A DNA stretch of 64,000 nucleotides from Streptomyces sp. CGMCC 4.7035. Its GTDB lineage: Bacteria; Actinomycetota; Actinomycetes; Streptomycetales; Streptomycetaceae. The DNA lies in the NCBI RefSeq assembly GCF_031583065.1, contig NZ_CP134053.1, forward strand, positions 682,001 to 746,000, read 5' to 3'. The notes beneath the pieces are model-generated. The model was not told the origin of the DNA and made no database searches. It was given only the letters and a program-made list of their open reading frames with translations. The position numbers and the translations under genes were made by a program. Shown here one piece after another: positions 1-64,000 of the stretch (within the stretch, counting starts at the first letter, position 1; every line of letters starts with the position of its first letter).

Positions 1-488
1 GAGAAGGCGAGGCAGAGCGAGATCCATGGCGGACGGCCGTAGCCGATGGTCAGGACGACAACGGCGGCGAAGCCGACCGCGACCGCCGCCCACTGGACGG
101 GCCGCAGCCGCTCCTTCAGGATCAGCACGCCCATCGCTATGGTGACGAGCGGGTTGATGAAGTAGCCGAGTGAGGCCTCCACCACGTGGCCGGAGTTCAC
201 GGCCCAGATGTAGACGCCCCAGTTCACGGTGATGACCGCCGCGGCGATCGTGATCAGTCCCAGTCGGCGCGGCTGCCGCAGCAGCTCTCCTGCCCACGCC
301 CAGCGCCGCAGCACCAACAGGGCCAGCGCCACCAGGACCAGGGACCAGACCATCCGGTGGGCGAGGATCTCCATCGCCCCGGCGGGCTTCAGCAGCGGCC
401 AGAAGAGGGGGACGAGCCCCCACATCCCGTACGCCGCGAAGCCGTTCAGCAGACCTGTCCGCCGCTCACCCCTCGACTTCTCGCCCAC
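1..488 (-). CDS. rarD: EamA-family transporter RarD, N-terminal part (runs off window)
   Basis: Multi-pass inner-membrane permease of the drug/metabolite transporter superfamily, RarD subfamily; the substrate is not established. I translated the reverse strand by hand. From GTG at 488 (GAGAAGGAGGGG lies just upstream) about 162 codons stay open to the window edge. The protein begins with a short basic head (VGEKSRGERR), then a family-typical stretch with GMWGLVPLFW, EILAHRMVWS, NWGVYIWAV, SLGYFINPL and LKERL, which are the first four or five membrane helices. RarD proteins are about 300 residues, so roughly half is present. The 3' end lies outside the window. It follows the oxidoreductase gene on the same strand but is separated from it by a strong hairpin, so it is probably transcribed separately. 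Confidence 0.85.
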   Translation of the reverse strand, partial: MGEKSRGERRTGLLNGFAAYGMWGLVPLFWPLLKPAGAMEILAHRMVWSLVLVALALLVLRRWAWAGELLRQPRRLGLITIAAAVITVNWGVYIWAVNSGHVVEASLGYFINPLVTIAMGVLILKERLRPVQWAAVAVGFAAVVVLTIGYGRPPWISLCLAF

Positions 489-546
489 GGGCCCCTCCTT
501 CTCGCGTGACTGCCGCCGTGCGGCACTCACGAAGGTAACGCGAGCG

Positions 547-594
547 CCCCCGCCTGTCATGCCCGTATCGCCATACGGTCATGACAGGCGGGGG
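547..594 (-). terminator. Long hairpin, likely terminator of the oxidoreductase gene
   Basis: A perfect 14-bp inverted repeat (547-560 with 581-594) continues inward with one mismatch to a 4-nt loop, giving a stem of about 20 bp. It lies 70 nt past the stop of the upstream minus-strand gene and before the rarD start. No T-tract follows, as is common for streptomycete terminators. Confidence 0.7.
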
Positions 595-663
595 TCGGGG
601 TGCTCAAGAAGCAGAGGCGCTCAGGGAGCAGAAGGACCAGCCCGGGGGTACCAGCCCTAGGGT

Positions 664-1518
664 TCAGCCCTTGAGGGCGGCGGCGATCGCCTCGGAGATC
701 GGGGTGGTCGGGCGGCCGGCCAGTCGGGACAGGTCGCCGCCGGCGACGACCAGCTCGCCCTTCTCGATGGAGGCGTCCACGCCCCCGAAGACGGCGGCGA
801 GCGGCTCGGGCAGACCGGCGCCGGTCAGGATGCCGATGTAGGCCTCCAGCGGGACGGAGTTGTAGACGATCTCCTTGCCGCTCTGCTTGCTGATCTCGGC
901 GGCGTACTCGGCGAAGCCCCATGCCTCGTCGCCACCCAGCTCGTACGTCTTGTTCTCGTGGCCCTCGCCGGTCAGCACGGCGACGGCGGCGGCCGCGTAG
1001 TCGGCGCGGGAGGCGGAGGAGACCCGGCCCTCGCCGGCGGCCTGGACGACCGCGCCGTGCTCCAGCACCGGGGCGAGGTTCTCGGTGTAGTTCTCGTGGT
1101 ACCAGCCGTTGCGCAGCAGGGCGTAGGGCAGGCCGGAGGAGACCAGGGCCTCCTCGGTGGCGCGGTGGTCGTCGACGAGCGCGGCCTTCAGGCTGCCGGG
1201 GGCGCTGGTGTAGGCGAGGAGGGCGACACCGGCAGCCTTGGCGGCGTCGATGACGACCTTGTGCTGCTGGACCCGGCCCTTGTCGAACTCGTTGCCGGAG
1301 ATCAGCAGCACCTTGTCGCCGGCGGAGAAGAGGCCGTCGAAGGTCTCGGGAGCGTTGTAGTCGGCGACCGCGATCCGCACACCGCGGTCCGCGAAGTCGG
1401 CGGCCTTCTCCGGGGTGCGGACGACCGCGGTGATCCGGTCCGCCGGAACCTTCTCCAGCAGCTGCTCCACGACGTGGCGGCCGAGGTGGCCGGTGGCTCC
1501 GGTGACGACGATGCTCAT
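664..1518 (-). CDS. NmrA/SDR-type NAD(P)H:quinone oxidoreductase
   Basis: Cytoplasmic NAD(P)-binding protein of the atypical short-chain dehydrogenase group (NmrA/QorB-like); members reduce quinones or sense NAD(P). The Rossmann motif VTGATGHLGRHV is at residues 4-15. Later segments LLRNGWYHENY and AAVAVLTGEGHENKTYELGG are characteristic of quinone oxidoreductase 2-like proteins. I start at ATG 1518 (MSIVVTG) because AAGGAGA sits about 8 nt upstream and homologues begin this way; an in-frame ATG at 1551 would add 11 residues with no family similarity. Length is 284 aa, normal for the family. It is divergent from an HxlR regulator across a 91-bp region containing a palindrome, a standard arrangement for a redox or electrophile-induced enzyme controlled by its neighbour. 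The actual substrate is unknown. Confidence 0.85.
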   Translation of the reverse strand: MSIVVTGATGHLGRHVVEQLLEKVPADRITAVVRTPEKAADFADRGVRIAVADYNAPETFDGLFSAGDKVLLISGNEFDKGRVQQHKVVIDAAKAAGVALLAYTSAPGSLKAALVDDHRATEEALVSSGLPYALLRNGWYHENYTENLAPVLEHGAVVQAAGEGRVSSASRADYAAAAVAVLTGEGHENKTYELGGDEAWGFAEYAAEISKQSGKEIVYNSVPLEAYIGILTGAGLPEPLAAVFGGVDASIEKGELVVAGGDLSRLAGRPTTPISEAIAAALKG

Positions 1519-1581
1519 GACTTGGTTCTCCTTGTGGGGTGCGTCTGGCACTTACCCTAGGAGATGTACTAACTCTTCGAA

Positions 1582-1606
1582 AGTACCCACTTTGAAGTAA
1601 GGTACT
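1582..1606. promoter_or_regulatory. Palindromic operator candidate in the hxlR intergenic region
   Basis: Half-sites AGTACC (1582-1587) and GGTACT (1601-1606) are exact inverted copies 13 nt apart, ending 3 nt before the regulator's ATG. A third related half-site (AGTACC at about 1618-1623) lies inside the first codons. The position suits autoregulation together with control of the divergent oxidoreductase gene. Binding is inferred. Confidence 0.55.
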
Positions 1607-1609
1607 GGT

Positions 1610-2035
1610 ATGGCAGTAAGTACCTCAGCCGTCGGCGGAGCCGACGTCACCGGAGCGGGCGCCGCCGAGGCGATGTGCCCCTACCGCCTCGTCCTGGAGC
1701 ATGTGACCAGCCGTTGGGGCGTCCTCGTCCTGATCGAGCTCCTCGACCGCCCCCATCGCTTCAGCGAGCTGCGCCGGGCGATCGGGCAGGTGGCCCGCGT
1801 CAGCGAGAAGATGCTCACCCAGACCCTGCAGACCCTGGAGCGCGACGGCCTGGTCCACCGCGACGCCAAGCCGGTGATTCCGCCGAGGGTCGACTACTCC
1901 CTCACCGACCTGGGCCGCGAGGCGGCGGAACAGGTGCGTGCGCTGGCGTCCTGGACGCACGAGCGCATGGCCGAGGTCGAGCGGGCCCGCCAGTCGTACG
2001 ACGAGGCCCGGGCACTGAAGGCCCGGGCCTCGTAG
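1610..2035 (+). CDS. HxlR-family winged-helix transcriptional regulator
   Basis: DNA-binding regulator of the HxlR branch of MarR-like winged-helix proteins, 141 aa. The family core is clear: CPYRLVLEHVTSRWGVLVL (residues 23-41), RFSELRRAIGQV, SEKMLTQTLQTLERDGLV (recognition helix and wing) and YSLTDLGREA. Cys23 occupies the position that is redox-sensitive in many HxlR proteins, including quinone and electrophile sensors, which agrees with the divergent quinone oxidoreductase gene. The ATG at 1610 has only a weak AAGG upstream, and the first 20 residues are Ala/Gly-rich. The probable operator overlaps the translation start, suggesting autorepression. The inducer is unknown. Confidence 0.9.
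   Translation: MAVSTSAVGGADVTGAGAAEAMCPYRLVLEHVTSRWGVLVLIELLDRPHRFSELRRAIGQVARVSEKMLTQTLQTLERDGLVHRDAKPVIPPRVDYSLTDLGREAAEQVRALASWTHERMAEVERARQSYDEARALKARAS
2001..2033. terminator. Bidirectional terminator hairpin inside the end of hxlR
   Basis: A perfect 13-bp stem (2001-2013 with 2021-2033, 7-nt loop) overlaps the last codons and the first base of the stop codon of the HxlR gene. Only 14 bp separate this gene from the convergent korB stop, so the hairpin can serve both transcripts. Confidence 0.7.
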
Positions 2036-2049
2036 AGCGCGGGAACCGC

Positions 2050-3129
2050 TCAGCCGACGACCGTCCAGGTGTCGCCGCCGGCGAGCAGCGCCGCCAGGTC
2101 GCCCTTGCCGTTCTGCTCGATGGCCGCGTCGAGCTGGTCGGCCATCTGGGTGTCGTAGACGGGCCGCTCGACGGAGCGGAAGACGCCGATCGGCGTGTTG
2201 AAGAGGGTGTCCGGGTCGGCCAGCCGGGAGAGCGCGAACGCCGTGGTGGGGGAGTCGGCGTGGGCGTCGTGGACGACGATGTCCGCCTCGTTCTCCGGGG
2301 TGACCGTGACGACCTTCAGATCACCGGTCCGCGTATCCCGTACGACACCGCGCGCGCCCTCGGGTCCGAAGCGGATCGGCTGCCCGTGCTCCAGGCGGAT
2401 CACGGCCTCCTCCGCGGTCTGCTTGTCCTTGAGGGCGTCGAAGGCGCCGTCGTTGAAGATGTTGCAGTTCTGGTAGATCTCCACCAGGGCCGTGCCGGGG
2501 TGGGCGGAGGCCTGGCGCAGTACCTCGGTCAGGTGCTTGCGGTCGGAGTCGACCGTGCGGGCCACGAAGGACGCCTCGGCGCCGATCGCCAGCGACACCG
2601 GGTTGAAGGGCGCGTCCAGCGAGCCCATCGGCGTCGACTTGGTGATCTTGCCGACCTCGGAGGTGGGCGAGTACTGGCCCTTGGTCAGACCGTAGATCCG
2701 GTTGTTGAACAGCAGGATCTTCAGGTTGACGTTGCGGCGCAGGGCGTGGATGAGGTGGTTGCCGCCGATGGACAGCGCGTCGCCGTCACCGGTGACCACC
2801 CACACGGACAGATCGCGGCGCGAGGAGGCGAGCCCCGTCGCGATCGCGGGCGCGCGGCCGTGGATGGAGTGCATGCCGTACGTGTTCATGTAGTACGGGA
2901 AGCGGGACGAGCAGCCGATGCCCGAGACGAAGACGATGTTCTCCCTGGCCAGGCCCAGTTCCGGCATGAAGCCCTGGACGGCGGCGAGGATCGCGTAGTC
3001 ACCGCAGCCGGGGCACCAGCGCACTTCCTGATCGGACTTGAAGTCCTTCATGGACTGCCTGGCCACGGCCTTGGGGACGAGGGAAAGCGCCTCGATCGTG
3101 CCCGTGCCTTCCGTGGACGTCTCAGCCAT
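2050..3129 (-). CDS. korB: 2-oxoacid:ferredoxin oxidoreductase beta subunit
   Basis: Thiamine-diphosphate and [4Fe-4S]-binding subunit of a two-subunit CoA-dependent 2-oxoacid (probably 2-oxoglutarate) ferredoxin oxidoreductase. It works with KorA to convert the oxoacid to acyl-CoA, passing two electrons to ferredoxin in the cytoplasm. The 359-aa protein shows cluster cysteines in WCPGCGDY (about residue 39), GIGCSSRFPYY and NCNIFNDG. The TPP motif runs from GDGDALSIGGNHL to LFNNRIYGLTKGQ. AAGGAGG lies 7 nt before ATG 3129. The start overlaps the end of korA by 8 nt, so the pair is translationally coupled. It faces the HxlR gene end to end. Confidence 0.95.
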   Translation of the reverse strand: MAETSTEGTGTIEALSLVPKAVARQSMKDFKSDQEVRWCPGCGDYAILAAVQGFMPELGLARENIVFVSGIGCSSRFPYYMNTYGMHSIHGRAPAIATGLASSRRDLSVWVVTGDGDALSIGGNHLIHALRRNVNLKILLFNNRIYGLTKGQYSPTSEVGKITKSTPMGSLDAPFNPVSLAIGAEASFVARTVDSDRKHLTEVLRQASAHPGTALVEIYQNCNIFNDGAFDALKDKQTAEEAVIRLEHGQPIRFGPEGARGVVRDTRTGDLKVVTVTPENEADIVVHDAHADSPTTAFALSRLADPDTLFNTPIGVFRSVERPVYDTQMADQLDAAIEQNGKGDLAALLAGGDTWTVVG

Positions 3130-5059
3130 CGATGGCCTCCTTGAGAGCCGCGGCGAGCTGTTCGGCCTTGAACGGCATGCCGTTGACCTGGTTGTACGAA
3201 CGGGCGTCGACCAGGTATTTCGCCCGGATGAGCGTGGCGAGCTGCCCGAGGTTCATCTCCGGGACCACCACTTTGTCGTAACGCTTCAGAACGGTGCCGA
3301 GATTCCGCGGGAACGGGTTCAGATGCCGCAGATGCGCCTGCGCGATGGACTCCCCGGCCGTGCGCAGCCGCCGTACCGCCGCGGTGATCGGCCCGTACGT
3401 CGAGCCCCAGCCCAGCACCAGGGTCCGCGCGCCGTGCGCGCCGTGCGGGTCGTCGACCTCGACGTCCGGGACCTCGATGCCGTCGACCTTCGCCTGCCGC
3501 GTACGGACCATGAGGTCGTGGTTGGCCGGGTCGTAGGAGATGTTGCCCGTGCCGTCCTGCTTCTCGATGCCGCCGATGCGGTGCTCCAGGCCCGGTGTGC
3601 CCGGAATCGCCCATGGCCGGGCGAGGGTCTGTGGGTCGCGCTTGTAGGGCCAGAAGACCTCGGTGCCGTCGTCCAGCGTGTGGTTCGGGCCCTGTGCGAA
3701 CCGCACCCGCAGGTCCGGCAGCTCGTCCACGTCCGGGATCCGCCAGGGCTCGGAGCCGTTGGCCAGATAGCCGTCGGACAGGAGGAAGACGGGCGTGCGG
3801 TAGGTGAGCGCGATCCGCGCCGCCTCCAGGGCCGCCTCGAAGCAGTCGGCCGGGGTGCGCGGGGCGATCACCGGGACCGGGGCCTCGCCGTTGCGGCCGT
3901 ACATCGCCTGGAGCAGGTCGGCCTGTTCGGTCTTGGTCGGCAGGCCGGTGGACGGCCCGCCACGCTGGATGTCGATGATCAGCAGCGGCAGCTCCAGGGA
4001 GACCGCGAGCCCGATCGTCTCGCTCTTGAGTGCGACACCCGGCCCCGAGGTCGTGGTGACGGCGAGCGAGCCGCCGAAAGATGCGCCCAGCGCGGCGCCG
4101 ATGCCGGCGATCTCGTCCTCGGCCTGGAAGGTCCGCACGCCGAAGTTCTTGTGCTTGGACAGCTCGTGCAGGATGTCCGAAGCCGGGGTGATCGGGTACG
4201 AGCCCAGGAACAGCGGCAGATCAGCCTGGCGGGAGGCGGCGACCAGGCCGTACGACAGGGCCAGGTTGCCGGAGATGTTCCGGTAGGTGCCCACCGGGAA
4301 GGCCTTGGCGGCCGGAGCGACCTCGTAGGAGACCGCGAAGTCCTCGGTGGTCTCGCCGAAGTTCCAGCCGGCCCGGAAGGCGGCGATGTTCGCCTTCATG
4401 ATGTCCGGCTTCTTCGCGAACTTCGACTTCAGGAACTTCTCGGTGCCCTCGGTCGGCCGGTGGTACATCCACGACAGCAGGCCCAGCGCGAACATGTTCT
4501 TGCTGCGCTCGGCCTCCTTACGGGTCAGCTCGAACTCCTTGAGCGCCTCGACGGTGAGCGTCGTCAGCGGCACCGGGTGGACGTTGTACCCGTCCAGCGA
4601 GCCGTCCTCCAGCGGCGAGGCCGCGTAGCCGACCTTCTGCATCGCCCGCTTGGTGAACTCGTCCGTGTTGACGATGATCTCCGCGCCGCGCGGCAGATCG
4701 CCGACGTTGGCCTTCAGGGCGGCCGGGTTCATGGCCACCAGGACGTTCGGCGCGTCGCCGGGGGTGAGGATGTCGTGGTCGGCGAAGTGCAGCTGGAACG
4801 ACGAGACACCGGGAAGGGTGCCTGCGGGGGCGCGGATCTCGGCGGGGAAGTTCGGCAGGGTGGAGAGATCGTTGCCGAAGGACGCCGTCTCCGAGGTGAA
4901 GCGGTCACCGGTGAGCTGCATGCCGTCACCGGAGTCTCCCGCGAACCGGATGATCACCCGGTCGAGCTTGCGTACGTCCTTCGTGCCGGCCGGTTTGCGC
5001 TGCTCTCCCACGACGGTTCCGTCGGCCTGCTCCGCTGTCCTGCTGACCTGGCTGGTCAC
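3122..5059 (-). CDS. korA: 2-oxoacid:ferredoxin oxidoreductase alpha subunit (gamma-alpha fusion)
   Basis: 645-aa subunit in which the gamma domain (from about residue 34, FAGDSGDGMQLTGDRF) is fused in front of the alpha pyrimidine-binding domain. The family motif YPITPASDILHELSK lies near residue 268, followed by TTSGPGVALKSE and the C-terminal transketolase-like domain (LVLGWGSTYGP). This is the KorA type found in actinobacteria and other aerobes, not the four-subunit archaeal type. The GTG start at 5059 has AGGGAGG about 10 nt upstream. Together with korB it produces reduced ferredoxin. Its location 4 kb from a complex I operon without an NADH module may be functionally relevant. An interrupted palindrome lies about 65-85 bp upstream of the start. 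Confidence 0.95.
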   Translation of the reverse strand: MTSQVSRTAEQADGTVVGEQRKPAGTKDVRKLDRVIIRFAGDSGDGMQLTGDRFTSETASFGNDLSTLPNFPAEIRAPAGTLPGVSSFQLHFADHDILTPGDAPNVLVAMNPAALKANVGDLPRGAEIIVNTDEFTKRAMQKVGYAASPLEDGSLDGYNVHPVPLTTLTVEALKEFELTRKEAERSKNMFALGLLSWMYHRPTEGTEKFLKSKFAKKPDIMKANIAAFRAGWNFGETTEDFAVSYEVAPAAKAFPVGTYRNISGNLALSYGLVAASRQADLPLFLGSYPITPASDILHELSKHKNFGVRTFQAEDEIAGIGAALGASFGGSLAVTTTSGPGVALKSETIGLAVSLELPLLIIDIQRGGPSTGLPTKTEQADLLQAMYGRNGEAPVPVIAPRTPADCFEAALEAARIALTYRTPVFLLSDGYLANGSEPWRIPDVDELPDLRVRFAQGPNHTLDDGTEVFWPYKRDPQTLARPWAIPGTPGLEHRIGGIEKQDGTGNISYDPANHDLMVRTRQAKVDGIEVPDVEVDDPHGAHGARTLVLGWGSTYGPITAAVRRLRTAGESIAQAHLRHLNPFPRNLGTVLKRYDKVVVPEMNLGQLATLIRAKYLVDARSYNQVNGMPFKAEQLAAALKEAIDG

Positions 5060-5123
5060 TGAACTGGACCTCCCTAGAGGCGGCTGTCTGGGAGCGGCCG
5101 TCCCGCCGGCCTTCCCAGGATCA

Positions 5124-5142
5124 ACCCTACGTCGGTTAGGGT
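5124..5142. promoter_or_regulatory. Interrupted palindrome upstream of korAB
   Basis: ACCCTA (5124-5129) and TAGGGT (5137-5142) form an exact inverted repeat with a 7-bp centre, 65-83 bp upstream of the korA start. It could be an operator for a regulator of the ferredoxin oxidoreductase. The regulator is unknown. Confidence 0.35.
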
Positions 5143-5361
5143 CGCCTTCCCTCGGCCGTTCGCATGATGGACACCATTTTGAGACGGTTCAACGCCCCGA
5201 CTTGTCATGATTTACTCGCCCCCCGACCTTGCTGGTGAAGACGCTCCCTGCTCATCCTTTGGTTCTGGTGCTGGGGACCTGCTGGGGCGGCCCTGGAGCC
5301 GCGGTGGTGCCGGTCGCGGACGCGGCGGACCGTTCGACCGGCACGCACGGATTCGCGCTGT

Positions 5362-5376
5362 CTGACACAGTGTCAG
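5362..5376 (-). terminator. Short hairpin after the response-regulator gene
   Basis: CTGACAC and GTGTCAG (7 bp around a single base) begin 5 nt past the response-regulator stop codon. It may be a weak terminator or simply a palindromic protein site. Confidence 0.35.
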
Positions 5377-5380
5377 CCGA

Positions 5381-6052
5381 TCAGGAGTTGAGGTAGGTGA
5401 GGACCGCCAGAACACGCCGGTGATCCCCATCACTCTGTGACAGACCGAGCTTCAGGAAGATGTTGCTGACGTGCTTCTCGACGGCTCCGTCGCTCACGAC
5501 GAGCTGCCGGGCGATCGCGGAGTTCGTCCGTCCTTCGGCCATGAGTCCTAGGACCTCCCGCTCCCGGGGTGTGAGCCCGGCGAGCACGTCCTGCTTGCGG
5601 CTGCGCCCGAGCAGCTGTGCGACCACCTCGGGGTCCAGCGCGGTGCCCCCCTGGGCCACCCGCACCACGGCATCCACGAACTCGCGCACCTCGGCGACCC
5701 GGTCCTTGAGCAGATAGCCGACGCCGTGGCTGGAACCGGCCAGCAGTTCGGTGGCGTACCGCTCCTCCACGTACTGCGACAGCACCAGCACGCCGAGCCC
5801 GGGATGCGCCTTGCGCAGCCGCACCGCGGCCCGGACACCTTCGTCCGTATGGGTCGGCGGCATCCGCACGTCGGCGACGACGACATCGGGCAGCTCGCCG
5901 CCGTCCGCCAACTCGGTGATGGTCTTGATCAGCGCTTCCCCGTCCCCGACACCGGCGACGACGTCATGACCCCGGTCGGTCAGCAGCCGGGTCAGGCCCT
6001 CCCTGAGCAGCACTGAATCCTCGGCGATGACCACCCGCACCCTGTCCTCCAC
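5381..6052 (-). CDS. NarL/FixJ-type two-component response regulator
   Basis: 223-aa DNA-binding response regulator. The receiver domain (residues 1-120) has the acidic pair in VVIAEDSVLL, the phosphoacceptor Asp in VVVADVRMPP and the conserved Lys in LLKDRV. The C-terminal LuxR-type helix-turn-helix (LTPREREVLGLMAEGRTNS, then VEKHVSNIFLKLGL) binds DNA. I take GTG 6052 (VEDRVRVVIAED) as the start because homologues begin immediately before the receiver; a longer frame from 6166 adds 38 Arg/Gly-rich residues without similarity. It lies downstream of two histidine kinases on the same strand and is their likely partner. The cluster is divergent from the nuo operon, so respiratory genes are one possible target, but this is unproven. 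Confidence 0.9.
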   Translation of the reverse strand: MEDRVRVVIAEDSVLLREGLTRLLTDRGHDVVAGVGDGEALIKTITELADGGELPDVVVADVRMPPTHTDEGVRAAVRLRKAHPGLGVLVLSQYVEERYATELLAGSSHGVGYLLKDRVAEVREFVDAVVRVAQGGTALDPEVVAQLLGRSRKQDVLAGLTPREREVLGLMAEGRTNSAIARQLVVSDGAVEKHVSNIFLKLGLSQSDGDHRRVLAVLTYLNS

Positions 6053-6269
6053 GATCCTCGGCCCCCCACAGCCTGTTCCCGGCCCGCGCCGGCGGCGGAC
6101 CCGGTTCGTTCGCCGCCCGTGCGGCAGCCCCCAGCATTCCAGCTGAGTGGCGTACGCGGGCGTCAAACCGCGGCTGGTGAGGCTGTCCGGCGTTTGCGGA
6201 CGAGGCCGTTCAGGCCGACACAGCGGGGGTCTGGGAGCGCAGCCCCAAGCACGGGAAGGGCAGGGGCGG

Positions 6270-6299
6270 CGGGGGCGGACTCACCCCTCGCCGCCCCCG
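6270..6299 (-). terminator. Hairpin between the sensor kinase and response regulator
   Basis: A 9-bp GC-only stem (6270-6278 with 6291-6299) lies 11 nt after the stop of the first kinase and about 220 nt before the regulator start. It may partly uncouple regulator and kinase transcription. Confidence 0.45.
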
Positions 6300-6309
6300 G
6301 CCGGCCCCC

Positions 6310-7659
6310 TCACGCCCGCCACGGCAACTCCGCGGTGATCCGCGTAGGCCCGCCCACCGGCGAATCCACCACCAGAATCCCGTCCACCGCGTCGAGCCGC
6401 CCCGCCAGCCCCGCCAGCCCCGACCCGCCGAAGGCATCCGCACCGCCCACCCCGTCGTCCACCACCTGCAACAGCAGCCGGTCCTCCACCCGCCACACAT
6501 CCACCGTGGCCCGCGAGGCCCGTGCGTGCTTGCTGATGTTCTGCAGCAGCTCCGACACCGTGAAGTACGCGATCCCCTCGATCGCCGCGGCCGGCCGCGA
6601 GGGCAGATCCACCTCCAGCTGCACGGGCACGGTGCACCGCGCGGCGACCGCCGACAGCGCCGCGTCCAGCCCCCGGTCCGTGAGCACCGCCGGATGGATC
6701 CCTCGCGCCAGATCCCGCAGTTCCTGCAGCGCCGTCTTCACCTCCCCGTGCGCCTCGTCCACCATGCGTGCCGCCGCCTGCGGATCCTCCGCCAGCTTCT
6801 CCTTCGCGAGACCCAGATCCATGGCCAACGCCACCAGCCGTGCCTGGGCCCCGTCGTGCAGATCGCGCTCGATGCGCCGCAGATCCGCCGCCGCCGTGTC
6901 GACCACCACGCCCCGGTCCGACTCCAGCTCCACCACGCGTGTCGCCAGCCGCGACGGCCCGAGCAGCCCGTGCACCAGCAGCCGGTCCACGGTCGTCAGC
7001 CCCCGCACGATCCACGGCGTGGTCAGCGTGAACAACAGACCCACCAGCACGGTCACCGTGATCTCGAACGGGTTGTCGAGGTAGATGCCGCGCGTCTCGT
7101 CGCCGTACAGCAGCAGCCCGTCCTGACCGGCGTACATCGGGAACAGCCAGAACCACAGCGGATACGTCAGCAGCGCCCACCCGGTCACCCAGAAGCTGAT
7201 CCCCACCGTGAACGAGAACACCGCCCACGGGAACTGGAGCACGGTGTACAGCATGTGCCGCCACGACGTGCCGCTCTTGAGCATCGCCCCGATCCACGCC
7301 ATCGCCCCGCGCCGCTTGATCGGCAGCGGCTCCGGATCGGCCACCTGGAGTCCCAGCAGTCCCCGCGCCCGCGCCCGCTCCAACGCGCCGAACCCCCGGC
7401 ACCCCGCGAGTGCCGCCGCGAGCACCGGGATCCCCAGGAACGTCACCAGCAGCCCGGCCCCCAGCGAGAACATGGTGACGCTGTAGGTGAACGTCATGAT
7501 CCCGATCGGCAGGCTCAGCACCAGGTAGACGAACTCACCCCAGCTGCGCCCCTCGATCGGCGCCCGCAGCGCCGCCGGAAGCCGGTGCAGCCGCCCCCCG
7601 GCGCCCGGGGATTCTGGGCCGTCCCAGTCTCCGTATCCCTGCCCGTACCGCGTGGCCAT
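6310..7659 (-). CDS. Two-component sensor histidine kinase (copy 1)
   Basis: Membrane histidine kinase of the HisKA_3 (NarX/DesK) class, 449 aa from ATG 7659 (MATRYGQGYG). The N-terminal half is a putative sensor domain with two pairs of hydrophobic helices (around FVYLVLSLPIGIMTFTYSV and LLVTFLGIPVL, then FPWAVFSFTVG and WALLTYPLWFWLF). The dimerisation/phosphotransfer motif RIERDLHDGAQARLVALAMD contains the phosphorylated His. The ATP-binding domain follows (SELLQNISKHA, VVDDGVGGADAFGGSGLAGL). A longer open frame reaching 7914 is in phase with the upstream kinase but holds no sensor similarity apart from a duplication scar. It is closely related to the next kinase, which lacks the middle insert with WLLFPMYAGQ-like residues. 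Confidence 0.88.
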   Translation of the reverse strand: MATRYGQGYGDWDGPESPGAGGRLHRLPAALRAPIEGRSWGEFVYLVLSLPIGIMTFTYSVTMFSLGAGLLVTFLGIPVLAAALAGCRGFGALERARARGLLGLQVADPEPLPIKRRGAMAWIGAMLKSGTSWRHMLYTVLQFPWAVFSFTVGISFWVTGWALLTYPLWFWLFPMYAGQDGLLLYGDETRGIYLDNPFEITVTVLVGLLFTLTTPWIVRGLTTVDRLLVHGLLGPSRLATRVVELESDRGVVVDTAAADLRRIERDLHDGAQARLVALAMDLGLAKEKLAEDPQAAARMVDEAHGEVKTALQELRDLARGIHPAVLTDRGLDAALSAVAARCTVPVQLEVDLPSRPAAAIEGIAYFTVSELLQNISKHARASRATVDVWRVEDRLLLQVVDDGVGGADAFGGSGLAGLAGRLDAVDGILVVDSPVGGPTRITAELPWRA

Positions 7660-7902
7660 CGGCGTCGTCCGTTCCCCTCGTCGTCCAGCCCGGCGTGCTC
7701 GGCCTGCTCGGCGCACTCGCCGGTTCGTACCCCCACCTTGCTGTTCGCGCGTCCGCCCCGGCCATGGAGCGCGTCGGCGTCTTGAACCGGGGGTTTTCCC
7801 CACCACGCCCGGGCCGACGCATCCGGAACAGCCCGTGCGGCGGGCTGCGGGGAGCGGTCGTACGCAGTGGCGTGCGGCCGCTTCGGCGTGCGCGGGGCGG
7901 CA

Positions 7903-7942
7903 TTCGGCGGTCATCGTGGTGGGGCCGCCGGCCGGTGAGTCG
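7903..7942 (-). repeat. Remnant of a kinase 3' end (in-frame tandem duplication scar)
   Basis: Forty bases match 36/40 with 7987-8026, which encode the last ATP-binding-domain segment of the upstream kinase (DSPVGGPTT). The copy lies 84 bp away, directly after that kinase's TAG stop and in the same reading frame, where it would encode DSPAGGPTTMTAE. This is a relic of the tandem duplication that created the kinase pair. Confidence 0.8.
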
Positions 7943-7944
7943 GT

Positions 7945-9138
7945 CTAGCTCGGCCGCGCCTCGGCGCCGCGGTCCCGCCACGGCAGTTCGGCGGTGATCG
8001 TGGTCGGGCCGCCCACCGGTGAGTCGATGACGAAGAGGCCGTCGACCGCGCCCAGCCGCTCCGCGAGCCCCGCCATGCCGGTGCCGCCGTCGAGGCGGGC
8101 GCCGCCGCGGCCGTCGTCCCGCACCTGGACGAGCAACCGTTGGTCCGCCCGCCAGACGTCGACCGAGGCGGACTTCGCCCCGCTGTGCTTGCTGATGTTC
8201 TGCAGCAGTTCGGAGACCGTGAAGTAGGCGATGCCCTCGATCGCCGCGGCCGGTCTCACCTCCAGGTCCACGGTCACCTGTACCGGCACGGTGCAGCGCG
8301 AGGAGACCGCAGACAGCGCGGCGTCCAGGCCGCGGTCGGTGAGAACCGCCGGATGGATGCCGCGCGCCAGGTCCCGCAGCTCCTGCAATGCCAGCTTGAC
8401 CTCGCCGTGGGCCTCCTCGACCATCGCCGCCGCCGAGTCGGGGTCCTCGAGCAGCTTCTCCTTGGCCAGCCCGAGCCCCATCGCCAGGTTGACCAGCCGA
8501 GCCTGGGCCCCGTCGTGCAGATCGCGCTCGATGCGCCGCAGATCGGCCGCCGCCGTGTCCACGACCACCCCGCGGTCGGACTCCAGTTCGGCGATGCGCC
8601 GTTCCAGCTCGTCGGAGGGGGACAGCAGTCCGCGCACCATCGCCCGGTCCACATTCGTCAGCCCCCGCGCGATGAACGGCAGCACCGGCCACAGGACGAA
8701 CAGCCCCACGAGCGCCACCGTGAAGGTCAGGATCCCCCAGGGCAGCCGGACGAACTCATACAGGACGGTCCGCCAGCCCACCGGGTCCCTCAGCGCCATC
8801 CACACGCGCGGGAACACCCCGCCGCTCCTGCGCAACGGCAGCGGGGTCGGCTCCTCCACCCGTACGCCGAGCAGTGCCCTGGCCCGCGCCCGCTCCAGCT
8901 TGCCCAGCTGCCGCGCGCCCAGCAGTCCGGCCGCCAGCAGCGGGAAGCCGACCACGGTCACCGTCAGCCCCGCCCCCGTGACCAGCACCGTCATCACGTA
9001 CGTGAACCCGACCAGCGACACCGGCAGGTTCGCGAGGAGATGCGTGATCTCCCGCCAGGTGTACCCGTCCAGGGCGAAACGCGGGGGTGGCGGACGCTCG
9101 TCGTCCAAGGTGCCGGGGGTCGTGATGCGTTCGGTCAT
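7945..9138 (-). CDS. Two-component sensor histidine kinase (copy 2)
   Basis: 397-aa paralogue of the adjacent kinase, starting at ATG 9138 (MTERITTPG) with GAGG about 9 nt upstream. It has an N-terminal hydrophobic sensor region (ITHLLANLPVSLVGFTYVM and GLTVTVVGFPLLAAGLL), a second hydrophobic pair (FVRLPWGILTFTVALVGLFV), then RIERDLHDGAQARLVNLAMG with the phospho-accepting His. The ATPase domain carries SELLQNISKHSG and VRDDGRGGARLDGGTGMAGL. The catalytic blocks are almost identical to those of copy 1, whereas the sensor domain is shorter and diverged, so the two may detect different inputs and share one regulator. The gene is divergent from nuoA across 320 bp. Confidence 0.9.
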   Translation of the reverse strand: MTERITTPGTLDDERPPPPRFALDGYTWREITHLLANLPVSLVGFTYVMTVLVTGAGLTVTVVGFPLLAAGLLGARQLGKLERARARALLGVRVEEPTPLPLRRSGGVFPRVWMALRDPVGWRTVLYEFVRLPWGILTFTVALVGLFVLWPVLPFIARGLTNVDRAMVRGLLSPSDELERRIAELESDRGVVVDTAAADLRRIERDLHDGAQARLVNLAMGLGLAKEKLLEDPDSAAAMVEEAHGEVKLALQELRDLARGIHPAVLTDRGLDAALSAVSSRCTVPVQVTVDLEVRPAAAIEGIAYFTVSELLQNISKHSGAKSASVDVWRADQRLLVQVRDDGRGGARLDGGTGMAGLAERLGAVDGLFVIDSPVGGPTTITAELPWRDRGAEARPS

Positions 9139-9458
9139 ATCTGCCGGCCTCGTTCGGTCATGACCGTCAGCCTGCCGTGCCGCGCGCCGCGACGCCATGA
9201 GGCGGACCGCCACGGTCACCTGGGGAAAACCCCACCTTCCGGAGATCCGGTGAGCGGTGAGCAGAGGCGCAACGGCGTCACGTGATCCGTGCCGTACCGG
9301 GAGTACAGCGGGTACCGGCGCTTACCGGGGCATCTCGAGGTGCGACGGGCTGCTTACCCTTTCTTTAGCAGGGCCTAGACTCCCGTGCGTACAGATCGTC
9401 GAACACAGAGTTCGCCAGGGTTCACCAGGGTCACGAGGCCAGGGAGTGAGGGGCTGAC
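9139..9458. promoter_or_regulatory. Divergent promoter region between the kinases and the nuo operon
   Basis: No gene. It must hold promoters for both directions. A -10-like TAGACT (9376-9381) lies 78 bp before nuoA, with only a poor -35 (CTTACC) 17 bp further up. The nuoA ribosome-binding site GAGTGAGGGG precedes GTG 9459. I see no strong operator palindrome. Confidence 0.45.
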
Positions 9459-9899
9459 GTGCCGGATCCGACTGCCGTCGCTGTTGTGGCGGAGACCGGG
9501 AGCGCGGGGACCGTCGGGAACGTCGTCGCGGCGGGCTACTTCGACTCCTACTCCGTCGTCGGGCTGCTCGCCGTCATCGGCGTGCTCTTCGTCGCCGTGG
9601 CCTTCGGCGCGGGCCGCCTGCTGCGCCCCGTCGTGCCCACCCCTGAGAAACTTCTGACGTACGAGTGCGGCGTCGACCCTGTCGGCGAGGGCTGGGCCCA
9701 CACTCAGGTGCGCTACTACGTCTACGCGTTCCTGTACGTGATCTTCGCGGTCGACTCGATCTTCCTCTTCCCGTGGGCGACGGTCTTCGCCGACCCCCGT
9801 TACGGCGCGACCACGCTCGTGGAGATGTTCGTGTTCCTCGGCTTCCTGGCCGTGGGACTGCTGTACGCATACAAGAAGGGCGTCCTGGCATGGACGTGA
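9459..9899 (+). CDS. nuoA: NADH-quinone oxidoreductase subunit A
   Basis: Small membrane subunit of respiratory complex I, next to the quinone pocket and NuoH/J/K. The 146-aa protein has three hydrophobic helices (starting [34 protein letters not shown] and [18 protein letters not shown]) and the conserved loop [11 protein letters not shown] containing the Cys that changes exposure during the active/deactive transition in other complex I enzymes. The N-terminus is about 30 residues longer than minimal NuoA. GTG start with a purine-rich site. First gene of a ten-gene operon; its end overlaps nuoB by 10 bp. Confidence 0.95.
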
Positions 9900-10576
9900 C
9901 GCCGGACCTGACGCCGGACCTGACTCCTGCCGAGCCGGTGCTGCTGCCCGAGCCCAAGCGGCTGGGCGCGCTGGCCCGCCTCGCCCCCGAGCCGATGAAG
10001 GTGGTCCTCAACTGGGGCCGCCGCTACTCCCTCTGGGTCTTCAACTTCGGCCTCGCCTGCTGCGCGATCGAGTTCATCGCCGCGTCGATGGCCCGCCACG
10101 ACTTCATCCGCCTCGGTGTCATCCCGTTCGCGCCCGGCCCGCGCCAGGCCGACCTGATGGTGGTGTCCGGCACGGTCACGGACAAGATGGCCCCGGCCGT
10201 CAAACGGCTGTACGAGCAGATGCCCGAGCCGAAGTACGTCATCTCCTTCGGTGCGTGCTCCAACTGCGGCGGCCCTTACTGGGACTCGTACTCCGTCACG
10301 AAGGGCGTCGACCAGATCATCCCGGTGGACGTGTACGTCCCCGGCTGCCCACCGCGCCCCGAAGCGCTGCTCCAGGGCATCCTCAAGCTCCAGGAGAAGA
10401 TCGCACGCGAGTCGCTGGGGGAGCGGTACGGCGCGTCGCGGCCGTCCACCGCGGCTCTGCAGAGCGGCCTGGTCCAGCCGCCGTCCGTGCCTTCGGTCGC
10501 GGGTGACCCGGTCGCGGGTGACTCGGTCGAGGGTGATTCGGTCGAGGGTGATTCGGTCGCGGGGGAGGGGCGATGA
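9890..10576 (+). CDS. nuoB: NADH-quinone oxidoreductase subunit B
   Basis: Peripheral-arm subunit holding the terminal [4Fe-4S] cluster N2 that passes electrons to quinone. 228 aa from ATG 9890, overlapping the nuoA stop by 10 bp. Cluster ligands are visible in [10 protein letters not shown] (tandem Cys), [14 protein letters not shown] and [14 protein letters not shown]. The core ends near residue 175. Beyond it is an unusual tail containing five near-identical five-residue units ([15 protein letters not shown]) encoded by 15-bp DNA repeats. Within the complex NuoB contacts NuoC, NuoD, NuoH and NuoI. NuoD is not encoded in this operon, so a partner would have to come from elsewhere. The stop overlaps the nuoC start (ATGA). 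Confidence 0.95.
10496..10570 (+). repeat. 15-bp tandem repeat in nuoB tail (5 units)
   Basis: Five consecutive 15-bp units beginning GTCGCGGGTGAC or GTCGAGGGTGAT encode the Val-(Ala/Glu)-Gly-Asp-(Pro/Ser) repeat at the NuoB C-terminus. Units 3 and 4 are identical. Expected to be variable in copy number between strains. Confidence 0.85.
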
Positions 10577-11844
10577 CCGCGATCGGCTGGCTGCCCGCAC
10601 CCGCCGAGGACCTCTTCGGCCCGGAGGCCACGGCCGAGGAGTCGTACGACGTCCTGACCGTGGACGTACCGCCGACAGGCTGGACCGCGGCGCTGCGGGT
10701 CGCACGCGACGACCTGGGCTGCACGTACTTCGACTGGCTGAGCGCGGTCGACGAACCGGGCACGGGCCTGCGCGTCTCGGCCCACGTGGTCGCCCTGTCC
10801 CCGGTCCGCCGTCTTCTCGTACGTACGACGGTCCCGCACGAGGCCCCCGTCCTCCCCTCCGCCGTGGACGTCTACGCGGGCGCCGCCTGGCACGAACGCG
10901 AGACCCACGAGATGTTCGGCGTGACCTTCGAGGGCCACCCGGCGCTCGACCACCTGCTCCTGCCCGACGGCTTCGAGGGCCACCCCCTGCGCAAGGACTT
11001 CGTGCTCGCGGCCCGGGTCGCCAAGGCCTGGCCCGGCGCGAAGGAACCGGGCGAATCCGATCACGGCGGCCCCAAGCGCCGCCAGATGCTGCCTCCGGGC
11101 GTCCCCGACCCGAACGAGTGGGGTCCCCTGAAGGGCCAGCTTCCCCCGGCTCCCGCCCGCCCGGCCCGAGCCGCGGGCCGCACGGCGGGCGACCGCCCGG
11201 TACGCCGCACCCGCACGGCAGCGGAGGGCTCGACAAGCCAGGCCCCGGCCGCTGCCGCGAGTGAGACCCCGGAGTCCCCGGTCCCGACACGTCGCGCGCG
11301 GAGTGTCTCCGAGGGCTCGGCTTCGCAGCGCGGGGCGGCGGAGGGCGGCGCGGGGGCGGCGTCTCCCGCGGGTCCACGCCGTGCGCGCAGTGCGTCGGAG
11401 GGCTCGGCCTCGCAGCGCGGGGCGGGTACGGAACCGGCGGCTTCTCCCGCCGCTCCGGCAGCCGGTCCGCGTCGTACGCGCAGCGCGTCCCAGGGCTCGG
11501 CCTCGCAACGCGCGGGCGCCTCGGCAGCCGAGGGCACGGCCCCCGAGCCGCCCGTCGCCCCGCGCAGCTCGGACGCTCCCTGGCACCACGCCCGCCCGGC
11601 CTTCGACGAAGCCGACTCCGCCCCCGAACCGCCGACCGAGGCGGAAGCCGAGGCGAAGGCTGACGCGAAGGCTGATGGCAAAGCTGAGGCCAGGGCCGAA
11701 ACCAGGGCCGAAACCAGGGCCGAGGACAAGGCCGAAACCAGGGCCGAGGACAAGGCCGAAACCAGGGCCGAGGACAAGGCCGAAGCCCCCCTCACCCAGG
11801 ACGAACCCCCCACCCACGACGACCCCTCCGGAGGCACGCGGTGA
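10573..11844 (+). CDS. nuoC: NADH-quinone oxidoreductase subunit C with long repetitive tail
   Basis: Complex I 30-kDa peripheral subunit. Residues 1 to about 190 form the recognisable NuoC domain, with the family signature [18 protein letters not shown] and then [16 protein letters not shown]. Normal NuoC proteins are 150-220 aa; this one is 423 aa. The extra 230 residues are low complexity, Ala/Arg/Glu/Pro-rich and probably disordered. They include four copies of a unit of about 29 residues (core [14 protein letters not shown]) from about residue 210 to 325, then an eight-residue [12 protein letters not shown] repeat near residues 375-405. It is not a NuoCD fusion. ATG overlaps the nuoB stop. 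The next gene is nuoH; nuoD, E, F and G are absent. Confidence 0.9.
11201..11555 (+). repeat. Repeat of about 87 bp in the nuoC tail (4 degenerate units)
   Basis: Four diverged units spaced about 86-89 bp apart begin near 11201, 11288, 11374 and 11463. Each encodes a version of [14 protein letters not shown] followed by an Ala/Gly/Pro spacer of variable sequence. Confidence 0.75.
11696..11785 (+). repeat. 24-bp tandem repeat in the nuoC tail
   Basis: Units of 24 bp encoding about eight residues (TRAEDKAE) are repeated three times, preceded by shorter partial units. They give a highly charged Arg/Glu/Lys segment immediately before the NuoC terminus. Confidence 0.8.
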
Positions 11845-12809
11845 ACGGCGCTCTCGACGTCGCCCTGCGACTCCTCGTCGTGTTCGGCGTCTTCCTCACC
11901 TTCCCCTTGATCATCGGCCAGACCGAACACAAGGTCATGGCCCATATGCAGGGCCGCCTCGGCCCGATGTACGCCGGCGGCTTCCACGGCTGGGCCCAGC
12001 TCATCGCGGACGGCGTGAAGTTCGCGCAGAAGGAGGACGTCGTCCCGACGGGCGCGGACCGCCGCATCTTCCAGCTGGCCCCCGCCGTCGCCCTCCTCCC
12101 GTACCTCCTCGTCCTGCTCGCCATCCCGATCGGCCCGAGCGCCGGCGCGGTCGGTCAGGTCGTCGACGCGGGTATCTTCTTCGTCCTGGCCGTCATGGGC
12201 GTAGGCGTGCTCGGCTCCCTCATGGCCGGCTGGGCCTCCGCGAACAAGTTCTCCCTCCTCGGCGGCCTCCGCACCGCCGCCCAGCTCCTCGCCTACGAAC
12301 TCCCCATGCTGCTCGCCGCCGCCTCGGTGGCCATGGCGGCCGGCACGGTCTCCCTGCCCGGCATCGTCCGTGCCTTCGAGTGGTGGTGGCTGCCTTGGCA
12401 GATCGTCGGCGCGATCGTCTTCTTCGTCGCCGGCCTCGCCGAACTCCAGCGCCCGCCCTTCGACATGCCGATCGCCGACTCGGAGATCATCTTCGGCGCT
12501 TACACCGAGTACACCGGCCTGCGTTTCGCCCTGTTCCTCCTCGCCGAGTACGCCGGAATCGTCGTCCTGTGCGGCCTGACCACCGTCCTCTTCCTGGGCG
12601 GCTGGCACGGTCCCTGGGGCGCCGACGGCCTCGGCTGGCTGTGGACGCTCCTGAAGACCGCGATCCTCGCCTTCGTCGTCATCTGGCTGCGCGTCACCTA
12701 CCCCCGCCTGCGCGAGGACCAGCTCCAGAAACTCTCCTGGACCCTCCTCGTCCCCCTCTCCCTCGCCCAGATCGCCCTCACCGGCATCGTCAAGGTGGTG
12801 ATCTCCTAA
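11841..12809 (+). CDS. nuoH: NADH-quinone oxidoreductase subunit H
   Basis: Membrane subunit at the junction of the peripheral and membrane arms, forming most of the quinone-binding channel. 322 aa with about eight helices. The GTG start overlaps the nuoC stop (GTGA). Family segments include [24 protein letters not shown] (quinone-chamber loop; the usual GPNRVGPxG is replaced by GRLGPMY), [22 protein letters not shown] (acidic E-channel residues) and [18 protein letters not shown]. All sections of the family are present, so the gene looks intact. Confidence 0.95.
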
Positions 12810-12811
12810 CC

Positions 12812-13438
12812 ATGGCCGAGCCGCTCCCGCCCACCCGGCGCCGATCTCTCCCGCCCACCCGGCCCCGCATCCCTGGCTCCGGCCTCGCCAAGGGCCTGGC
12901 CGTCACCCTCCGCACGATGACGAAGAAGTCCGTCACCGAGCAGTACCCGGACGCCCAGCCCGCCCTGCCGCCGCGCACCCGCGGCGTGATCGGCCTGTTC
13001 GAGGAGAACTGCACGGTCTGCATGCTGTGCGCCCGCGAGTGCCCGGACTGGTGCATCTACATCGACTCCCACAAGGAGACGGTCCCGGCGGCGACCCCCG
13101 GCGGCCGCGAGCGCAGCCGCAACGTCCTCGACCGCTTCGCCATCGACTTCTCCCTCTGCATGTACTGCGGTATCTGCATCGAGGTGTGCCCCTTCGACGC
13201 CCTCTTCTGGTCACCGGAGTTCGAGTACGCCGAGACCGACATCCGCGAGCTCACCCACGAGCGCGACAAGCTGCGCGAGTGGATGTGGACCGTGCCGGCC
13301 CCGCCCGCCCTCGACCCCGGCGCCGAGGAGCCCAAGGAGATCGCCGCCGCCCGCAAGACCGCCGAGAAGCTGGCGGCCGCGCAGGCAGCGGAGGCCGAGC
13401 CGACCGAGCCCGCCGATCCGCAGGGGGGAGCGTCGTGA
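12812..13438 (+). CDS. nuoI: NADH-quinone oxidoreductase subunit I (2x[4Fe-4S])
   Basis: Ferredoxin-like peripheral subunit carrying clusters N6a and N6b on the electron path to NuoB. 208 aa from ATG 12812, two bases after the nuoH stop. The eight ligands are clear: [12 protein letters not shown] near residue 69 and [12 protein letters not shown] near residue 112. In complex I forms without the NADH module, NuoI is a natural docking point for reduced ferredoxin, which is relevant because nuoE, F and G are missing here and a ferredoxin-reducing KorAB lies 4 kb away. The C-terminal 40 residues are Ala/Glu-rich, a weaker version of the tails on NuoB and NuoC. Confidence 0.95.
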
Positions 13439-14070
13439 GCCTCGCCTCCGCAGCGGCGACCACGACGGCCGCCGCCGAAACGCACGGCTTCCTCTCCCCG
13501 ACCGGAGTCGAGATCGCCTTCGTCCTCGTCGGCCTGGTCACCTTCGGCGCCGCGCTCGTCACCGTCACCACCAGGCAGCTGGTCCACGCCGCCCTGTGGC
13601 TGGTGGCGACCCTCGGTGGTCTCGCCGTCGAGTACCTCCTGCTCACCGCCGAGTTCATCGCCTGGGTGCAGGTCCTCATCTATGTCGGTTCCGTCGTCGT
13701 ACTCCTTCTGTTCGGTCTGATGCTCACCAAGGCCCCCATCGGCCGCTCCCCGGACGCCGACTCCGGCAACCGCTGGGCCGCCCTCACCGTGGCCGTCGGC
13801 GCGGCCGGCGCCCTGGTCTGGGTGGTCGTCGACGCCTTCCGTACGACCTGGATCGACCTCGACGGACCGGCCTCCGGCTCCACCGAGGTCACCGGTGCGA
13901 GCCTCTTCCAGAACTGGGTCCTCCCCTTCGAGGCCCTCTCCGTTCTCCTCCTCGCCGCCCTGGTCGGCGCGATCGTCCTCTCCCGCAAGGCGAAGGCGGA
14001 CGCCGCGACCACCACCGTGAGCGCCCCGAGCGTCCCGGGCACCCGGAGCGAGAAGGAAGGCGCCCGCTGA
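13435..14070 (+). CDS. nuoJ: NADH-quinone oxidoreductase subunit J
   Basis: Membrane-arm subunit, 211 aa, with five hydrophobic helices. GTG at 13435 overlaps the nuoI stop (GTGA) and has GGGGGGAG about 5 nt upstream. Conserved features include [26 protein letters not shown] helix content and the helix 3 motif [17 protein letters not shown], which contains the pi-bulge region. The protein ends with a polar tail rich in Ala, Thr and Ser. It couples quinone-site changes to the proton channels. Confidence 0.93.
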
Positions 14071-14435
14071 TGCACCTCGCCTATCCCGCCGTGCTCTCCG
14101 TCCTCCTCTTCGGCACGGGCCTGTACGGCGTCCTCGCCCGCCGCAACGCGATCCTCGTGCTGATGTCGGTCGAGCTGATGCTCAACGCCGTCAACCTCAA
14201 CCTCGTCGCCTTCGACGTCTGGCTGAGCAGGACCGCCCGCGAGACGCTGCACTCCGGCCAGGCCCTGACCCTGTTCACCATTGCCATCGCCGCCGCCGAG
14301 ATCGGCATCGGCCTGGCGATCGTCCTCGCCGTCTACCGCAACCGCGGCACCTCGGACATCGACAGGCTCCGCGACACCGCTGAGGGCCCCGAAGGCGACA
14401 CCCCCCCGGCTGAGAAGGCTGAGGCCACCGCGTGA
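14070..14435 (+). CDS. nuoK: NADH-quinone oxidoreductase subunit K
   Basis: Small membrane subunit, 121 aa, resembling MrpC. The ATG shares its A with the nuoJ TGA stop. It has three hydrophobic helices with the buried glutamates essential for proton transfer in [16 protein letters not shown] and [18 protein letters not shown] short acidic tail ([17 protein letters not shown]) extends beyond the family core. NuoJ, NuoK and NuoH connect the quinone site to the antiporter-like subunits. Confidence 0.95.
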
Positions 14436-16423
14436 CCACGACCACTCTCGCCGTCCTCGTCCCCCTCCTGCCGTTCCTGGGCGCCGCGGCCGGCCTGCTG
14501 CTCGGCCGTACGGCCCCCGGCTTCGTCCGCCCGCTCGCCGTCCTTCCGACCCTCACCTCTCTCGTGCTGGCCGTGCTGGTCGCCGTGCACCAGGACGGTG
14601 GCCGGGCCATCGACTCCGCCACCGAGCTCACGCCCACCGGCTCGGTCCCGATCGAGCTCGCCCTGCACATCGACGGCTTCGCCGCCCTCGTCGCCGTCCT
14701 GGTCGGCGTCGTCGCCTCCTGCGTGCAGATCTACTCGACCGGCTACCTGCGCGACGACCCGCGCTACCCCTCGTACGCCGCTCTCGTCTCCCTGTTCACC
14801 TCCGCGATGCTCCTGGTCGTCTACTCGGGCGACCTGATCGTGCTGCTGGTCGGCTGGGAAATCATGGGCATCTGCTCCTACTTCCTGGTCGGCCACTACT
14901 GGGAGACCCCCGAGGCCCGCGCCGCCTCCATCAAGGCCTTCCTGGTCACCAAGCTCGGCGACGTGCCCTTCCTCATCGGACTGTTCGCCCTCGCCACCGA
15001 CGCCGGTTCCTTCCGCATCACGACGGTCCTCGGCACCGTCGCGAGCGGCGGACTGCACCACCCGACCCTGGTCGCCCTGCTGCTCCTGGGCGGCGTGGCG
15101 GGCAAGTCGGCGCAGTTCCCGCTGCACACCTGGCTCCCCGATGCGATGGCGGGCCCGACCCCCGTCTCCGCGCTGATCCACGCCGCGACGATGGTCGCCG
15201 CCGGTGTCTACTTCATCGCCCGTCTCCTCCCGGTCTTCGAGGCATCCTCGGCCGCGATGGTGGTCCTCGCCGGCATGGCCGCCGTGACGATGGTCGGCTC
15301 GGCGCTCGCCGCACTCGCCCAGGACGACATCAAGCGAGTCCTCGCGTACTCGACGATCGGTCAGCTCGGCTACATGACCGGCGCCCTCGCCGTCGGTGAG
15401 CGCGGTGCCGCCGTCTTCCACCTCCTGTCCCACGGTGCCTTCAAGGCACTGCTGTTCCTCGCCGTCGGCGTGATCATCCACGCCGCCGGCACCAACTCGC
15501 TGGCCGCCATGTCCCGCATGAAGGACCTGCGCGCCCGCGTACCCGACGCCTACTGGACGATGACCGTGGCGCTCCTCGCGCTCGCCGCGATCCCGCCGTT
15601 CGCCGGCTTCTTCTCCAAGGAGTCCGTCCTCGGCGCCGCCGAGCACGTCACCACCGGCCACACCGAACACGCCCCCGCCGCCGCGGGCTGGATCGTGCTG
15701 GTCACCGGCCTGGTCACGGCCCTGCTCACCGCCGCGTACGCGACCCGCCTGTGGCTGCTCGCCTTCCGCGGCCACGGCGCCGAGGCCCCGGACCACGGCA
15801 AGCAGCCCCTCGTCATGAACGCCGTGCTGTGGGTGCTCGCCGTCCCGTCGCTCGCGTTCGGGCTCACGTACCGCGTACTGCCCGACTGGTTCGACGGCCA
15901 CGACCTGACGCCGACCCTCACCACTTCCGTCCTCGGCACGGGCCTCGCCCTGGCCGGCGGACTCGTGACGTACGGCGCCTGGCGGCACACCACCGCGCTC
16001 GCGGCCCGCGTCCCGCTGGGTGCGGTCGCGGCTCACCCCGAGGCGGACGCCGGGCTGGTCGAGGCGGAGGCCATCGCGAGCCACGCGCCCGCGTACGGCG
16101 ATGTGGCCTACGCGCCCGACCCGGCGGACCCGGGCCGCCTCCTGCTCGGCCCGCTGCACCGCCACGCGGCCGTCGGCTTCCACCTGGACGCCGTGTACGA
16201 CGCGCTCTTCGTCCGCCCGGTCAGGGCCGGAGCGAGTCTCGTCCGGTTCCTGGACCGCGAGGTCGTCGAGACCTACGTACGCGGCGCCGGCGCCCTACCC
16301 CGCCTGCTCGGGGCCGCCGTACGGCGCGCCCAGACCGGCAATGTGCAGACCTATGTGAGCGCGCTGCTCGCCGGCACCGTCGTCCTGGCGGTGGCCGCCC
16401 TCCTCGTCGCCACGGGAGCGTGA
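14432..16423 (+). CDS. nuoL: NADH-quinone oxidoreductase subunit L
   Basis: Largest antiporter-like proton-pumping subunit at the far end of the membrane arm, 663 aa. GTG overlaps the nuoK stop. Key acidic and lysine positions are present: [14 protein letters not shown] (Glu of helix 5), [20 protein letters not shown] (Lys of helix 7) and [17 protein letters not shown] (Lys of helix 12). The sequence continues through the long C-terminal part including the lateral helix region. The N-terminus [19 protein letters not shown] suits a first membrane helix. Apparently complete and functional. Confidence 0.95.
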
Positions 16424-16429
16424 GCAGGC

Positions 16430-18004
16430 GTGATCGATATCAGCGAGTCCGTGATGCAGTTCCTTCTGGCATTCGTCGTCGTCGTGCCGCTCATCGGCGC
16501 GCTCGCCGCCCTCCTGCCGGCCCCGCCCGGGCTGAAGGGGAAGTCGCCCGAGCAGGCCGTGCTGCGCCACGGCGTGACCGTCACCGGCGCCGTGCTCATC
16601 GCGGCGATCGCCCTCGCGCTCGGCTTCGACCACGACCACCCGTCGAAGATGCAGGCCACGACCGACATCAGCTGGATCCCCGCACTCGATGTGCGGATCC
16701 ACCTCGGCATCGACGGCATCTCCCTCCCCCTTCTGGTCCTGACCGCGCTGCTGACCTTCCTCTGCGCGCTCTACTCGTACTTCAAGCTGCCCGCGGGCCC
16801 GTCCCCGAAGGCCTTCGTCGCCCTGCTGCTCGTCCTCGAGTCCGGCACCCTCGCGACCTTCGCCGTCCTCGACCTGCTGCTGTTCTTCCTCGCGTTCGAG
16901 ACGGTGCTCATCCCGATGTACTTCCTCATCGCCCGCTGGGGCGGTGCGGGGCGGACCCAGGCCGCGTGGAGGTTCATCCTCTTCACGCTGCTCGGCTCCG
17001 TCGTCATGCTGCTCGGCCTGCTCCTGATCGGACTCAAGGCGGGCACATTCGACATGGTGGCACTCGCCACTGACAACGGCCGGTCGCTCACTACATCCGT
17101 GCAGGTCATCGCCGTTTTGGCGATCGGGATCGGGCTCGCGGTCAAGGCGCCGATGTGGCCGCTGCACAGCTGGCTGCCCGATGCCCACACCTCCGCGCCG
17201 ACCGTCGGCTCGGTCCTGCTGGCCGGTGTCCTGCTGAAGATGGGTACGTACGGGTTCGTACGCATCCTCCTGCCGGTCGCGCCCGACGGGTTCCACACCT
17301 TCGCGCCGTACCTCGCCGCCTTCGCAGTCGTCGGGATCATCTACGGATCCCTCGCCTGCCTCGCCCTCGCCAAACAGGGCGCGAAGGGCGACCTCAAGCG
17401 GCTCATCGCCTACTCCTCCGTCGGCCACATGGGCTTCGTCCTGCTCGGCATCGCGACCATGACCCCGACCGGCGTGAACGGCGCGCTGTTCGCCAACATC
17501 GCCCACGGCCTCATCACCGGCCTCCTCTTCTTCCTGGTCGGAGCACTGAAGGACCGCACGGGCACCACCGACCTCGACACCCTCGCCGAGGAGACCGGCG
17601 CAGCCCTGTACGGCAAGGCTCCCCGCCTCGGCGGCCTGCTCGCCTTCGGCGCCGTCGCCTCCCTGGGCCTGCCCGGCCTCGCCGGGTTCTGGGGCGAGAT
17701 GCTGGCGCTGTTCGGCGCGTTCAAGCCCGCCGCGGACCTCAGCCGCCCCGCGTTCCTCACGTTCATGTCGATCGCCGCGTTCGGCACCCTGCTCACCGCC
17801 GCGTACATGCTCGTCGTCGTCCGCCGCGTCTGCATGGGCGCCGTACCGCAGGAAGCCCCGAAGCTCGCCGACGTCCACACGTACGAATTCGCGGCCTGGA
17901 CGCCGCTCGTCGCCCTCACCGTCGTCGCCGGCCTGTGGCCCAAGGCCCTCCTCGGCCTGACCGACCCGGCCGTGCAGCAGCTCCTCGCAGGAGGCACCCG
18001 ATGA
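16430..18004 (+). CDS. nuoM: NADH-quinone oxidoreductase subunit M
   Basis: Second antiporter-like proton-pumping subunit, 524 aa, from GTG 16430, six bases after the nuoL stop. It shows the helix 5 Glu motif (FLAFETVLIPMYFLIARWGG), the helix 7 Lys motif (VKAPMWPLHSWLPDAHTSAP) and the interior Lys/His region (AYSSVGHMGFVLLG, ANIAHGLITGLLFFLVG). Length and motif order match the family. The stop overlaps nuoN. Confidence 0.95.
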   Translation: MIDISESVMQFLLAFVVVVPLIGALAALLPAPPGLKGKSPEQAVLRHGVTVTGAVLIAAIALALGFDHDHPSKMQATTDISWIPALDVRIHLGIDGISLPLLVLTALLTFLCALYSYFKLPAGPSPKAFVALLLVLESGTLATFAVLDLLLFFLAFETVLIPMYFLIARWGGAGRTQAAWRFILFTLLGSVVMLLGLLLIGLKAGTFDMVALATDNGRSLTTSVQVIAVLAIGIGLAVKAPMWPLHSWLPDAHTSAPTVGSVLLAGVLLKMGTYGFVRILLPVAPDGFHTFAPYLAAFAVVGIIYGSLACLALAKQGAKGDLKRLIAYSSVGHMGFVLLGIATMTPTGVNGALFANIAHGLITGLLFFLVGALKDRTGTTDLDTLAEETGAALYGKAPRLGGLLAFGAVASLGLPGLAGFWGEMLALFGAFKPAADLSRPAFLTFMSIAAFGTLLTAAYMLVVVRRVCMGAVPQEAPKLADVHTYEFAAWTPLVALTVVAGLWPKALLGLTDPAVQQLLAGGTR

Positions 18005-19500
18005 GCTCCCTCGTCCAGTCCGTCGACTGGCTGGCGATCGCGCCGCCCACCATCGCGGCGGTCGTCGGACTCGTCGTCCTCGTCGCCGACCTGTTCCTCG
18101 ACGAGAAGAACAAGCCCCTCCTCGGCTGGGTCTCCATCGCAGGCCTGGCCGCAGCGGCGATCATGCTGCTGCCCCTCCTGGACGGCGACCGCTCCACCTT
18201 CTGCCTGACCGGTGACCCGCACGTCTGCAGCTACACGGCGGACCGTTTCACCCTCGTCATCCAGTTCCTCGTCCTCGTCGGCGCCCTCCTCGCGGCCCTC
18301 CTGTCGGTCACCGCCCTGAAGGACGCCAAGAAGGAACTCCCCGAAGGGGAGTTCTGGTTCCTGCTGCTCTCCTCGGCGGCCGGCGCCGCCCTGCTGCCCG
18401 CCTCCCGCGATCTGGCGACCCTCGTCGTCGCCCTGGAGGTCGCCTCCCTGCCCGCGTTCGCCCTCGTCGGCATCCGGTACGGCGACAAGCGCTCCTCCGA
18501 AGCGGCCCTGAAGTTCTTCCTGTCGTCCGTCACCGCGACCGCGGTGAGCCTCATGGGCATCAGCTTCCTGTACGCATCCACGGGCACCCTGTACCTCACC
18601 CAGGTCGCCGACCGGATCCAGCACGTCGACGGCCAGCTCCAGACACTCACCCAGGCGGGCGTCGTCCTCACCCTCGTCGGCTTCGCCTTCAAGACGGCCG
18701 CCGTCCCGTTCCACTTCTGGGTGCCCGACACCTACGTGGGCGCGCCCCTGCCGGTCGCCGCCTACCTGTCGGTCGTCGGCAAGGCGGTCGGCTTTTCCGG
18801 CCTCATCCTCGTCACCGTCGTCGCCCTCCCGTCGTACTCCGACGTCTGGGGCCCGGCGCTCGCCGCCCTGGCCGCCCTCACCATGAGCGTCGGCAACGTC
18901 GGCGCACTCCGGCAGCAGGCCACGCGCGCGTACAGCGCCGTACGCCTGCTCGCCTGGTCCTCCGTCGGCCAGGCCGGCTACCTCCTGGTGCCGATCGCCG
19001 CTGCCGCCTACTCCCAGGACGCCCAGAAGTCGATCGGCTCCACCGTGGCGTACGCACTGATGTACGCGGCGGTGAACCTCGGCGCCTTCGCCGTGGCCGC
19101 CCTCGTGGGCCGTACGAGGGCCCTGAACCGCATCGCCGACTACCGCGGCCTGTACCGATCCAACCCGCTCGCCGCCCTGCTCCTGGCCTTCTTCCTGCTC
19201 TGCCTGGCAGGCCTCCCGCCGGGCATCATCGGCCTCTTCGCGAAGGTCACCGTCTTCTCCGCGGCCGTCGACGCGGGTCTCGGCTGGCTCGCCGTGGTCA
19301 TGGCCGTCAACGTGGTGATCGCGCTCTTCTACTACCTCCAGTGGACGGCCCTGCTCTTCCGCGCCCCCGAGGGCGAACCCGAGAAGCACCGCGTCCCGGC
19401 CCCGCTCACGGCCGCCATGGCCCTCACGGCCGTCCTGGGCATCGCCCTGTCCGGCGCGCCCGAGCTCGTGCTCCGCTTCTCGGCCACCAGCCTCTTCTGA
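18001..19500 (+). CDS. nuoN: NADH-quinone oxidoreductase subunit N
   Basis: Third antiporter-like subunit, 499 aa. ATG overlaps the nuoM stop (ATGA), with GCAGGAGGC upstream. Motifs include LVVALEVASLPAFALVG (helix 5 Glu), FKTAAVPFHFWVPDTYVGAP (helix 7 Lys) and LLAWSSVGQAGYLL. The last subunit of the operon; a strong hairpin follows 22 nt later. The full membrane arm (A, H, J, K, L, M, N) is therefore encoded, with only B, C and I of the peripheral arm. Confidence 0.95.
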   Translation: MSSLVQSVDWLAIAPPTIAAVVGLVVLVADLFLDEKNKPLLGWVSIAGLAAAAIMLLPLLDGDRSTFCLTGDPHVCSYTADRFTLVIQFLVLVGALLAALLSVTALKDAKKELPEGEFWFLLLSSAAGAALLPASRDLATLVVALEVASLPAFALVGIRYGDKRSSEAALKFFLSSVTATAVSLMGISFLYASTGTLYLTQVADRIQHVDGQLQTLTQAGVVLTLVGFAFKTAAVPFHFWVPDTYVGAPLPVAAYLSVVGKAVGFSGLILVTVVALPSYSDVWGPALAALAALTMSVGNVGALRQQATRAYSAVRLLAWSSVGQAGYLLVPIAAAAYSQDAQKSIGSTVAYALMYAAVNLGAFAVAALVGRTRALNRIADYRGLYRSNPLAALLLAFFLLCLAGLPPGIIGLFAKVTVFSAAVDAGLGWLAVVMAVNVVIALFYYLQWTALLFRAPEGEPEKHRVPAPLTAAMALTAVLGIALSGAPELVLRFSATSLF

Positions 19501-19522
19501 CGGACGACGTCCTTCACGCGCG

Positions 19523-19568
19523 CGCCCTACGAGACGCGGCACGCGCGCGTGCCAGTTCTCGTAGGGCG
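19523..19568 (+). terminator. nuo operon terminator
   Basis: A perfect 12-bp stem (19523-19534 with 19557-19568) encloses a second self-complementary 16-mer (19538-19553), giving a long stacked hairpin 22 nt after nuoN. Confidence 0.8.
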
Positions 19569-19723
19569 GCATCACCCGGACGGCCCACGCGCGTCGGCGC
19601 GCGCACAAGGGAACTTGCGCCCGCCGCCTGGCGTTGACCAGTGCGGGAGGGTCCACTGAGAAGTGGAGTCAACAGCATTCGCAGACAAAGGGTTCCCCTG
19701 CCGCACCACTTGGAGGGCGTACC

Positions 19724-20587
19724 GTGCACCGCCGGCACAACGGGCTCAGGACCGCAGTACTCCTCGGGGGACTGTCCGCACTCATCATCGTCATCGGCAG
19801 CTTCTTCGGGCGTACGGGCCTGATCGTCGCGGTCCTCGTCGCGCTCGGCACGAACGCGTACGCCTACTGGAACAGCGACAAACTGGCACTACGCGCGATG
19901 CGCGCGCGCCCGGTGAGCGAGTTCGAGGCCCCCGCGCTGTACCGCATGGTCCGAGAGCTCTCCAACCAGGCCCGACAGCCCATGCCCCGCCTCTACATCT
20001 CGCCGACGGAAGCGCCGAACGCGTTTGCGACCGGCCGCAACCCACGCAACGCGGCCGTGTGCTGCACCGAAGGCATCCTCCGGCTTCTCGACGAGCGCGA
20101 GCTGCGCGGCGTCATCGGGCATGAGCTGAGCCACGTGTACAACCGCGACATCCTGATTTCGTCGGTCGCCGGCGCCCTCGCCTCGGTGATCATGTTCCTG
20201 GTGAACTTCGCCTGGCTGATCCCGGTCGGCCGCTCGGACGACGACGACGGCCCCGGAATCCTCGGCCTGCTGCTGATCATGATCCTGGGCCCCCTCGCCG
20301 CGTCCCTCATCCAGCTCGCCATCAGCCGCTCCAGGGAGTACGAGGCGGACGCGTCCGGCGCACAGCTGACCGGCGACCCCCTCGCACTCGCGAGCGCCCT
20401 GGGCAAGCTGGAGGCGGGCACCAAGCAGCTCCCGCTGCCGCCCGAGCCACGGATCGAGACGGCGAGCCACATGATGATCGCGAATCCCTTCCGTCCGGGC
20501 CAGGGCATCTCCAAGATGTTCTCCACGCACCCGCCGATGGCGGAGCGCATCGCCCGGCTAGAGCAGATGGCAGGTCGTCACCGATGA
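19724..20587 (+). CDS. htpX: Membrane zinc metalloprotease HtpX
   Basis: M48-family integral-membrane metalloprotease involved in quality control of membrane proteins. 287 aa from GTG 19724 ([14 protein letters not shown]), chosen because TGGAGGG lies about 6 nt upstream; an in-frame extension to 19634 has no family match. Two N-terminal helices ([36 protein letters not shown]) precede the zinc site [14 protein letters not shown] (HExxH) near residue 137. A second hydrophobic pair and the third ligand Glu in [11 protein letters not shown] follow. The C-terminal [15 protein letters not shown] is typical. The gene overlaps the next one (ATGA). Confidence 0.93.
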
Positions 20588-20976
20588 AGACAATCCTGAA
20601 CGTCATTTGGCTCGTCCTGAGCGGCTTCTGGCTGTTCCTCGGCTACCTGCTCGCGGGCCTCCTGCTGTGCATCACCATCATCGGCATCCCCTTCGGCATC
20701 GCCGCCTTCCGTATCGGCGTCTACGCGCTGTGGCCCTTCGGCTATACGACGGTCGAGCGCCGTGACGCGGGCGCGCCGTCCTGCGTCGGCAACGTCCTGT
20801 GGCTGATCCTGGCGGGCTGGTGGCTGGCCCTCGCCCACATCGCCACGGGCATCGCCCTGTGCCTCACGATCATCGGCATTCCGTTCGGCATCGCGAACTT
20901 CAAGCTCATCCCGGTCTCACTGCTCCCGCTGGGCCGCGAAATCGTGCGTACGGACCAGGCGTTCGCGGCGCGCTGA
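20584..20976 (+). CDS. YccF-domain membrane protein
   Basis: 130-aa integral membrane protein made of two copies of the YccF domain. The duplicated core is [15 protein letters not shown] (residues 29-43) and [15 protein letters not shown] (about residues 97-111), each preceded by a hydrophobic helix rich in Trp and Leu. YccF proteins are widespread small membrane proteins of unknown biochemical role. ATG overlaps the htpX stop, so the two are co-translated. No signal peptide or catalytic motif is visible. Confidence 0.9.
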
Positions 20977-21120
20977 CGTACGGGCCGGGCCGGACCGTAG
21001 CCGGGTGAGGTTGCCGAGGGACACATCGACGTGTGCCTGCCATGAGCACGCCTGCCATGAGCCCGCCCAGGGTTGTCCACAGGCCGCCCGATTGTCAGTG
21101 GCGGCCTGCATCATGAACCC

Positions 21121-21687
21121 ATGACCGAGAACGAGCAGTTGCTGGACAGGGTGGCGGAGCAGGCCCGCAACACCCGCCCGTGGGGCTGGCCTTCTCTCCC
21201 GGAGCCCGTCGAGGAGGTCACGCTCGCCCGCGCCGAGGCGGCTCTGGGTTTCCCCCTGCCGCCGCTGCTCGCCGCGCTGTACCTGCGGATTGGGGACGGC
21301 GGATTCGGCCCGGAGTATGGCCTGTTGCCCCTGTTCGACAGCCCGCCGGCCGGCGAGCCGGCCGCCGTCGCGCAGTACCTCGCGAACCGGGAGAGCGGGC
21401 GTAAGGACCCCGACTGGTCCTGGCCCGAGGGCGTCCTGCCGATATCCCACTGGGGCTGCGGGATGTACGCGTGCGTGGACTGTCGCACCTCGCAGGGTGC
21501 GGTCCTGCTCTACGAGCCGAATGCCGATGACGCCGACCACGCCTGGTACGTGGACGCCCCCGGCCTCGCGCAGTGGCTGCGGGCGTGGCTCGACGGCACG
21601 GGATGGTACGAGGAGTCCAGCGAAGGGGCGGACCTGGCGCCTTGGCCGGACTTCTCGATACGCACGGGTGCTCTGCGGGTGTCGTAG
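21121..21687 (+). CDS. SMI1/KNR4 (SUKH) family protein
   Basis: 188-aa soluble protein with SUKH-superfamily features: ARAEAALGFPLPPLLAALYL near residue 40, then DGGFGPEYGLLPLF, and later LPISHWGCGMYACVDC. SUKH proteins often act as immunity proteins against polymorphic toxins in contact-dependent inhibition, or in signalling. I see no toxin gene next to it, so it may be an orphan immunity gene or have a housekeeping role. Start ATG 21121 has no good ribosome-binding site. A 48-nt upstream extension is open but unlikely. Preceding bases 20977-21120 show no gene. Confidence 0.8.
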   Translation: MTENEQLLDRVAEQARNTRPWGWPSLPEPVEEVTLARAEAALGFPLPPLLAALYLRIGDGGFGPEYGLLPLFDSPPAGEPAAVAQYLANRESGRKDPDWSWPEGVLPISHWGCGMYACVDCRTSQGAVLLYEPNADDADHAWYVDAPGLAQWLRAWLDGTGWYEESSEGADLAPWPDFSIRTGALRVS

Positions 21688-21908
21688 GGAGCGCGCTCCG
21701 GCAGCGCTCTGCTCGGCCCACGGTCCGGGGCGCGTCCGTGGAACGTTGCAACCGGCGGCCGTCGCCGAGGCGTCCTCCCTGACAGCTACGCACGAAAGCA
21801 CGCAAGAGCGAGCGCGACTCGCAGTATCAAGCGGCGCCAACGCATGAGCACAGCCTGGCCGGAGCATGAGCACAGCACAGGCACAGCGCGGAAGGGCAGG
21901 TTCACGGC

Positions 21909-22175
21909 ATGGGCATTGTCAGCTGGATCATTCTGGGGCTGTTGGCAGGCGCCATCGCCAAGTTCCTGCTGCCGGGCAAGGACCCCGGCGGCTTCATCGG
22001 TACGACTCTCATCGGCGTCGCGGGTGCCTTCATCGGCGGCTGGATATCCGCCCGCTGGCTGGACCACCCGATCGCCAAGCACTTCTACGACGGAGCCACC
22101 TGGGCGGCCGCGATCGGCGGCTCGCTCGTGCTGCTGATCATCTACCGCATCCTGTTCGGAGACTCACGCCGCTGA
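21909..22175 (+). CDS. GlsB/YeaQ/YmgE-family small membrane protein
   Basis: 88-aa stress-associated membrane protein with three hydrophobic helices and the glycine-rich repeats typical of the transglycosylase-associated family: SWIILGLLAGAIAKFLLPG, then IGTTLIGVAGAFIGGWI and AAIGGSLVLLIIYRILFG. Function is not known biochemically; family members are often induced by envelope or osmotic stress. GGAAGGGCAGG lies about 10 nt before ATG 21909. Convergent with yajQ across a strong shared terminator. Confidence 0.9.
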   Translation: MGIVSWIILGLLAGAIAKFLLPGKDPGGFIGTTLIGVAGAFIGGWISARWLDHPIAKHFYDGATWAAAIGGSLVLLIIYRILFGDSRR

Positions 22176-22205
22176 ACCCATCCCTGAAGCCGCAGCCAGC
22201 AGCAG

Positions 22206-22246
22206 GGAAGGGTGGGCACCCCGCGCTCCGGGGTGCCCACCCTTCC
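22206..22246. terminator. Bidirectional terminator
   Basis: A perfect 17-bp stem (22206-22222 with 22230-22246) with a 7-nt loop lies between the convergent GlsB-type gene and yajQ. Confidence 0.85.
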
Positions 22247-22273
22247 TCGTACGGTCACCTGGTCGCCGAGGGC

Positions 22274-22762
22274 CTACCGGTAGTTCACGAACTGCAGTGC
22301 GAAGTCGAAGTCCTGGCCCTTCAGGAGAGCGATCACGGCCTGCAGGTCGTCGCGGCTCTTGGAGCTGACGCGCAGCTCGTCGCCCTGGACCTGCGCCTTG
22401 ACGCCCTTCGGGCCCTCGTCGCGGATGATCTTCGCCACCTTCTTCGCGTTCTCCTGGGAGATGCCCTCCTCGATCGACGCGAAGATCTTGTACTCCTTGC
22501 CGGACAGCTGCGGCTCACCGGCGTCCAGTGCCTTCAGGGAGATCCCGCGCTTGATCAGCTTGGACTGGAAGACGTCGAGGACGGCGTTCACCCGGTCCTC
22601 GGAGTTGGCCTGCATCAGGATCTTGTCGCCGGACCAGGCGATCGAGGCGCCGACGTTCTTGAAGTCGTAGCGCTGCGAGATCTCCTTGGCGGCCTGGTTG
22701 AGGGCGTTGTCGACCTCCTGCCGCTCGACCTTCGAGACGATGTCGAAACTGGAGTCGGCCAT
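22274..22762 (-). CDS. YajQ-family nucleotide-binding protein
   Basis: 162-aa cytoplasmic protein of the UPF0234/YajQ family, with two ferredoxin-like domains that bind nucleotides; Xanthomonas and Pseudomonas members bind cyclic di-GMP. The start [20 protein letters not shown] is diagnostic, followed by [16 protein letters not shown] and the C-terminal [20 protein letters not shown] 22762 has AAGGAG about 9 nt upstream. Whether the streptomycete protein senses cyclic di-GMP is not shown here. Confidence 0.92.
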
Positions 22763-22987
22763 GTCCTGTGGCTCCTTGTATCGGGTTGGATCGGGGTGCG
22801 TATAGGCGTGCGGGCGCGCGGCCGCCTGGCCCGGCTTCGATCCCGGGCCGCATCCGCATAAGCCTAGCCACCCGCTCCCCTCAGGGCGCCGATCTATCGG
22901 GTGGCGAAGCACCCCCGTGCATCAGGTATTGTTTACGTCGTTGCCAGGGAGCACCGCCGAAAGGTGGCCTTCAAGGCAGCAAACCCC

Positions 22988-23069
22988 GGCGGTGTGCCCG
23001 AGCGGCCAAAGGGAGCAGACTGTAAATCTGCCGGCTCAGCCTTCCCAGGTTCGAATCCTGGCGCCGCCA
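22988..23069 (+). tRNA. tRNA-Tyr (GTA)
   Basis: Class II tRNA of 82 nt with a long variable arm. The acceptor GGCGGTG pairs with CGCCGCC (one G-T). The anticodon arm GCAGA-CTGTAAA-TCTGC has GTA at 23022-23024. The T arm is CCAGG-TTCGAAT-CCTGG. The CCA end is not encoded. Confidence 0.97.
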
Positions 23070-23078
23070 CACTGGGGA

Positions 23079-23120
23079 AGACCCCCTCCTCTCTGCGGAA
23101 ACGCAGAGAGGAGGGGGTCT
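23079..23120 (+). terminator. tRNA-Tyr terminator
   Basis: A perfect 19-bp stem (23079-23097 with 23102-23120) closed by a GAAA tetraloop, ten nt past the tRNA. Confidence 0.9.
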
Positions 23121-23490
23121 CTTCGTGTCCGAGGACGATCCCAGAGGGACCGCAGACCGCCGACTCGGTGCCAGACCCCCGCGCCCAGCCATGAGCGGTG
23201 TCACGCCGGGTCGCACCGGATCAACGCCGCGGTCATGTACACCGCCACCGCCGCCACCAGCGGTTTCCCGTGGTTGCCGGTCCAACCACGGCATCCATGG
23301 GCACCATCACCGGGCAAGCCGCGCCAGCCACTGTTGCTGGTGTCACTGTGGGCGGTGACGTCACGGCGGCTACCGCTGCTGGTGGTCACTGTGGTCGGTG
23401 AAGTCGCGCCGGCCACTGTCACCGCCGGAATCGGCGGCACCAAAGAGCCCGTGGTGGGCGGCACCACGGGCTGGCTCGTACGCTGAGGTC
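23121..23490. other. 370-bp region without a convincing gene
   Basis: The sequence is rich in short imperfect repeats of GCCACTG/GGTCACTGTGG and GGCGGC. An 88-codon minus-strand frame (23201-23467) is open, but it has mixed codon bias and no family motif, and I do not call it. The end of the region serves as leader for the small gene at 23491. Confidence 0.5.
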
Positions 23491-23703
23491 ATGTCGTCGC
23501 GCCGCAGGAATTGTCCCGAGTGCCGTCGGGAAATCGCCGTCGTCGCGGGGCGGTTCGCGCGGCACGACCCGGCGGGGGCGCGGAGCAGCGGGACACTCGT
23601 CTCGTGCCCCGGGTCCCGCCGGCTCGCGGACGCCGACGCCACGCAGCCCACCCTCGACGGGTACGTCGTACCGGAGTTCCCCGGTCAGCTCCCCCTCTTC
23701 TGA
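23491..23703 (+). CDS. Small conserved-type hypothetical protein with CxxC
   Basis: 70-aa basic protein starting MSSRRRNCPECRREIAVVAG. The early CPEC pair and a later CPGS resemble half of a zinc ribbon, but only three Cys are present, so metal binding is uncertain. The C-terminus TLDGYVVPEFPGQLPLF is Pro/aromatic-rich. The start has a weak GAGG 5 nt upstream. I do not recognise a functional family. Convergent with the NAD-binding gene, separated by about 100 bp. Confidence 0.65.
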   Translation: MSSRRRNCPECRREIAVVAGRFARHDPAGARSSGTLVSCPGSRRLADADATQPTLDGYVVPEFPGQLPLF

Positions 23704-23799
23704 GCCCGACGCGTCGTCAGGAGGGCCGTACGTCCGCTCTGTTCACCAGGCCCTTCGTGTGGAAGGGGTACGGCACTAACACCGGCACCGGCGCCTCGC

Positions 23800-24456
23800 T
23801 CAGTTCCCTGCCACCGACTTCACCGCCACGGACACCGGGGTCGAACCGCTGATCAGCTCCAGGGTCAGGCCTGCCGTCGCGGGCGTGTCCACGAGTTCCG
23901 CGAGGACCGCCGCCACGTCGTCGCGCGGGATCGAGCCGCGGCCGGTGTGTGCCTCCAGGCGGACCAGGCCCTTGCCGGCGTCGCTCGTCAGCGAGCCGGG
24001 GCGCAGGATCGTCCAGTCCAGGGACTTGTGCGCGCGTACGTACGCGTCGGCCTCGCCCTTTGCCCGCAGGTACACGTCGAACACCTCGTCGCCCGGGTGC
24101 TCCGGGTCCGCGCCCATCGACGAGACGACCAGGAAACGGCCTACCCCCGCCCGTTCCGACGCGTCCGCGAACTTGATCGCCGCGTCCCGGTCCACCGTGT
24201 ACTTGCGGTCCGCGCCGCTGCCCGGACCCGCTCCCGCCGCGAAGACGGCCGCGTCGGCTCCCTCCAGGTGCGCGGAGACCTCCTCGACCGACGCCGACTC
24301 CAGGTCGCACACGATCGGTTCGGCGCCCGCAGCCCGCAGATCGTCGGCCTGTTCCGCGCGGCGGATGATCCCCGCGACCTCGTCACCGCGCGCGGCGAGC
24401 AGCCGTTCCAGCCGCAGCGCGATCTGACCATGACCACCAGCGATGACAATGCGCAT
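23800..24456 (-). CDS. NAD(P)-binding SDR-like protein
   Basis: 218-aa cytoplasmic atypical short-chain dehydrogenase (NAD(P)H-binding/YhfK-like). The Rossmann motif IAGGHGQIALRLERLLAARG occupies residues 5-24. AVFAAGAGPGSG, RFLVVSSMGAD and LDWTILRPGSLT are typical of this group, which usually lacks the canonical SDR Tyr-x-x-x-Lys site. ATG 24456 is chosen because MRIVIAGGHG starts homologues; a 17-residue upstream extension has no match. The substrate is unknown. Confidence 0.87.
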   Translation of the reverse strand: MRIVIAGGHGQIALRLERLLAARGDEVAGIIRRAEQADDLRAAGAEPIVCDLESASVEEVSAHLEGADAAVFAAGAGPGSGADRKYTVDRDAAIKFADASERAGVGRFLVVSSMGADPEHPGDEVFDVYLRAKGEADAYVRAHKSLDWTILRPGSLTSDAGKGLVRLEAHTGRGSIPRDDVAAVLAELVDTPATAGLTLELISGSTPVSVAVKSVAGN

Positions 24457-24633
24457 GTTTCCGACCGTACGCCCGGACGGACGCCTTTGCCGCACGACTT
24501 CACGCACGGCTCGGTTCTCACCGCCTCCGCAGACGCCTCCGCCGCCTCACAGCGCCCCTGCGGATCGGCATACGGCTCCGCAGCGGCTCCGCCGCCCGTC
24601 GTCCCCCCGTACGGTTCCTCAGTCCCGTCGTCA

Positions 24634-25878
24634 CTACGGCTGGACCCGGCCCTGCCGGGGCAGGTCCAGCACCCCCGCCGCCGAGTTGCAGTACTCCCGC
24701 ACCGCGCTCGTGCGAGCCACCACGCGCCCCCGGTGCACCACGATGCGGCTGTACGCGAGCGACAGCGCGCCCGCCAGTCGGTCGCCCCGCACGGCGAGCA
24801 GTTCCCCGGGGAAGCCCGCCTCCACGCGCACCTCCGGCAGGCCGAGGGCGGCGCGGGCGGACGCGCTCACCGTGTCGTACGCGTCCTCGGGGCGCAGCCC
24901 GTACCGCGACGCCAGCAGGTACGCCGCTTCCAGCGGGTCTCCCCGCCCCACGGGATTCGCCACGTCCCTCAGTGCCCCGCTGCCCGCCGCGACCCGCACC
25001 CCGGCCGACCGCAGCAGCCGTACCGGAGCCGTGTCGCGCCGCTCGACGCCGGCGCAACCTCCCTGCGGCAGACAGACCACCGTCACTCCGGCGGCGGCGA
25101 GTTGGTCGGCGGCACGGGCCGACGCCGTCGCCGGGAGACGTCCGAGCCCGCCACACGGGCCCAGCGTCACCCCGGGGCGCAGCCCGCCCGCCATCGCCGC
25201 GAGCCGGGCGAGGCGCGCGGGATCGTCGGCGTCCGTGTGAAGGTCGACCGGGCAGCCGAACTCGGATGCCAGTTCGAGGACCGCCTCCGTGTAGCCGGTC
25301 GGATCGGGGTCCGTATCCGGGCAGCCGCCCACAACGGTCGCGCCCATCTTCACCGCGTCGCGCAGTATCGCGAGCCCGTCCGCCCCGGCGGCCCCGGTCA
25401 GCACCCGCGGCATCGCCACCACTGCCAGCTCGGCGAGCCCGCACAGTGAACGCCCCGCCGTCAGCACCGCCTCCAGCACCTCCAGGCCCTGTACATCGCC
25501 GATGTGCACGTGCGAGCGCAGGGCCGTCGCGCCGTGCCCGAGCTGGAGCAGCGCGGCCTCGGTGGTGCGGCGCTGGACCTCCTCGGGGTCGTACGACACC
25601 GGTCCGTCGCCGTCCGCGGTCAGGGCTGTGTCGCCGTGTGCGTGCGGCTCGACCGGGGCCGGCAGGAGCAGATAGCCGCCGAGGTCCACACGGGCGCCGG
25701 CGGTGCCCGTCGCCAGGCTCCCGACGGTGCCGACGGCCTCGATGCGCCCGCCGCCCAGCCGCACGTCCACGATCCGGCCGTCGGTGAGCCGCGCCCCGCA
25801 CAGCAGCAGGCCGCTCGAATCGGCCGGTCCCGACGACGAGGACGAGGAATGGGGCGGCTGCGATCGGCTGTCGGGCAT
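24634..25878 (-). CDS. Amidohydrolase-superfamily protein (cytosine deaminase-like)
   Basis: 414-aa metal-dependent hydrolase. An N-terminal Ser-rich head (residues 10-20) precedes the small beta domain (LLLCGARLTDGRIVDV). The metal-binding HxH is in PVEPHAHGDTALT near residue 77. A second His set is in ALRSHVHIGD, and VDLHTDADDP supplies a further ligand, as in cytosine/isoguanine deaminases and related enzymes. The usual late Asp motif reads VRVAAGSGALRDVANP rather than SDN(A/V), so the catalytic Asp near residue 315 looks altered; activity should not be assumed. AGGAG lies 4 nt before ATG 25878. A perfect palindrome flanked by direct repeats sits 55 bp upstream. Confidence 0.82.
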   Translation of the reverse strand: MPDSRSQPPHSSSSSSGPADSSGLLLCGARLTDGRIVDVRLGGGRIEAVGTVGSLATGTAGARVDLGGYLLLPAPVEPHAHGDTALTADGDGPVSYDPEEVQRRTTEAALLQLGHGATALRSHVHIGDVQGLEVLEAVLTAGRSLCGLAELAVVAMPRVLTGAAGADGLAILRDAVKMGATVVGGCPDTDPDPTGYTEAVLELASEFGCPVDLHTDADDPARLARLAAMAGGLRPGVTLGPCGGLGRLPATASARAADQLAAAGVTVVCLPQGGCAGVERRDTAPVRLLRSAGVRVAAGSGALRDVANPVGRGDPLEAAYLLASRYGLRPEDAYDTVSASARAALGLPEVRVEAGFPGELLAVRGDRLAGALSLAYSRIVVHRGRVVARTSAVREYCNSAAGVLDLPRQGRVQP

Positions 25879-25911
25879 CGCGCTCCTGGGGCTCGGGGCG
25901 TCTGCGCACGC

Positions 25912-25960
25912 GTGGGCAAGATGCGTGGAGCGCCTACCGAATTCGGTAGGTGGGCAAGAT
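25912..25960 (-). promoter_or_regulatory. Palindrome with flanking direct repeats upstream of the amidohydrolase
   Basis: A perfect 18-bp palindrome centred on GAATTC occupies 25933-25950 (CCTACCGA and its complement). An 11-bp direct repeat GTGGGCAAGAT lies at 25912-25922 and 25950-25960. The block is about 35-80 bp upstream of the amidohydrolase start, a typical operator position. Confidence 0.6.
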
Positions 25961-26210
25961 CACGCAGAGTGAGTCGAGCCTAGGACGACGACCCGGCAGG
26001 GGCGGGGAGGAGCGCAATAGTCGTACCGGTGGTGTGGTGCTGTCCGGGCCCCGAGGCGACCAGGGCGGCCACTGCGGGGCAAGGTGCTGCCGGTGCTGGG
26101 GTGGCTCAAGAGAGGCCTGTCGCCTCCAGCCTGTCGAGTGGCTCTGGAGGCCACCGGGGAACCGTGGGGAGCCGTCGGAAACAGGCCGGGGCGGGTGCCG
26201 AGGAACGGAT
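25961..26210. other. Non-coding region before tRNA-Thr
   Basis: No gene supported in about 250 bp. Several G-rich runs are present. The downstream end leads into the tRNA promoter. Confidence 0.5.
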
Positions 26211-26240
26211 TTGGGCGAACGGCGGGCGACCGTGTAATGT
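26211..26240 (+). promoter_or_regulatory. Candidate promoter of tRNA-Thr/tRNA-Met
   Basis: TTGGGC (26211-26216), an 18-bp spacer and TAATGT (26235-26240), with the tRNA starting 11 bp after the -10. This is a reasonable vegetative (HrdB-type) promoter. Confidence 0.6.
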
Positions 26241-26251
26241 CTTCATCGCTC

Positions 26252-26324
26252 GCCCCAATAGCTCAGTCGGCAGAGCGTCTCCATGGTAAGGAGAAGGTCT
26301 ACGGTTCGATTCCGTATTGGGGCT
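26252..26324 (+). tRNA. tRNA-Thr (GGT)
   Basis: 73-nt cloverleaf with acceptor GCCCCAA/TTGGGGC, D arm GCTCAGTCGGCAGAGC, anticodon arm TCTCC-ATGGTAA-GGAGA with GGT at 26285-26287, and T arm TACGG-TTCGATT-CCGTA. Confidence 0.97.
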
Positions 26325-26370
26325 CTGGTGTGAGAGGTTCCCGCCGCGAGGCGGGACCCGATCGCATCAC

Positions 26371-26443
26371 AGCGGTGTAGCTCAGTCGGTAGAGCAAGCG
26401 GCTCATAATCGCTGTGTCACCGGTTCAAGTCCGGTCACCGCTA
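26371..26443 (+). tRNA. tRNA-Met (CAT), elongator type
   Basis: 73-nt cloverleaf with acceptor AGCGGTG/CACCGCT, anticodon CAT at 26404-26406, and T arm ACCGG-TTCAAGT-CCGGT. The A1-T72 pair is closed, unlike the mismatched first pair of initiator tRNA. Confidence 0.93.
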
Positions 26444-26448
26444 CTGAC

Positions 26449-26486
26449 AGTAGCCGATTGCGGGGTCGGTCCTTCGATCGGCTACT
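26449..26486 (+). terminator. Hairpin after tRNA-Met, overlapping a possible rpmG promoter
   Basis: AGTAGCCGAT (26449-26458) pairs perfectly with 26477-26486 and is followed by CTTTCTT, so it can act as an intrinsic terminator. The same bases include TTGCGG and TACTCT at promoter-like spacing (19 bp) upstream of rpmG, so it may instead be part of the rpmG promoter. Confidence 0.6.
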
Positions 26487-26532
26487 CTTTCTTGCGTTAA
26501 TTCAATCTATCCGTTCGTCAAGGAGCACTCAC

Positions 26533-26697
26533 GTGGCTGCCACCGACGTCCGCCCGAAGATCACGCTGGCCTGCGTGGAGTGCAAGGAGCGGAACTACAT
26601 CACCAAGAAGAACCGGCGTAACAACCCGGACCGTCTTGAGATGAAGAAGCACTGCCCGCGTTGCAACGCGCACACCGCGCACCGCGAGACGCGATAA
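26533..26697 (+). CDS. rpmG: 50S ribosomal protein L33
   Basis: 54-aa zinc-type L33 of the large ribosomal subunit. The four ligands are in [11 protein letters not shown] and HCPRCNAHT (two CxxC pairs), so this is the Cys-containing form, not the zinc-independent paralogue made under zinc limitation. GTG 26533 has CAAGGAGC upstream. A strong terminator follows before the MaoC genes. Confidence 0.97.
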
Positions 26698-26708
26698 ATC
26701 AGGCTCTT

Positions 26709-26747
26709 AGCGAGGCCGCCCCCAGCACCCAGGGGGGCGGCCTCGCT
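26709..26747 (+). terminator. rpmG terminator
   Basis: 15-bp perfect stem (26709-26723 with 26733-26747) with a 9-nt loop, twelve nt after the L33 stop. Confidence 0.85.
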
Positions 26748-26870
26748 GCGTTACGGCGGCCGGGGTCCGTCCGGTCCGTCACACCGGCCCGACCGAGAGC
26801 CCGTCGCCGCAAGGGCGTCGACGGCCTCCGCAAGGCCAAACCCGCTGAACAACCAGGAGGTGCCGAGCCC

Positions 26871-27326
26871 ATGGCGCTCGACCAGTCCTTCGTGGGGCGG
26901 TCCTACCCGCCCACCGACCCCTACGAGGTCGGCCGGGAGAAGATCCGCGAGTTCGCGGAGGCGACCGGAGACACCAACCCGGCCTACACGGACCCGGAGG
27001 CCGCCAAGGAACTCGGTCACCCGGATGTGATCGCCCCGCCAACCTTCGTCTTCGCGATCACCTTCAAGGCCGCGGGCCAGGTCGTCCAGGACCCCCAGCT
27101 CGGCCTGGACTACAGCCGGGTGGTGCACGGCGACCAGAAGTTCGTCTACAACCGTCCGGTCCGTGCCGGCGACCGGCTGAGCGTCACCTCGACCATCGAG
27201 TCGATCAAGTCCCTGGCCGGCAACGACGTTCTCGACATCCGCGGTGAGGTCCACGACGAGGCCGGTGAGCACGTGGTGACCGCCTGGACCAAGCTCGTGG
27301 CCCGGGCGCCGGAAGAGGAGGCATGA
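26871..27326 (+). CDS. MaoC-family dehydratase, N-terminal type (HadA-like)
   Basis: 151-aa hot-dog-fold protein similar to the HadA/HadC subunits of actinobacterial (3R)-hydroxyacyl dehydratases. It starts MALDQSFVGRSYPPTDPYEV and has IREFAEATGDTNPAY, VIAPPTFVFAITFKA and GDQKFVYNRPVRAGDRL. The catalytic Asp/His hydratase motif is not complete in this subunit, as expected for HadA-type partners that need a HadB. CAGGAGG lies about 10 nt before ATG 26871. The next gene, one frame on, encodes the HadB-like partner, so the pair probably forms a heterodimer acting on acyl-ACP or acyl-CoA. Confidence 0.88.
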   Translation: MALDQSFVGRSYPPTDPYEVGREKIREFAEATGDTNPAYTDPEAAKELGHPDVIAPPTFVFAITFKAAGQVVQDPQLGLDYSRVVHGDQKFVYNRPVRAGDRLSVTSTIESIKSLAGNDVLDIRGEVHDEAGEHVVTAWTKLVARAPEEEA

Positions 27327-27331
27327 CGCGG

Positions 27332-27760
27332 ATGACCGCGAAGATCGCTTACGACGCCGTCGAGGTCGGCACCGAACTGCCGGCGCAGAGCTTCCCCGTC
27401 ACCCGCGCCACGCTCGTGCAGTACGCGGGCGCCTCCGGCGACTTCAACCCGATCCACTGGAACGAGAAGTTCGCCAAGGAGGTCGGCCTGCCGGACGTGA
27501 TCGCGCACGGCATGTTCACCATGGCCGAGGCGATCCGCGTGGTGACCGACTGGGTGGGCGACCCGGGTGCGGTCGTCGAGTACGGCGTCCGCTTCACCAA
27601 GCCCGTGGTCGTACCCAACGACGACCAGGGCGCCCTCATCGAGGTCAGCGCCAAGGTCGCCGCCAAGCTCGACGACCGGACCGTCCGTGTCGACCTCACG
27701 GCGACGAGCGCCGGGCAGAAGGTGCTGGGCATGTCACGCGCGGTCGTACGGCTGGCCTGA
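27332..27760 (+). CDS. MaoC-family dehydratase, catalytic type (HadB-like)
   Basis: 142-aa hot-dog hydratase with the complete R-hydratase active-site motif YAGASGDFNPIHWNEKFA (catalytic Asp and His) and GLPDVIAHGMFTMAEA. This is the catalytic partner of the preceding HadA-like protein. I choose ATG 27332 (MTAKIAYD) because the GAGGAGG site is well spaced for it. An ATG at 27323 overlaps the previous stop but would be only one or two bases from that site. The gene is followed by a perfect hairpin and then murB, the common streptomycete order. Confidence 0.9.
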   Translation: MTAKIAYDAVEVGTELPAQSFPVTRATLVQYAGASGDFNPIHWNEKFAKEVGLPDVIAHGMFTMAEAIRVVTDWVGDPGAVVEYGVRFTKPVVVPNDDQGALIEVSAKVAAKLDDRTVRVDLTATSAGQKVLGMSRAVVRLA

Positions 27761-27770
27761 CCAGGACTTT

Positions 27771-27804
27771 GTAAGGGGCGCCCGCTAGTGCGGGCGCCCC
27801 TTAC
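27771..27804 (+). terminator. Terminator after the MaoC pair
   Basis: Perfect 15-bp stem (27771-27785 with 27790-27804) closed by TAGT, ten nt after the stop. Confidence 0.85.
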
Positions 27805-27836
27805 GCGTGCTCCCAAGCCTTACGCGTGCTCCCAAG
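27799..27836. repeat. Perfect 19-bp tandem duplication
   Basis: CCTTACGCGTGCTCCCAAG occurs twice head to tail (27799-27817 and 27818-27836). The first copy overlaps the right arm of the terminator, so the duplication appears recent. Confidence 0.9.
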
Positions 27837-27929
27837 GCCTCACCGACTCCCTCCGGCACGCGCGGGTGCGGCTCCGGCCACGGCGGCGGGGCAGCACACG
27901 CGCGTACCGGGGCTGTCGGTGCCGTCTCG

Positions 27930-27935
27930 TAGTCT
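27930..27935 (+). promoter_or_regulatory. -10 element for murB (possible leaderless transcript)
   Basis: TAGTCT ends 7 bp before the murB GTG and no ribosome-binding site is present, which fits transcription starting at or next to the initiation codon. Confidence 0.45.
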
Positions 27936-27942
27936 TGGGCGC

Positions 27943-28998
27943 GTGCAGGAACTCCACGACGCCCCGCTCGCCCCGCTGACCACCTTCCGGCTGGGCGGCC
28001 CCGCGACCCGCCTGATCACCGCCACCACCGACGCCGAGGTGATCGACGCCGTCCGGGAGGCCGACGACGCCGGCACGCCGCTGCTGCTGATCGGCGGCGG
28101 ATCCAACCTGGTCATCGGGGACAAGGGCTTCGACGGCACCGCCCTGCGCATCGCGACGAAGGGTTTCTCCCTCGACGGTACGAAGCTGGAGCTGGCCGCC
28201 GGCGAGGTGTGGACCGACGCCGTCGCCCGCACCGTCGAGGCCGGGCTCGCCGGTATCGAGTGCCTGGCCGGAATCCCCGGCTCCGCAGGCGCGACCCCGA
28301 TCCAGAACGTCGGCGCGTACGGCCAGGAGGTCTCCTCGACGATCACCGAAGTGATCGCATACGACCGCAGGACGCGCGAGACGGTCACGATCCCGAACGC
28401 CGAGTGCGCGTTCTCGTACCGCCACAGCCGCTTCAAGGCCGACCCCGAGCGCTATGTCGTCCTGCGGGTCCGCTTCGACCTGGAGGACGCGCAGGGGCTC
28501 TCCGCCCCCATCAAGTACGCCGAGACGGCCCGCGCCCTCGGCGTCGAGCCCGGCGACCGCGTACCGCTGGCCGCCGCCCGCGAGACCGTCCTGAAGCTGC
28601 GCACGGGCAAGGGCATGGTCCTGGATCCGGAGGACCACGACACCTGGTCAGCGGGCTCCTTCTTCACCAACCCGATCCTCACGCACGAGGAGTTCGCCGC
28701 GTTCCACGCGCGCGTGAAGGAGCGGCTGGGCGAGGAGGCCGTGCCGCCCGCGTACCCGGCGGGCGACGACCACACCAAGACCTCCGCGGCCTGGCTGATC
28801 GACAAGGCGGGCTTCACCAAGGGCTACGGCACCGGTCCCGCCCGCATCTCCACCAAGCACACCCTGGCCCTCACCAACCGCGGTGAGGCCACCACCGAGG
28901 ACCTGCTCGTCCTGGCCCGTGAGGTCGTGGCCGGGGTACGGGACGCCTTCGGGATCACACTGGTGAACGAGCCGGTGACGGTGGGCGTGAGCCTGTAG
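27943..28998 (+). CDS. murB: UDP-N-acetylenolpyruvoylglucosamine reductase
   Basis: 351-aa cytoplasmic FAD enzyme that reduces UDP-GlcNAc-enolpyruvate to UDP-MurNAc in peptidoglycan synthesis. The N-terminus APLTTFRLGGPATRLI, FAD-binding LLIGGGSNLVIGDKGFDG and GIPGSAGATPIQNVGAYGQE are diagnostic. The active-site Ser is in the GSFFTNPIL region, and SAAWLIDKAGFTKGYG lies in the C-terminal domain. GTG 27943 (MQELHDAPL) is the likely start; upstream in-frame sequence is Arg/Pro-rich noise. It is separated from the MaoC pair by a terminator. Confidence 0.95.
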   Translation: MQELHDAPLAPLTTFRLGGPATRLITATTDAEVIDAVREADDAGTPLLLIGGGSNLVIGDKGFDGTALRIATKGFSLDGTKLELAAGEVWTDAVARTVEAGLAGIECLAGIPGSAGATPIQNVGAYGQEVSSTITEVIAYDRRTRETVTIPNAECAFSYRHSRFKADPERYVVLRVRFDLEDAQGLSAPIKYAETARALGVEPGDRVPLAAARETVLKLRTGKGMVLDPEDHDTWSAGSFFTNPILTHEEFAAFHARVKERLGEEAVPPAYPAGDDHTKTSAAWLIDKAGFTKGYGTGPARISTKHTLALTNRGEATTEDLLVLAREVVAGVRDAFGITLVNEPVTVGVSL

Positions 28999-29109
28999 AA
29001 GGCCCGGTCGCCTGCTCCCGGTCCGCCTGCGCCCGGGCGGCCGCCGCGCGAAATCTCCGTTGCCCGCAGACCCGGGCGACCGCGACCCTGGGGTCATGAG
29101 GTACTCCGA

Positions 29110-29781
29110 GTGCGCCTGAGACTGCGGGTATTCCGGCCCAGCACCGGCCCCCGTGAGCACCGGGTCGTCCAGCCCTGGCAGCCCCTGCGCCACACCTCCC
29201 TGCGCGGCCCTAACCCGATCGGGCTGCTGCTGGGCGACCATGACGGGCTGAACCGGCTCGCGGGGCTGTTCTCCTTCGCGGCCTACTCCCGCCACACGAT
29301 CGTTCACGTGCCGCTGCGCGACGGAATCCCGCCCGACGAGGGCTGGGGCGAGCCGGTCGACCTCGTCCTGGCCCACCACACGTACGGCCTGCGCCCCAGC
29401 AAGTGGCCCGAGCTGCGCCGGAAGCTGCGGCAAGGCACTCCACTGACCGTCCGCACCGACGAGGCGCGTACCGGCAGGGACGCCGCGTCCTGGCGCGCGC
29501 GGTGGGAACGGGCGGACTTCCGGGACGAGCTGCGGCACACCACCCATGCCCGCACGTTCTTTCTGTTCGGCAGCCGGGACGTCTTCGCCGAGACCGCCAC
29601 GTATTTCGCCCACGCGGCGGGCTGGGGGCCGTACCAGAAGCGCGTTGCCGAAGGGCACTCGGCGCTGATGGCGTCGCTCCCGTCGCTGATCCAGCCGCCC
29701 GGCGGCGGACACCCCCTCGAGCTGTTGATCTGCTTCAAGCCTTATCCGCCCTACGCCCACTTCAAGCGGCCGGGCCGCTGA
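29110..29781 (+). CDS. Unknown conserved-type protein
   Basis: 223-aa soluble, basic protein that I do not recognise. GTG 29110 is preceded by GAGG at about 9 nt. Visible features are an N-terminal beta-rich stretch (LRLRVFRPSTGPREHRVV), GPNPIGLLLGDHDGLNRL, a long hydrophilic helix (WPELRRKLRQG), HTTHARTFFLFGSRD and a Pro-rich end PYPPYAHFKRPGR. No signal peptide or membrane segment. Codon use matches its neighbours. The last 20 bp overlap the 3' end of the convergent adenosine deaminase gene. Confidence 0.7.
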   Translation: MRLRLRVFRPSTGPREHRVVQPWQPLRHTSLRGPNPIGLLLGDHDGLNRLAGLFSFAAYSRHTIVHVPLRDGIPPDEGWGEPVDLVLAHHTYGLRPSKWPELRRKLRQGTPLTVRTDEARTGRDAASWRARWERADFRDELRHTTHARTFFLFGSRDVFAETATYFAHAAGWGPYQKRVAEGHSALMASLPSLIQPPGGGHPLELLICFKPYPPYAHFKRPGR

Positions 29782-30802
29782 GCCAGTCGTCGACCCCCGA
29801 CAACAGCTTCGCCTTCACGTCCTCCGGCGCCGCCGACCCCCGTACCGACTGCCGGGCCAGTTCCGCCAGCTCCGCGTCCGTGAAGCCGTGGTGGTTGCGA
29901 GCGATCTCGTACTGGGCCGCCAGCCGGGAGCCGAACAGCAGCGGGTCGTCGGCGCCCAGCGCCATCGGGACGCCCGCCTCGAACAGAGTTCGCAGGGGGA
30001 CGTCCTCGGGCTTCTCGTAGACGCCGAGCGCCACATTCGACGCGGGACACACCTCGCACGTCACGCCCCGGTCCGCGAGACGCTTCAGCAGGCGCGGGTC
30101 CTCCGCCGCGCGCACCCCGTGCCCGACCCGGCTCGCATGCAGGTCGTCCAGGCAGTCCCGCACCGAGGAGGGGCCGGTCAGCTCGCCACCGTGGGGGGCC
30201 GACAGCAGGCCGCCGTCCCGGGCAATGGCGAACGCGCGGTCGAAGTCCCTCGCCATGCCCCGGCGCTCGTCGTTCGAGAGGCCGAAGCCGACCACGCCGC
30301 GGTCCGCGTACCGCACGGCCAGTCGGGCCAGGGTGCGTGCGTCCAGGGGATGCTTCATACGGTTCGCGGCGACCAGGACACGCATTCCGAGGCCCGTCTC
30401 CCGCATGGCCGTCTCCACGGCGTCCAGGATGATCTCCAGGGCCGGGATCAGACCGCCCAGGCGCGGCGCGTACGACGTCGGGTCGACCTGGATCTCCAGC
30501 CAGCCCGAGCCCTCCTTGATGTCCTCCTCAGCGGCCTCCCGAACCAGCCGCTGGATGTCCTCCGGCTCCCTGAGGCACGAGCGCGCCGCGTCGTACAGCC
30601 GCTGGAAGCGGAACCAGCCCCGCTCGTCCGTGGCGCGCAGCTTCGGCGGCTCTCCGCTGACCAGCGCCTCGGTCAGCGCGTCGGGCAGCCGTACGCCGTA
30701 CCTGTCGGCCAGTTCCAGCAGGGTCGTGGGCCGCATCGAGCCGGTGAAGTGCAGGTGCAGATGGGCTTTCGGCAGTTCAGAGACATCACGTACACGCTCC
30801 AT
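29762..30802 (-). CDS. add: Adenosine deaminase
   Basis: 346-aa purine-salvage enzyme (adenosine to inosine) of the amidohydrolase superfamily, zinc-dependent and cytoplasmic. Zinc ligands: HLHLHFTGSM (residues 14-23, HxH) and HGGE. The catalytic region has SRVGHGVRAAEDP, and the late Asp pair is in ALGADDPLLFGS. I use ATG 30802 (MERVRDVSELPKAH); an extension to 30871 adds 23 residues not seen in the family. Streptomycetes have several add paralogues, so this may be an adenosine deaminase-like enzyme of related specificity. Its end overlaps the gene at 29110. Confidence 0.9.
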   Translation of the reverse strand: MERVRDVSELPKAHLHLHFTGSMRPTTLLELADRYGVRLPDALTEALVSGEPPKLRATDERGWFRFQRLYDAARSCLREPEDIQRLVREAAEEDIKEGSGWLEIQVDPTSYAPRLGGLIPALEIILDAVETAMRETGLGMRVLVAANRMKHPLDARTLARLAVRYADRGVVGFGLSNDERRGMARDFDRAFAIARDGGLLSAPHGGELTGPSSVRDCLDDLHASRVGHGVRAAEDPRLLKRLADRGVTCEVCPASNVALGVYEKPEDVPLRTLFEAGVPMALGADDPLLFGSRLAAQYEIARNHHGFTDAELAELARQSVRGSAAPEDVKAKLLSGVDDWLSGPAA

Positions 30803-30876
30803 TCCCAGATCCTGCCGTACGTCTGTGTCGTCCCGGTAGCCGATTCCCCGAACGTGGTCTTGCTCGCACAAACGTA

Positions 30877-30916
30877 AGGCGCCCCCACCTAGGAACGTTC
30901 CCAGGTGAGGGCGCCT
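30877..30916 (-). terminator. aspC terminator
   Basis: A 14-bp stem with one mismatch (30877-30890 with 30903-30916) encloses the palindrome GGAACGTTCC, ten nt past the aminotransferase stop. Confidence 0.8.
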
Positions 30917-30925
30917 GCGGAGACG

Positions 30926-32152
30926 TCAGTCCCGCGCCTCCGCCAGCAGCTTCTGGATCCGGCTCACGCCCTCGACCAGGTCCTCGTCACCGAGGGCGTA
31001 CGAAAGCCGCAGGTAGCCGGGGGTGCCGAAGGCCTCGCCCGGGACGACCGCGACCTCGGCCTCCTCCAGGATCAGCGCGGCCAGCTCCACGCTGTTCTGC
31101 GGGCGCTTGCCGCGGATCTCCTTGCCGATCAGCGCCTTCACCGAGGGGTACGCGTAGAACGCGCCCTCCGGCTCCGGGCAGACCACGCCGTCGATCTCGT
31201 TCAGCATCCGCACGATCGTCTTGCGGCGCCGGTCGAAGGCTTCGCGCATCTTCGCGACGGCGGTCAGGTCACCCGAGACGGCCGCGAGCGCCGCCACCTG
31301 TGCGACGTTCGACACATTGGACGTGGCGTGCGACTGCAGGTTCGTCGCGGCCTTCACCACGTCCTTCGGACCGATGATCCACCCGACGCGCCAGCCCGTC
31401 ATGGCGTAGGTCTTCGCCACACCGTTGACCACGATGCACTTGTCGCGCAGCTCGGGCAGGAGCGCGGGCAGCGACACCGAGGTCGCGTCCCCGTACACCA
31501 GGTGCTCATAGATCTCGTCCGTGAGCACCCACAGGCCGTGCTCGACCGCCCAGCGGCCGATCGCCTCGGTCTCCGCCTCGCTGTAGACCGCGCCGGTGGG
31601 GTTCGAGGGGGAGACGAACAGGAGGACCTTCGTCTTCTCGGTGCGGGCCGCCTCCAGCTGCTCGACGGAGACGCGGTAGCCGGTCGTCTCGTCGGCGACG
31701 ACCTCCACCGGGACACCGCCGGCCAGTCGGATCGACTCCGGGTACGTCGTCCAGTACGGCGCCGGAACGATCACTTCGTCGCCCGGGTCGAGGATCGCGG
31801 CGAAGGCCTCGTAGATGGCTTGCTTGCCGCCGTTGGTGACCAGGACCTGGGAGGCGTCCACCTCGTAGCCGGAGTCGCGCAGCGTCTTCGCGGCGATCGC
31901 GGTCTTCAGCTCCGGCAGACCGCCGGCCGGGGTGTAGCGGTGGTACTTCGGGTTCTTGCAGGCCTCGATGGCCGCCTCGACGATGTAGTCCGGCGTCGGG
32001 AAGTCGGGCTCACCGGCGCCGAAGCCGATCACCGGGCGCCCGGCGGCCTTGAGGGCCTTGGCCTTGGCGTCCACGGCGAGGGTGGCGGACTCGGAGATCG
32101 CGCCGATTCGGGCGGAGACCCGGCGCTCGGTGGGAGGGGTTGCAGCGCTCAT
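30926..32152 (-). CDS. aspC: Aspartate aminotransferase (class I)
   Basis: 408-aa PLP-dependent aminotransferase of fold type I, subgroup I-gamma, interconverting aspartate/2-oxoglutarate and oxaloacetate/glutamate. Motifs: [44 protein letters not shown] and [12 protein letters not shown]. The PLP lysine is in [17 protein letters not shown], and the carboxylate-binding Arg in YLRLSYAL. Start at ATG 32152 ([17 protein letters not shown]); the Shine-Dalgarno is poor. Divergent from the tRNA-Trp/secE block. Confidence 0.93.
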
Positions 32153-32415
32153 GGGAACCATCGTTTCAGATCGGAAACGCCCACGGCATGCGGGTTTCAC
32201 GGACTGGGCACGAGTCGGTCGGCCATCGGACACACGTCCGGATCCGGGCTGCCGCCTGGCTGATCTTGTGCGGCCAAAACCCGTACGGGCACTTTCTGTT
32301 CGACGACCGGCCGCGGACCACGTACACTCTCACCTCGTTGGCCTCCAGCGGCGGCGATCGAGCGGGTGCACACCGAGCACCCGGCCGGATGCGGTACGTT
32401 GGGGCTACACACCAA

Positions 32416-32488
32416 AGGGTCGTAGCTCAATTGGTAGAGCACTGGTCTCCAAAACCAGCGGTTGGGGGTTCAAGTCCCTCCGGCCCTG
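32416..32488 (+). tRNA. tRNA-Trp (CCA)
   Basis: 73-nt cloverleaf with acceptor AGGGTCG/CGGCCCT, anticodon arm CTGGT-CTCCAAA-ACCAG with CCA at 32449-32451, T arm GGGGG-TTCAAGT-CCCTC, and discriminator G. It stands directly before secE, the classical bacterial arrangement. Confidence 0.97.
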
Positions 32489-32595
32489 CTACACACTCCC
32501 CACCAGGAAGTGTGCGCACAGTACGTACGTATTGCACCGCCGTGCGGCTCCACCGGGCGCGGCACGGCCACGACCCGGGAATCAGGTGAGGACGA

Positions 32596-32883
32596 GTGAC
32601 GGACGCCGTGGGCTCCATCGACATGCCTGACGCCCAGGATGAGCTGCAGGAGTCGAAGAAGAAGACCCGCAAGGGTGGCAAGCGAGCCAAGAAGGGCCCG
32701 CTCAAGCGCCTTGCCCTCTTCTACCGCCAGATCATCGCGGAGCTCCGCAAGGTCGTCTGGCCGACGCGGAACCAGCTGACGACGTACACCACTGTGGTGA
32801 TCGTCTTCGTCGTCATCATGATCGCTCTGGTGACCGTGATTGACTATGGGCTCAACCACGCAGCCAAGTACGTCTTCGGCTGA
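32596..32883 (+). CDS. secE: Preprotein translocase subunit SecE
   Basis: 95-aa essential partner of SecY in the protein-conducting channel. GTG 32596 has GAGGACGA upstream. The protein has a charged N-terminal extension with KKKTRKGGKRAKKGP, the amphipathic helix RQIIAELRKVVWPTRNQL (conserved WPTR), and a single membrane helix (TTVVIVFVVIMIALVTVI). The single-helix form is normal outside enterobacteria. It is followed by a hairpin and nusG. Confidence 0.97.
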   Translation: MTDAVGSIDMPDAQDELQESKKKTRKGGKRAKKGPLKRLALFYRQIIAELRKVVWPTRNQLTTYTTVVIVFVVIMIALVTVIDYGLNHAAKYVFG

Positions 32884-32890
32884 GCCGAGA

Positions 32891-32926
32891 GCGAAGGACG
32901 CCGAGGTATCCGGCGTCCCTTTTCGC
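32891..32926 (+). terminator. Hairpin between secE and nusG
   Basis: GGACGCCG (32896-32903) pairs with 32911-32918, followed by CTTTT. An outer GCGAA/TTCGC pair extends the stem across a small bulge. Probably a partial terminator. Confidence 0.6.
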
Positions 32927-32964
32927 ATGTTCCACCCCTATGTATCCAGGAAGAAGCAGCCACC

Positions 32965-33771
32965 GTGTCTGACCCGAACCTGAACGACGCCATCGAGCCG
33001 GACGAGTCCGTGGATGACGAGCTCGACATCGTCGAGGGCGCGGACGAGGTGGACGAGTTCGAGGCTGCCGAAGCCGAGGCGGGGGAGCCGGCCGAGGAGG
33101 CCGCCGTACACGTCGAGGACGAGGACGAGGTCGCCGAGGAGGAGACCGAGCCCGTCGACCCCGTCGAGGCCCTGCGCGAGGAGCTGCGTTCCCTGCCCGG
33201 CGAGTGGTACGTGATCCACACGTACGCCGGTTACGAGAACCGCGTGAAGACCAACCTGGAGCAGCGCGCCGTCTCGCTGAACGTCGAGGACTACATCTTC
33301 CAGGCCGAGGTGCCGCAGGAAGAGGTCGTCCAGATCAAGAACGGCGACCGCAAGACCATCCGCCAGAACAAGCTCCCCGGCTACGTGCTGGTGCGCATGG
33401 ACCTGACGAACGAGTCCTGGGGTGTCGTCCGCAACACCCCCGGCGTCACCGGCTTCGTGGGCAACGCCTACGACCCGTACCCGCTGACCCTGGACGAGAT
33501 CGTCAAGATGCTCGCCCCGGAGGCCGAGGAGAAGGCCGCTCGCGAGGCCGCCGAGGCCGAGGGCAAGCCGGCTCCGCAGCGCAAGGTCGAGGTCCAGGTG
33601 CTGGACTTCGAGGTCGGCGACTCGGTCACCGTCACCGACGGCCCGTTCGCCACGCTCCAGGCGACCATCAACGAGATCAACCCCGACTCGAAGAAGGTCA
33701 AGGGCCTCGTGGAGATCTTCGGCCGCGAGACGCCGGTCGAGCTCTCCTTCGACCAGATCCAGAAGAACTGA
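32965..33771 (+). CDS. nusG: Transcription termination/antitermination factor NusG
   Basis: 268-aa RNA polymerase-binding factor. The first 75 residues form a highly acidic extension (runs of Asp/Glu such as [20 protein letters not shown]), common in streptomycetes but absent from E. coli NusG (about 180 aa). The NGN domain follows ([39 protein letters not shown]). The C-terminal KOW domain is [17 protein letters not shown] to [20 protein letters not shown] 32965 has AGGAAG upstream. A T-tract terminator lies 25 nt after the stop. Confidence 0.97.
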
Positions 33772-33795
33772 GGTTCTTCGGACCACCACTTCCCG

Positions 33796-33843
33796 AGCAG
33801 GTCAGCCAGGCTTCGTAGCCTGTCTGACCTGCTGGGTTTTTGG
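33796..33843 (+). terminator. nusG intrinsic terminator
   Basis: A 17-bp stem with one mismatch (33796-33812 with 33117+ equivalent arm at 33817-33833), TCGT loop, followed by GGGTTTTT. One of the few hairpins here with a genuine T-tract. Confidence 0.88.
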
Positions 33844-33972
33844 CCGCGCATGGATACCCGTTATCGTTGTGCGGTATGCCTCCTTCTGGATCATTGACGT
33901 GGTCGGAGGCAGCCAGCCCAGGTCCGGGGCCAATCGGGCCGAGGAAGGCGACAGAGAGAAGGACCCGGAGAA

Positions 33973-34407
33973 ATGCCTCCCAAGAAGAAGAAGGTCACGG
34001 GGCTCATCAAGCTCCAGATCCAGGCCGGCGCCGCCAACCCGGCTCCGCCGGTCGGCCCCGCGCTGGGTCAGCACGGCGTCAACATCATGGAGTTCTGCAA
34101 GGCCTACAACGCCGCGACCGAGTCGCAGCGTGGCTGGGTCATCCCGGTGGAGATCACGGTCTACGAGGACCGTTCCTTCACCTTCGTGACCAAGACTCCG
34201 CCGGCCGCCAAGATGATCCTCAAGGCCGCGGGCATCGAGAAGGGCTCCGGCGAGCCGCACAAGACCAAGGTCGCCAAGATCACCGAGGCGCAGGTCCGCG
34301 AGATCGCCCAGACGAAGATGCCCGACCTCAACGCCAACGACCTGGACGCCGCGGCGAAGATCATCGCCGGCACCGCGCGTTCCATGGGCGTCACGGTCGA
34401 GGGCTGA
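33973..34407 (+). CDS. rplK: 50S ribosomal protein L11
   Basis: 144-aa ribosomal protein that binds 23S rRNA in the GTPase-associated centre and mediates the RelA stringent response and thiopeptide sensitivity. Starts [19 protein letters not shown]; the Pro-rich N-terminal domain continues [20 protein letters not shown], and the C-terminal RNA-binding domain ends [23 protein letters not shown] precedes the ATG. It follows a terminator, so it has its own promoter in 33844-33972. Confidence 0.97.
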
Positions 34408-34510
34408 ACCCCACTTCGTTGAATCTGCGGCTGCCAGCGATACGTAGCCGCACGTGGCAGGGCCTGCTCGGCCCGTACCACGACTCCTTTCAGAACACAC
34501 AGGAGCAGTT

Positions 34511-35236
34511 GTGAGCAAGCGCAGCAAGGCTCTCCGCGCTGCGGACGCCAAGGTCGACCGGGAGAAGCTGTACGCCCCGCTCGAGGCCGTCCGTCTCGCC
34601 AAGGAGACCTCCACGACCAAGTTCGACGGCACCGTCGAGGTCGCCTTCCGTCTGGGTGTCGACCCGCGCAAGGCCGACCAGATGGTCCGTGGCACCGTGA
34701 ACCTCCCGCACGGCACCGGTAAGACCGCCCGGGTCCTGGTCTTCGCGACCGGTGACCGTGCCGAGGCCGCACTCGCCGCGGGTGCCGACATCGTCGGCTC
34801 CGACGAGCTCATCGACGAGGTGTCGAAGGGTCGTCTGGACTTCGACGCCGTCGTCGCCACCCCGGACCTCATGGGCAAGGTCGGCCGCCTGGGCCGTGTC
34901 CTCGGCCCGCGTGGTCTGATGCCGAACCCGAAGACCGGCACCGTGACCCCGGACGTGGCCAAGGCCGTGACCGAGATCAAGGGCGGCAAGATCGAGTTCC
35001 GCGTCGACAAGCACTCGAACCTGCACTTCATCATCGGCAAGACGTCCTTCGAGGACGACAAGCTGGTGGAGAACTACGGTGCGGCCCTGGAGGAGATCCT
35101 CCGTCTGAAGCCGTCCGCCGCCAAGGGTCGTTACATCAAGAAGGCCGCGGTCAGCACCACCATGGGCCCCGGCATCCCGGTCGACCCGAACCGCACCCGC
35201 AACCTCCTCGTCGAGGAGGACCCGGCCGCCGTCTGA
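34511..35236 (+). CDS. rplA: 50S ribosomal protein L1
   Basis: 241-aa rRNA-binding protein of the L1 stalk, involved in E-site tRNA release and often a translational repressor of the L11 operon. GTG 34511 ([16 protein letters not shown]) has ACAGGAG upstream. Signature segments: [36 protein letters not shown] and [15 protein letters not shown]. Followed by a perfect 15-bp hairpin. Confidence 0.97.
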
Positions 35237-35270
35237 ACCTGACGGCAGCCGCGGGCACGCGTAGCTGACG

Positions 35271-35305
35271 ACGGGCCCCGCACCCTTCCTGGGTGCGGGG
35301 CCCGT
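35271..35305 (+). terminator. rplK-rplA terminator
   Basis: Perfect 15-bp stem (35271-35285 with 35291-35305), 5-nt loop, 35 nt after the L1 stop. Confidence 0.88.
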
Positions 35306-35414
35306 TGGCGTTTCGTACGAGACCCGTGGCACATGCCGTTTCGCGGGAGGCACGTGCCGTTTTCCCCGCCCCGGAGTTAGCGTGAAGATCACGGAGCGCA
35401 CAAGGGGGGACCGG

Positions 35415-36296
35415 ATGAGGGACAGGATCGTGCGGCGCGGGATCCTCCCGATCGCGGCGATCGCCGCGCTGTTCGCCGTGGGGGCGTGCGGCTTCTCCGG
35501 CGGCGGTGACTCCCACAAGGGCTCCGCGGTGCCCTCCGGTGGCCGCGCGGGGCGCGTCGAGCCCCGGTCGGTGACCGCGCTGCGCGCCGTCGAGAAGGCG
35601 ACCGCCGGAGCCGGCTCCGCGCGGATCGAGTCCGTGACGGACATGGGCGGGATGCTGTCCCTGAAGACGGACGGCGCCCTGGGCTGGTCGCGCGCCCCGG
35701 TCGGCACCCTCCGCATCACCTACACCGGCGGCCGACTCGCCGAGACCATGCGCAAGCTGAACAGCACGTCCATGGAGGCCCGGCTGCTGCCCGACGCCTA
35801 CTACGCGAAGGTCGGTGCCACGTTCGCCCGCCGGCTGCACGGCAGGCACTGGATCAGGTACGTGTACGACGACCTGGCGGCCCTCCCGGGCGGCTCGGGG
35901 GCCCAACTGTCGGACCAGCTGCGCAACACCGCCCCGCTCCAGCCGGTGAGGCTGCTGCTGGCCTCCGGGGACGTGCGCAGGGTCGGCGAGGAGACGGTGC
36001 GCGGCCGGCACGCCACGCACTACTCGGGCACGGTCATGACGGCGGCCCTCACCGGCGAGGACGTCGCCGGGCTCAAGGAGCAGCTGGAGCAGGCCGGGGT
36101 CACTGCGGAGACCGTCGACATCTGGGTCGACGACCACAACCTGTTGATCAAGAAGACCGAGCGGGGCGAGCTGTCGTCGGGGCGGATGTCCTCGACCGCG
36201 TACTACCGCGACTACGGAGTGCAGGTCCCGGCCACCGAGCCCCCGGCGGCGGACACCGCCGACTTCAAGGAACTGATGAGCACACAGGGCTCGTAG
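35415..36296 (+). CDS. Lipoprotein of the LppX/LprAFG-like type (copy 1)
   Basis: 293-aa predicted exported lipoprotein. Start ATG 35415 has AGGGGGGACC at good spacing. The signal peptide is MRDRIVRRGILPIAAIAALF and the lipobox VGAC is followed by GFSGGG, so Cys would be lipidated and the protein anchored to the outer face of the membrane. The mature part (ARIESVTDMGG, YYAKVGATFARR, ATHYSGTVM, VDIWVDDHNLLIKK) resembles the actinobacterial lipid-binding lipoprotein fold. The next lipoprotein shares its architecture: Ala-rich helix, TTHYxG motif, then VDIWVD/MDMWID. The two occupy the same place between rplA and rplJ in other streptomycetes; their role there is unknown. Confidence 0.85.
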   Translation: MRDRIVRRGILPIAAIAALFAVGACGFSGGGDSHKGSAVPSGGRAGRVEPRSVTALRAVEKATAGAGSARIESVTDMGGMLSLKTDGALGWSRAPVGTLRITYTGGRLAETMRKLNSTSMEARLLPDAYYAKVGATFARRLHGRHWIRYVYDDLAALPGGSGAQLSDQLRNTAPLQPVRLLLASGDVRRVGEETVRGRHATHYSGTVMTAALTGEDVAGLKEQLEQAGVTAETVDIWVDDHNLLIKKTERGELSSGRMSSTAYYRDYGVQVPATEPPAADTADFKELMSTQGS

Positions 36297-36299
36297 GGT

Positions 36300-36812
36300 G
36301 CCGTGGCCGCCTCGGTCTCACGGTGGTCCGGGCCCATGGCCGTCCGGCCTCGTGGCGGTCCGGGCCCATGGCCGTCCAGCCTCACGGCGGTCCGGGCTTC
36401 ACGGTGGTCCGGGCCTTGTGGAGGTCTGGGCCTCATGGCCGCTCCCGGTGGCCGCTCCGGGCCTCACGGCCGGCCGGGCCTCATGGCCGCCCCGGCCCTC
36501 GCGGCGGTCTGGGTCTCGCGGCCGTCCGGCCTCACGGTCGCTCTGGGTCTCAGGTCGGTCTGGCTCTCAGGGCGGTCCGGGCCTCGCGGCGCTCCGGCCC
36601 TCACGGCGCTCCGGCCCTCGCGGCGGTCCGGGCCTCACGGCCGCCCCGGCCCTCACGGCCATCCGGGCCTACAGTCATCTGGGCCTACAGCCATCTGGGC
36701 CTACAGCCGTCCGCGCCTGACGGCCGTCCGGGCCTACAGCCGTCCGCGCCTGACGGCCATCCGGTCCTACGACCGTCCGGTCCCACGGCCGTCCCGGCCA
36801 CACAGAAATCAC
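36300..36812. repeat. Degenerate 16-18 bp minisatellite between two lipoprotein genes
   Basis: About 29 head-to-tail units with consensus close to CCGTCCGGGCCTCACGG fill roughly 510 bp. Unit ends CCGT and ACGG are mutually complementary, so each can fold on itself. Because unit length is near 17, all three forward frames stay open and give Gly/Arg/Pro-rich nonsense; I do not call any as a gene. The last third drifts to units ending CTACAG. Confidence 0.85.
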
Positions 36813-36885
36813 GCGCCTCCGACGCCCCGTCAGGATAGGCTCGCCGTCTTGCTGTGAATCGACCATGTGTTCCTTGGGGGGAAAC

Positions 36886-37743
36886 ATGAGGGTTGCTGTG
36901 CGTGGTGCGGTGGAGCGTGGGGCGGCGGGCGCGGCGCTTGTCGCCCTGGTCCTCGGCGGCGGAGCCGTCGCCTGTTCGAAGGGCACCGCGGAGGAGTCGC
37001 CGCGGATGACGCCCGCCGCGGCCGTGGCCAAGGCGGCGAAGAACACCGAGAAGATCACGTCTCTCCATTACCGGATGACCGGCACGGTCCCCGGCGCGGG
37101 CCAGGTCAAGGGCGAGGCCCGGATGTCCATGAAGCCGCTCGCCATGAGCATGAAAATGACGGCCGAGAAGCAGGGCACCGACTCGGTCGAGATCCGGCTC
37201 GTCGACAAGGCGATGTACATCAACGGAGGCGCCGAGGCCGCCAAGGAGCTGGACGGCAAGATCTGGATGAAGTTCGATCTGGCCGCCATGGGCATGGACA
37301 AGCAGCTGAACACGAACCAGTTCGGCGGCGGTCAGGCCGACCAGAACCCGGCCCAGGAGTCCACGTTCCTCACCGGCTCCAAGCATGTGACGAAGGTCGG
37401 CACCGAGACGGTCGACGGCGTGAAGACGACGCACTACAAGGGCGATGTCACCCTCGAGGACATGCGTGCCTCCCTCAAGAACCTGGACAAGGCCACCCGC
37501 GAGCAGCGCGAGAAGAGCCTCGACCGGTTCGAGAAGATGGGCGCCGACAAGATGACCATGGACATGTGGATCGACGGCAGCGACCACACCAAGCAGTTCC
37601 GGATGCGGGGCGAGGCCGGCAAGGGCCCGCTCGACATGACCATCACCTTCCTCGACTTCAACAAGCCGGTGACGGTGACGGCCCCGGCCGCCAAGGACAC
37701 GGCCGACCTTGCCGACATAATGAAGCAGGCCCAGCAGGGCTGA
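36886..37743 (+). CDS. Lipoprotein of the LppX/LprAFG-like type (copy 2)
   Basis: 285-aa predicted lipoprotein. ATG 36886 has TGGGGGGAAAC directly upstream; a start at 36865 is less likely. Signal peptide followed by the lipobox AVAC and SKGTAEES. The mature region includes [45 protein letters not shown] and [19 protein letters not shown], a layout shared with the preceding lipoprotein and with actinobacterial lipoproteins that bind lipids or modulate cell-envelope lipid export. Function in streptomycetes is unknown. It immediately precedes the rplJ promoter. Confidence 0.87.
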
Positions 37744-37759
37744 GCCCCGGGGAGCGGAT

Positions 37760-37789
37760 TTGCTTGACGGCGATCCGTTCCCGTACTCT
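37760..37789 (+). promoter_or_regulatory. Candidate rplJ promoter
   Basis: TTGCTT (37760-37765) and TACTCT (37784-37789) are 18 bp apart; an overlapping TTGACG gives a shorter 14-bp spacer. It lies directly after the second lipoprotein gene and upstream of the long rplJ leader. Confidence 0.5.
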
Positions 37790-37794
37790 CCTAC

Positions 37795-37885
37795 AGAAGC
37801 CAAAGACCGCTGGTCGTTGCCGTGTGCTCGGATGAGGGCGCGGTGGCCGAAGGATCCGCTGAACTGCGGACGACCCGCGCAGGTG
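37795..37885 (+). ncRNA. Probable L10 (rplJ) leader RNA
   Basis: The 240-nt leader of rplJ contains AAGACCGCTGGTCGTTG and, 50 nt later, GACGACCCGCGCAGGTGA. GGTCGT (37812-37817) pairs with ACGACC (37870-37875), closing a branched structure like the L10(L12)4-binding leader known in other bacteria. Assignment is from position and folding by eye. Confidence 0.55.
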
Positions 37886-37941
37886 ACAGTGGAAGAACTC
37901 CCGGAGTATGTGCGTACGCCGCATGTACAGCCGGTCGAGTC

Positions 37942-37975
37942 CGCCCCGTGCGCCTGCGCCGGGGCGTTTCGTTTT
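37942..37975 (+). terminator. Attenuator-like hairpin in the rplJ leader
   Basis: CGCCCCG (37942-37948) pairs with CGGGGCG (37960-37966) and is followed directly by TTTCGTTTT, 60 nt before the L10 start. It looks like an intrinsic terminator that could be controlled by L10 binding further upstream. Confidence 0.6.
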
Positions 37976-38026
37976 CCCCAGCCCCTTCCGAGCGGTCCTC
38001 ATCACCCGGAAGGAGGCCGACGCTCT

Positions 38027-38557
38027 ATGGCAAGGCCCGACAAGGCTGCCGCGGTAGCCGAGCTCGCGGAGCAGTTCCGCAGCTCGAACGCCGCCGTGCT
38101 GACCGAGTACCGGGGTCTCACCGTGGCGCAGCTCAAGAACCTGCGCCGTTCGCTCGGTGAGAACGCCCAGTACGCCGTGGTGAAGAACACGCTGACCAAG
38201 ATTGCGGCCAACGAGGCCGGGATCACTACGCTCGACGACCTGTTCAACGGTCCGACGGCGGTCGCCTTCGTCACCGGTGACCCGGTGGAGTCGGCGAAGG
38301 GTCTTCGTGACTTCGCCAAGGAGAACCCGAACCTCGTCATCAAGGGCGGTGTCCTTGAAGGCAAGGCGCTCTCCGCCGACGAGATCAAGAAGCTTGCGGA
38401 CCTCGAGTCCCGCGAGGTTCTGCTCGCCAAGCTGGCGGGTGCCTTCAAGGGCAAGCAGACGCAGACTGCTCAGCTCTTCCAGGCGCTTCCCTCGAAGCTC
38501 GTCCGCACCGTGGACGCCCTTCGTGCCAAGCAGGCCGAGCAGGGCGGTGCCGAGTAA
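38027..38557 (+). CDS. rplJ: 50S ribosomal protein L10
   Basis: 176-aa stalk-base protein that anchors L7/L12 dimers and binds 23S rRNA next to L11. Starts [17 protein letters not shown]; conserved [32 protein letters not shown] and [12 protein letters not shown]; the C-terminal helix that carries L7/L12 ends [18 protein letters not shown] lies about 11 nt before the ATG. It has a long regulatory leader. Confidence 0.97.
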
Positions 38558-38668
38558 TTCGGCTCGCGAAATGACCGCCGCCTGAGGCGACGGTCGTAGC
38601 GGGCCGAACGTACGCCCGCCATACATGTACATCCGGCACCAGCCGAATTAGTGGAAGGATCGCCCATC

Positions 38669-39052
38669 ATGGCGAAGCTCAGCCAGGAAGACCTGCTCGC
38701 GCAGTTCGAGGAGATGACCCTCATCGAGCTCTCCGAGTTCGTGAAGGCGTTCGAGGAGAAGTTCGACGTCACCGCCGCCGCCGCGGTCGCCGTTGCCGGC
38801 CCCGCCGTCCCCGGCGCCCCGGCCGAGGCCGAGGAGGAGAAGGACGAGTTCGACGTCATCCTCACCGGCGCCGGCGACAAGAAGATCCAGGTCATCAAGG
38901 TCGTGCGCGAGCTGACCTCCCTCGGCCTGAAGGAGGCCAAGGACCTGGTCGACGGCACCCCGAAGCCGGTCCTGGAGAAGGTCAACAAGGAGGCCGCGGA
39001 CAAGGCCGCCGAGGCCCTCAAGGGCGCCGGCGCCTCCGTCGAGGTCAAGTAA
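38669..39052 (+). CDS. rplL: 50S ribosomal protein L7/L12
   Basis: 127-aa acidic stalk protein that recruits translational GTPases. Starts [17 protein letters not shown]; an Ala/Pro-rich hinge ([19 protein letters not shown]) near residues 38-56; conserved C-terminal domain with [20 protein letters not shown] and [14 protein letters not shown] 38669 with GGAAGGA about 10 nt upstream. Confidence 0.97.
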
Positions 39053-39080
39053 GACCTCCTCGGGTCCGCACGGGACTCAT

Positions 39081-39113
39081 GGGGCCGTACGGGGCTTTGC
39101 TCCGTACGGCCCC
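39081..39113 (+). terminator. Hairpin after rplL
   Basis: Perfect 12-bp stem (39081-39092 with 39102-39113). Possibly a partial terminator controlling read-through into rpoB. Confidence 0.7.
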
Positions 39114-39210
39114 TCTCGCGGCCGCCGGTCGCAGCTCGTTCGAATGCTGCACACCGCGTCCCCAGGGATGCCGGTCTTGGCTCACTCGTAGGGCTGTAAC
39201 GCGAACGCAC

Positions 39211-39246
39211 CGAAGAGCGATCATCCATCCGGGTGGTCGCTCTTCG
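39211..39246. terminator. Second hairpin in the rplL-rpoB gap
   Basis: A 10-bp perfect stem (39211-39220 with 39237-39246) extends to 13 bp with one G-T pair. About 300 bp upstream of the rpoB promoter. The 690-bp gap from 39053 to 39744 has no gene; besides these hairpins and the promoter I see nothing. Confidence 0.6.
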
Positions 39247-39552
39247 GCGTTCCGGGGGGTCCGGTGTCGGCTGCCTTGCGCCCGTCACCGCGGGGAGTAT
39301 GGTGATCTTCGTCGTGCCTCCCGAGGGCCCCGGTGACAGGTTGCAAGTGACGATGGCAGCACCCGGTTTGGGCAAGGGGGGCCTTGACGAACTGCACGCA
39401 GCGCGCAATTCTCAGGACGCGTCGTCACAACGATCCGGATCCGAGGCATGGATCGACGGCGAAGAGGGCAGTATCGATGTGCATCGAAGGCGTGACTTGC
39501 CGCAGGTGTTGAGGAACAAGAGGGCCTCCGACGTGAGCCGGAAAACCCGCAC

Positions 39553-39581
39553 TGGACATCAGTGTGCCAAGTGGCTACACT
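39553..39581 (+). promoter_or_regulatory. rpoB promoter
   Basis: TGGACA (39553-39558), a 17-bp spacer and TACACT (39576-39581): a near-consensus vegetative promoter. The transcript would have a leader of about 155 nt before rpoB. Confidence 0.75.
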
Positions 39582-39744
39582 GACCCTTTGCGCTGCCTGT
39601 TAGCTGCCTCCTGCCCGTCACCAGGAGCATGCCCCTCGCCTGAGCACCGACGATAAAGAGTCTCCGACCTGGGACTTTCCATCTCTGTGCCCCGGCGGGA
39701 CCGGTACGCGCGTAGTGAGTCCGAGCCCTCGGAAGGACCCCCTC

Positions 39745-42700
39745 TTGGCCGCCTCGCGCACTGCCTCGACCGCGAATACGAACAACGGCGCAAGCACTGC
39801 CCCGCTGCGCATCTCCTTTGCAAAGATCAAGGAGCCCCTCGAGGTTCCGAACCTGCTCGCGCTGCAGACCGAGAGCTTCGACTGGCTGCTCGGCAACACC
39901 GCCTGGCAGAGTCGGGTCGAGGAGGCTCTGGAGTCTGGTCAGGACGTCCCCACCAAGTCCGGCCTCGAGGAGATCTTCGAGGAGATCTCCCCGATCGAGG
40001 ACTTCTCCGGGTCGATGTCGCTGACGTTCCGGGACCACCGCTTCGAGCCGCCGAAGAACTCGATCGACGAGTGCAAGGATCGCGACTTCACGTACGCGGC
40101 TCCGCTCTTCGTCACGGCCGAGTTCACCAACAACGAGACCGGCGAGATCAAGTCCCAGACTGTCTTCATGGGCGACTTCCCGCTCATGACGCACAAGGGC
40201 ACCTTCGTCATCAACGGCACCGAGCGTGTCGTGGTGTCGCAGCTGGTCCGTTCGCCGGGTGTCTACTTCGACTCCTCCATCGACAAGACGTCCGACAAGG
40301 ACATCTTCTCCGCCAAGATCATCCCGTCCCGGGGTGCCTGGCTGGAGATGGAGATCGACAAGCGCGACATGGTCGGTGTCCGCATCGACCGCAAGCGCAA
40401 GCAGTCCGTGACCGTCCTCCTGAAGGCGCTCGGCTGGACGACCGAGCAGATCCTCGAGGAGTTCGGCGAGTACGAGTCCATGCGCGCCACCCTGGAGAAG
40501 GACCACACCCAGGGCCAGGACGACGCGCTGCTCGACATCTACCGCAAGCTGCGTCCGGGCGAGCCCCCCACGCGTGAGGCCGCGCAGACGCTGCTCGAGA
40601 ACCTCTACTTCAACCCCAAGCGCTACGACCTCGCCAAGGTCGGCCGCTACAAGGTCAACAAGAAGCTGGCCGCGGACGCGCCGCTCGACGCGGGCATCCT
40701 GACCGTCGAGGACATCATCTCGACGATCAAGTACCTGGTGAAGCTGCACGCCGGCGAGACCGAGACGGTCGGCGACAGCGGCCAGACGATCGTCGTCGAG
40801 ACCGACGACATCGACCACTTCGGCAACCGTCGTCTGCGCAGCGTCGGCGAGCTCATCCAGAACCAGGTCCGTACGGGTCTGGCGCGTATGGAGCGAGTCG
40901 TCCGCGAGCGGATGACGACCCAGGACGTCGAGGCGATCACGCCGCAGACCCTGATCAACATCCGGCCGGTCGTCGCCTCCATCAAGGAGTTCTTCGGCAC
41001 CAGCCAGCTGTCGCAGTTCATGGACCAGAACAACCCGCTGTCGGGTCTCACCCACAAGCGCCGTCTGTCGGCTCTTGGCCCGGGTGGTCTCTCCCGTGAG
41101 CGGGCCGGCTTCGAGGTCCGTGACGTGCACCCGTCTCACTACGGCCGTATGTGCCCGATCGAGACGCCCGAAGGCCCGAACATCGGTCTGATCGGCTCGC
41201 TCGCCTCCTACGGTCGCGTCAACGCGTTCGGTTTCGTCGAGACGCCGTACCGCAAGGTCGTCGACGGCCAGGTCACCGACGAGGTGGACTACCTGACCGC
41301 CGACGAGGAGGACCGGTTCGTCATCGCGCAGGCCAACGCCACGCTCAACGACGACCTCCGGTTCGCCGAGGCCCGCGTCCTGGTCCGCCGCCGTGGGGGC
41401 GAGGTCGACTACGTCAGCCCCGAAGACGTGGACTACATGGACGTCTCGCCGCGCCAGATGGTGTCGGTCGCGACCGCCATGATCCCGTTCCTCGAGCACG
41501 ACGACGCCAACCGTGCCCTCATGGGCGCGAACATGATGCGTCAGGCCGTGCCGCTGATTAAGTCCGAGGCCCCGCTCGTCGGCACCGGCATGGAGTACCG
41601 CTCCGCCGTCGACGCCGGCGACGTGGTCAAGGCCGAGAAGGCGGGTGTGGTCCAGGAGGTCTCCGCGGACTACATCACCACCGCCAACGACGACGGCACG
41701 TACATCACGTACCGCCTTGCCAAGTTCGCCCGCTCCAACCAGGGCACCTCGGTCAACCAGAAGGTCGTCGTCGCCGAGGGCGACCGGATCATCGAGGGCC
41801 AGGTCCTCGCCGACGGTCCGGCCACTCAGAACGGTGAGATGGCGCTGGGCAAGAACCTGCTCGTGGCGTTCATGCCGTGGGAGGGTCACAACTACGAGGA
41901 CGCGATCATCCTGTCGCAGCGCCTCGTGCAGGACGACGTCCTCTCCTCGATCCACATCGAGGAGCACGAGGTCGACGCCCGTGACACCAAGCTCGGCCCC
42001 GAGGAGATCACCCGGGACATCCCGAACGTCTCCGAGGAGGTCCTCGCCGACCTCGACGAGCGCGGCATCATCCGTATCGGTGCCGAGGTCGTCGCCGGCG
42101 ACATCCTGGTCGGCAAGGTCACGCCCAAGGGTGAGACCGAGCTGACCCCGGAGGAGCGCCTGCTGCGCGCCATCTTCGGCGAGAAGGCCCGTGAGGTCCG
42201 TGACACCTCGCTGAAGGTGCCGCACGGCGAGATCGGCAAGGTCATCGGCGTGCGCGTCTTCGACCGTGAGGAGGGCGACGAGCTTCCCCCGGGTGTGAAC
42301 CAGCTTGTGCGCGTGTACGTGGCGCAGAAGCGCAAGATCACCGACGGTGACAAGCTCGCCGGCCGCCACGGCAACAAGGGTGTCATCTCGAAGATCCTGC
42401 CCATCGAGGACATGCCGTTCCTCGAGGACGGAACTCCGGTCGACATCATCCTCAACCCGCTGGGTGTGCCGTCCCGAATGAACCCGGGACAGGTCCTGGA
42501 GATCCACCTCGGCTGGCTCGCCAGCCGCGGCTGGGACGTCTCCGGCCTCGCCGACGAGTGGGCGCAGCGCCTCCAGGCCATCGGTGCCGACCAGGTCGCC
42601 CCGGGCACCAACGTCGCCACCCCGGTCTTCGACGGTGCGCGCGAGGACGAGCTGGCGGGCCTGCTGCAGCACACCATCCCGAACCGCGACGGCGAGCGCA

Positions 42701-43230
42701 TGGTGCTCCCGTCCGGCAAGGCGCGGCTGTTCGACGGCCGTTCGGGTGAGCCGTTCCCGGACCCGATCTCGGTCGGCTACATGTACATCCTGAAGCTGCA
42801 CCACCTGGTCGACGACAAGCTGCACGCCCGCTCGACCGGTCCGTACTCGATGATCACCCAGCAGCCGCTGGGTGGTAAGGCTCAGTTCGGTGGCCAGCGC
42901 TTCGGTGAGATGGAGGTGTGGGCGCTGGAGGCGTACGGCGCCGCGTACGCCCTCCAGGAGCTCCTGACCATCAAGTCCGACGACGTCACCGGCCGCGTGA
43001 AGGTCTACGAGGCCATCGTCAAGGGCGAGAACATCCCCGAGCCCGGCATCCCCGAGTCCTTCAAGGTGCTCATCAAGGAGATGCAGTCCCTGTGCCTGAA
43101 CGTGGAGGTGCTGTCCAGCGACGGTATGTCCATCGAGATGCGTGACACCGACGAGGACGTCTTCCGCGCTGCGGAGGAGCTCGGCATCGACCTGTCCCGG
43201 CGCGAGCCGAGCAGCGTCGAAGAGGTCTGA
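39745..43230 (+). CDS. rpoB: DNA-directed RNA polymerase beta subunit
   Basis: 1161-aa catalytic-core subunit. I choose TTG 39745 ([14 protein letters not shown]) because GGAAGGA lies 7 nt upstream and it gives the standard streptomycete length; an in-frame GTG at 39715 would add ten residues. The rifampicin region is wild type by eye ([20 protein letters not shown] then RLSALGPGG), so the Asp, His and Ser positions most often mutated to resistance are unchanged. Also visible: [32 protein letters not shown] and the C-terminal [20 protein letters not shown]. Followed after 97 bp by rpoC. Confidence 0.98.
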
Positions 43231-43327
43231 CGGGAGTCCGGCGGGCCCTGAACCCACCAGGGCCCGCCGACCCCCAGGCCCCCGTACAGACCGAAAGACT
43301 TACGACCCTGAGAGGGATTGACGCATA

Positions 43328-47227
<3,900 letters not shown>

Positions 47228-47244
47228 GCGAGCGATCGCATGAC

Positions 47245-47286
47245 CCGAAGGGCGGCCACTCCCACCGCGGAGTGGCCGCCCTTCGG
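47245..47286 (+). terminator. rpoBC terminator
   Basis: Perfect 18-bp stem (47245-47262 with 47269-47286), 6-nt loop, 17 nt after the rpoC stop. Confidence 0.92.
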
Positions 47287-47405
47287 CGTGTGCCTACCTG
47301 TTCCGACACGAGAGCCGGCTCACCATCGCGGCCCGCCGATGGCGCCGACCTTTCCCGCCGCGCGGAGAACCGTCGCCGCCGGACTCGACAGCTGCCCGCG
47401 CAGAA

Positions 47406-47435
47406 ACGCTCGGCTGGGAAACCCCAGCCGAGCGT
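47406..47435 (-). terminator. Terminator of the NRPS gene
   Basis: Perfect 13-bp stem (47406-47418 with 47423-47435) with AAAC loop, about 90 nt past the NRPS stop on the minus strand. Confidence 0.75.
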
Positions 47436-47523
47436 CTGCTTGTACTGATCGCGGCTTGATCAACTCACGGCGTGTCGCATCGGCCCCCGGAATTCGCCAG
47501 GTGCGCCGGTGCCCGCCCCTTCT

Positions 47524-50500
47524 TCACTCCTTGCGGGCCAGCCAGGCCTCCACCGCGGACCACACCGTCCCCAACGTCTCGGGCTCGGCGAGGTCGTAGT
47601 GGCCGCAGGCCACCCCGAAGCGGGTGATCTCCCCGGTCACGTACGGCTCCCACAGCTCGACCGTGGGCTCGTCCGGCGACCGGTGCTCCTCCGCGACGAC
47701 GAGCAGCACGTCCCCGGTGAAGCGTCCCGGCTCGTAGCCGGCGCGGATCATACTGTGGTTGTGCAGGACCCGGGCGAAGACCCGGTACTCGTCGTCCGTC
47801 ATCGCGCCCAGGCTGCTGCCCACCTCCCGGCGCACGACCTCGATGAGGTCGTCGGCGTCCGGCTGCGGAACGTCTCCGGCCTCCGCGCCGTCCGGCTGCG
47901 GAACGTCTCCGGCCACGGGGCCGTCCTGCTGCGGGACCCACGGGTACTGGTCCAGGACGACGAGTGCGCCGACCTCCTCACCCGACGACTGCAGCTGCAC
48001 GGCCATCTCGTGGGCGACTGCGCCTCCGTACGACCAGCCCAGTAGGTGGTAGGGGCCGCTGGGCTGCACCGAGCGCAGCTGCTCGATGTAGTCCGCCGCC
48101 ATCTCCTTGATGGAGCCCGCCGGTTCGCTGACCCCGTCCAGGCCGCGCGACTGGAGCCCGTACAGCGGGATCTCTGCCGGCACGTACCGGGCGAGTGGCA
48201 TGTAGCACCAGCTCAGCCCGATGGCCGGGTGCACCAGGAAGAACGGCGGTCGCTCTCCCCGCTCCCGGATCGGCAGCAGGACGTCGAGCGCGTCCCGCAC
48301 GGACGAGAGCGAGACCCGCTTGAGGAGCTCGGCGACGGTCGGGGCGGCGAACAGTTCGCGGACCGCGATCGCCAGCCCGCGCGCCCGCAGCCGCTCCACC
48401 AGCCTCACCGCCAGCAGCGAGTGGCCGCCCAGCGCGAAGAAGTCGTCGTCCACGCCGACCGAGTTGAGGCCGAGGACCTCGGCGAACGCCTCGCACACGT
48501 TAGCTTCGAGGGAGGTGACCGCCCAGTCGACCCTCTCCTCCACCACCGCGCTGTCCGGGACGGGCAGCGCCTTGCGGTCCAGCTTGCCGTTCGGCATCAG
48601 CGGCAGCTTGTCGATCACCACCACGGCCGAGGGGACCATGTAGCCGGGCAGCCGCTCCTGGGCGATCGCCCGGACCGCCTGTGCCAGGCCCTCGCGGACC
48701 TCCTGCGTGGTGTCCCGGTGGGGCACCACGTAGGCGACGAGCCGCTGGTCACCGGGGGTGTCCTCGCGGGTCAGGGCCACCGCCTGGGCGACCGACGGGT
48801 GGGTGGCCAGCAGTGCCTCGATCTCACCGAGCTCGACGCGGAACCCACGGATCTTGACCTGGTCGTCGGACCGGCCGACATACCGCAGGTCGCCGTCCGG
48901 GGTCCAGCGCACGACGTCGCCCGTACGGTACATCCGCGCGCCGTGGCCGCCGAACGGACTGGCCACGAAGCGCCCGGCCGTCAGGTCCGGCCGTCCCAGG
49001 TAGCCGCGGGCCATGCCGTCGCCGCCGATGTAGAGCTCACCTGCGACGCCGACAGGCACCGGGGCCAGCGCGTCGTCCAGCACGTACACCTGGGTGTTGC
49101 CGATCGGGCCGCCGATCGAGGTGGCGTCGGCGTCCTCCCCGGCCAGCACCTTGGCGGTCGACCAGACCGTGGTCTCGGTCGGACCGTACAGGTTGGTCAG
49201 GGTCGGCGTCCGGGACAGCAGGATCCGCGCCAGGTCGCTCGGTAGAGCCTCGGCGCCGATCATCGCCCGTACTCCGGTCCAGTCGACCGGGTCGTCGGCG
49301 TCGGCCACCAGCCCGCGCCACAGACTCGGGGTGGCGTGCACCAGCGTGATGCCGGCCGTGCGGATCAGCTGCCGCAGCGCCCACGGGTCGAGAACCTGCT
49401 CCTGAGCGGCGAGCACCAGCCGGGCCCCGTTGACCAGCGGCAGGTAGAACTCGAAGCCGGCCATGTCGCAGCCGTGCGTGCTGACGGCCAGCAGCCGGTC
49501 GGCCGTGCCCAGCCGGGACATCTCCTGCATGGAGTCCAGGAAGTTGACGATGGCCCGGTGCTCGACGAGCACACCCTTGGGCCGGCCGGTGGAACCGGAG
49601 GTGTAGATCACCCACATGGGGTTCTCCGGCCGCAGCGGAGCCGTACGGTCCGCGTCCGTCGGAGCGTGCCCGGCGTAGCGTGCGAGCTCCTCCCGCACCG
49701 AGGGGTCGTCGAGGACGACGACGGGGACGTCGGTCCGGGCCTCCGCTCCGACCTCGAACTCGGCGAGTCGCCCGCTCATCCCTGTGTTGGTCAGCAGGCA
49801 CACCGCGCCCGAGTCGGCGATCACGTACGCGATCCGGTCGGCCGGGTAGTGCGGGTCGATCGGCAGGTACGCTGCCCCTGCCTTGAGGACCCCGAGGAGA
49901 CCCACGATCAGGTCCGGGGTCCGCTCGAAGACCACCGCGACGACCGACTCGGGGCCCACGCCCCGGCCGATCAGGTACCGGGCGAGCCGGTTGGCACGGG
50001 CGTCGAGCTCGGCGTAGGTCAGCTCGGTGTGGCCGCAGACCAGGGCGGTCCGCTCCGGCGTACGGGCGACCTGCGCCTCGAACAGCCCGACGACGGTGGT
50101 GTCGGGGACCTCGGTCGCCGTGTCGTTCCACCCGATGAGCACTCGGTGGCGCTCGTCGTCGTCCAGGACGTCGACCGCGCCGAGCCGGACACCGGGATCG
50201 GCGCCCAGGGTCTCCAGCACGCGGCCGAGCCGCTCCGCGAGCCGGGTGACGGACTGCGGGTCGAACAGGTCTGCCGCCCCGATGACCGAGCCACGCATCC
50301 CGGCGGGCGCCCCGTCGGCGTCGAACAGCTCCATCATGTTGACATCCAGGTCGAACTTGACGACCGCTGCTTCGACGGACGGAGCGGGGGCCTGCCCGGG
50401 TGCGGTCTCCGGCTGACCGGCGGCATCCGCCGGCTCGTCGGATCCGGTCAGGTCCAGCACCGCCTCGGTGGTGTTCTCCAGCAGGAGCATCACCTGGAAC

Positions 50501-53500
50501 AGCGGGTGCCGTGCCATGGAGCGGGCCGGGGCCAGCTCCTCGACCAGCCGCTCGAACGGCACGTCCGGGTGGGCGAAGGCGTCCAGCCCGGCGTCGCGGA
50601 CCCGCTGCAGCACCTCGCGGAAGGTGGGATCGCCCGACAGGTCGCTCCGCAGCACGAAGGTGTTGACGAAGTAGCCGACCAGGTCATCGAGCGCCTCGTC
50701 CGTCCGGCCGGCGATCGCCGAACCGATCGGAATGTCGGTGCCCGCGCCGAGCCGCGACAGCAGCACCGCGAGAGCGCCGTGCAGCACCATGAACATGGTG
50801 ACACCCTCGGTGCGCGCCACCTCCGCGAGCCGCGCGTGCACCTCGGCCGGGATCTCCAACCGCACCCGGTGGCCGTGGTGGCCGGACGTGGCCGGGCGGA
50901 GCCGGTCGAAGGGCAGCTCCAGCTCCTCCGGGATTCCTGCCAGCGCCTCGCGCCAGTGGGCGGTCTGCCGCGCCATCAGGCTGTCGGGGTCCGCGCTGTC
51001 ACCCAGCACCTCACGCTGCCACAGGGCGTAGTCGGCGTACTGGACGGGCAGCGGCGCCCACTCGGGGACCCGGCCCGCGCGGCGTGCCGCGTAGGCGACG
51101 GAGACGTCCCGGGCCAGCGGGGCCCAGGACCAGCCGTCCGTGGCGATGTGGTGGATGACGACCTGGAGCAGGCAGCCCTCGCTTCCGGCGTCGAAGAGCC
51201 AGGCCTTGATGGGCACCTCGGCCGACAGGTCGAAGGCGTAGCCCTCGGCCTCGGCGACCGCCTCGGCGAGCGCGTCCGGGGCGACCTCGGTGACGGTCAG
51301 CTCCCAGTCGAGCTCGTTCAGGCCGAGGATGCGCTGGTACGGCTCACCGTCGGCAGCGGGGAACACCGTGCGCAGCACCTCATGGCGGCCCAGTACGTCG
51401 CGGAAGGCGGCGCGCAGGGCCCCGCCGTCCACGGCCCCGGGCAGGCGCACCGATACGGGGATGTTGTAGGTGGGGCTGCGGCCCTCAAGCTGGTCGATGA
51501 TCCACAGGCGGCGCTGGCCGTAGGAGAGCGGGAGCCGCTCCGGCCGCATGGCCGGCGCCAGCGGAGTCCGGCCCTCGCGGGCCCCGGCCAGCTGTGCGGC
51601 GAGCCCGGCCACCGTCGGTGCGTCGAAGAGAGTACGGATCTCCACCTCGACACCCAGGACCGTACGTATCCGGCTCACGAGCCGGACCGCCAGGAGCGAG
51701 TGGCCGCCCAGCTCGAAGAAGTCCTCGTCGACTCCCACCGAGGGCAGGCCGAGGACCTCGGCGAACGCCATGCACAGGATCTCCTCCTGCAACGAGAGCG
51801 CCCGACGCCCGGTACCGCCCGCACCCGACCCGTAGACCGGTGCCGGAAGTGCCTTCCTGTCGAGTTTTCCGTTCGCGGCCAGCGGCAGCGCGTCCAGGAC
51901 CACGACCGCGGTCGGGACCATGTGCTCGGGCAGCCGGTCCGCGACGAACCTGCGGACCACGGCGGGCAGCTCGTCATCGCGCTCGCTGGTGTCGGCCGGG
52001 ACCGCGTACGCGATCAGTCGGGTGTCACCCGGGATGTCCTCGCGCGCGACGACAGCTGCCTGACCGATCTCCGGGTGCGCGATGAGCACCGACTGGATCT
52101 CGCCGGGCTCGACCCGGTGGCCGCGGACCTTGACCTGGTCGTCGGTGCGGCCGAGGAACACCACCTGGCCGTCGGCCGTCCACCGCGCACGGTCGCCGGT
52201 GCGGTACATGCGCTGCCCGGCCTCCCCGAAGGGGCAGGCGATGAACCGCTCGGCGGTCAGACCCGCCCGCCTCACATAGCCTCGGGCCAGACCCGCACCC
52301 GCGATGTACAGCTCACCGGCCGCACCGGCCGGCACGGGCCGCAGGGAGGCGTCGAGCACGTAGAGCCGGGTGTTGGCGATCGGCGAGCCGACCGGCACGA
52401 CACCGTCCGCGACCATGTCGGCCGTCAGACGGGTCGTCGCGACACCGATGGTCGCCTCCGTCGGACCGTAGTGGTTGAAGACACCCCGCTCACCGGCCGC
52501 CTCGGCCAGCTCCCGCACGAAGGCGGGCGCAGCAGCCTCGCCGCCGAGGACGAGGGACTTCGCGGGAAGCACACCGGCGATGCCGCCGACCGCGCCGAGC
52601 GCCGCCAGGTGCGACGGCACCCCCTTCACGAAGTCGATCTCGTGCTCGGCCAGATAGCCGGCCACCGCTGCCGGGTCTGTGACCGCACCCTCCTCCAGGA
52701 CGTGCAGCTCACCGCCCGACGTCAGTGCGGCGAACACCACGGTGTTGCCGAGGTCCGTGGACTGCGCCTGCAGCAGCGCGTACCGGCCGCCGGTCGCCCC
52801 GAACCCCACCCTCCCGGGCACGGAGGTCACGTAATTCGCCAGTGCGCCATGGGTCACCGCCACACCCTTGGGACGGCCCGTCGAACCCGATGTGTAGATC
52901 ACGTACCCGAGGGCCTGAGGCACCACCGCCACCTCGGGTGCCGACGCCGGGGCCGCGGCCAGCTGCATCGCTGTGAACGGGTCGTCCAACGCGACCAGAC
53001 GGTCACGCCCGGCCGGAAGTTCGTCGAGAATCTCCTCCGTCGTCAGCGTCAGCACCGCTCCGCTGTCACGCATCATGAACGTGACCCGGTCGATGGGCTG
53101 AGCGATGTCGATCGGCAGATAGCCCGCACCCGCCTTCCAGACGGCCAGGATCCCGGCGATCATCTCGGCACCCCGCGGCAGCGCCAGTCCGACGAGGGAC
53201 TCCGCACCGACGCCCTGGCCGATCAGGTAGTGGGCCAGCCTGTTCGCCCGCGCGTCCAGCTCCGCGTACGTCACTCGCTCACCGTCGGCGACGACCGCCA
53301 CCGCGTCCGGGGTCCTGACAGCCTGGCCCTCGAACAGCCCGACCAGTGACACCTGTGGCGACACCTCGGCCGCCGTGTCGTTCCAAGTGGCCAGGACGCG
53401 GTCGAGTTCGGCTTCGTCCAGCACGCCCACGCTGTTCAGAGGCTGGTCCTGCCCGCCGTCGAGTACGCCTTCGAGCACCGTCACCAGGTTGTCCATGGCG

Positions 53501-56500
53501 GTGCGCATCAACACGCCCACCTGACGCGCGTCGCCAGGGGCCATCGCATCGACTGCCAGCCCCATCGAGTCCTGGTTGTCATCGACGGCCACGGTCAGCG
53601 GGTAGTTGTTGAGCGGTCGCAGGTAGAGCCGGCGGATGCCCTCGACGGCCTCGTCGCGGCGCTGTTCGGCCGCCTCGTCGGCGGGGCGCCCCGTGTTGTG
53701 CCGGTAGTTGAGGATCGAGGTGAACAGGGGGCTGTCGCCGGGGACGCCGCTCGCCCGCTGCGCGACGGCCAGTGGCGCGTGCTCGTGCTCCAGGAGCCCG
53801 GCGAGCTGTCCGCGCATCGCGGTGACCGCTTCCAGTACTCCGGTGTCGCGCACCCGTACACGGACCGGCAGGGTGTTCATGAAAAGGCCCATGGCCCGGT
53901 CCGAACCCTCGCCCGCGTTCATGCGGCCGAAGAGCACGGTGCCGAAGACGACGTCGTCGTGCCCGCTCGCGGACGCGAGCACCCGCGCCCACGCCACGTG
54001 CGCCAGCGTGGCCGGGCTCGTACCCAGACGCCGCGCCATGTCGCGCACGCGTGTGTCCAGGTCCGGCCGGAAGGATACGTGGGCGGACTCCATCTCCGTG
54101 GTGCCGTTCCGGTTCCGGTCGACGAGACCGAAGGGCACGGTCGGCTCGCTGACGTCACCGAGCAACGCGGTGAAGTACCGCTCGTGCTCGGTGTTGTCCA
54201 CGCCGGTGCGGGCCTGTGCGACGAAGTTGCGGAACGGCAGCGGCTCCGCCAGTTCGCCGCCACCGCCCAGGAAGGCGACGATCTCCTCGAAGACCGCTTC
54301 CAGGGTGGTGTGGTCCTGGACCATGTGGTGCATCCGCAGCAGGGCCGCCCACTCGTCACCGCCCGGGACGGGCGCCACGTGCAGGTCGATGAGCGGGGCC
54401 CGGTTCAGCACGAGCGGCTTCACGTCCATGGTCAGGAACTGCGTGACCACATCGGGGTCGGCAGGATCCAGCGTCACTTCCGTCATGGGCAGCGCGGCCC
54501 TGCGCCAGACCACCTGGACGGGTTCGCGCAGGCCCTCCCACGCGATGGCCGTGCGGTAGATGTCGTGCCGGTCCAGCAGCTGCTGGAGAGCAGCCGCGAA
54601 GTCGTCCAGCCGGGCACGCGAGTCGAAGGACAGCACGGTGGGCGCGGCGTAGGTGTCCTTGCCCCCGGCCGCCATCAGGTGGTGGAAGAGCAGGCCCTCC
54701 TGGAGCGGGGCCAGCGGGTAGATGTCTGCGACGTTCGCCGCGCCGCCCTCGACAGCCGCGACGACCCGCTCGACCTCGGCGGCCGTCAGCTCGACCAGCG
54801 GCAGCATCGCGGGGGTGATCTCGGTGGCGTCCGCCGGGATCAAGTTCTCCGGCACGTCGACCTGGCCGGCCCCGGCTGCCGAGGCGAGCCCGGCGACTGT
54901 CGGGGTCTCGAACAGCGCCCGCACGGAGACGGACACGCCGCGCAGACGCAGCCGCTCGACGAGTGACACCGCGAGCAGCGAGTGGCCGCCCAGGGCGAAG
55001 AAGTTGTCCTCGACCCCGACGGTTTCCAGGCCCAGCACCTCGGCGAACACCTCGCAGAGGATCTCCTCACGGGCGTTCACCGGACCTCGGCCGGACCCTG
55101 TCGTGTACTCGGGTGCCGGCAGGGCGGCGCGGTCGAGCTTGCCGTTGAGGGACAGGGGCAGGGCGACGAGGACGACGACCGCGGAGGGGACCATGTGCTC
55201 GGGCAGCCTGAGTCCGGTGAACTCCGCGAGGCGCAGGGGCAGGTCGGGGTCGGCTCCGTCCACCGGGACGACGTAGGCGACGAGCCGCTTGTCGCCCGGC
55301 ACGTCCTCGCGCGCGACGACGGCGGCCTGGGCGACCTCCGGGTGGGTCAGCAGCACCGACTGGATCTCGCCGGGCTCGATGCGATAGCCGCGGATCTTGA
55401 CCTGCTCGTCGGCGCGGCCGAGGTATTCGAGCTGGCCCTCGGTGTTCCAGCGGGCGAGGTCTCCGGAGCGGTACATCCGCCGCCCGGGTTCGAACGGGCA
55501 GGCCACGAACCGCTCGGCCGTCAGGCCCGGCCGGCCCGTATAGCCACGGGCCAGCTGAGCACCGGCTACGTACAGCTCACCTGCGACACCGGCCGGGGCC
55601 GGGTTGAGGGAGCCGTCGAGGACGTACAGGCGGGTATTGGCGATCGGACGGCCGATCGGCACCGACTCGCCGACCTCCTGCCCGGCCCGCATCTCGAACA
55701 CGGAACATCCGACCACCGTCTCCGTCGGCCCGTACTCGTTCACGATGACGGAGTGCGGAGAACGCTCCAGCCACTCCCGCGCCACCGCCCCCGGCAACGC
55801 CTCACCGCCCACGACCCACGTACGGGCCGAAGAAGCGGCGTCCGCATCGTCCAGCAGTTCCGACAGCAGCGGAAGATGCGCCGGAACCACCTTCACCAGA
55901 CCGAACTCAGGGTGGCGACCAACCAGTTCCGCAAGGCCCTCCGCCCCGCCCGCGGCGCTCGCCACGACCGGCGAACCCGACACGAGAGGAACGACGAGGC
56001 TGGTGACCGTCAGGTCGAAGGCCGGCGAGGAGTGCAGCGGAGCACCGCCACCCGCGGCCATGCCATACGCGCCGGCAGCCCACTGGACGTAGTTCGCCAG
56101 ACCCCCGTGCGTGACGGTCACGCCCTTCGGTCGGCCCGTGGAGCCGGAGGTGTAGATGACATACGCAGGGTGGCCGGGCAGGACGGTGCGCGCCAGGGCG
56201 GAAGCGTCGAGCTCTTCCAGTGCGGCCATGACTGCCGTGTCGTCGAGGACGGTCACCGGGACGTCGGTGTGTTCGGTGAACTGGCCCAGCCGGTCGCGCA
56301 GTTCGGCGGCCGTCAGCACACAGGCCACGTCGGCGTCGGTCAGCACGTACGCGATGTGCTCGGCGGGGTACTCCGGGTCCACCGGAACGTAGGCGGCGCC
56401 GGCCTTCCACACGGCGAGGACCGCTACCACGGCCGGGATGCCGCGGCCCAGGCACAGGCCGACGACAGATTCCGCGCCGACACCCCGGTCGGCCAGGTGG

Positions 56501-59500
56501 CGGGCGAGTTGGTTGGCCCGCGCGTCCAGCTCCGCGTAAGACACGACGACACCGTCGACGACGACGGCCGCGGCGGCGGGGGTACGAGCTGCCCGGGCCT
56601 CGATCAGCCCGGGCAGCAAGGTGTCCGGGAGGTCGACGTCGGTGTCGTTCCACCGGGTGAGCAGTTCCTGGCGGGTGACCGGGTCCAGCACCTGGACGGT
56701 GCGCAGGGGCCGGTCGGATCCGCCGGACAGCTTCGCTTCCAGTGCGGCGACGAGGTTCTCGGTCGTCGTGCTGAGCAAGGCGGCCACTTCGCGGGCGTCG
56801 ATCGGAGCGATCGCGTCCACGGTCAGGCCGAAGCCGTTGCCGTCGTCGTCCATGGAGACGGTGAGGGGGTAGTTGTTCCGTTCCTGCGAGAAGACGGTAC
56901 GGATGCCCTCGACCTCCGCTCCGGGCTCCGCCTGCTCCGGGCCGACCACCGAGTTGTGGCGGTAGTTGAACAAGGCAGTGAACAGCGGGGCAGCACCGGC
57001 GATGCCGCTCGCCTGCTGGGCGACGGCGAGCGACGCGTGCTCGTGCTCCAGCAGCTCGGCGAGCTGGGTGCGGGCGGCGGACACGGCAGCCGCGGCGTCC
57101 AGTTCGCCCACGCGTATCCGGACGGGCAGGGTGTTGATGAACGGCCCCGGAGTCCGGCCCGATCCGGTGCCCGCGTTCATGCGGCCGAAGAGGACCGTGC
57201 CGAAGACGACGTCCTCGCGGCCGCTGACGGCGGCCAGGAACCGGGCCCAGGCCACGTGCATCACGGTCGCCGGGCTGGTACCCAGACGCCGTGCGACCTC
57301 GCGCAGCCTGTCTCCGAGCTCCGGGGCGAGGCCCAGCTGGGCTCGGACGACCCCGGCGCCGCTGCCCCGGACGTCCAGCAGGCCGTAGGGGGCCGTCGGC
57401 TCGGTGACGTCGCCGAGCAGGTCCGCGAAGTAGCGCTCGTGCTCGGAGCGTTCGACGCCGCCGCGGGCCTGCGCGACGAAGTCGCGGAAGGGGAGGGGCG
57501 CGGGGAGTCCGGCGCTCCGGCCGGTGAGGAAGGCCTCGACCTCTCCAAGCAGGATCTCCAGCGCCGTGTGATCCTGCACGATGTGGTGGACCCGGACGAG
57601 CGCCAGCCATGCGCCGTCGTCCGGCAGGGGCGCCGCGTGGACGTCGATCAGCGGGGCCCGGCCGAGGTCCATCGCGAGTCCGACGGTGGTGAGCAGCGCT
57701 CCCACCGGGTCGGTGGCGTCGTCGACCGGTGCCACTTCCACGACGGGCAGAACGGCTCGGCGGTGCACGACCTGGACCGGCTGGCGCAGGCCTTCCCAGA
57801 CCACGCCGGTACGGAAGATGTCGTGCCGGTCGACAACGTGCTGGAGGGCGTCGGTGAAGGCATCGAGACTCTCACGGGAGTCGCACTCGACCACGGTCGG
57901 CAGGACGTAGGTGTCCTCCCCGCCGTCGGCCAGCAGGTGGTGGAAGAGCAGGCCTTCCTGGAGCGGGGCCAGGGGGTAGACGTCCGCGACGTTCGCCGCA
58001 CCGCCCTCGACGGTCGCCACGACCCGGGCCAGCTCCTCGGCCGACAGCTCGACCAGCGGCAGCATCTCGGGCCTGATCTCCGTCGCATCCGCCGGAATAA
58101 GGTTCTCCGGCACGGTCACATGCTCGGTCCCCGCAGCCAGGGCCAGACCGGCCGGAGTCGGAGTCTGGAACAGGGCCCGTACGGCGACGGACACACCGCG
58201 CACACCCAGTACCTCGACCAGGCGGATCGCGAGCAGGGAGTGACCGCCGAGGGCGAAGAAGTCGTCATCCACACCGACGTGCTCGAGACCCAGGACCTCG
58301 GCGAACACCTCGCAGAGGATCTCCTCACGGGCAGTGGCCGGAGCCCGGCCGACCCCCGGGGCGTAGTCCGGTGTGGGGAGGGCTTTGCGGTCGAGTTTGC
58401 CGTTGACGGACAGAGGCAGCGCATCGAGGAGCACGACCGCGGAGGGAACCATGTAGGCGGGCAGCCTGCTGCCCGTGAACTCCCGCACCGCGTCCGGCAA
58501 TGCCTCGGCGTCGCCGCCCGGGGCCGGCACCACATAGGCCACCAGCCTCTTGTCACCGGGCACGTCCTCCCGGACCACCACCACGGCCTGCCCCACACCG
58601 GGCTGCGCGGCCACCACTGCCTGGACCTCGCCCAGCTCGATCCGGAAACCACGGACCTTGACCTGCTCGTCCGCCCGGCCCAGGTACTCGACCTCGCCCT
58701 CGGCGCTCCACCGCACCAGGTCGCCCGTGCGGTACATCCGCTCACCCGAACCGAACGGACACGCAATGAACCGCTCCGCCGACAGACCGGCACGGCCCAG
58801 GTAGCCCCGCGCAAGACCCGCACCGGCCAGGTACAGCTCACCCGCCACACCCACCGGCACCGGACGCAGAGCGGAGTCCAGCACGAACACCCGCGCATTG
58901 GACACCGGACGGCCGATCGGAACGATCCCCTCGACGTCACCCTCCGCATACCAGGCCGTCGAGTACACCGTCGCCTCAGTCGGACCGTAGATGTTCGCCA
59001 CCCGCACCCCGGGCAACGCACCCCGGATTCCGGCGATCTCACCGGCCGTCAGTGCCTCGCCGGCCAGTACCACCGTGCCGGGGCGGGCCGTGAGCCGGCC
59101 GCTGCCCGTGATCTGTGCGAAGGCGGACGGGACACCACTGACGAGGCTGATGTCCCACGGACCGTGGTCGGCGTCGACGAGGGCAAGGAGGTCTTCGACG
59201 ATCTCCACACTGCCGCCCGACACCAGCGGGCCGAAAAGTTCGAACACCGACACGTCGAAGTTGAACGACGTCGACAACAGCACCCGCGAGAAGTCACTTC
59301 CGCCGAACTCCGCGGCCGCCCACGCCAGCAGGTTCACCACCGAACGGTGCTCGACCACCACACCCTTGGGGCGCCCGGTCGACCCCGACGTGTAGATCAC
59401 GTACGCCGGGTGCTCCGGCCGTAGGGCGATGCCGGACGGCGCTCCGGTGCCGAGTGCGACCAACTCGGCCCGCACGGCCGGATCGTCCAGCACGACGACG

Positions 59501-61233
59501 TGGCCGGGGAGCGAGTCAGCCGTGGCAGCCGAGGCCAGAACCACCACCGGGGCCGCGTCCTCGACCATGAACGCGATTCGGTCCGTCGGATAACCCGGGT
59601 CCAGTGGCACGTACGCAGCGCCCGCCTTCAGCACGGCCAACAACGCCACCACCGCGTCCGCGTCGCGCTCCAGGCACACGCCGACCAGCGATTCGGGGCC
59701 GGCCCCGCGGGCGATGAGCAGCCGCGCCAGACGGTTCGCCCGCGCGTCCAGCTCCGTGTACGAGAGTTCCGCGCCGCCCGCCACCAGCGCGAGCCCGTCC
59801 GGCGTCCGGGCCACCTGCTCGGCGAACAGCTCCGGAAGGGTGGCCGCGGCGACTGCGGTGTCCGAGCCATCCCCGTATTCCAGGAGCTGCCGGAGCTCGT
59901 CGGCGCCGAGAATCTCGACCTGGCTCAGCCGGCGCTGCGGGTCGGCCGTCACCTCGGCGAGGATCCGCTCCCAGCGCACCGCGATCCGCTGCAACGACCC
60001 GACATCGAACAGGTCCGACGCGCCGATCAGCTGACCGCGCAAGCCGGCGGCCACGCCGTCGGCGTCGAACAGCTCCCCGGCGCTCGCCTCCAGGTCGACC
60101 TTGGCGGCCACGCCGGACTGCACCGCGGCGACCGGGAGGGCCGCCGGGTCCTGGACGGGCACAGCCCCGTCCTCCATGGTCAGCATGACCTGGAAGAGCG
60201 GGTGTCGGGCCAGCGAACGGGTCGGTGCCAGCTCCTCGACCAGCTTCTCGAAGGGCACGTCCTGGTGGGCGAAGGCCTCCCAGCCGGTTTCCCGTACCCG
60301 GCCCAGCAGCTCACTGAAGGTCGGGTCGCCGGACAGGTCGGTGCGCAGGACGAGGGTGTTGACGAAGAAGCCGATCAGGTCGTCCAGGGCGGAATCGGTG
60401 CGTCCGGCCACGGCCGCGCCGATCGGGATGTCGGTTCCCGCGCCGAGCCGCGACAGCAGTACGGCGAGGGAGGCCTGGAGCACCATGAAGACAGTCGCGC
60501 CCTCGGCGCGCGCCAACTTGGCCATCCGGGCGTGGACTTCGGCGGAGACCTCCAGCGGCACGCTGTGGCCGCGGTATCCGGCGACGGCCGGGCGGACCCG
60601 GTCGAAGGGGAGCTCCAGCTCCTCCGGTATCCCCTCCAGCACCTGCCGCCAGTACGCGACCTGCCTGGCTATCACGCTGTCCGGGTCGGCCTGGTCGCCG
60701 AGCAGCTCGCGCTGCCAGAGCGCGTAGTCGGCGTACTGGACGGGCAGCGGCTCCCATTCGGGAGCCCGGCCCGCATGGCGCGCCTCGTAGGCGGTGGTGA
60801 CGTCCTGGATCAGCGGACCCTTGGACCAGCCGTCACTGGCGATGTGGTGGACTACCACCAGCAGGACATGGTCGTCGGGCGCCGTGGAGTAGAGCCAGGC
60901 CCGGATGGCTGGTTCGGACGCGAGGTCGAAGGTGTAGCCCTTCGCATCGGCCAGGAGCGCGTCGAGGTCGGCCGGGTCGACGTCCGCGACCGTCAGCTGC
61001 CAGTCGAGTTCGTCCAGCTTGAGGATGCGCTGGTACGGCTCGCCGTCGGCGACTGCGAACACGGTCCGCAGGGCCTCGTGCCGGCCGATGACATCGCGCA
61101 GGGCGGCACTGAGCGCCTCCCGGTCGATGTGGCCGGGCAGCCGCAGCAGGACGGGGATGTTGTAGGTCGCGTTCGGGCCTTCGAGTTGGTCGATGAACCA
61201 CAGCCGGCGCTGCGCGAATGACAATGGAATCAT
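47524..61233 (-). CDS. Four-module non-ribosomal peptide synthetase with thioesterase
   Basis: 4569-aa cytoplasmic megasynthase. Order read from motifs (residue numbers approximate): C1 (HHIASDG, 129), A1 ([11 protein letters not shown], 616), T1 (GGHSLL, 995), C2 (HHIVQDH, 1217), A2 (1699), T2 (2083), C3 (HHMVQDH, 2303), A3 (2784), T3 (3176), C4 (HHIATDG, 3361), A4 (3878), T4 (4268), TE (GWSYGG, 4400; GHYDLAEP). No epimerase or methyltransferase. Specificity codes by eye: A2 DLTKVGEVGK (Asn-like), A3 DLTKVGHIGK (matches Asp), A1 DVFSVAIVYK and A4 DMFHMGLVWK (not assigned). C1 is the first domain, so it accepts an acyl or peptidyl donor from elsewhere. The type I TE releases or cyclises the product. 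ATG 61233 has AGGAGGAG 5 nt upstream. Confidence 0.95.
47857..47914 (-). repeat. 33-bp direct repeat inside the thioesterase domain
   Basis: A 25-bp sequence is present at 47857-47881 and 47890-47914 (33-bp period). It encodes two copies of an 11-residue unit (GDVPQPD plus spacer) inserted after [12 protein letters not shown], in the lid region of the TE. Confidence 0.85.
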
Positions 61234-61428
61234 CAGACTCCTCCTGGTTGCGCATCGGCCGCAAGCCGGCCTAGCTGACTCTCATTTCCGATCTGCTGTG
61301 CGAGTTCCACCGGGATCCGGGTGGCCAGCAGGGTCTTCAGGGGCAGTTCGACAGCGAGGGCCGTCCGTGAAAGCCGGGGACGCTGGTCCCTGGCCCGACC
61401 ACTAAGCGGATCGGGGGGACGCCTGCGG

Positions 61429-62079
61429 TCATGCCCGGTATCGCGGTCTCATGGATGCTCGGAAGACCCGGCATGGGCAGGCCGATGATGTTTTCTCGGC
61501 GGCCGGTGGTGCACGCAGCCGACCGCCGCCGCGGTGAGCAGCCAGGACGGCAGCGTCTTCGGCTGCCGGGTCGCCGCTCTCAGGGCCGCCCACTGCCCGG
61601 CGTCGAGTGTCGCAGCCGCGGCAGGGGCGGTCCGCGTCCACCAGCCCGGAGACAGGTCCAGGGGTGGGTGCGGCCGGAAGATCACCCTGGAGGATCTCGG
61701 TGTGGGCCTCGGTCTTCTGGTGCGAGAAGCCCAACTCGGGTTCCACCGTGGGGAAGGCGGTGGTGGACAGCGGTCCACCGGCGAGTTCGACCGGTCTGCC
61801 CATGTCGGCACGCGTCCAGGCCACAGCGGCGGCGTGGACATGCTGCCGGGTGACGCCGTCGGTGACGCGCAGTCTCGGCCGCGGGTCCTCTGCGTCCTGT
61901 GGGGTGCGGCGCGGGTGGGCCACGAGTTCCGGGTCGGAGACCACCCGCTGCTCCCCGTTCTCGCCGGTGCCGTGCCGGCGGTTCTCGGGCGCGAACCACT
62001 GAAGGCAGCGAACGGCGGGCTGTTCAGCTACGAGTTCCCGGACATCGCCCCCAGACACAGCCATTCGCCCGCACTCCAA
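61429..62079 (-). pseudogene. Decayed reading frame of unknown origin upstream of the NRPS
   Basis: The minus strand shows good high-GC third-position coding character, but it switches frame. Roughly 61750-62030 reads best in one frame (VTDGVTRQHVHAAAVAWTRA, ELGFSHQKTEAHTEI), whereas about 61450-61670 reads best in another (LDAGQWAALRAATRQPKTLP, SWLLTAAAVGCV). A single 216-codon frame spans both, but its second half is Arg/Pro/Gly-rich shadow sequence. I read this as a frameshifted, probably dead gene. I do not recognise the family and see no transposase catalytic motif. It could also be a sequencing error in a live gene. Confidence 0.45.
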
Positions 62080-62509
62080 TCGTTCGACTCATCGACTGGA
62101 GCAGCGCAGGCCGCCGCCACTAACCGGGGCTTGCCGCGTCACCGCCGCCCAGCGGAACCTGGAACTTGATGGCTGCAATATGGATAAACCTGCAAGCCCG
62201 GTAGCCGACCGCCGCTTTACTTGATCCACTATGGCTTAGAGGAACACCGATGTTCAACGTTCCCGCACCCCGTCACGAGGTCGCCCGAGGCCCGCACCGG
62301 GCCTGCGGCCGAGCGTGTTCAACCGCGCCGGAGCGGCAGTTGATCGGGACGTCATGTCAGCGCGCAGGTGGGGAAGTTGAAGCACCACGGGCACGGGCGC
62401 GTACAACAACGACATCAGGGCCTCGGGGAGCCGCTCGGCATGGGGTCGTACCCCCGAGCTACCAGAAGGCCCTGCGCACGTTGCCAGATCAGTGGAGAGA
62501 GACGGCTTC
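62080..62509. other. 430-bp region without a supported gene
   Basis: Locally less GC-rich around 62160-62240, with stop codons in every frame. It contains no clear terminator. Open plus-strand frames here lack coding bias. Confidence 0.5.
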
Positions 62510-63043
62510 TCAGTCTTCGTCGGTCAACAGGCGCTCGCGGATGGCTGCGGGTTGCGCACGGAACTTGGTCGGCTTGGAGGAACTGTCGATTTCCAGTTCC
62601 CCTTGCTTGGCCATTCGCCGCATCATCTCGTACGTGGCGGTCCGTTGCGTCTCGGACGGGTCACCGCCCTGGATCCGGGAAGCCATATCGCCCGCTGTGA
62701 GCCAGTCGTCGGGTGATTCGAGCATGATCTCCCGGATGCGGGCTTTCCGGTTGACCGGCTTCGCTGGACGGACCGTTCGACGGGCGCGCGGCTTGCCTTT
62801 CGTCGCCTTGCTGCTGGTCCCGGCGGAGTGAGCCTGAGGCGGTGCGGCGGGCTCGGGTGCCGGGGTCGAATCCTGAGTAGCGGGCGGCTCCGGCGAGGCG
62901 TCAACGAATTCGCGAAGAGCCTCGATCGCCGAATCGATGCGCGCGAGTTGCTTGTCGAGCGCATCGCGTTGCGCCAAGACGTGTGACCGGCTCTGCAGCA
63001 TCGCGGCGTATGCGCGGCGCGCTTCGGTGACCGCGTCTTCCAC
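62510..63043 (-). CDS. Coiled-coil plus winged-helix-like protein, unknown
   Basis: 177-aa soluble protein from GTG 63043 (AGGGG about 8 nt upstream). Residues 1-48 form an amphipathic helix with heptad-like spacing (AYAAMLQSRSHVLAQRDALD, then LARIDSAIEALREF). Residues 50-95 are a Pro/Ala/Ser linker that ends in a basic patch (KGKPRARRTVRPAKPVNRKA). Residues 98-165 (IREIMLESPDDWLTAGDMAS, TATYEMMRRMAKQGELEI) look like a winged helix-turn-helix of the kind that reads DNA or mediates assembly. No family name is certain. It is divergent from the P450 gene and could regulate the cluster. Confidence 0.7.
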   Translation of the reverse strand: MEDAVTEARRAYAAMLQSRSHVLAQRDALDKQLARIDSAIEALREFVDASPEPPATQDSTPAPEPAAPPQAHSAGTSSKATKGKPRARRTVRPAKPVNRKARIREIMLESPDDWLTAGDMASRIQGGDPSETQRTATYEMMRRMAKQGELEIDSSSKPTKFRAQPAAIRERLLTDED

Positions 63044-63260
63044 GGAGTTGCCCCTTTGTCGGCTGGATCTTGTTCGGTCTCGCTCCGACCTTGCAGGAAG
63101 GGTACAGTCTCATGGACCTGCCCCTTTCGTGTTGCTGAGGAATCGACGCGTCCTCCGGCGGTCTCGTCTTCTGCGTTGCCATATCGAACTGTGTGCCCGT
63201 GTCCGCCCCGTGCCCGTACCGGTGCTCGGTATCGGGCAGACCTCTGTGTGAGGGCTTCCC

Positions 63261-64000
63261 ATGCCTAGCGACCCTGCCGGTCAGCCTCCCCACATCAACC
63301 TCGTCGATCCAGGGCTCTACTCCCACGGCGATCCCTTCGTGCAATGGCGATGGCTCCGGGCGAACGACCCCGTGCATCGCCACACACCCACGGACTACCC
63401 ACCCTTCTGGGCTCTGACGAGATACGAGGACGTCAAGACCGTCTTCCGTGATGCCGAGACCTTCAGCTCCGCCCAGGGGATCCTCCTGCGGCCCTCGGGT
63501 CATGGAGCCGACCCAGGAGGCGGTCGCACCCTGGCGCTCACCGACCCGCCGCGCCACCGCCAACTGCGGGGGCTGGTCGACGACTGGTTCACGGTCCGTT
63601 CGGTGCGGGCCATCGAGGAGAAGATGCGGGAGGTCGCCGGCAGCGTCCTCGACCTCGCCGTGAAGCGCGAACACTGCGATTTCGTGGAGGACATCGCCGC
63701 ACGGATCCCGCTCTACATGATCTGCAGCATGATGGGGGTCCCGGAACCCGACTGGGAGAGGCTGTTCACGTTGAGCCGCCAGGCTTTCGGGGCCGGAGAC
63801 CCGATGACCCGGCGGTTCGCCCACCTGGAGATCATGGGGTACTTCGAGGATCTCGCCGCGGTCAAGGCGGCGAACCCGGCTGACGACCTGGTGAGCGTGC
63901 TCGTGGCCGGCGAGATCGAGGGCAAGCGGATCAGCCGGGACGAGGTCATCCTCAACTGCGACAACCTCTTTGTGGGCGGGGCCGAGAACACCCGTATGGC
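63261..64000 (+). CDS. Cytochrome P450, N-terminal part (runs off window)
   Basis: First 246 residues of a bacterial class I P450 mono-oxygenase. ATG 63261 has GAGGG about 7 nt upstream. Family signatures: DPVHRHTPTDYPPFWALTRY, TLALTDPPRHRQLRGLV (helix C region with the heme-propionate HRxxR) and LYMICSMMGVPEPDW. The I-helix reads LFVGGAENTRMA, where Asn replaces the first Thr of the common GxETT/DTT oxygen-activation motif. The heme Cys loop lies beyond the window. Next to an NRPS it is a candidate tailoring hydroxylase, possibly acting on a carrier-bound amino acid, but that is inference from location. The 217-bp gap upstream holds the divergent promoters. Confidence 0.9.
   Translation, partial: MPSDPAGQPPHINLVDPGLYSHGDPFVQWRWLRANDPVHRHTPTDYPPFWALTRYEDVKTVFRDAETFSSAQGILLRPSGHGADPGGGRTLALTDPPRHRQLRGLVDDWFTVRSVRAIEEKMREVAGSVLDLAVKREHCDFVEDIAARIPLYMICSMMGVPEPDWERLFTLSRQAFGAGDPMTRRFAHLEIMGYFEDLAAVKAANPADDLVSVLVAGEIEGKRISRDEVILNCDNLFVGGAENTRM

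Follow-up and report, generated by a model that had tools for sequence, protein, structure and literature searches.

Left rim of the rpoC-rpsL interval

The window analysed here is a 64,000-nt stretch of the Streptomyces sp. CGMCC 4.7035 genome (G000), in which rpoB and rpoC, with 95-97% nucleotide identity to five relatives, form a conserved left flank. They are followed by an NRPS gene on the opposite strand, decayed NRPS sequence and the beginning of a block shared with Streptomyces sp. Ag109_O5-1 (G392). The features are as follows.

39715-43230 (+): rpoB, conserved left flank (open reading frame; NCBIfam above cut-off)
43328-47227 (+): rpoC, conserved left flank (open reading frame; NCBIfam above cut-off)
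47245-47286 (+): terminator-like hairpin after rpoC with perfect 18-bp arms (repeat search)
47290-62507: additional 15.2-kb block that separates the native left flank from the shared cluster (blastn, G000 versus G392)
47524-61233 (-): open NRPS gene, (C-A-T)x4-TE, 4569 aa (Pfam, domain HMMs)
61234-61264 (-): T-C linker remnant, 10 residues running into the NRPS start (motif scan; short blastn hits at the junctions of NRPS genes)
61370-62079 (-): starter condensation domain, decayed, in two reading frames (tblastn, first large NRPS N-terminus as query)
62510-63043 (-): 177-aa ORF without a Pfam match, first gene of the shared block (84.6% nucleotide match to G392 from 62508)
63261-64000 (+): cytochrome P450, first 246 codons, continuing to region position 64469 (Pfam p450, 1.6e-23; full length 402 aa; 92% amino acid identity in G392)

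Homology to the relatives and to Ag109_O5-1 ended at about 47289-47297 (blastn edges), leaving the hairpin as the last native sequence on the left. A PF00164 profile search detected no rpsL in the window, and its single match in the genome was located at contig position 885224 (rpsL gene start 885173). The distance from the rpoC end to the rpsL start is 155.9 kb, of which the 16.7 kb visible in the window is the left rim only. The insert lies between the post-rpoC hairpin and the rpsL upstream region, its right bound being roughly 230 bp upstream of rpsL. An earlier note on the window had named a 13.7-kb NRPS as the next gene after rpoC, on the opposite strand, with no str-operon gene in 16.7 kb; Pfam searches show this NRPS to be the next large gene, the position of rpsL agrees with the second statement, and the rightward extension that it proposed revealed secondary-metabolite DNA between rpoC and rpsL.

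In place of the 15.2-kb block, Ag109_O5-1 has about 87 bp, and the block matched that genome only as an NRPS paralogue at 72-76%. The fourth A domain of the window NRPS was 69% identical to the terminal A domain of Ag109_O5-1, with the next best matches at 56-57%; across the gene, identity to the best-matching A domains was 62-69% and that of the TE domain was 47%, and no near-identical copies were found elsewhere in the insert. Judged from these alignments, the gene is paralogous to, and diverged from, the synthetase that terminates the giant line described below. The T-C linker remnant is of the same kind as the junctions between the large NRPS genes, and the decayed starter domain scored 55.8 and 30.8 bits by tblastn, compared with 25.0 bits for the best of 100 trinucleotide shuffles. 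By this similarity, we identify the decayed frame as what is left of the opening gene in a second assembly line, which, together with the diverged terminal-synthetase copy, indicates that a second line collapsed here. The order of NRPS, decayed frame, small DNA-binding-like gene and P450 given in the earlier note is correct, but its reading of all four as one cluster is not, since the shared block begins only at about 62508 and the first two features appear to be remains of another line.

A giant lipopeptide-type NRPS cluster

The 156-kb stretch consists chiefly of a giant lipopeptide-type NRPS cluster, as annotated with Pfam, NCBIfam and domain HMMs. Its assembly line spans about 109 kb and contains 33 A domains, and the largest NRPS protein has 11,826 aa and 11 modules. 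A full Dpg pathway was detected, with DpgA, DpgB, DpgC and DpgD scoring 637.9, 311.9, 710.4 and 455.4 bits against NCBIfam cut-offs of 425, 140, 530 and 400, respectively, and an HPPD-like/FMN-oxidase pair was found as further precursor genes. A lipoinitiation set is made up of a FAAL, two acyl-CoA dehydrogenases and a C domain called 'starter' from its position and divergence, and the cluster further includes MbtH, a CmlA-like hydroxylase, ABC transporters and a two-component pair. Production of a lipopeptide is accordingly predicted from the gene content. The giant genes, which their lengths had first suggested to be polyketide synthases, lacked KS motifs and were resolved as C-A-T by Pfam and HMMs, and three minus-strand genes at region 173-193 kb were gene-caller artefacts over NRPS sequence on the plus strand.

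The commonest A-domain code was that for Ser (11/33 here and 6/33 in Ag109_O5-1), and none of the codes corresponded to the Hpg or Dpg codes used for comparison, several codes of the line being unassigned. No extra condensation-type domain able to be an E domain was found in the 33-A-domain line of either genome. In this genome the FAAL has an in-frame stop, which is not present in Ag109_O5-1, and the terminal NRPS gene of the main line has collapsed to C-T-TE with a frameshift and an internal deletion; given these lesions, the cluster may be silent here. As dnaA is disrupted where the contig begins, some of the FAAL and terminal-gene lesions could be assembly errors. This single assembly is the source for the relic block as well as for the internal deletion and the frameshift.

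Enduracidin and ramoplanin clusters have in common with the present one the lipoinitiation genes (FAAL and acyl-CoA dehydrogenase), MbtH, precursor genes for aromatic glycines, an ABC transporter and large NRPS genes; several of their A domains are Hpg-selective. They have 17 modules on 57 kb (PMC8616955), whereas 33 A domains and the full Dpg pathway were found here. The Pseudomonas syringopeptin synthetase, which makes 22 or 25 residues and was the largest prokaryotic NRPS reported as of a 2010 review (PMC3039948), is likewise a lipopeptide line of great length that lacks E domains, and the module count is higher here. In a 2016 genome survey, the largest NRPS on a single protein, from Photorhabdus, had 16,367 aa and 14 modules (PMC4849084); no protein here reaches that size, but the line as a whole is longer. 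No 33-module NRPS was found in one open-access library, where the matching papers concerned a polyketide cluster. Among the sampled genomes, related NRPS clusters were read in G110 and G306, with about 19 and about 11 modules, respectively, and in part in G085 and G039; they share genes of CmlA and Hmo type and, less closely, of HmaS type. These clusters lie outside the rpoC-rpsL gap where this was measured (gaps of 1.8, 18.6 and 3.0 kb in G110, G306 and G039, respectively).

The rpoC-rpsL slot in relatives and the age of the cluster

The rpoC-rpsL gap was 0.3-22.8 kb in 150 of the 151 same-genus genomes measured, too short for the giant cluster, and no related ACAD was found in the remaining one (G012). 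In all 57 measured genomes of other genera, the gap was at most 25.0 kb. It usually spans one to a few kb, yet often carries other optional cargo: it was 2 kb or longer in 63/151 same-genus genomes, and the slots that were read contained phage-tail-like elements, an 8-kb cassette and other genes. Those slots have the same two flanks as in this genome, but 8-23 kb of unrelated content. Throughout the family, the gap is a cargo slot of variable rather than fixed content. The view of the earlier note, that this is one of the most conserved neighbourhoods of the chromosome, is not supported for what lies in the gap.

Planobispora rosea, of another actinobacterial order, provides a precedent for a biosynthetic cluster at the rpoC junction. 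Its GE2270 thiopeptide cluster (pbt), a 26.8-kb RiPP cluster beside its own resistance EF-Tu gene, has rpoC upstream and rpsL, rpsG, fusA and tuf among its downstream genes (PMC3943966), whereas the giant NRPS here has no evident link to translation. Nothing relevant on the slot as a reported hotspot, and no paper linking Streptomyces tailocins to rpoC, was found in the same open-access library.

An orthologous cluster of 33 modules and about 136 kb was found in Ag109_O5-1 at the same site and with the same edges of the shared block (blastn, G000 versus G392), with all five NRPS frames open. An ACAD of more than 70% identity was present in only 1 of 392 sampled genus genomes, namely this genome itself, plus Ag109_O5-1, and the best ACAD match (99%) was named S. 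hyaluromycini. Third-position identity to Ag109_O5-1 had a median of 77 both for 19 cluster genes and for 23 core genes (p=0.36), the latter being a 33-gene set minus ten conserved genes (listed genes 27-30, 35, 36 and 68-71); for all 33 core genes the median was 79 (p=0.33 versus the cluster genes). Within the NRPS genes, the best matches between the two genomes were not collinear. Two cluster-free genomes were nearer to this genome than Ag109_O5-1 was, G240 at 23/28 core genes (gap 8.5 kb) and G104 at 23/32 (gap 1.0 kb). No recombination tract was found: the flanks showed no consistent excess of similarity to Ag109_O5-1 over the cluster-free relatives.

With the same cluster at the same site and core-like divergence in Ag109_O5-1, the idea that the island was simply inserted in this strain is not supported, and the cluster seems to have occupied the slot for a long time rather than to have arrived recently. 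The earlier note would have called it ancestral if most relatives carried it there; Ag109_O5-1 is the only one found to do so. Ancestral presence is inferred from two carriers, and transfer between both lineages near their split would look the same.

Origin of the slot cargo

We consider it probable that the slot holds a giant cluster resident since the common ancestor with Ag109_O5-1, together with a relic second line. The slot is bounded by the post-rpoC hairpin on the left and by the 230 bp or so upstream of rpsL on the right; the cluster was probably already there in the common ancestor of both strains and diverged with the genome, while closer relatives would have lost it or had it replaced, exchange most likely proceeding by homologous recombination in the conserved flanks. 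The window NRPS and the decayed frame would be the rest of a related second line, encoded on the opposite strand, whose interior was deleted. Separate gain in both strains, with recombination in the flanks bringing the cluster in from a shared pool of donors, would also account for the patchy ACAD distribution and for closer relatives without the cluster, but it is unlikely given that cluster divergence equals core divergence and that the flanks show no consistent donor-like tract.

The window NRPS could instead be a working terminal synthetase that replaces the collapsed terminal gene in trans, giving a line of 33 + 4 modules. Its frame is open over 4569 codons beside a main terminal gene reduced to C-T-TE, and it shares the module plan of the Ag109_O5-1 terminal gene (codes DVFSVAIVYK, x, Asp-type and DMxH-type, followed by TE). 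We nevertheless regard this as decidedly unlikely, because its own upstream genes are gone except for remnants, its A and TE domains are as diverged as given above, the FAAL carries a stop and no docking domain was recognised, outside any dedicated search.

That module repeats led the assembler to misjoin unrelated regions beside rpoC is very improbable: some A domains in this genome are 100% identical to each other and dnaA is broken, but Ag109_O5-1 has the same two shared-block edges. Delivery by an integrative mobile element, which the size and patchiness of an island would fit, is extremely improbable, as an integrase, att repeats and a tRNA edge were all missing from the sequence searched. 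No tRNA was found within 14 kb left of the boundary (the nearest being tRNA-Trp at 32416-32489) or in the stretches read rightward to contig position 897000. When 373 bp of left-edge sequence were compared with 3.3 kb of right-edge sequence, the longest direct match was 10 bp, which is at chance level (10 shuffles; mean 10.9, maximum 12), and the longest inverted match was 13 bp. None of the 25 non-NRPS insert proteins scanned had an integrase-, relaxase- or transposase-type Pfam match, although a small mobile gene could be missed with these crude gene calls. The lack of a tRNA 3' end or att repeat at the left boundary, as first noted from the window, was borne out by these checks.

A bolder reading, to which we assign a low probability, would make the locus a family-wide exchange slot in which RNA-polymerase and ribosomal operons serve as homology arms and clusters of more than 130 kb move without an integrase, with a line of at least 33 modules for the longest bacterial nonribosomal lipopeptide so far and an opposite-strand second line that once shared its precursor genes. 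Ag109_O5-1 is a named strain with an open line nearly twice as long as that of enduracidin. A landmark of actinobacterial synteny is also a site of high cargo variability, and searches for hidden biosynthetic clusters or phage-tail-like elements can be directed to the slot as a fixed position.

The rpoC–rpsL interval in this genome and its relatives

The window occupies bases 682001–746000 of one 8.09-Mb contig and, as the contig start falls inside dnaA and interrupts it, the locus lies ∼0.73 Mb from dnaA. An earlier note had seen no str-operon gene within 16.7 kb after rpoC, and extending the sequence rightward bore this out, with rpsL lying 155.9 kb beyond rpoC. The features of this gap (the slot) are as follows, in region positions (contig position minus 682000) unless stated.

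47227, 3′ end of rpoC (NCBIfam match and open reading frame)
47286, end of the hairpin after rpoC
47524–61233, minus strand, window NRPS
85833–194961, five NRPS genes downstream of accessory genes, the fifth gene broken
200619–202840, two glycosyltransferase-type genes that the G226 and G136 slots also carry
Contig position 885173, start of the rpsL gene

In alignments with 20 relatives, native sequence stops just past the hairpin (about 47291) and starts again about 230 bp upstream of rpsL (about 202942).

The gap was measured in two same-genus sets. The first comprised 80 genomes, namely the top 75 of the rpoC similarity list, with G099 passed over, and five from further down; rpsL was found in 79 and, with G242 (split over contigs) and G130 (no rpsL match) excluded, the two genes shared a contig and strand in 78, at gaps of 461 to 22,787 bp (median 1574 bp). 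The second consisted of 75 hand-picked genomes, most with few contigs; all 75 could be measured, and two were already in the first set. Among the pooled 151 genomes the median was 1309 bp, with gaps of <1 kb in 36, 1–2 kb in 52, 2–5 kb in 21, 5–10 kb in 26 and 10–25 kb in 15. In the remaining genome, G012, rpoC (5451049) and rpsL (1671649) lie on one strand of contig C1 but 3.78 Mb apart, which reflects either misassembly or a rearrangement that broke the slot. Outside the genus, 57 of 63 genomes were measurable (three others were split over contigs, two had one usable side and one had no match), with a median of 3.7 kb and a maximum of 25.0 kb. A variable gap is therefore normal for the family, contrary to the earlier description of the site as one of the chromosome's most conserved neighbourhoods, and 156 kb is far outside the family's range; the proposed comparison with other Streptomyces thus set this interval far beyond 150 of the 151 genus genomes (≤22.8 kb). 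Two genomes from a different genus in the family also carry tandem rpsL-like copies with 79% identity, at sites far from rpoC (G458:C4:6544336-6545538 and G452:C1:173516-174622).

Slot content was read in 17 relatives. Five 18–23 kb slots (G294, G274 and, read in part, G261, G068 and G125) hold a common gene set, a phage-tail-like element in five Streptomyces relatives (L158–L163) with PHROGs searches covering nine G261 genes (L161): all nine proteins matched, including major tail protein, tail terminator, tape measure, minor tail/Dit, endolysin and repressor, with no terminase or integrase match among them. Four 7.7–9.5 kb slots share another cassette (G240, G252, G201 and G040; L013, L016, L021 and L030), which in G252 encodes an M48 peptidase and a Crp-type regulator by Pfam and a large protein without a Pfam match; the G252 slot also holds an IS605-type TnpB (L016:8663-9862, Pfam). 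G276 carries an acyl-CoA dehydrogenase gene pair ∼20 kb past rpsL, beyond the str operon (G276:C410:4797-8266).

A 33-module assembly line shared with Streptomyces sp. Ag109_O5-1

By Pfam and NCBIfam, the slot encodes a P450, ABC transporters, an HTH regulator (which we take to be StrR-like), an aminotransferase, a two-component pair, an FMN-dependent oxidase, an HPPD-type dioxygenase, a CmlA-type hydroxylase, MbtH, FAAL, two acyl-CoA dehydrogenases and a PALP enzyme; DpgA, DpgB, DpgC and DpgD exceed their cut-offs. Searched with domain HMMs derived from the window NRPS, the main line resolves into 11+6+10+6 modules and a last gene of C-T-TE. Among its 33 A-domain signature codes, Ser was commonest (11), followed by DALS-type (4), Asn (3) and Thr (3), the rest being Asp, Gly, aromatic types and several without assignment; no canonical Hpg or Dpg code was seen among them.

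An alignment of the cluster's acyl-CoA dehydrogenase (ACAD) was scanned against 84,980 named species genomes, giving 164 loci, of which 80 were kept. The best match among these was Streptomyces sp. Ag109_O5-1 (86%; next 67%), where rpoC lies 18 kb from the ACAD gene. A 200-kb alignment of the two genomes showed native left flank up to 47289, a shared block from 62508 to 200510 and native sequence again from 202967. Identity was 85–88% in accessory stretches; within the NRPS genes it was lower and the matches were not collinear. The Ag109_O5-1 line has 9+6+10+4+4 modules, also 33, in five open frames. For the FMN-oxidase/HPPD pair (L004:12696-14815), a search of the Ag109_O5-1 stretch (L126–L128) gave no match. 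Nine of the 11 Ser A domains form two groups with pairs at 97–99% identity, compared with 82–85% against those of Ag109_O5-1, a pattern that suggests the domains have been homogenised separately in the two lineages.

Left of the shared block, 15.2 kb here corresponds to about 87 bp in Ag109_O5-1. The window NRPS within it is a diverged paralogue of the giant line's terminal gene: its A domain 4 is 69% identical to the terminal A domain of Ag109_O5-1 (57% or less to others), its A domain 1 is 62% identical to A30, and the value for its TE is 47%. The nearest TE relatives among 246 genomes (G085, G110 and G039, 65–68%) lie within other NRPS clusters. Directly upstream is a linker of the kind that joins large NRPS genes, followed by a decayed starter condensation domain that scored 55.8 bits, against 25.0 for the best of 100 shuffles. 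A second assembly line thus persists here as remnants of its two ends, without its interior. The NRPS and the decayed frame, previously assigned with the P450 to one peptide cluster, are separate from the cluster beginning at 62508.

Inheritance, lesions and product

A close ACAD homologue is rare. Among 392 genus genomes only this one exceeded 70% identity (two others reached 66–67%), and 2 of 150 relatives, this genome counted, gave E ≤ 1e-200; the cluster was thus not found in most relatives, whereas its presence in most of them would, according to the earlier note, have made it ancestral. Further protein-database matches were S. hyaluromycini (99%) and NPDC013172 (86%). The proposal of an island inserted at the rpoC junction holds in part: secondary-metabolite genes do separate rpoC from rpsL, but Ag109_O5-1 has the same cluster at this site, and cluster and core diverge alike between the two genomes (third-position identity, median 77 for 19 cluster genes against 77 for 23 core genes, P = 0.36, and 79 for all 33, P = 0.33). 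Two genomes with short slots are nearer to this one than Ag109_O5-1 is: G240 (8.5-kb slot) is nearer in 23 of 28 genes, and G104 (1.0-kb slot) in 23 of 32, with two ties. These data are most simply read as a cluster inherited within one subclade and lost or replaced in other lineages.

A deletion has removed about 11.5 kb between C30 and T33 from the main-line terminal gene, the sequence shared at the join being 10 bp at most, and the gene is also frameshifted; an in-frame stop interrupts FAAL. In a comparison with 40 Ag109_O5-1 genes, four look broken here (FAAL, one at 22277–23124 and two resembling end effects), so base errors do not seem common in the assembly. One exception is dnaA, broken where the contig begins. 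The DnaA domain sequence stops there after ∼66 residues (L182:1-300), and the contig may have been artificially closed or misjoined at this point.

In the open-access literature we found no paper on the rpoC–rpsL slot as such and one precedent for a biosynthetic cluster at this junction, that of GE2270 (PMC3943966). With 33 modules, the main line is longer than those of enduracidin (17 modules; PMC8616955) and syringopeptin (22 or 25 in length; PMC3039948), whereas its largest single protein is no larger than the 14-module protein given as the largest in the PMC4849084 survey.

If the cluster is expressed, an acyl starter would come from FAAL and the dehydrogenases and the NRPS line would assemble a lipopeptide of about 33 residues, to be released by TE and exported through the ABC transporters. 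Because of the FAAL stop and the deletion and frameshift in the terminal gene, production in this strain appears doubtful, and Ag109_O5-1 would be the better source of the product.
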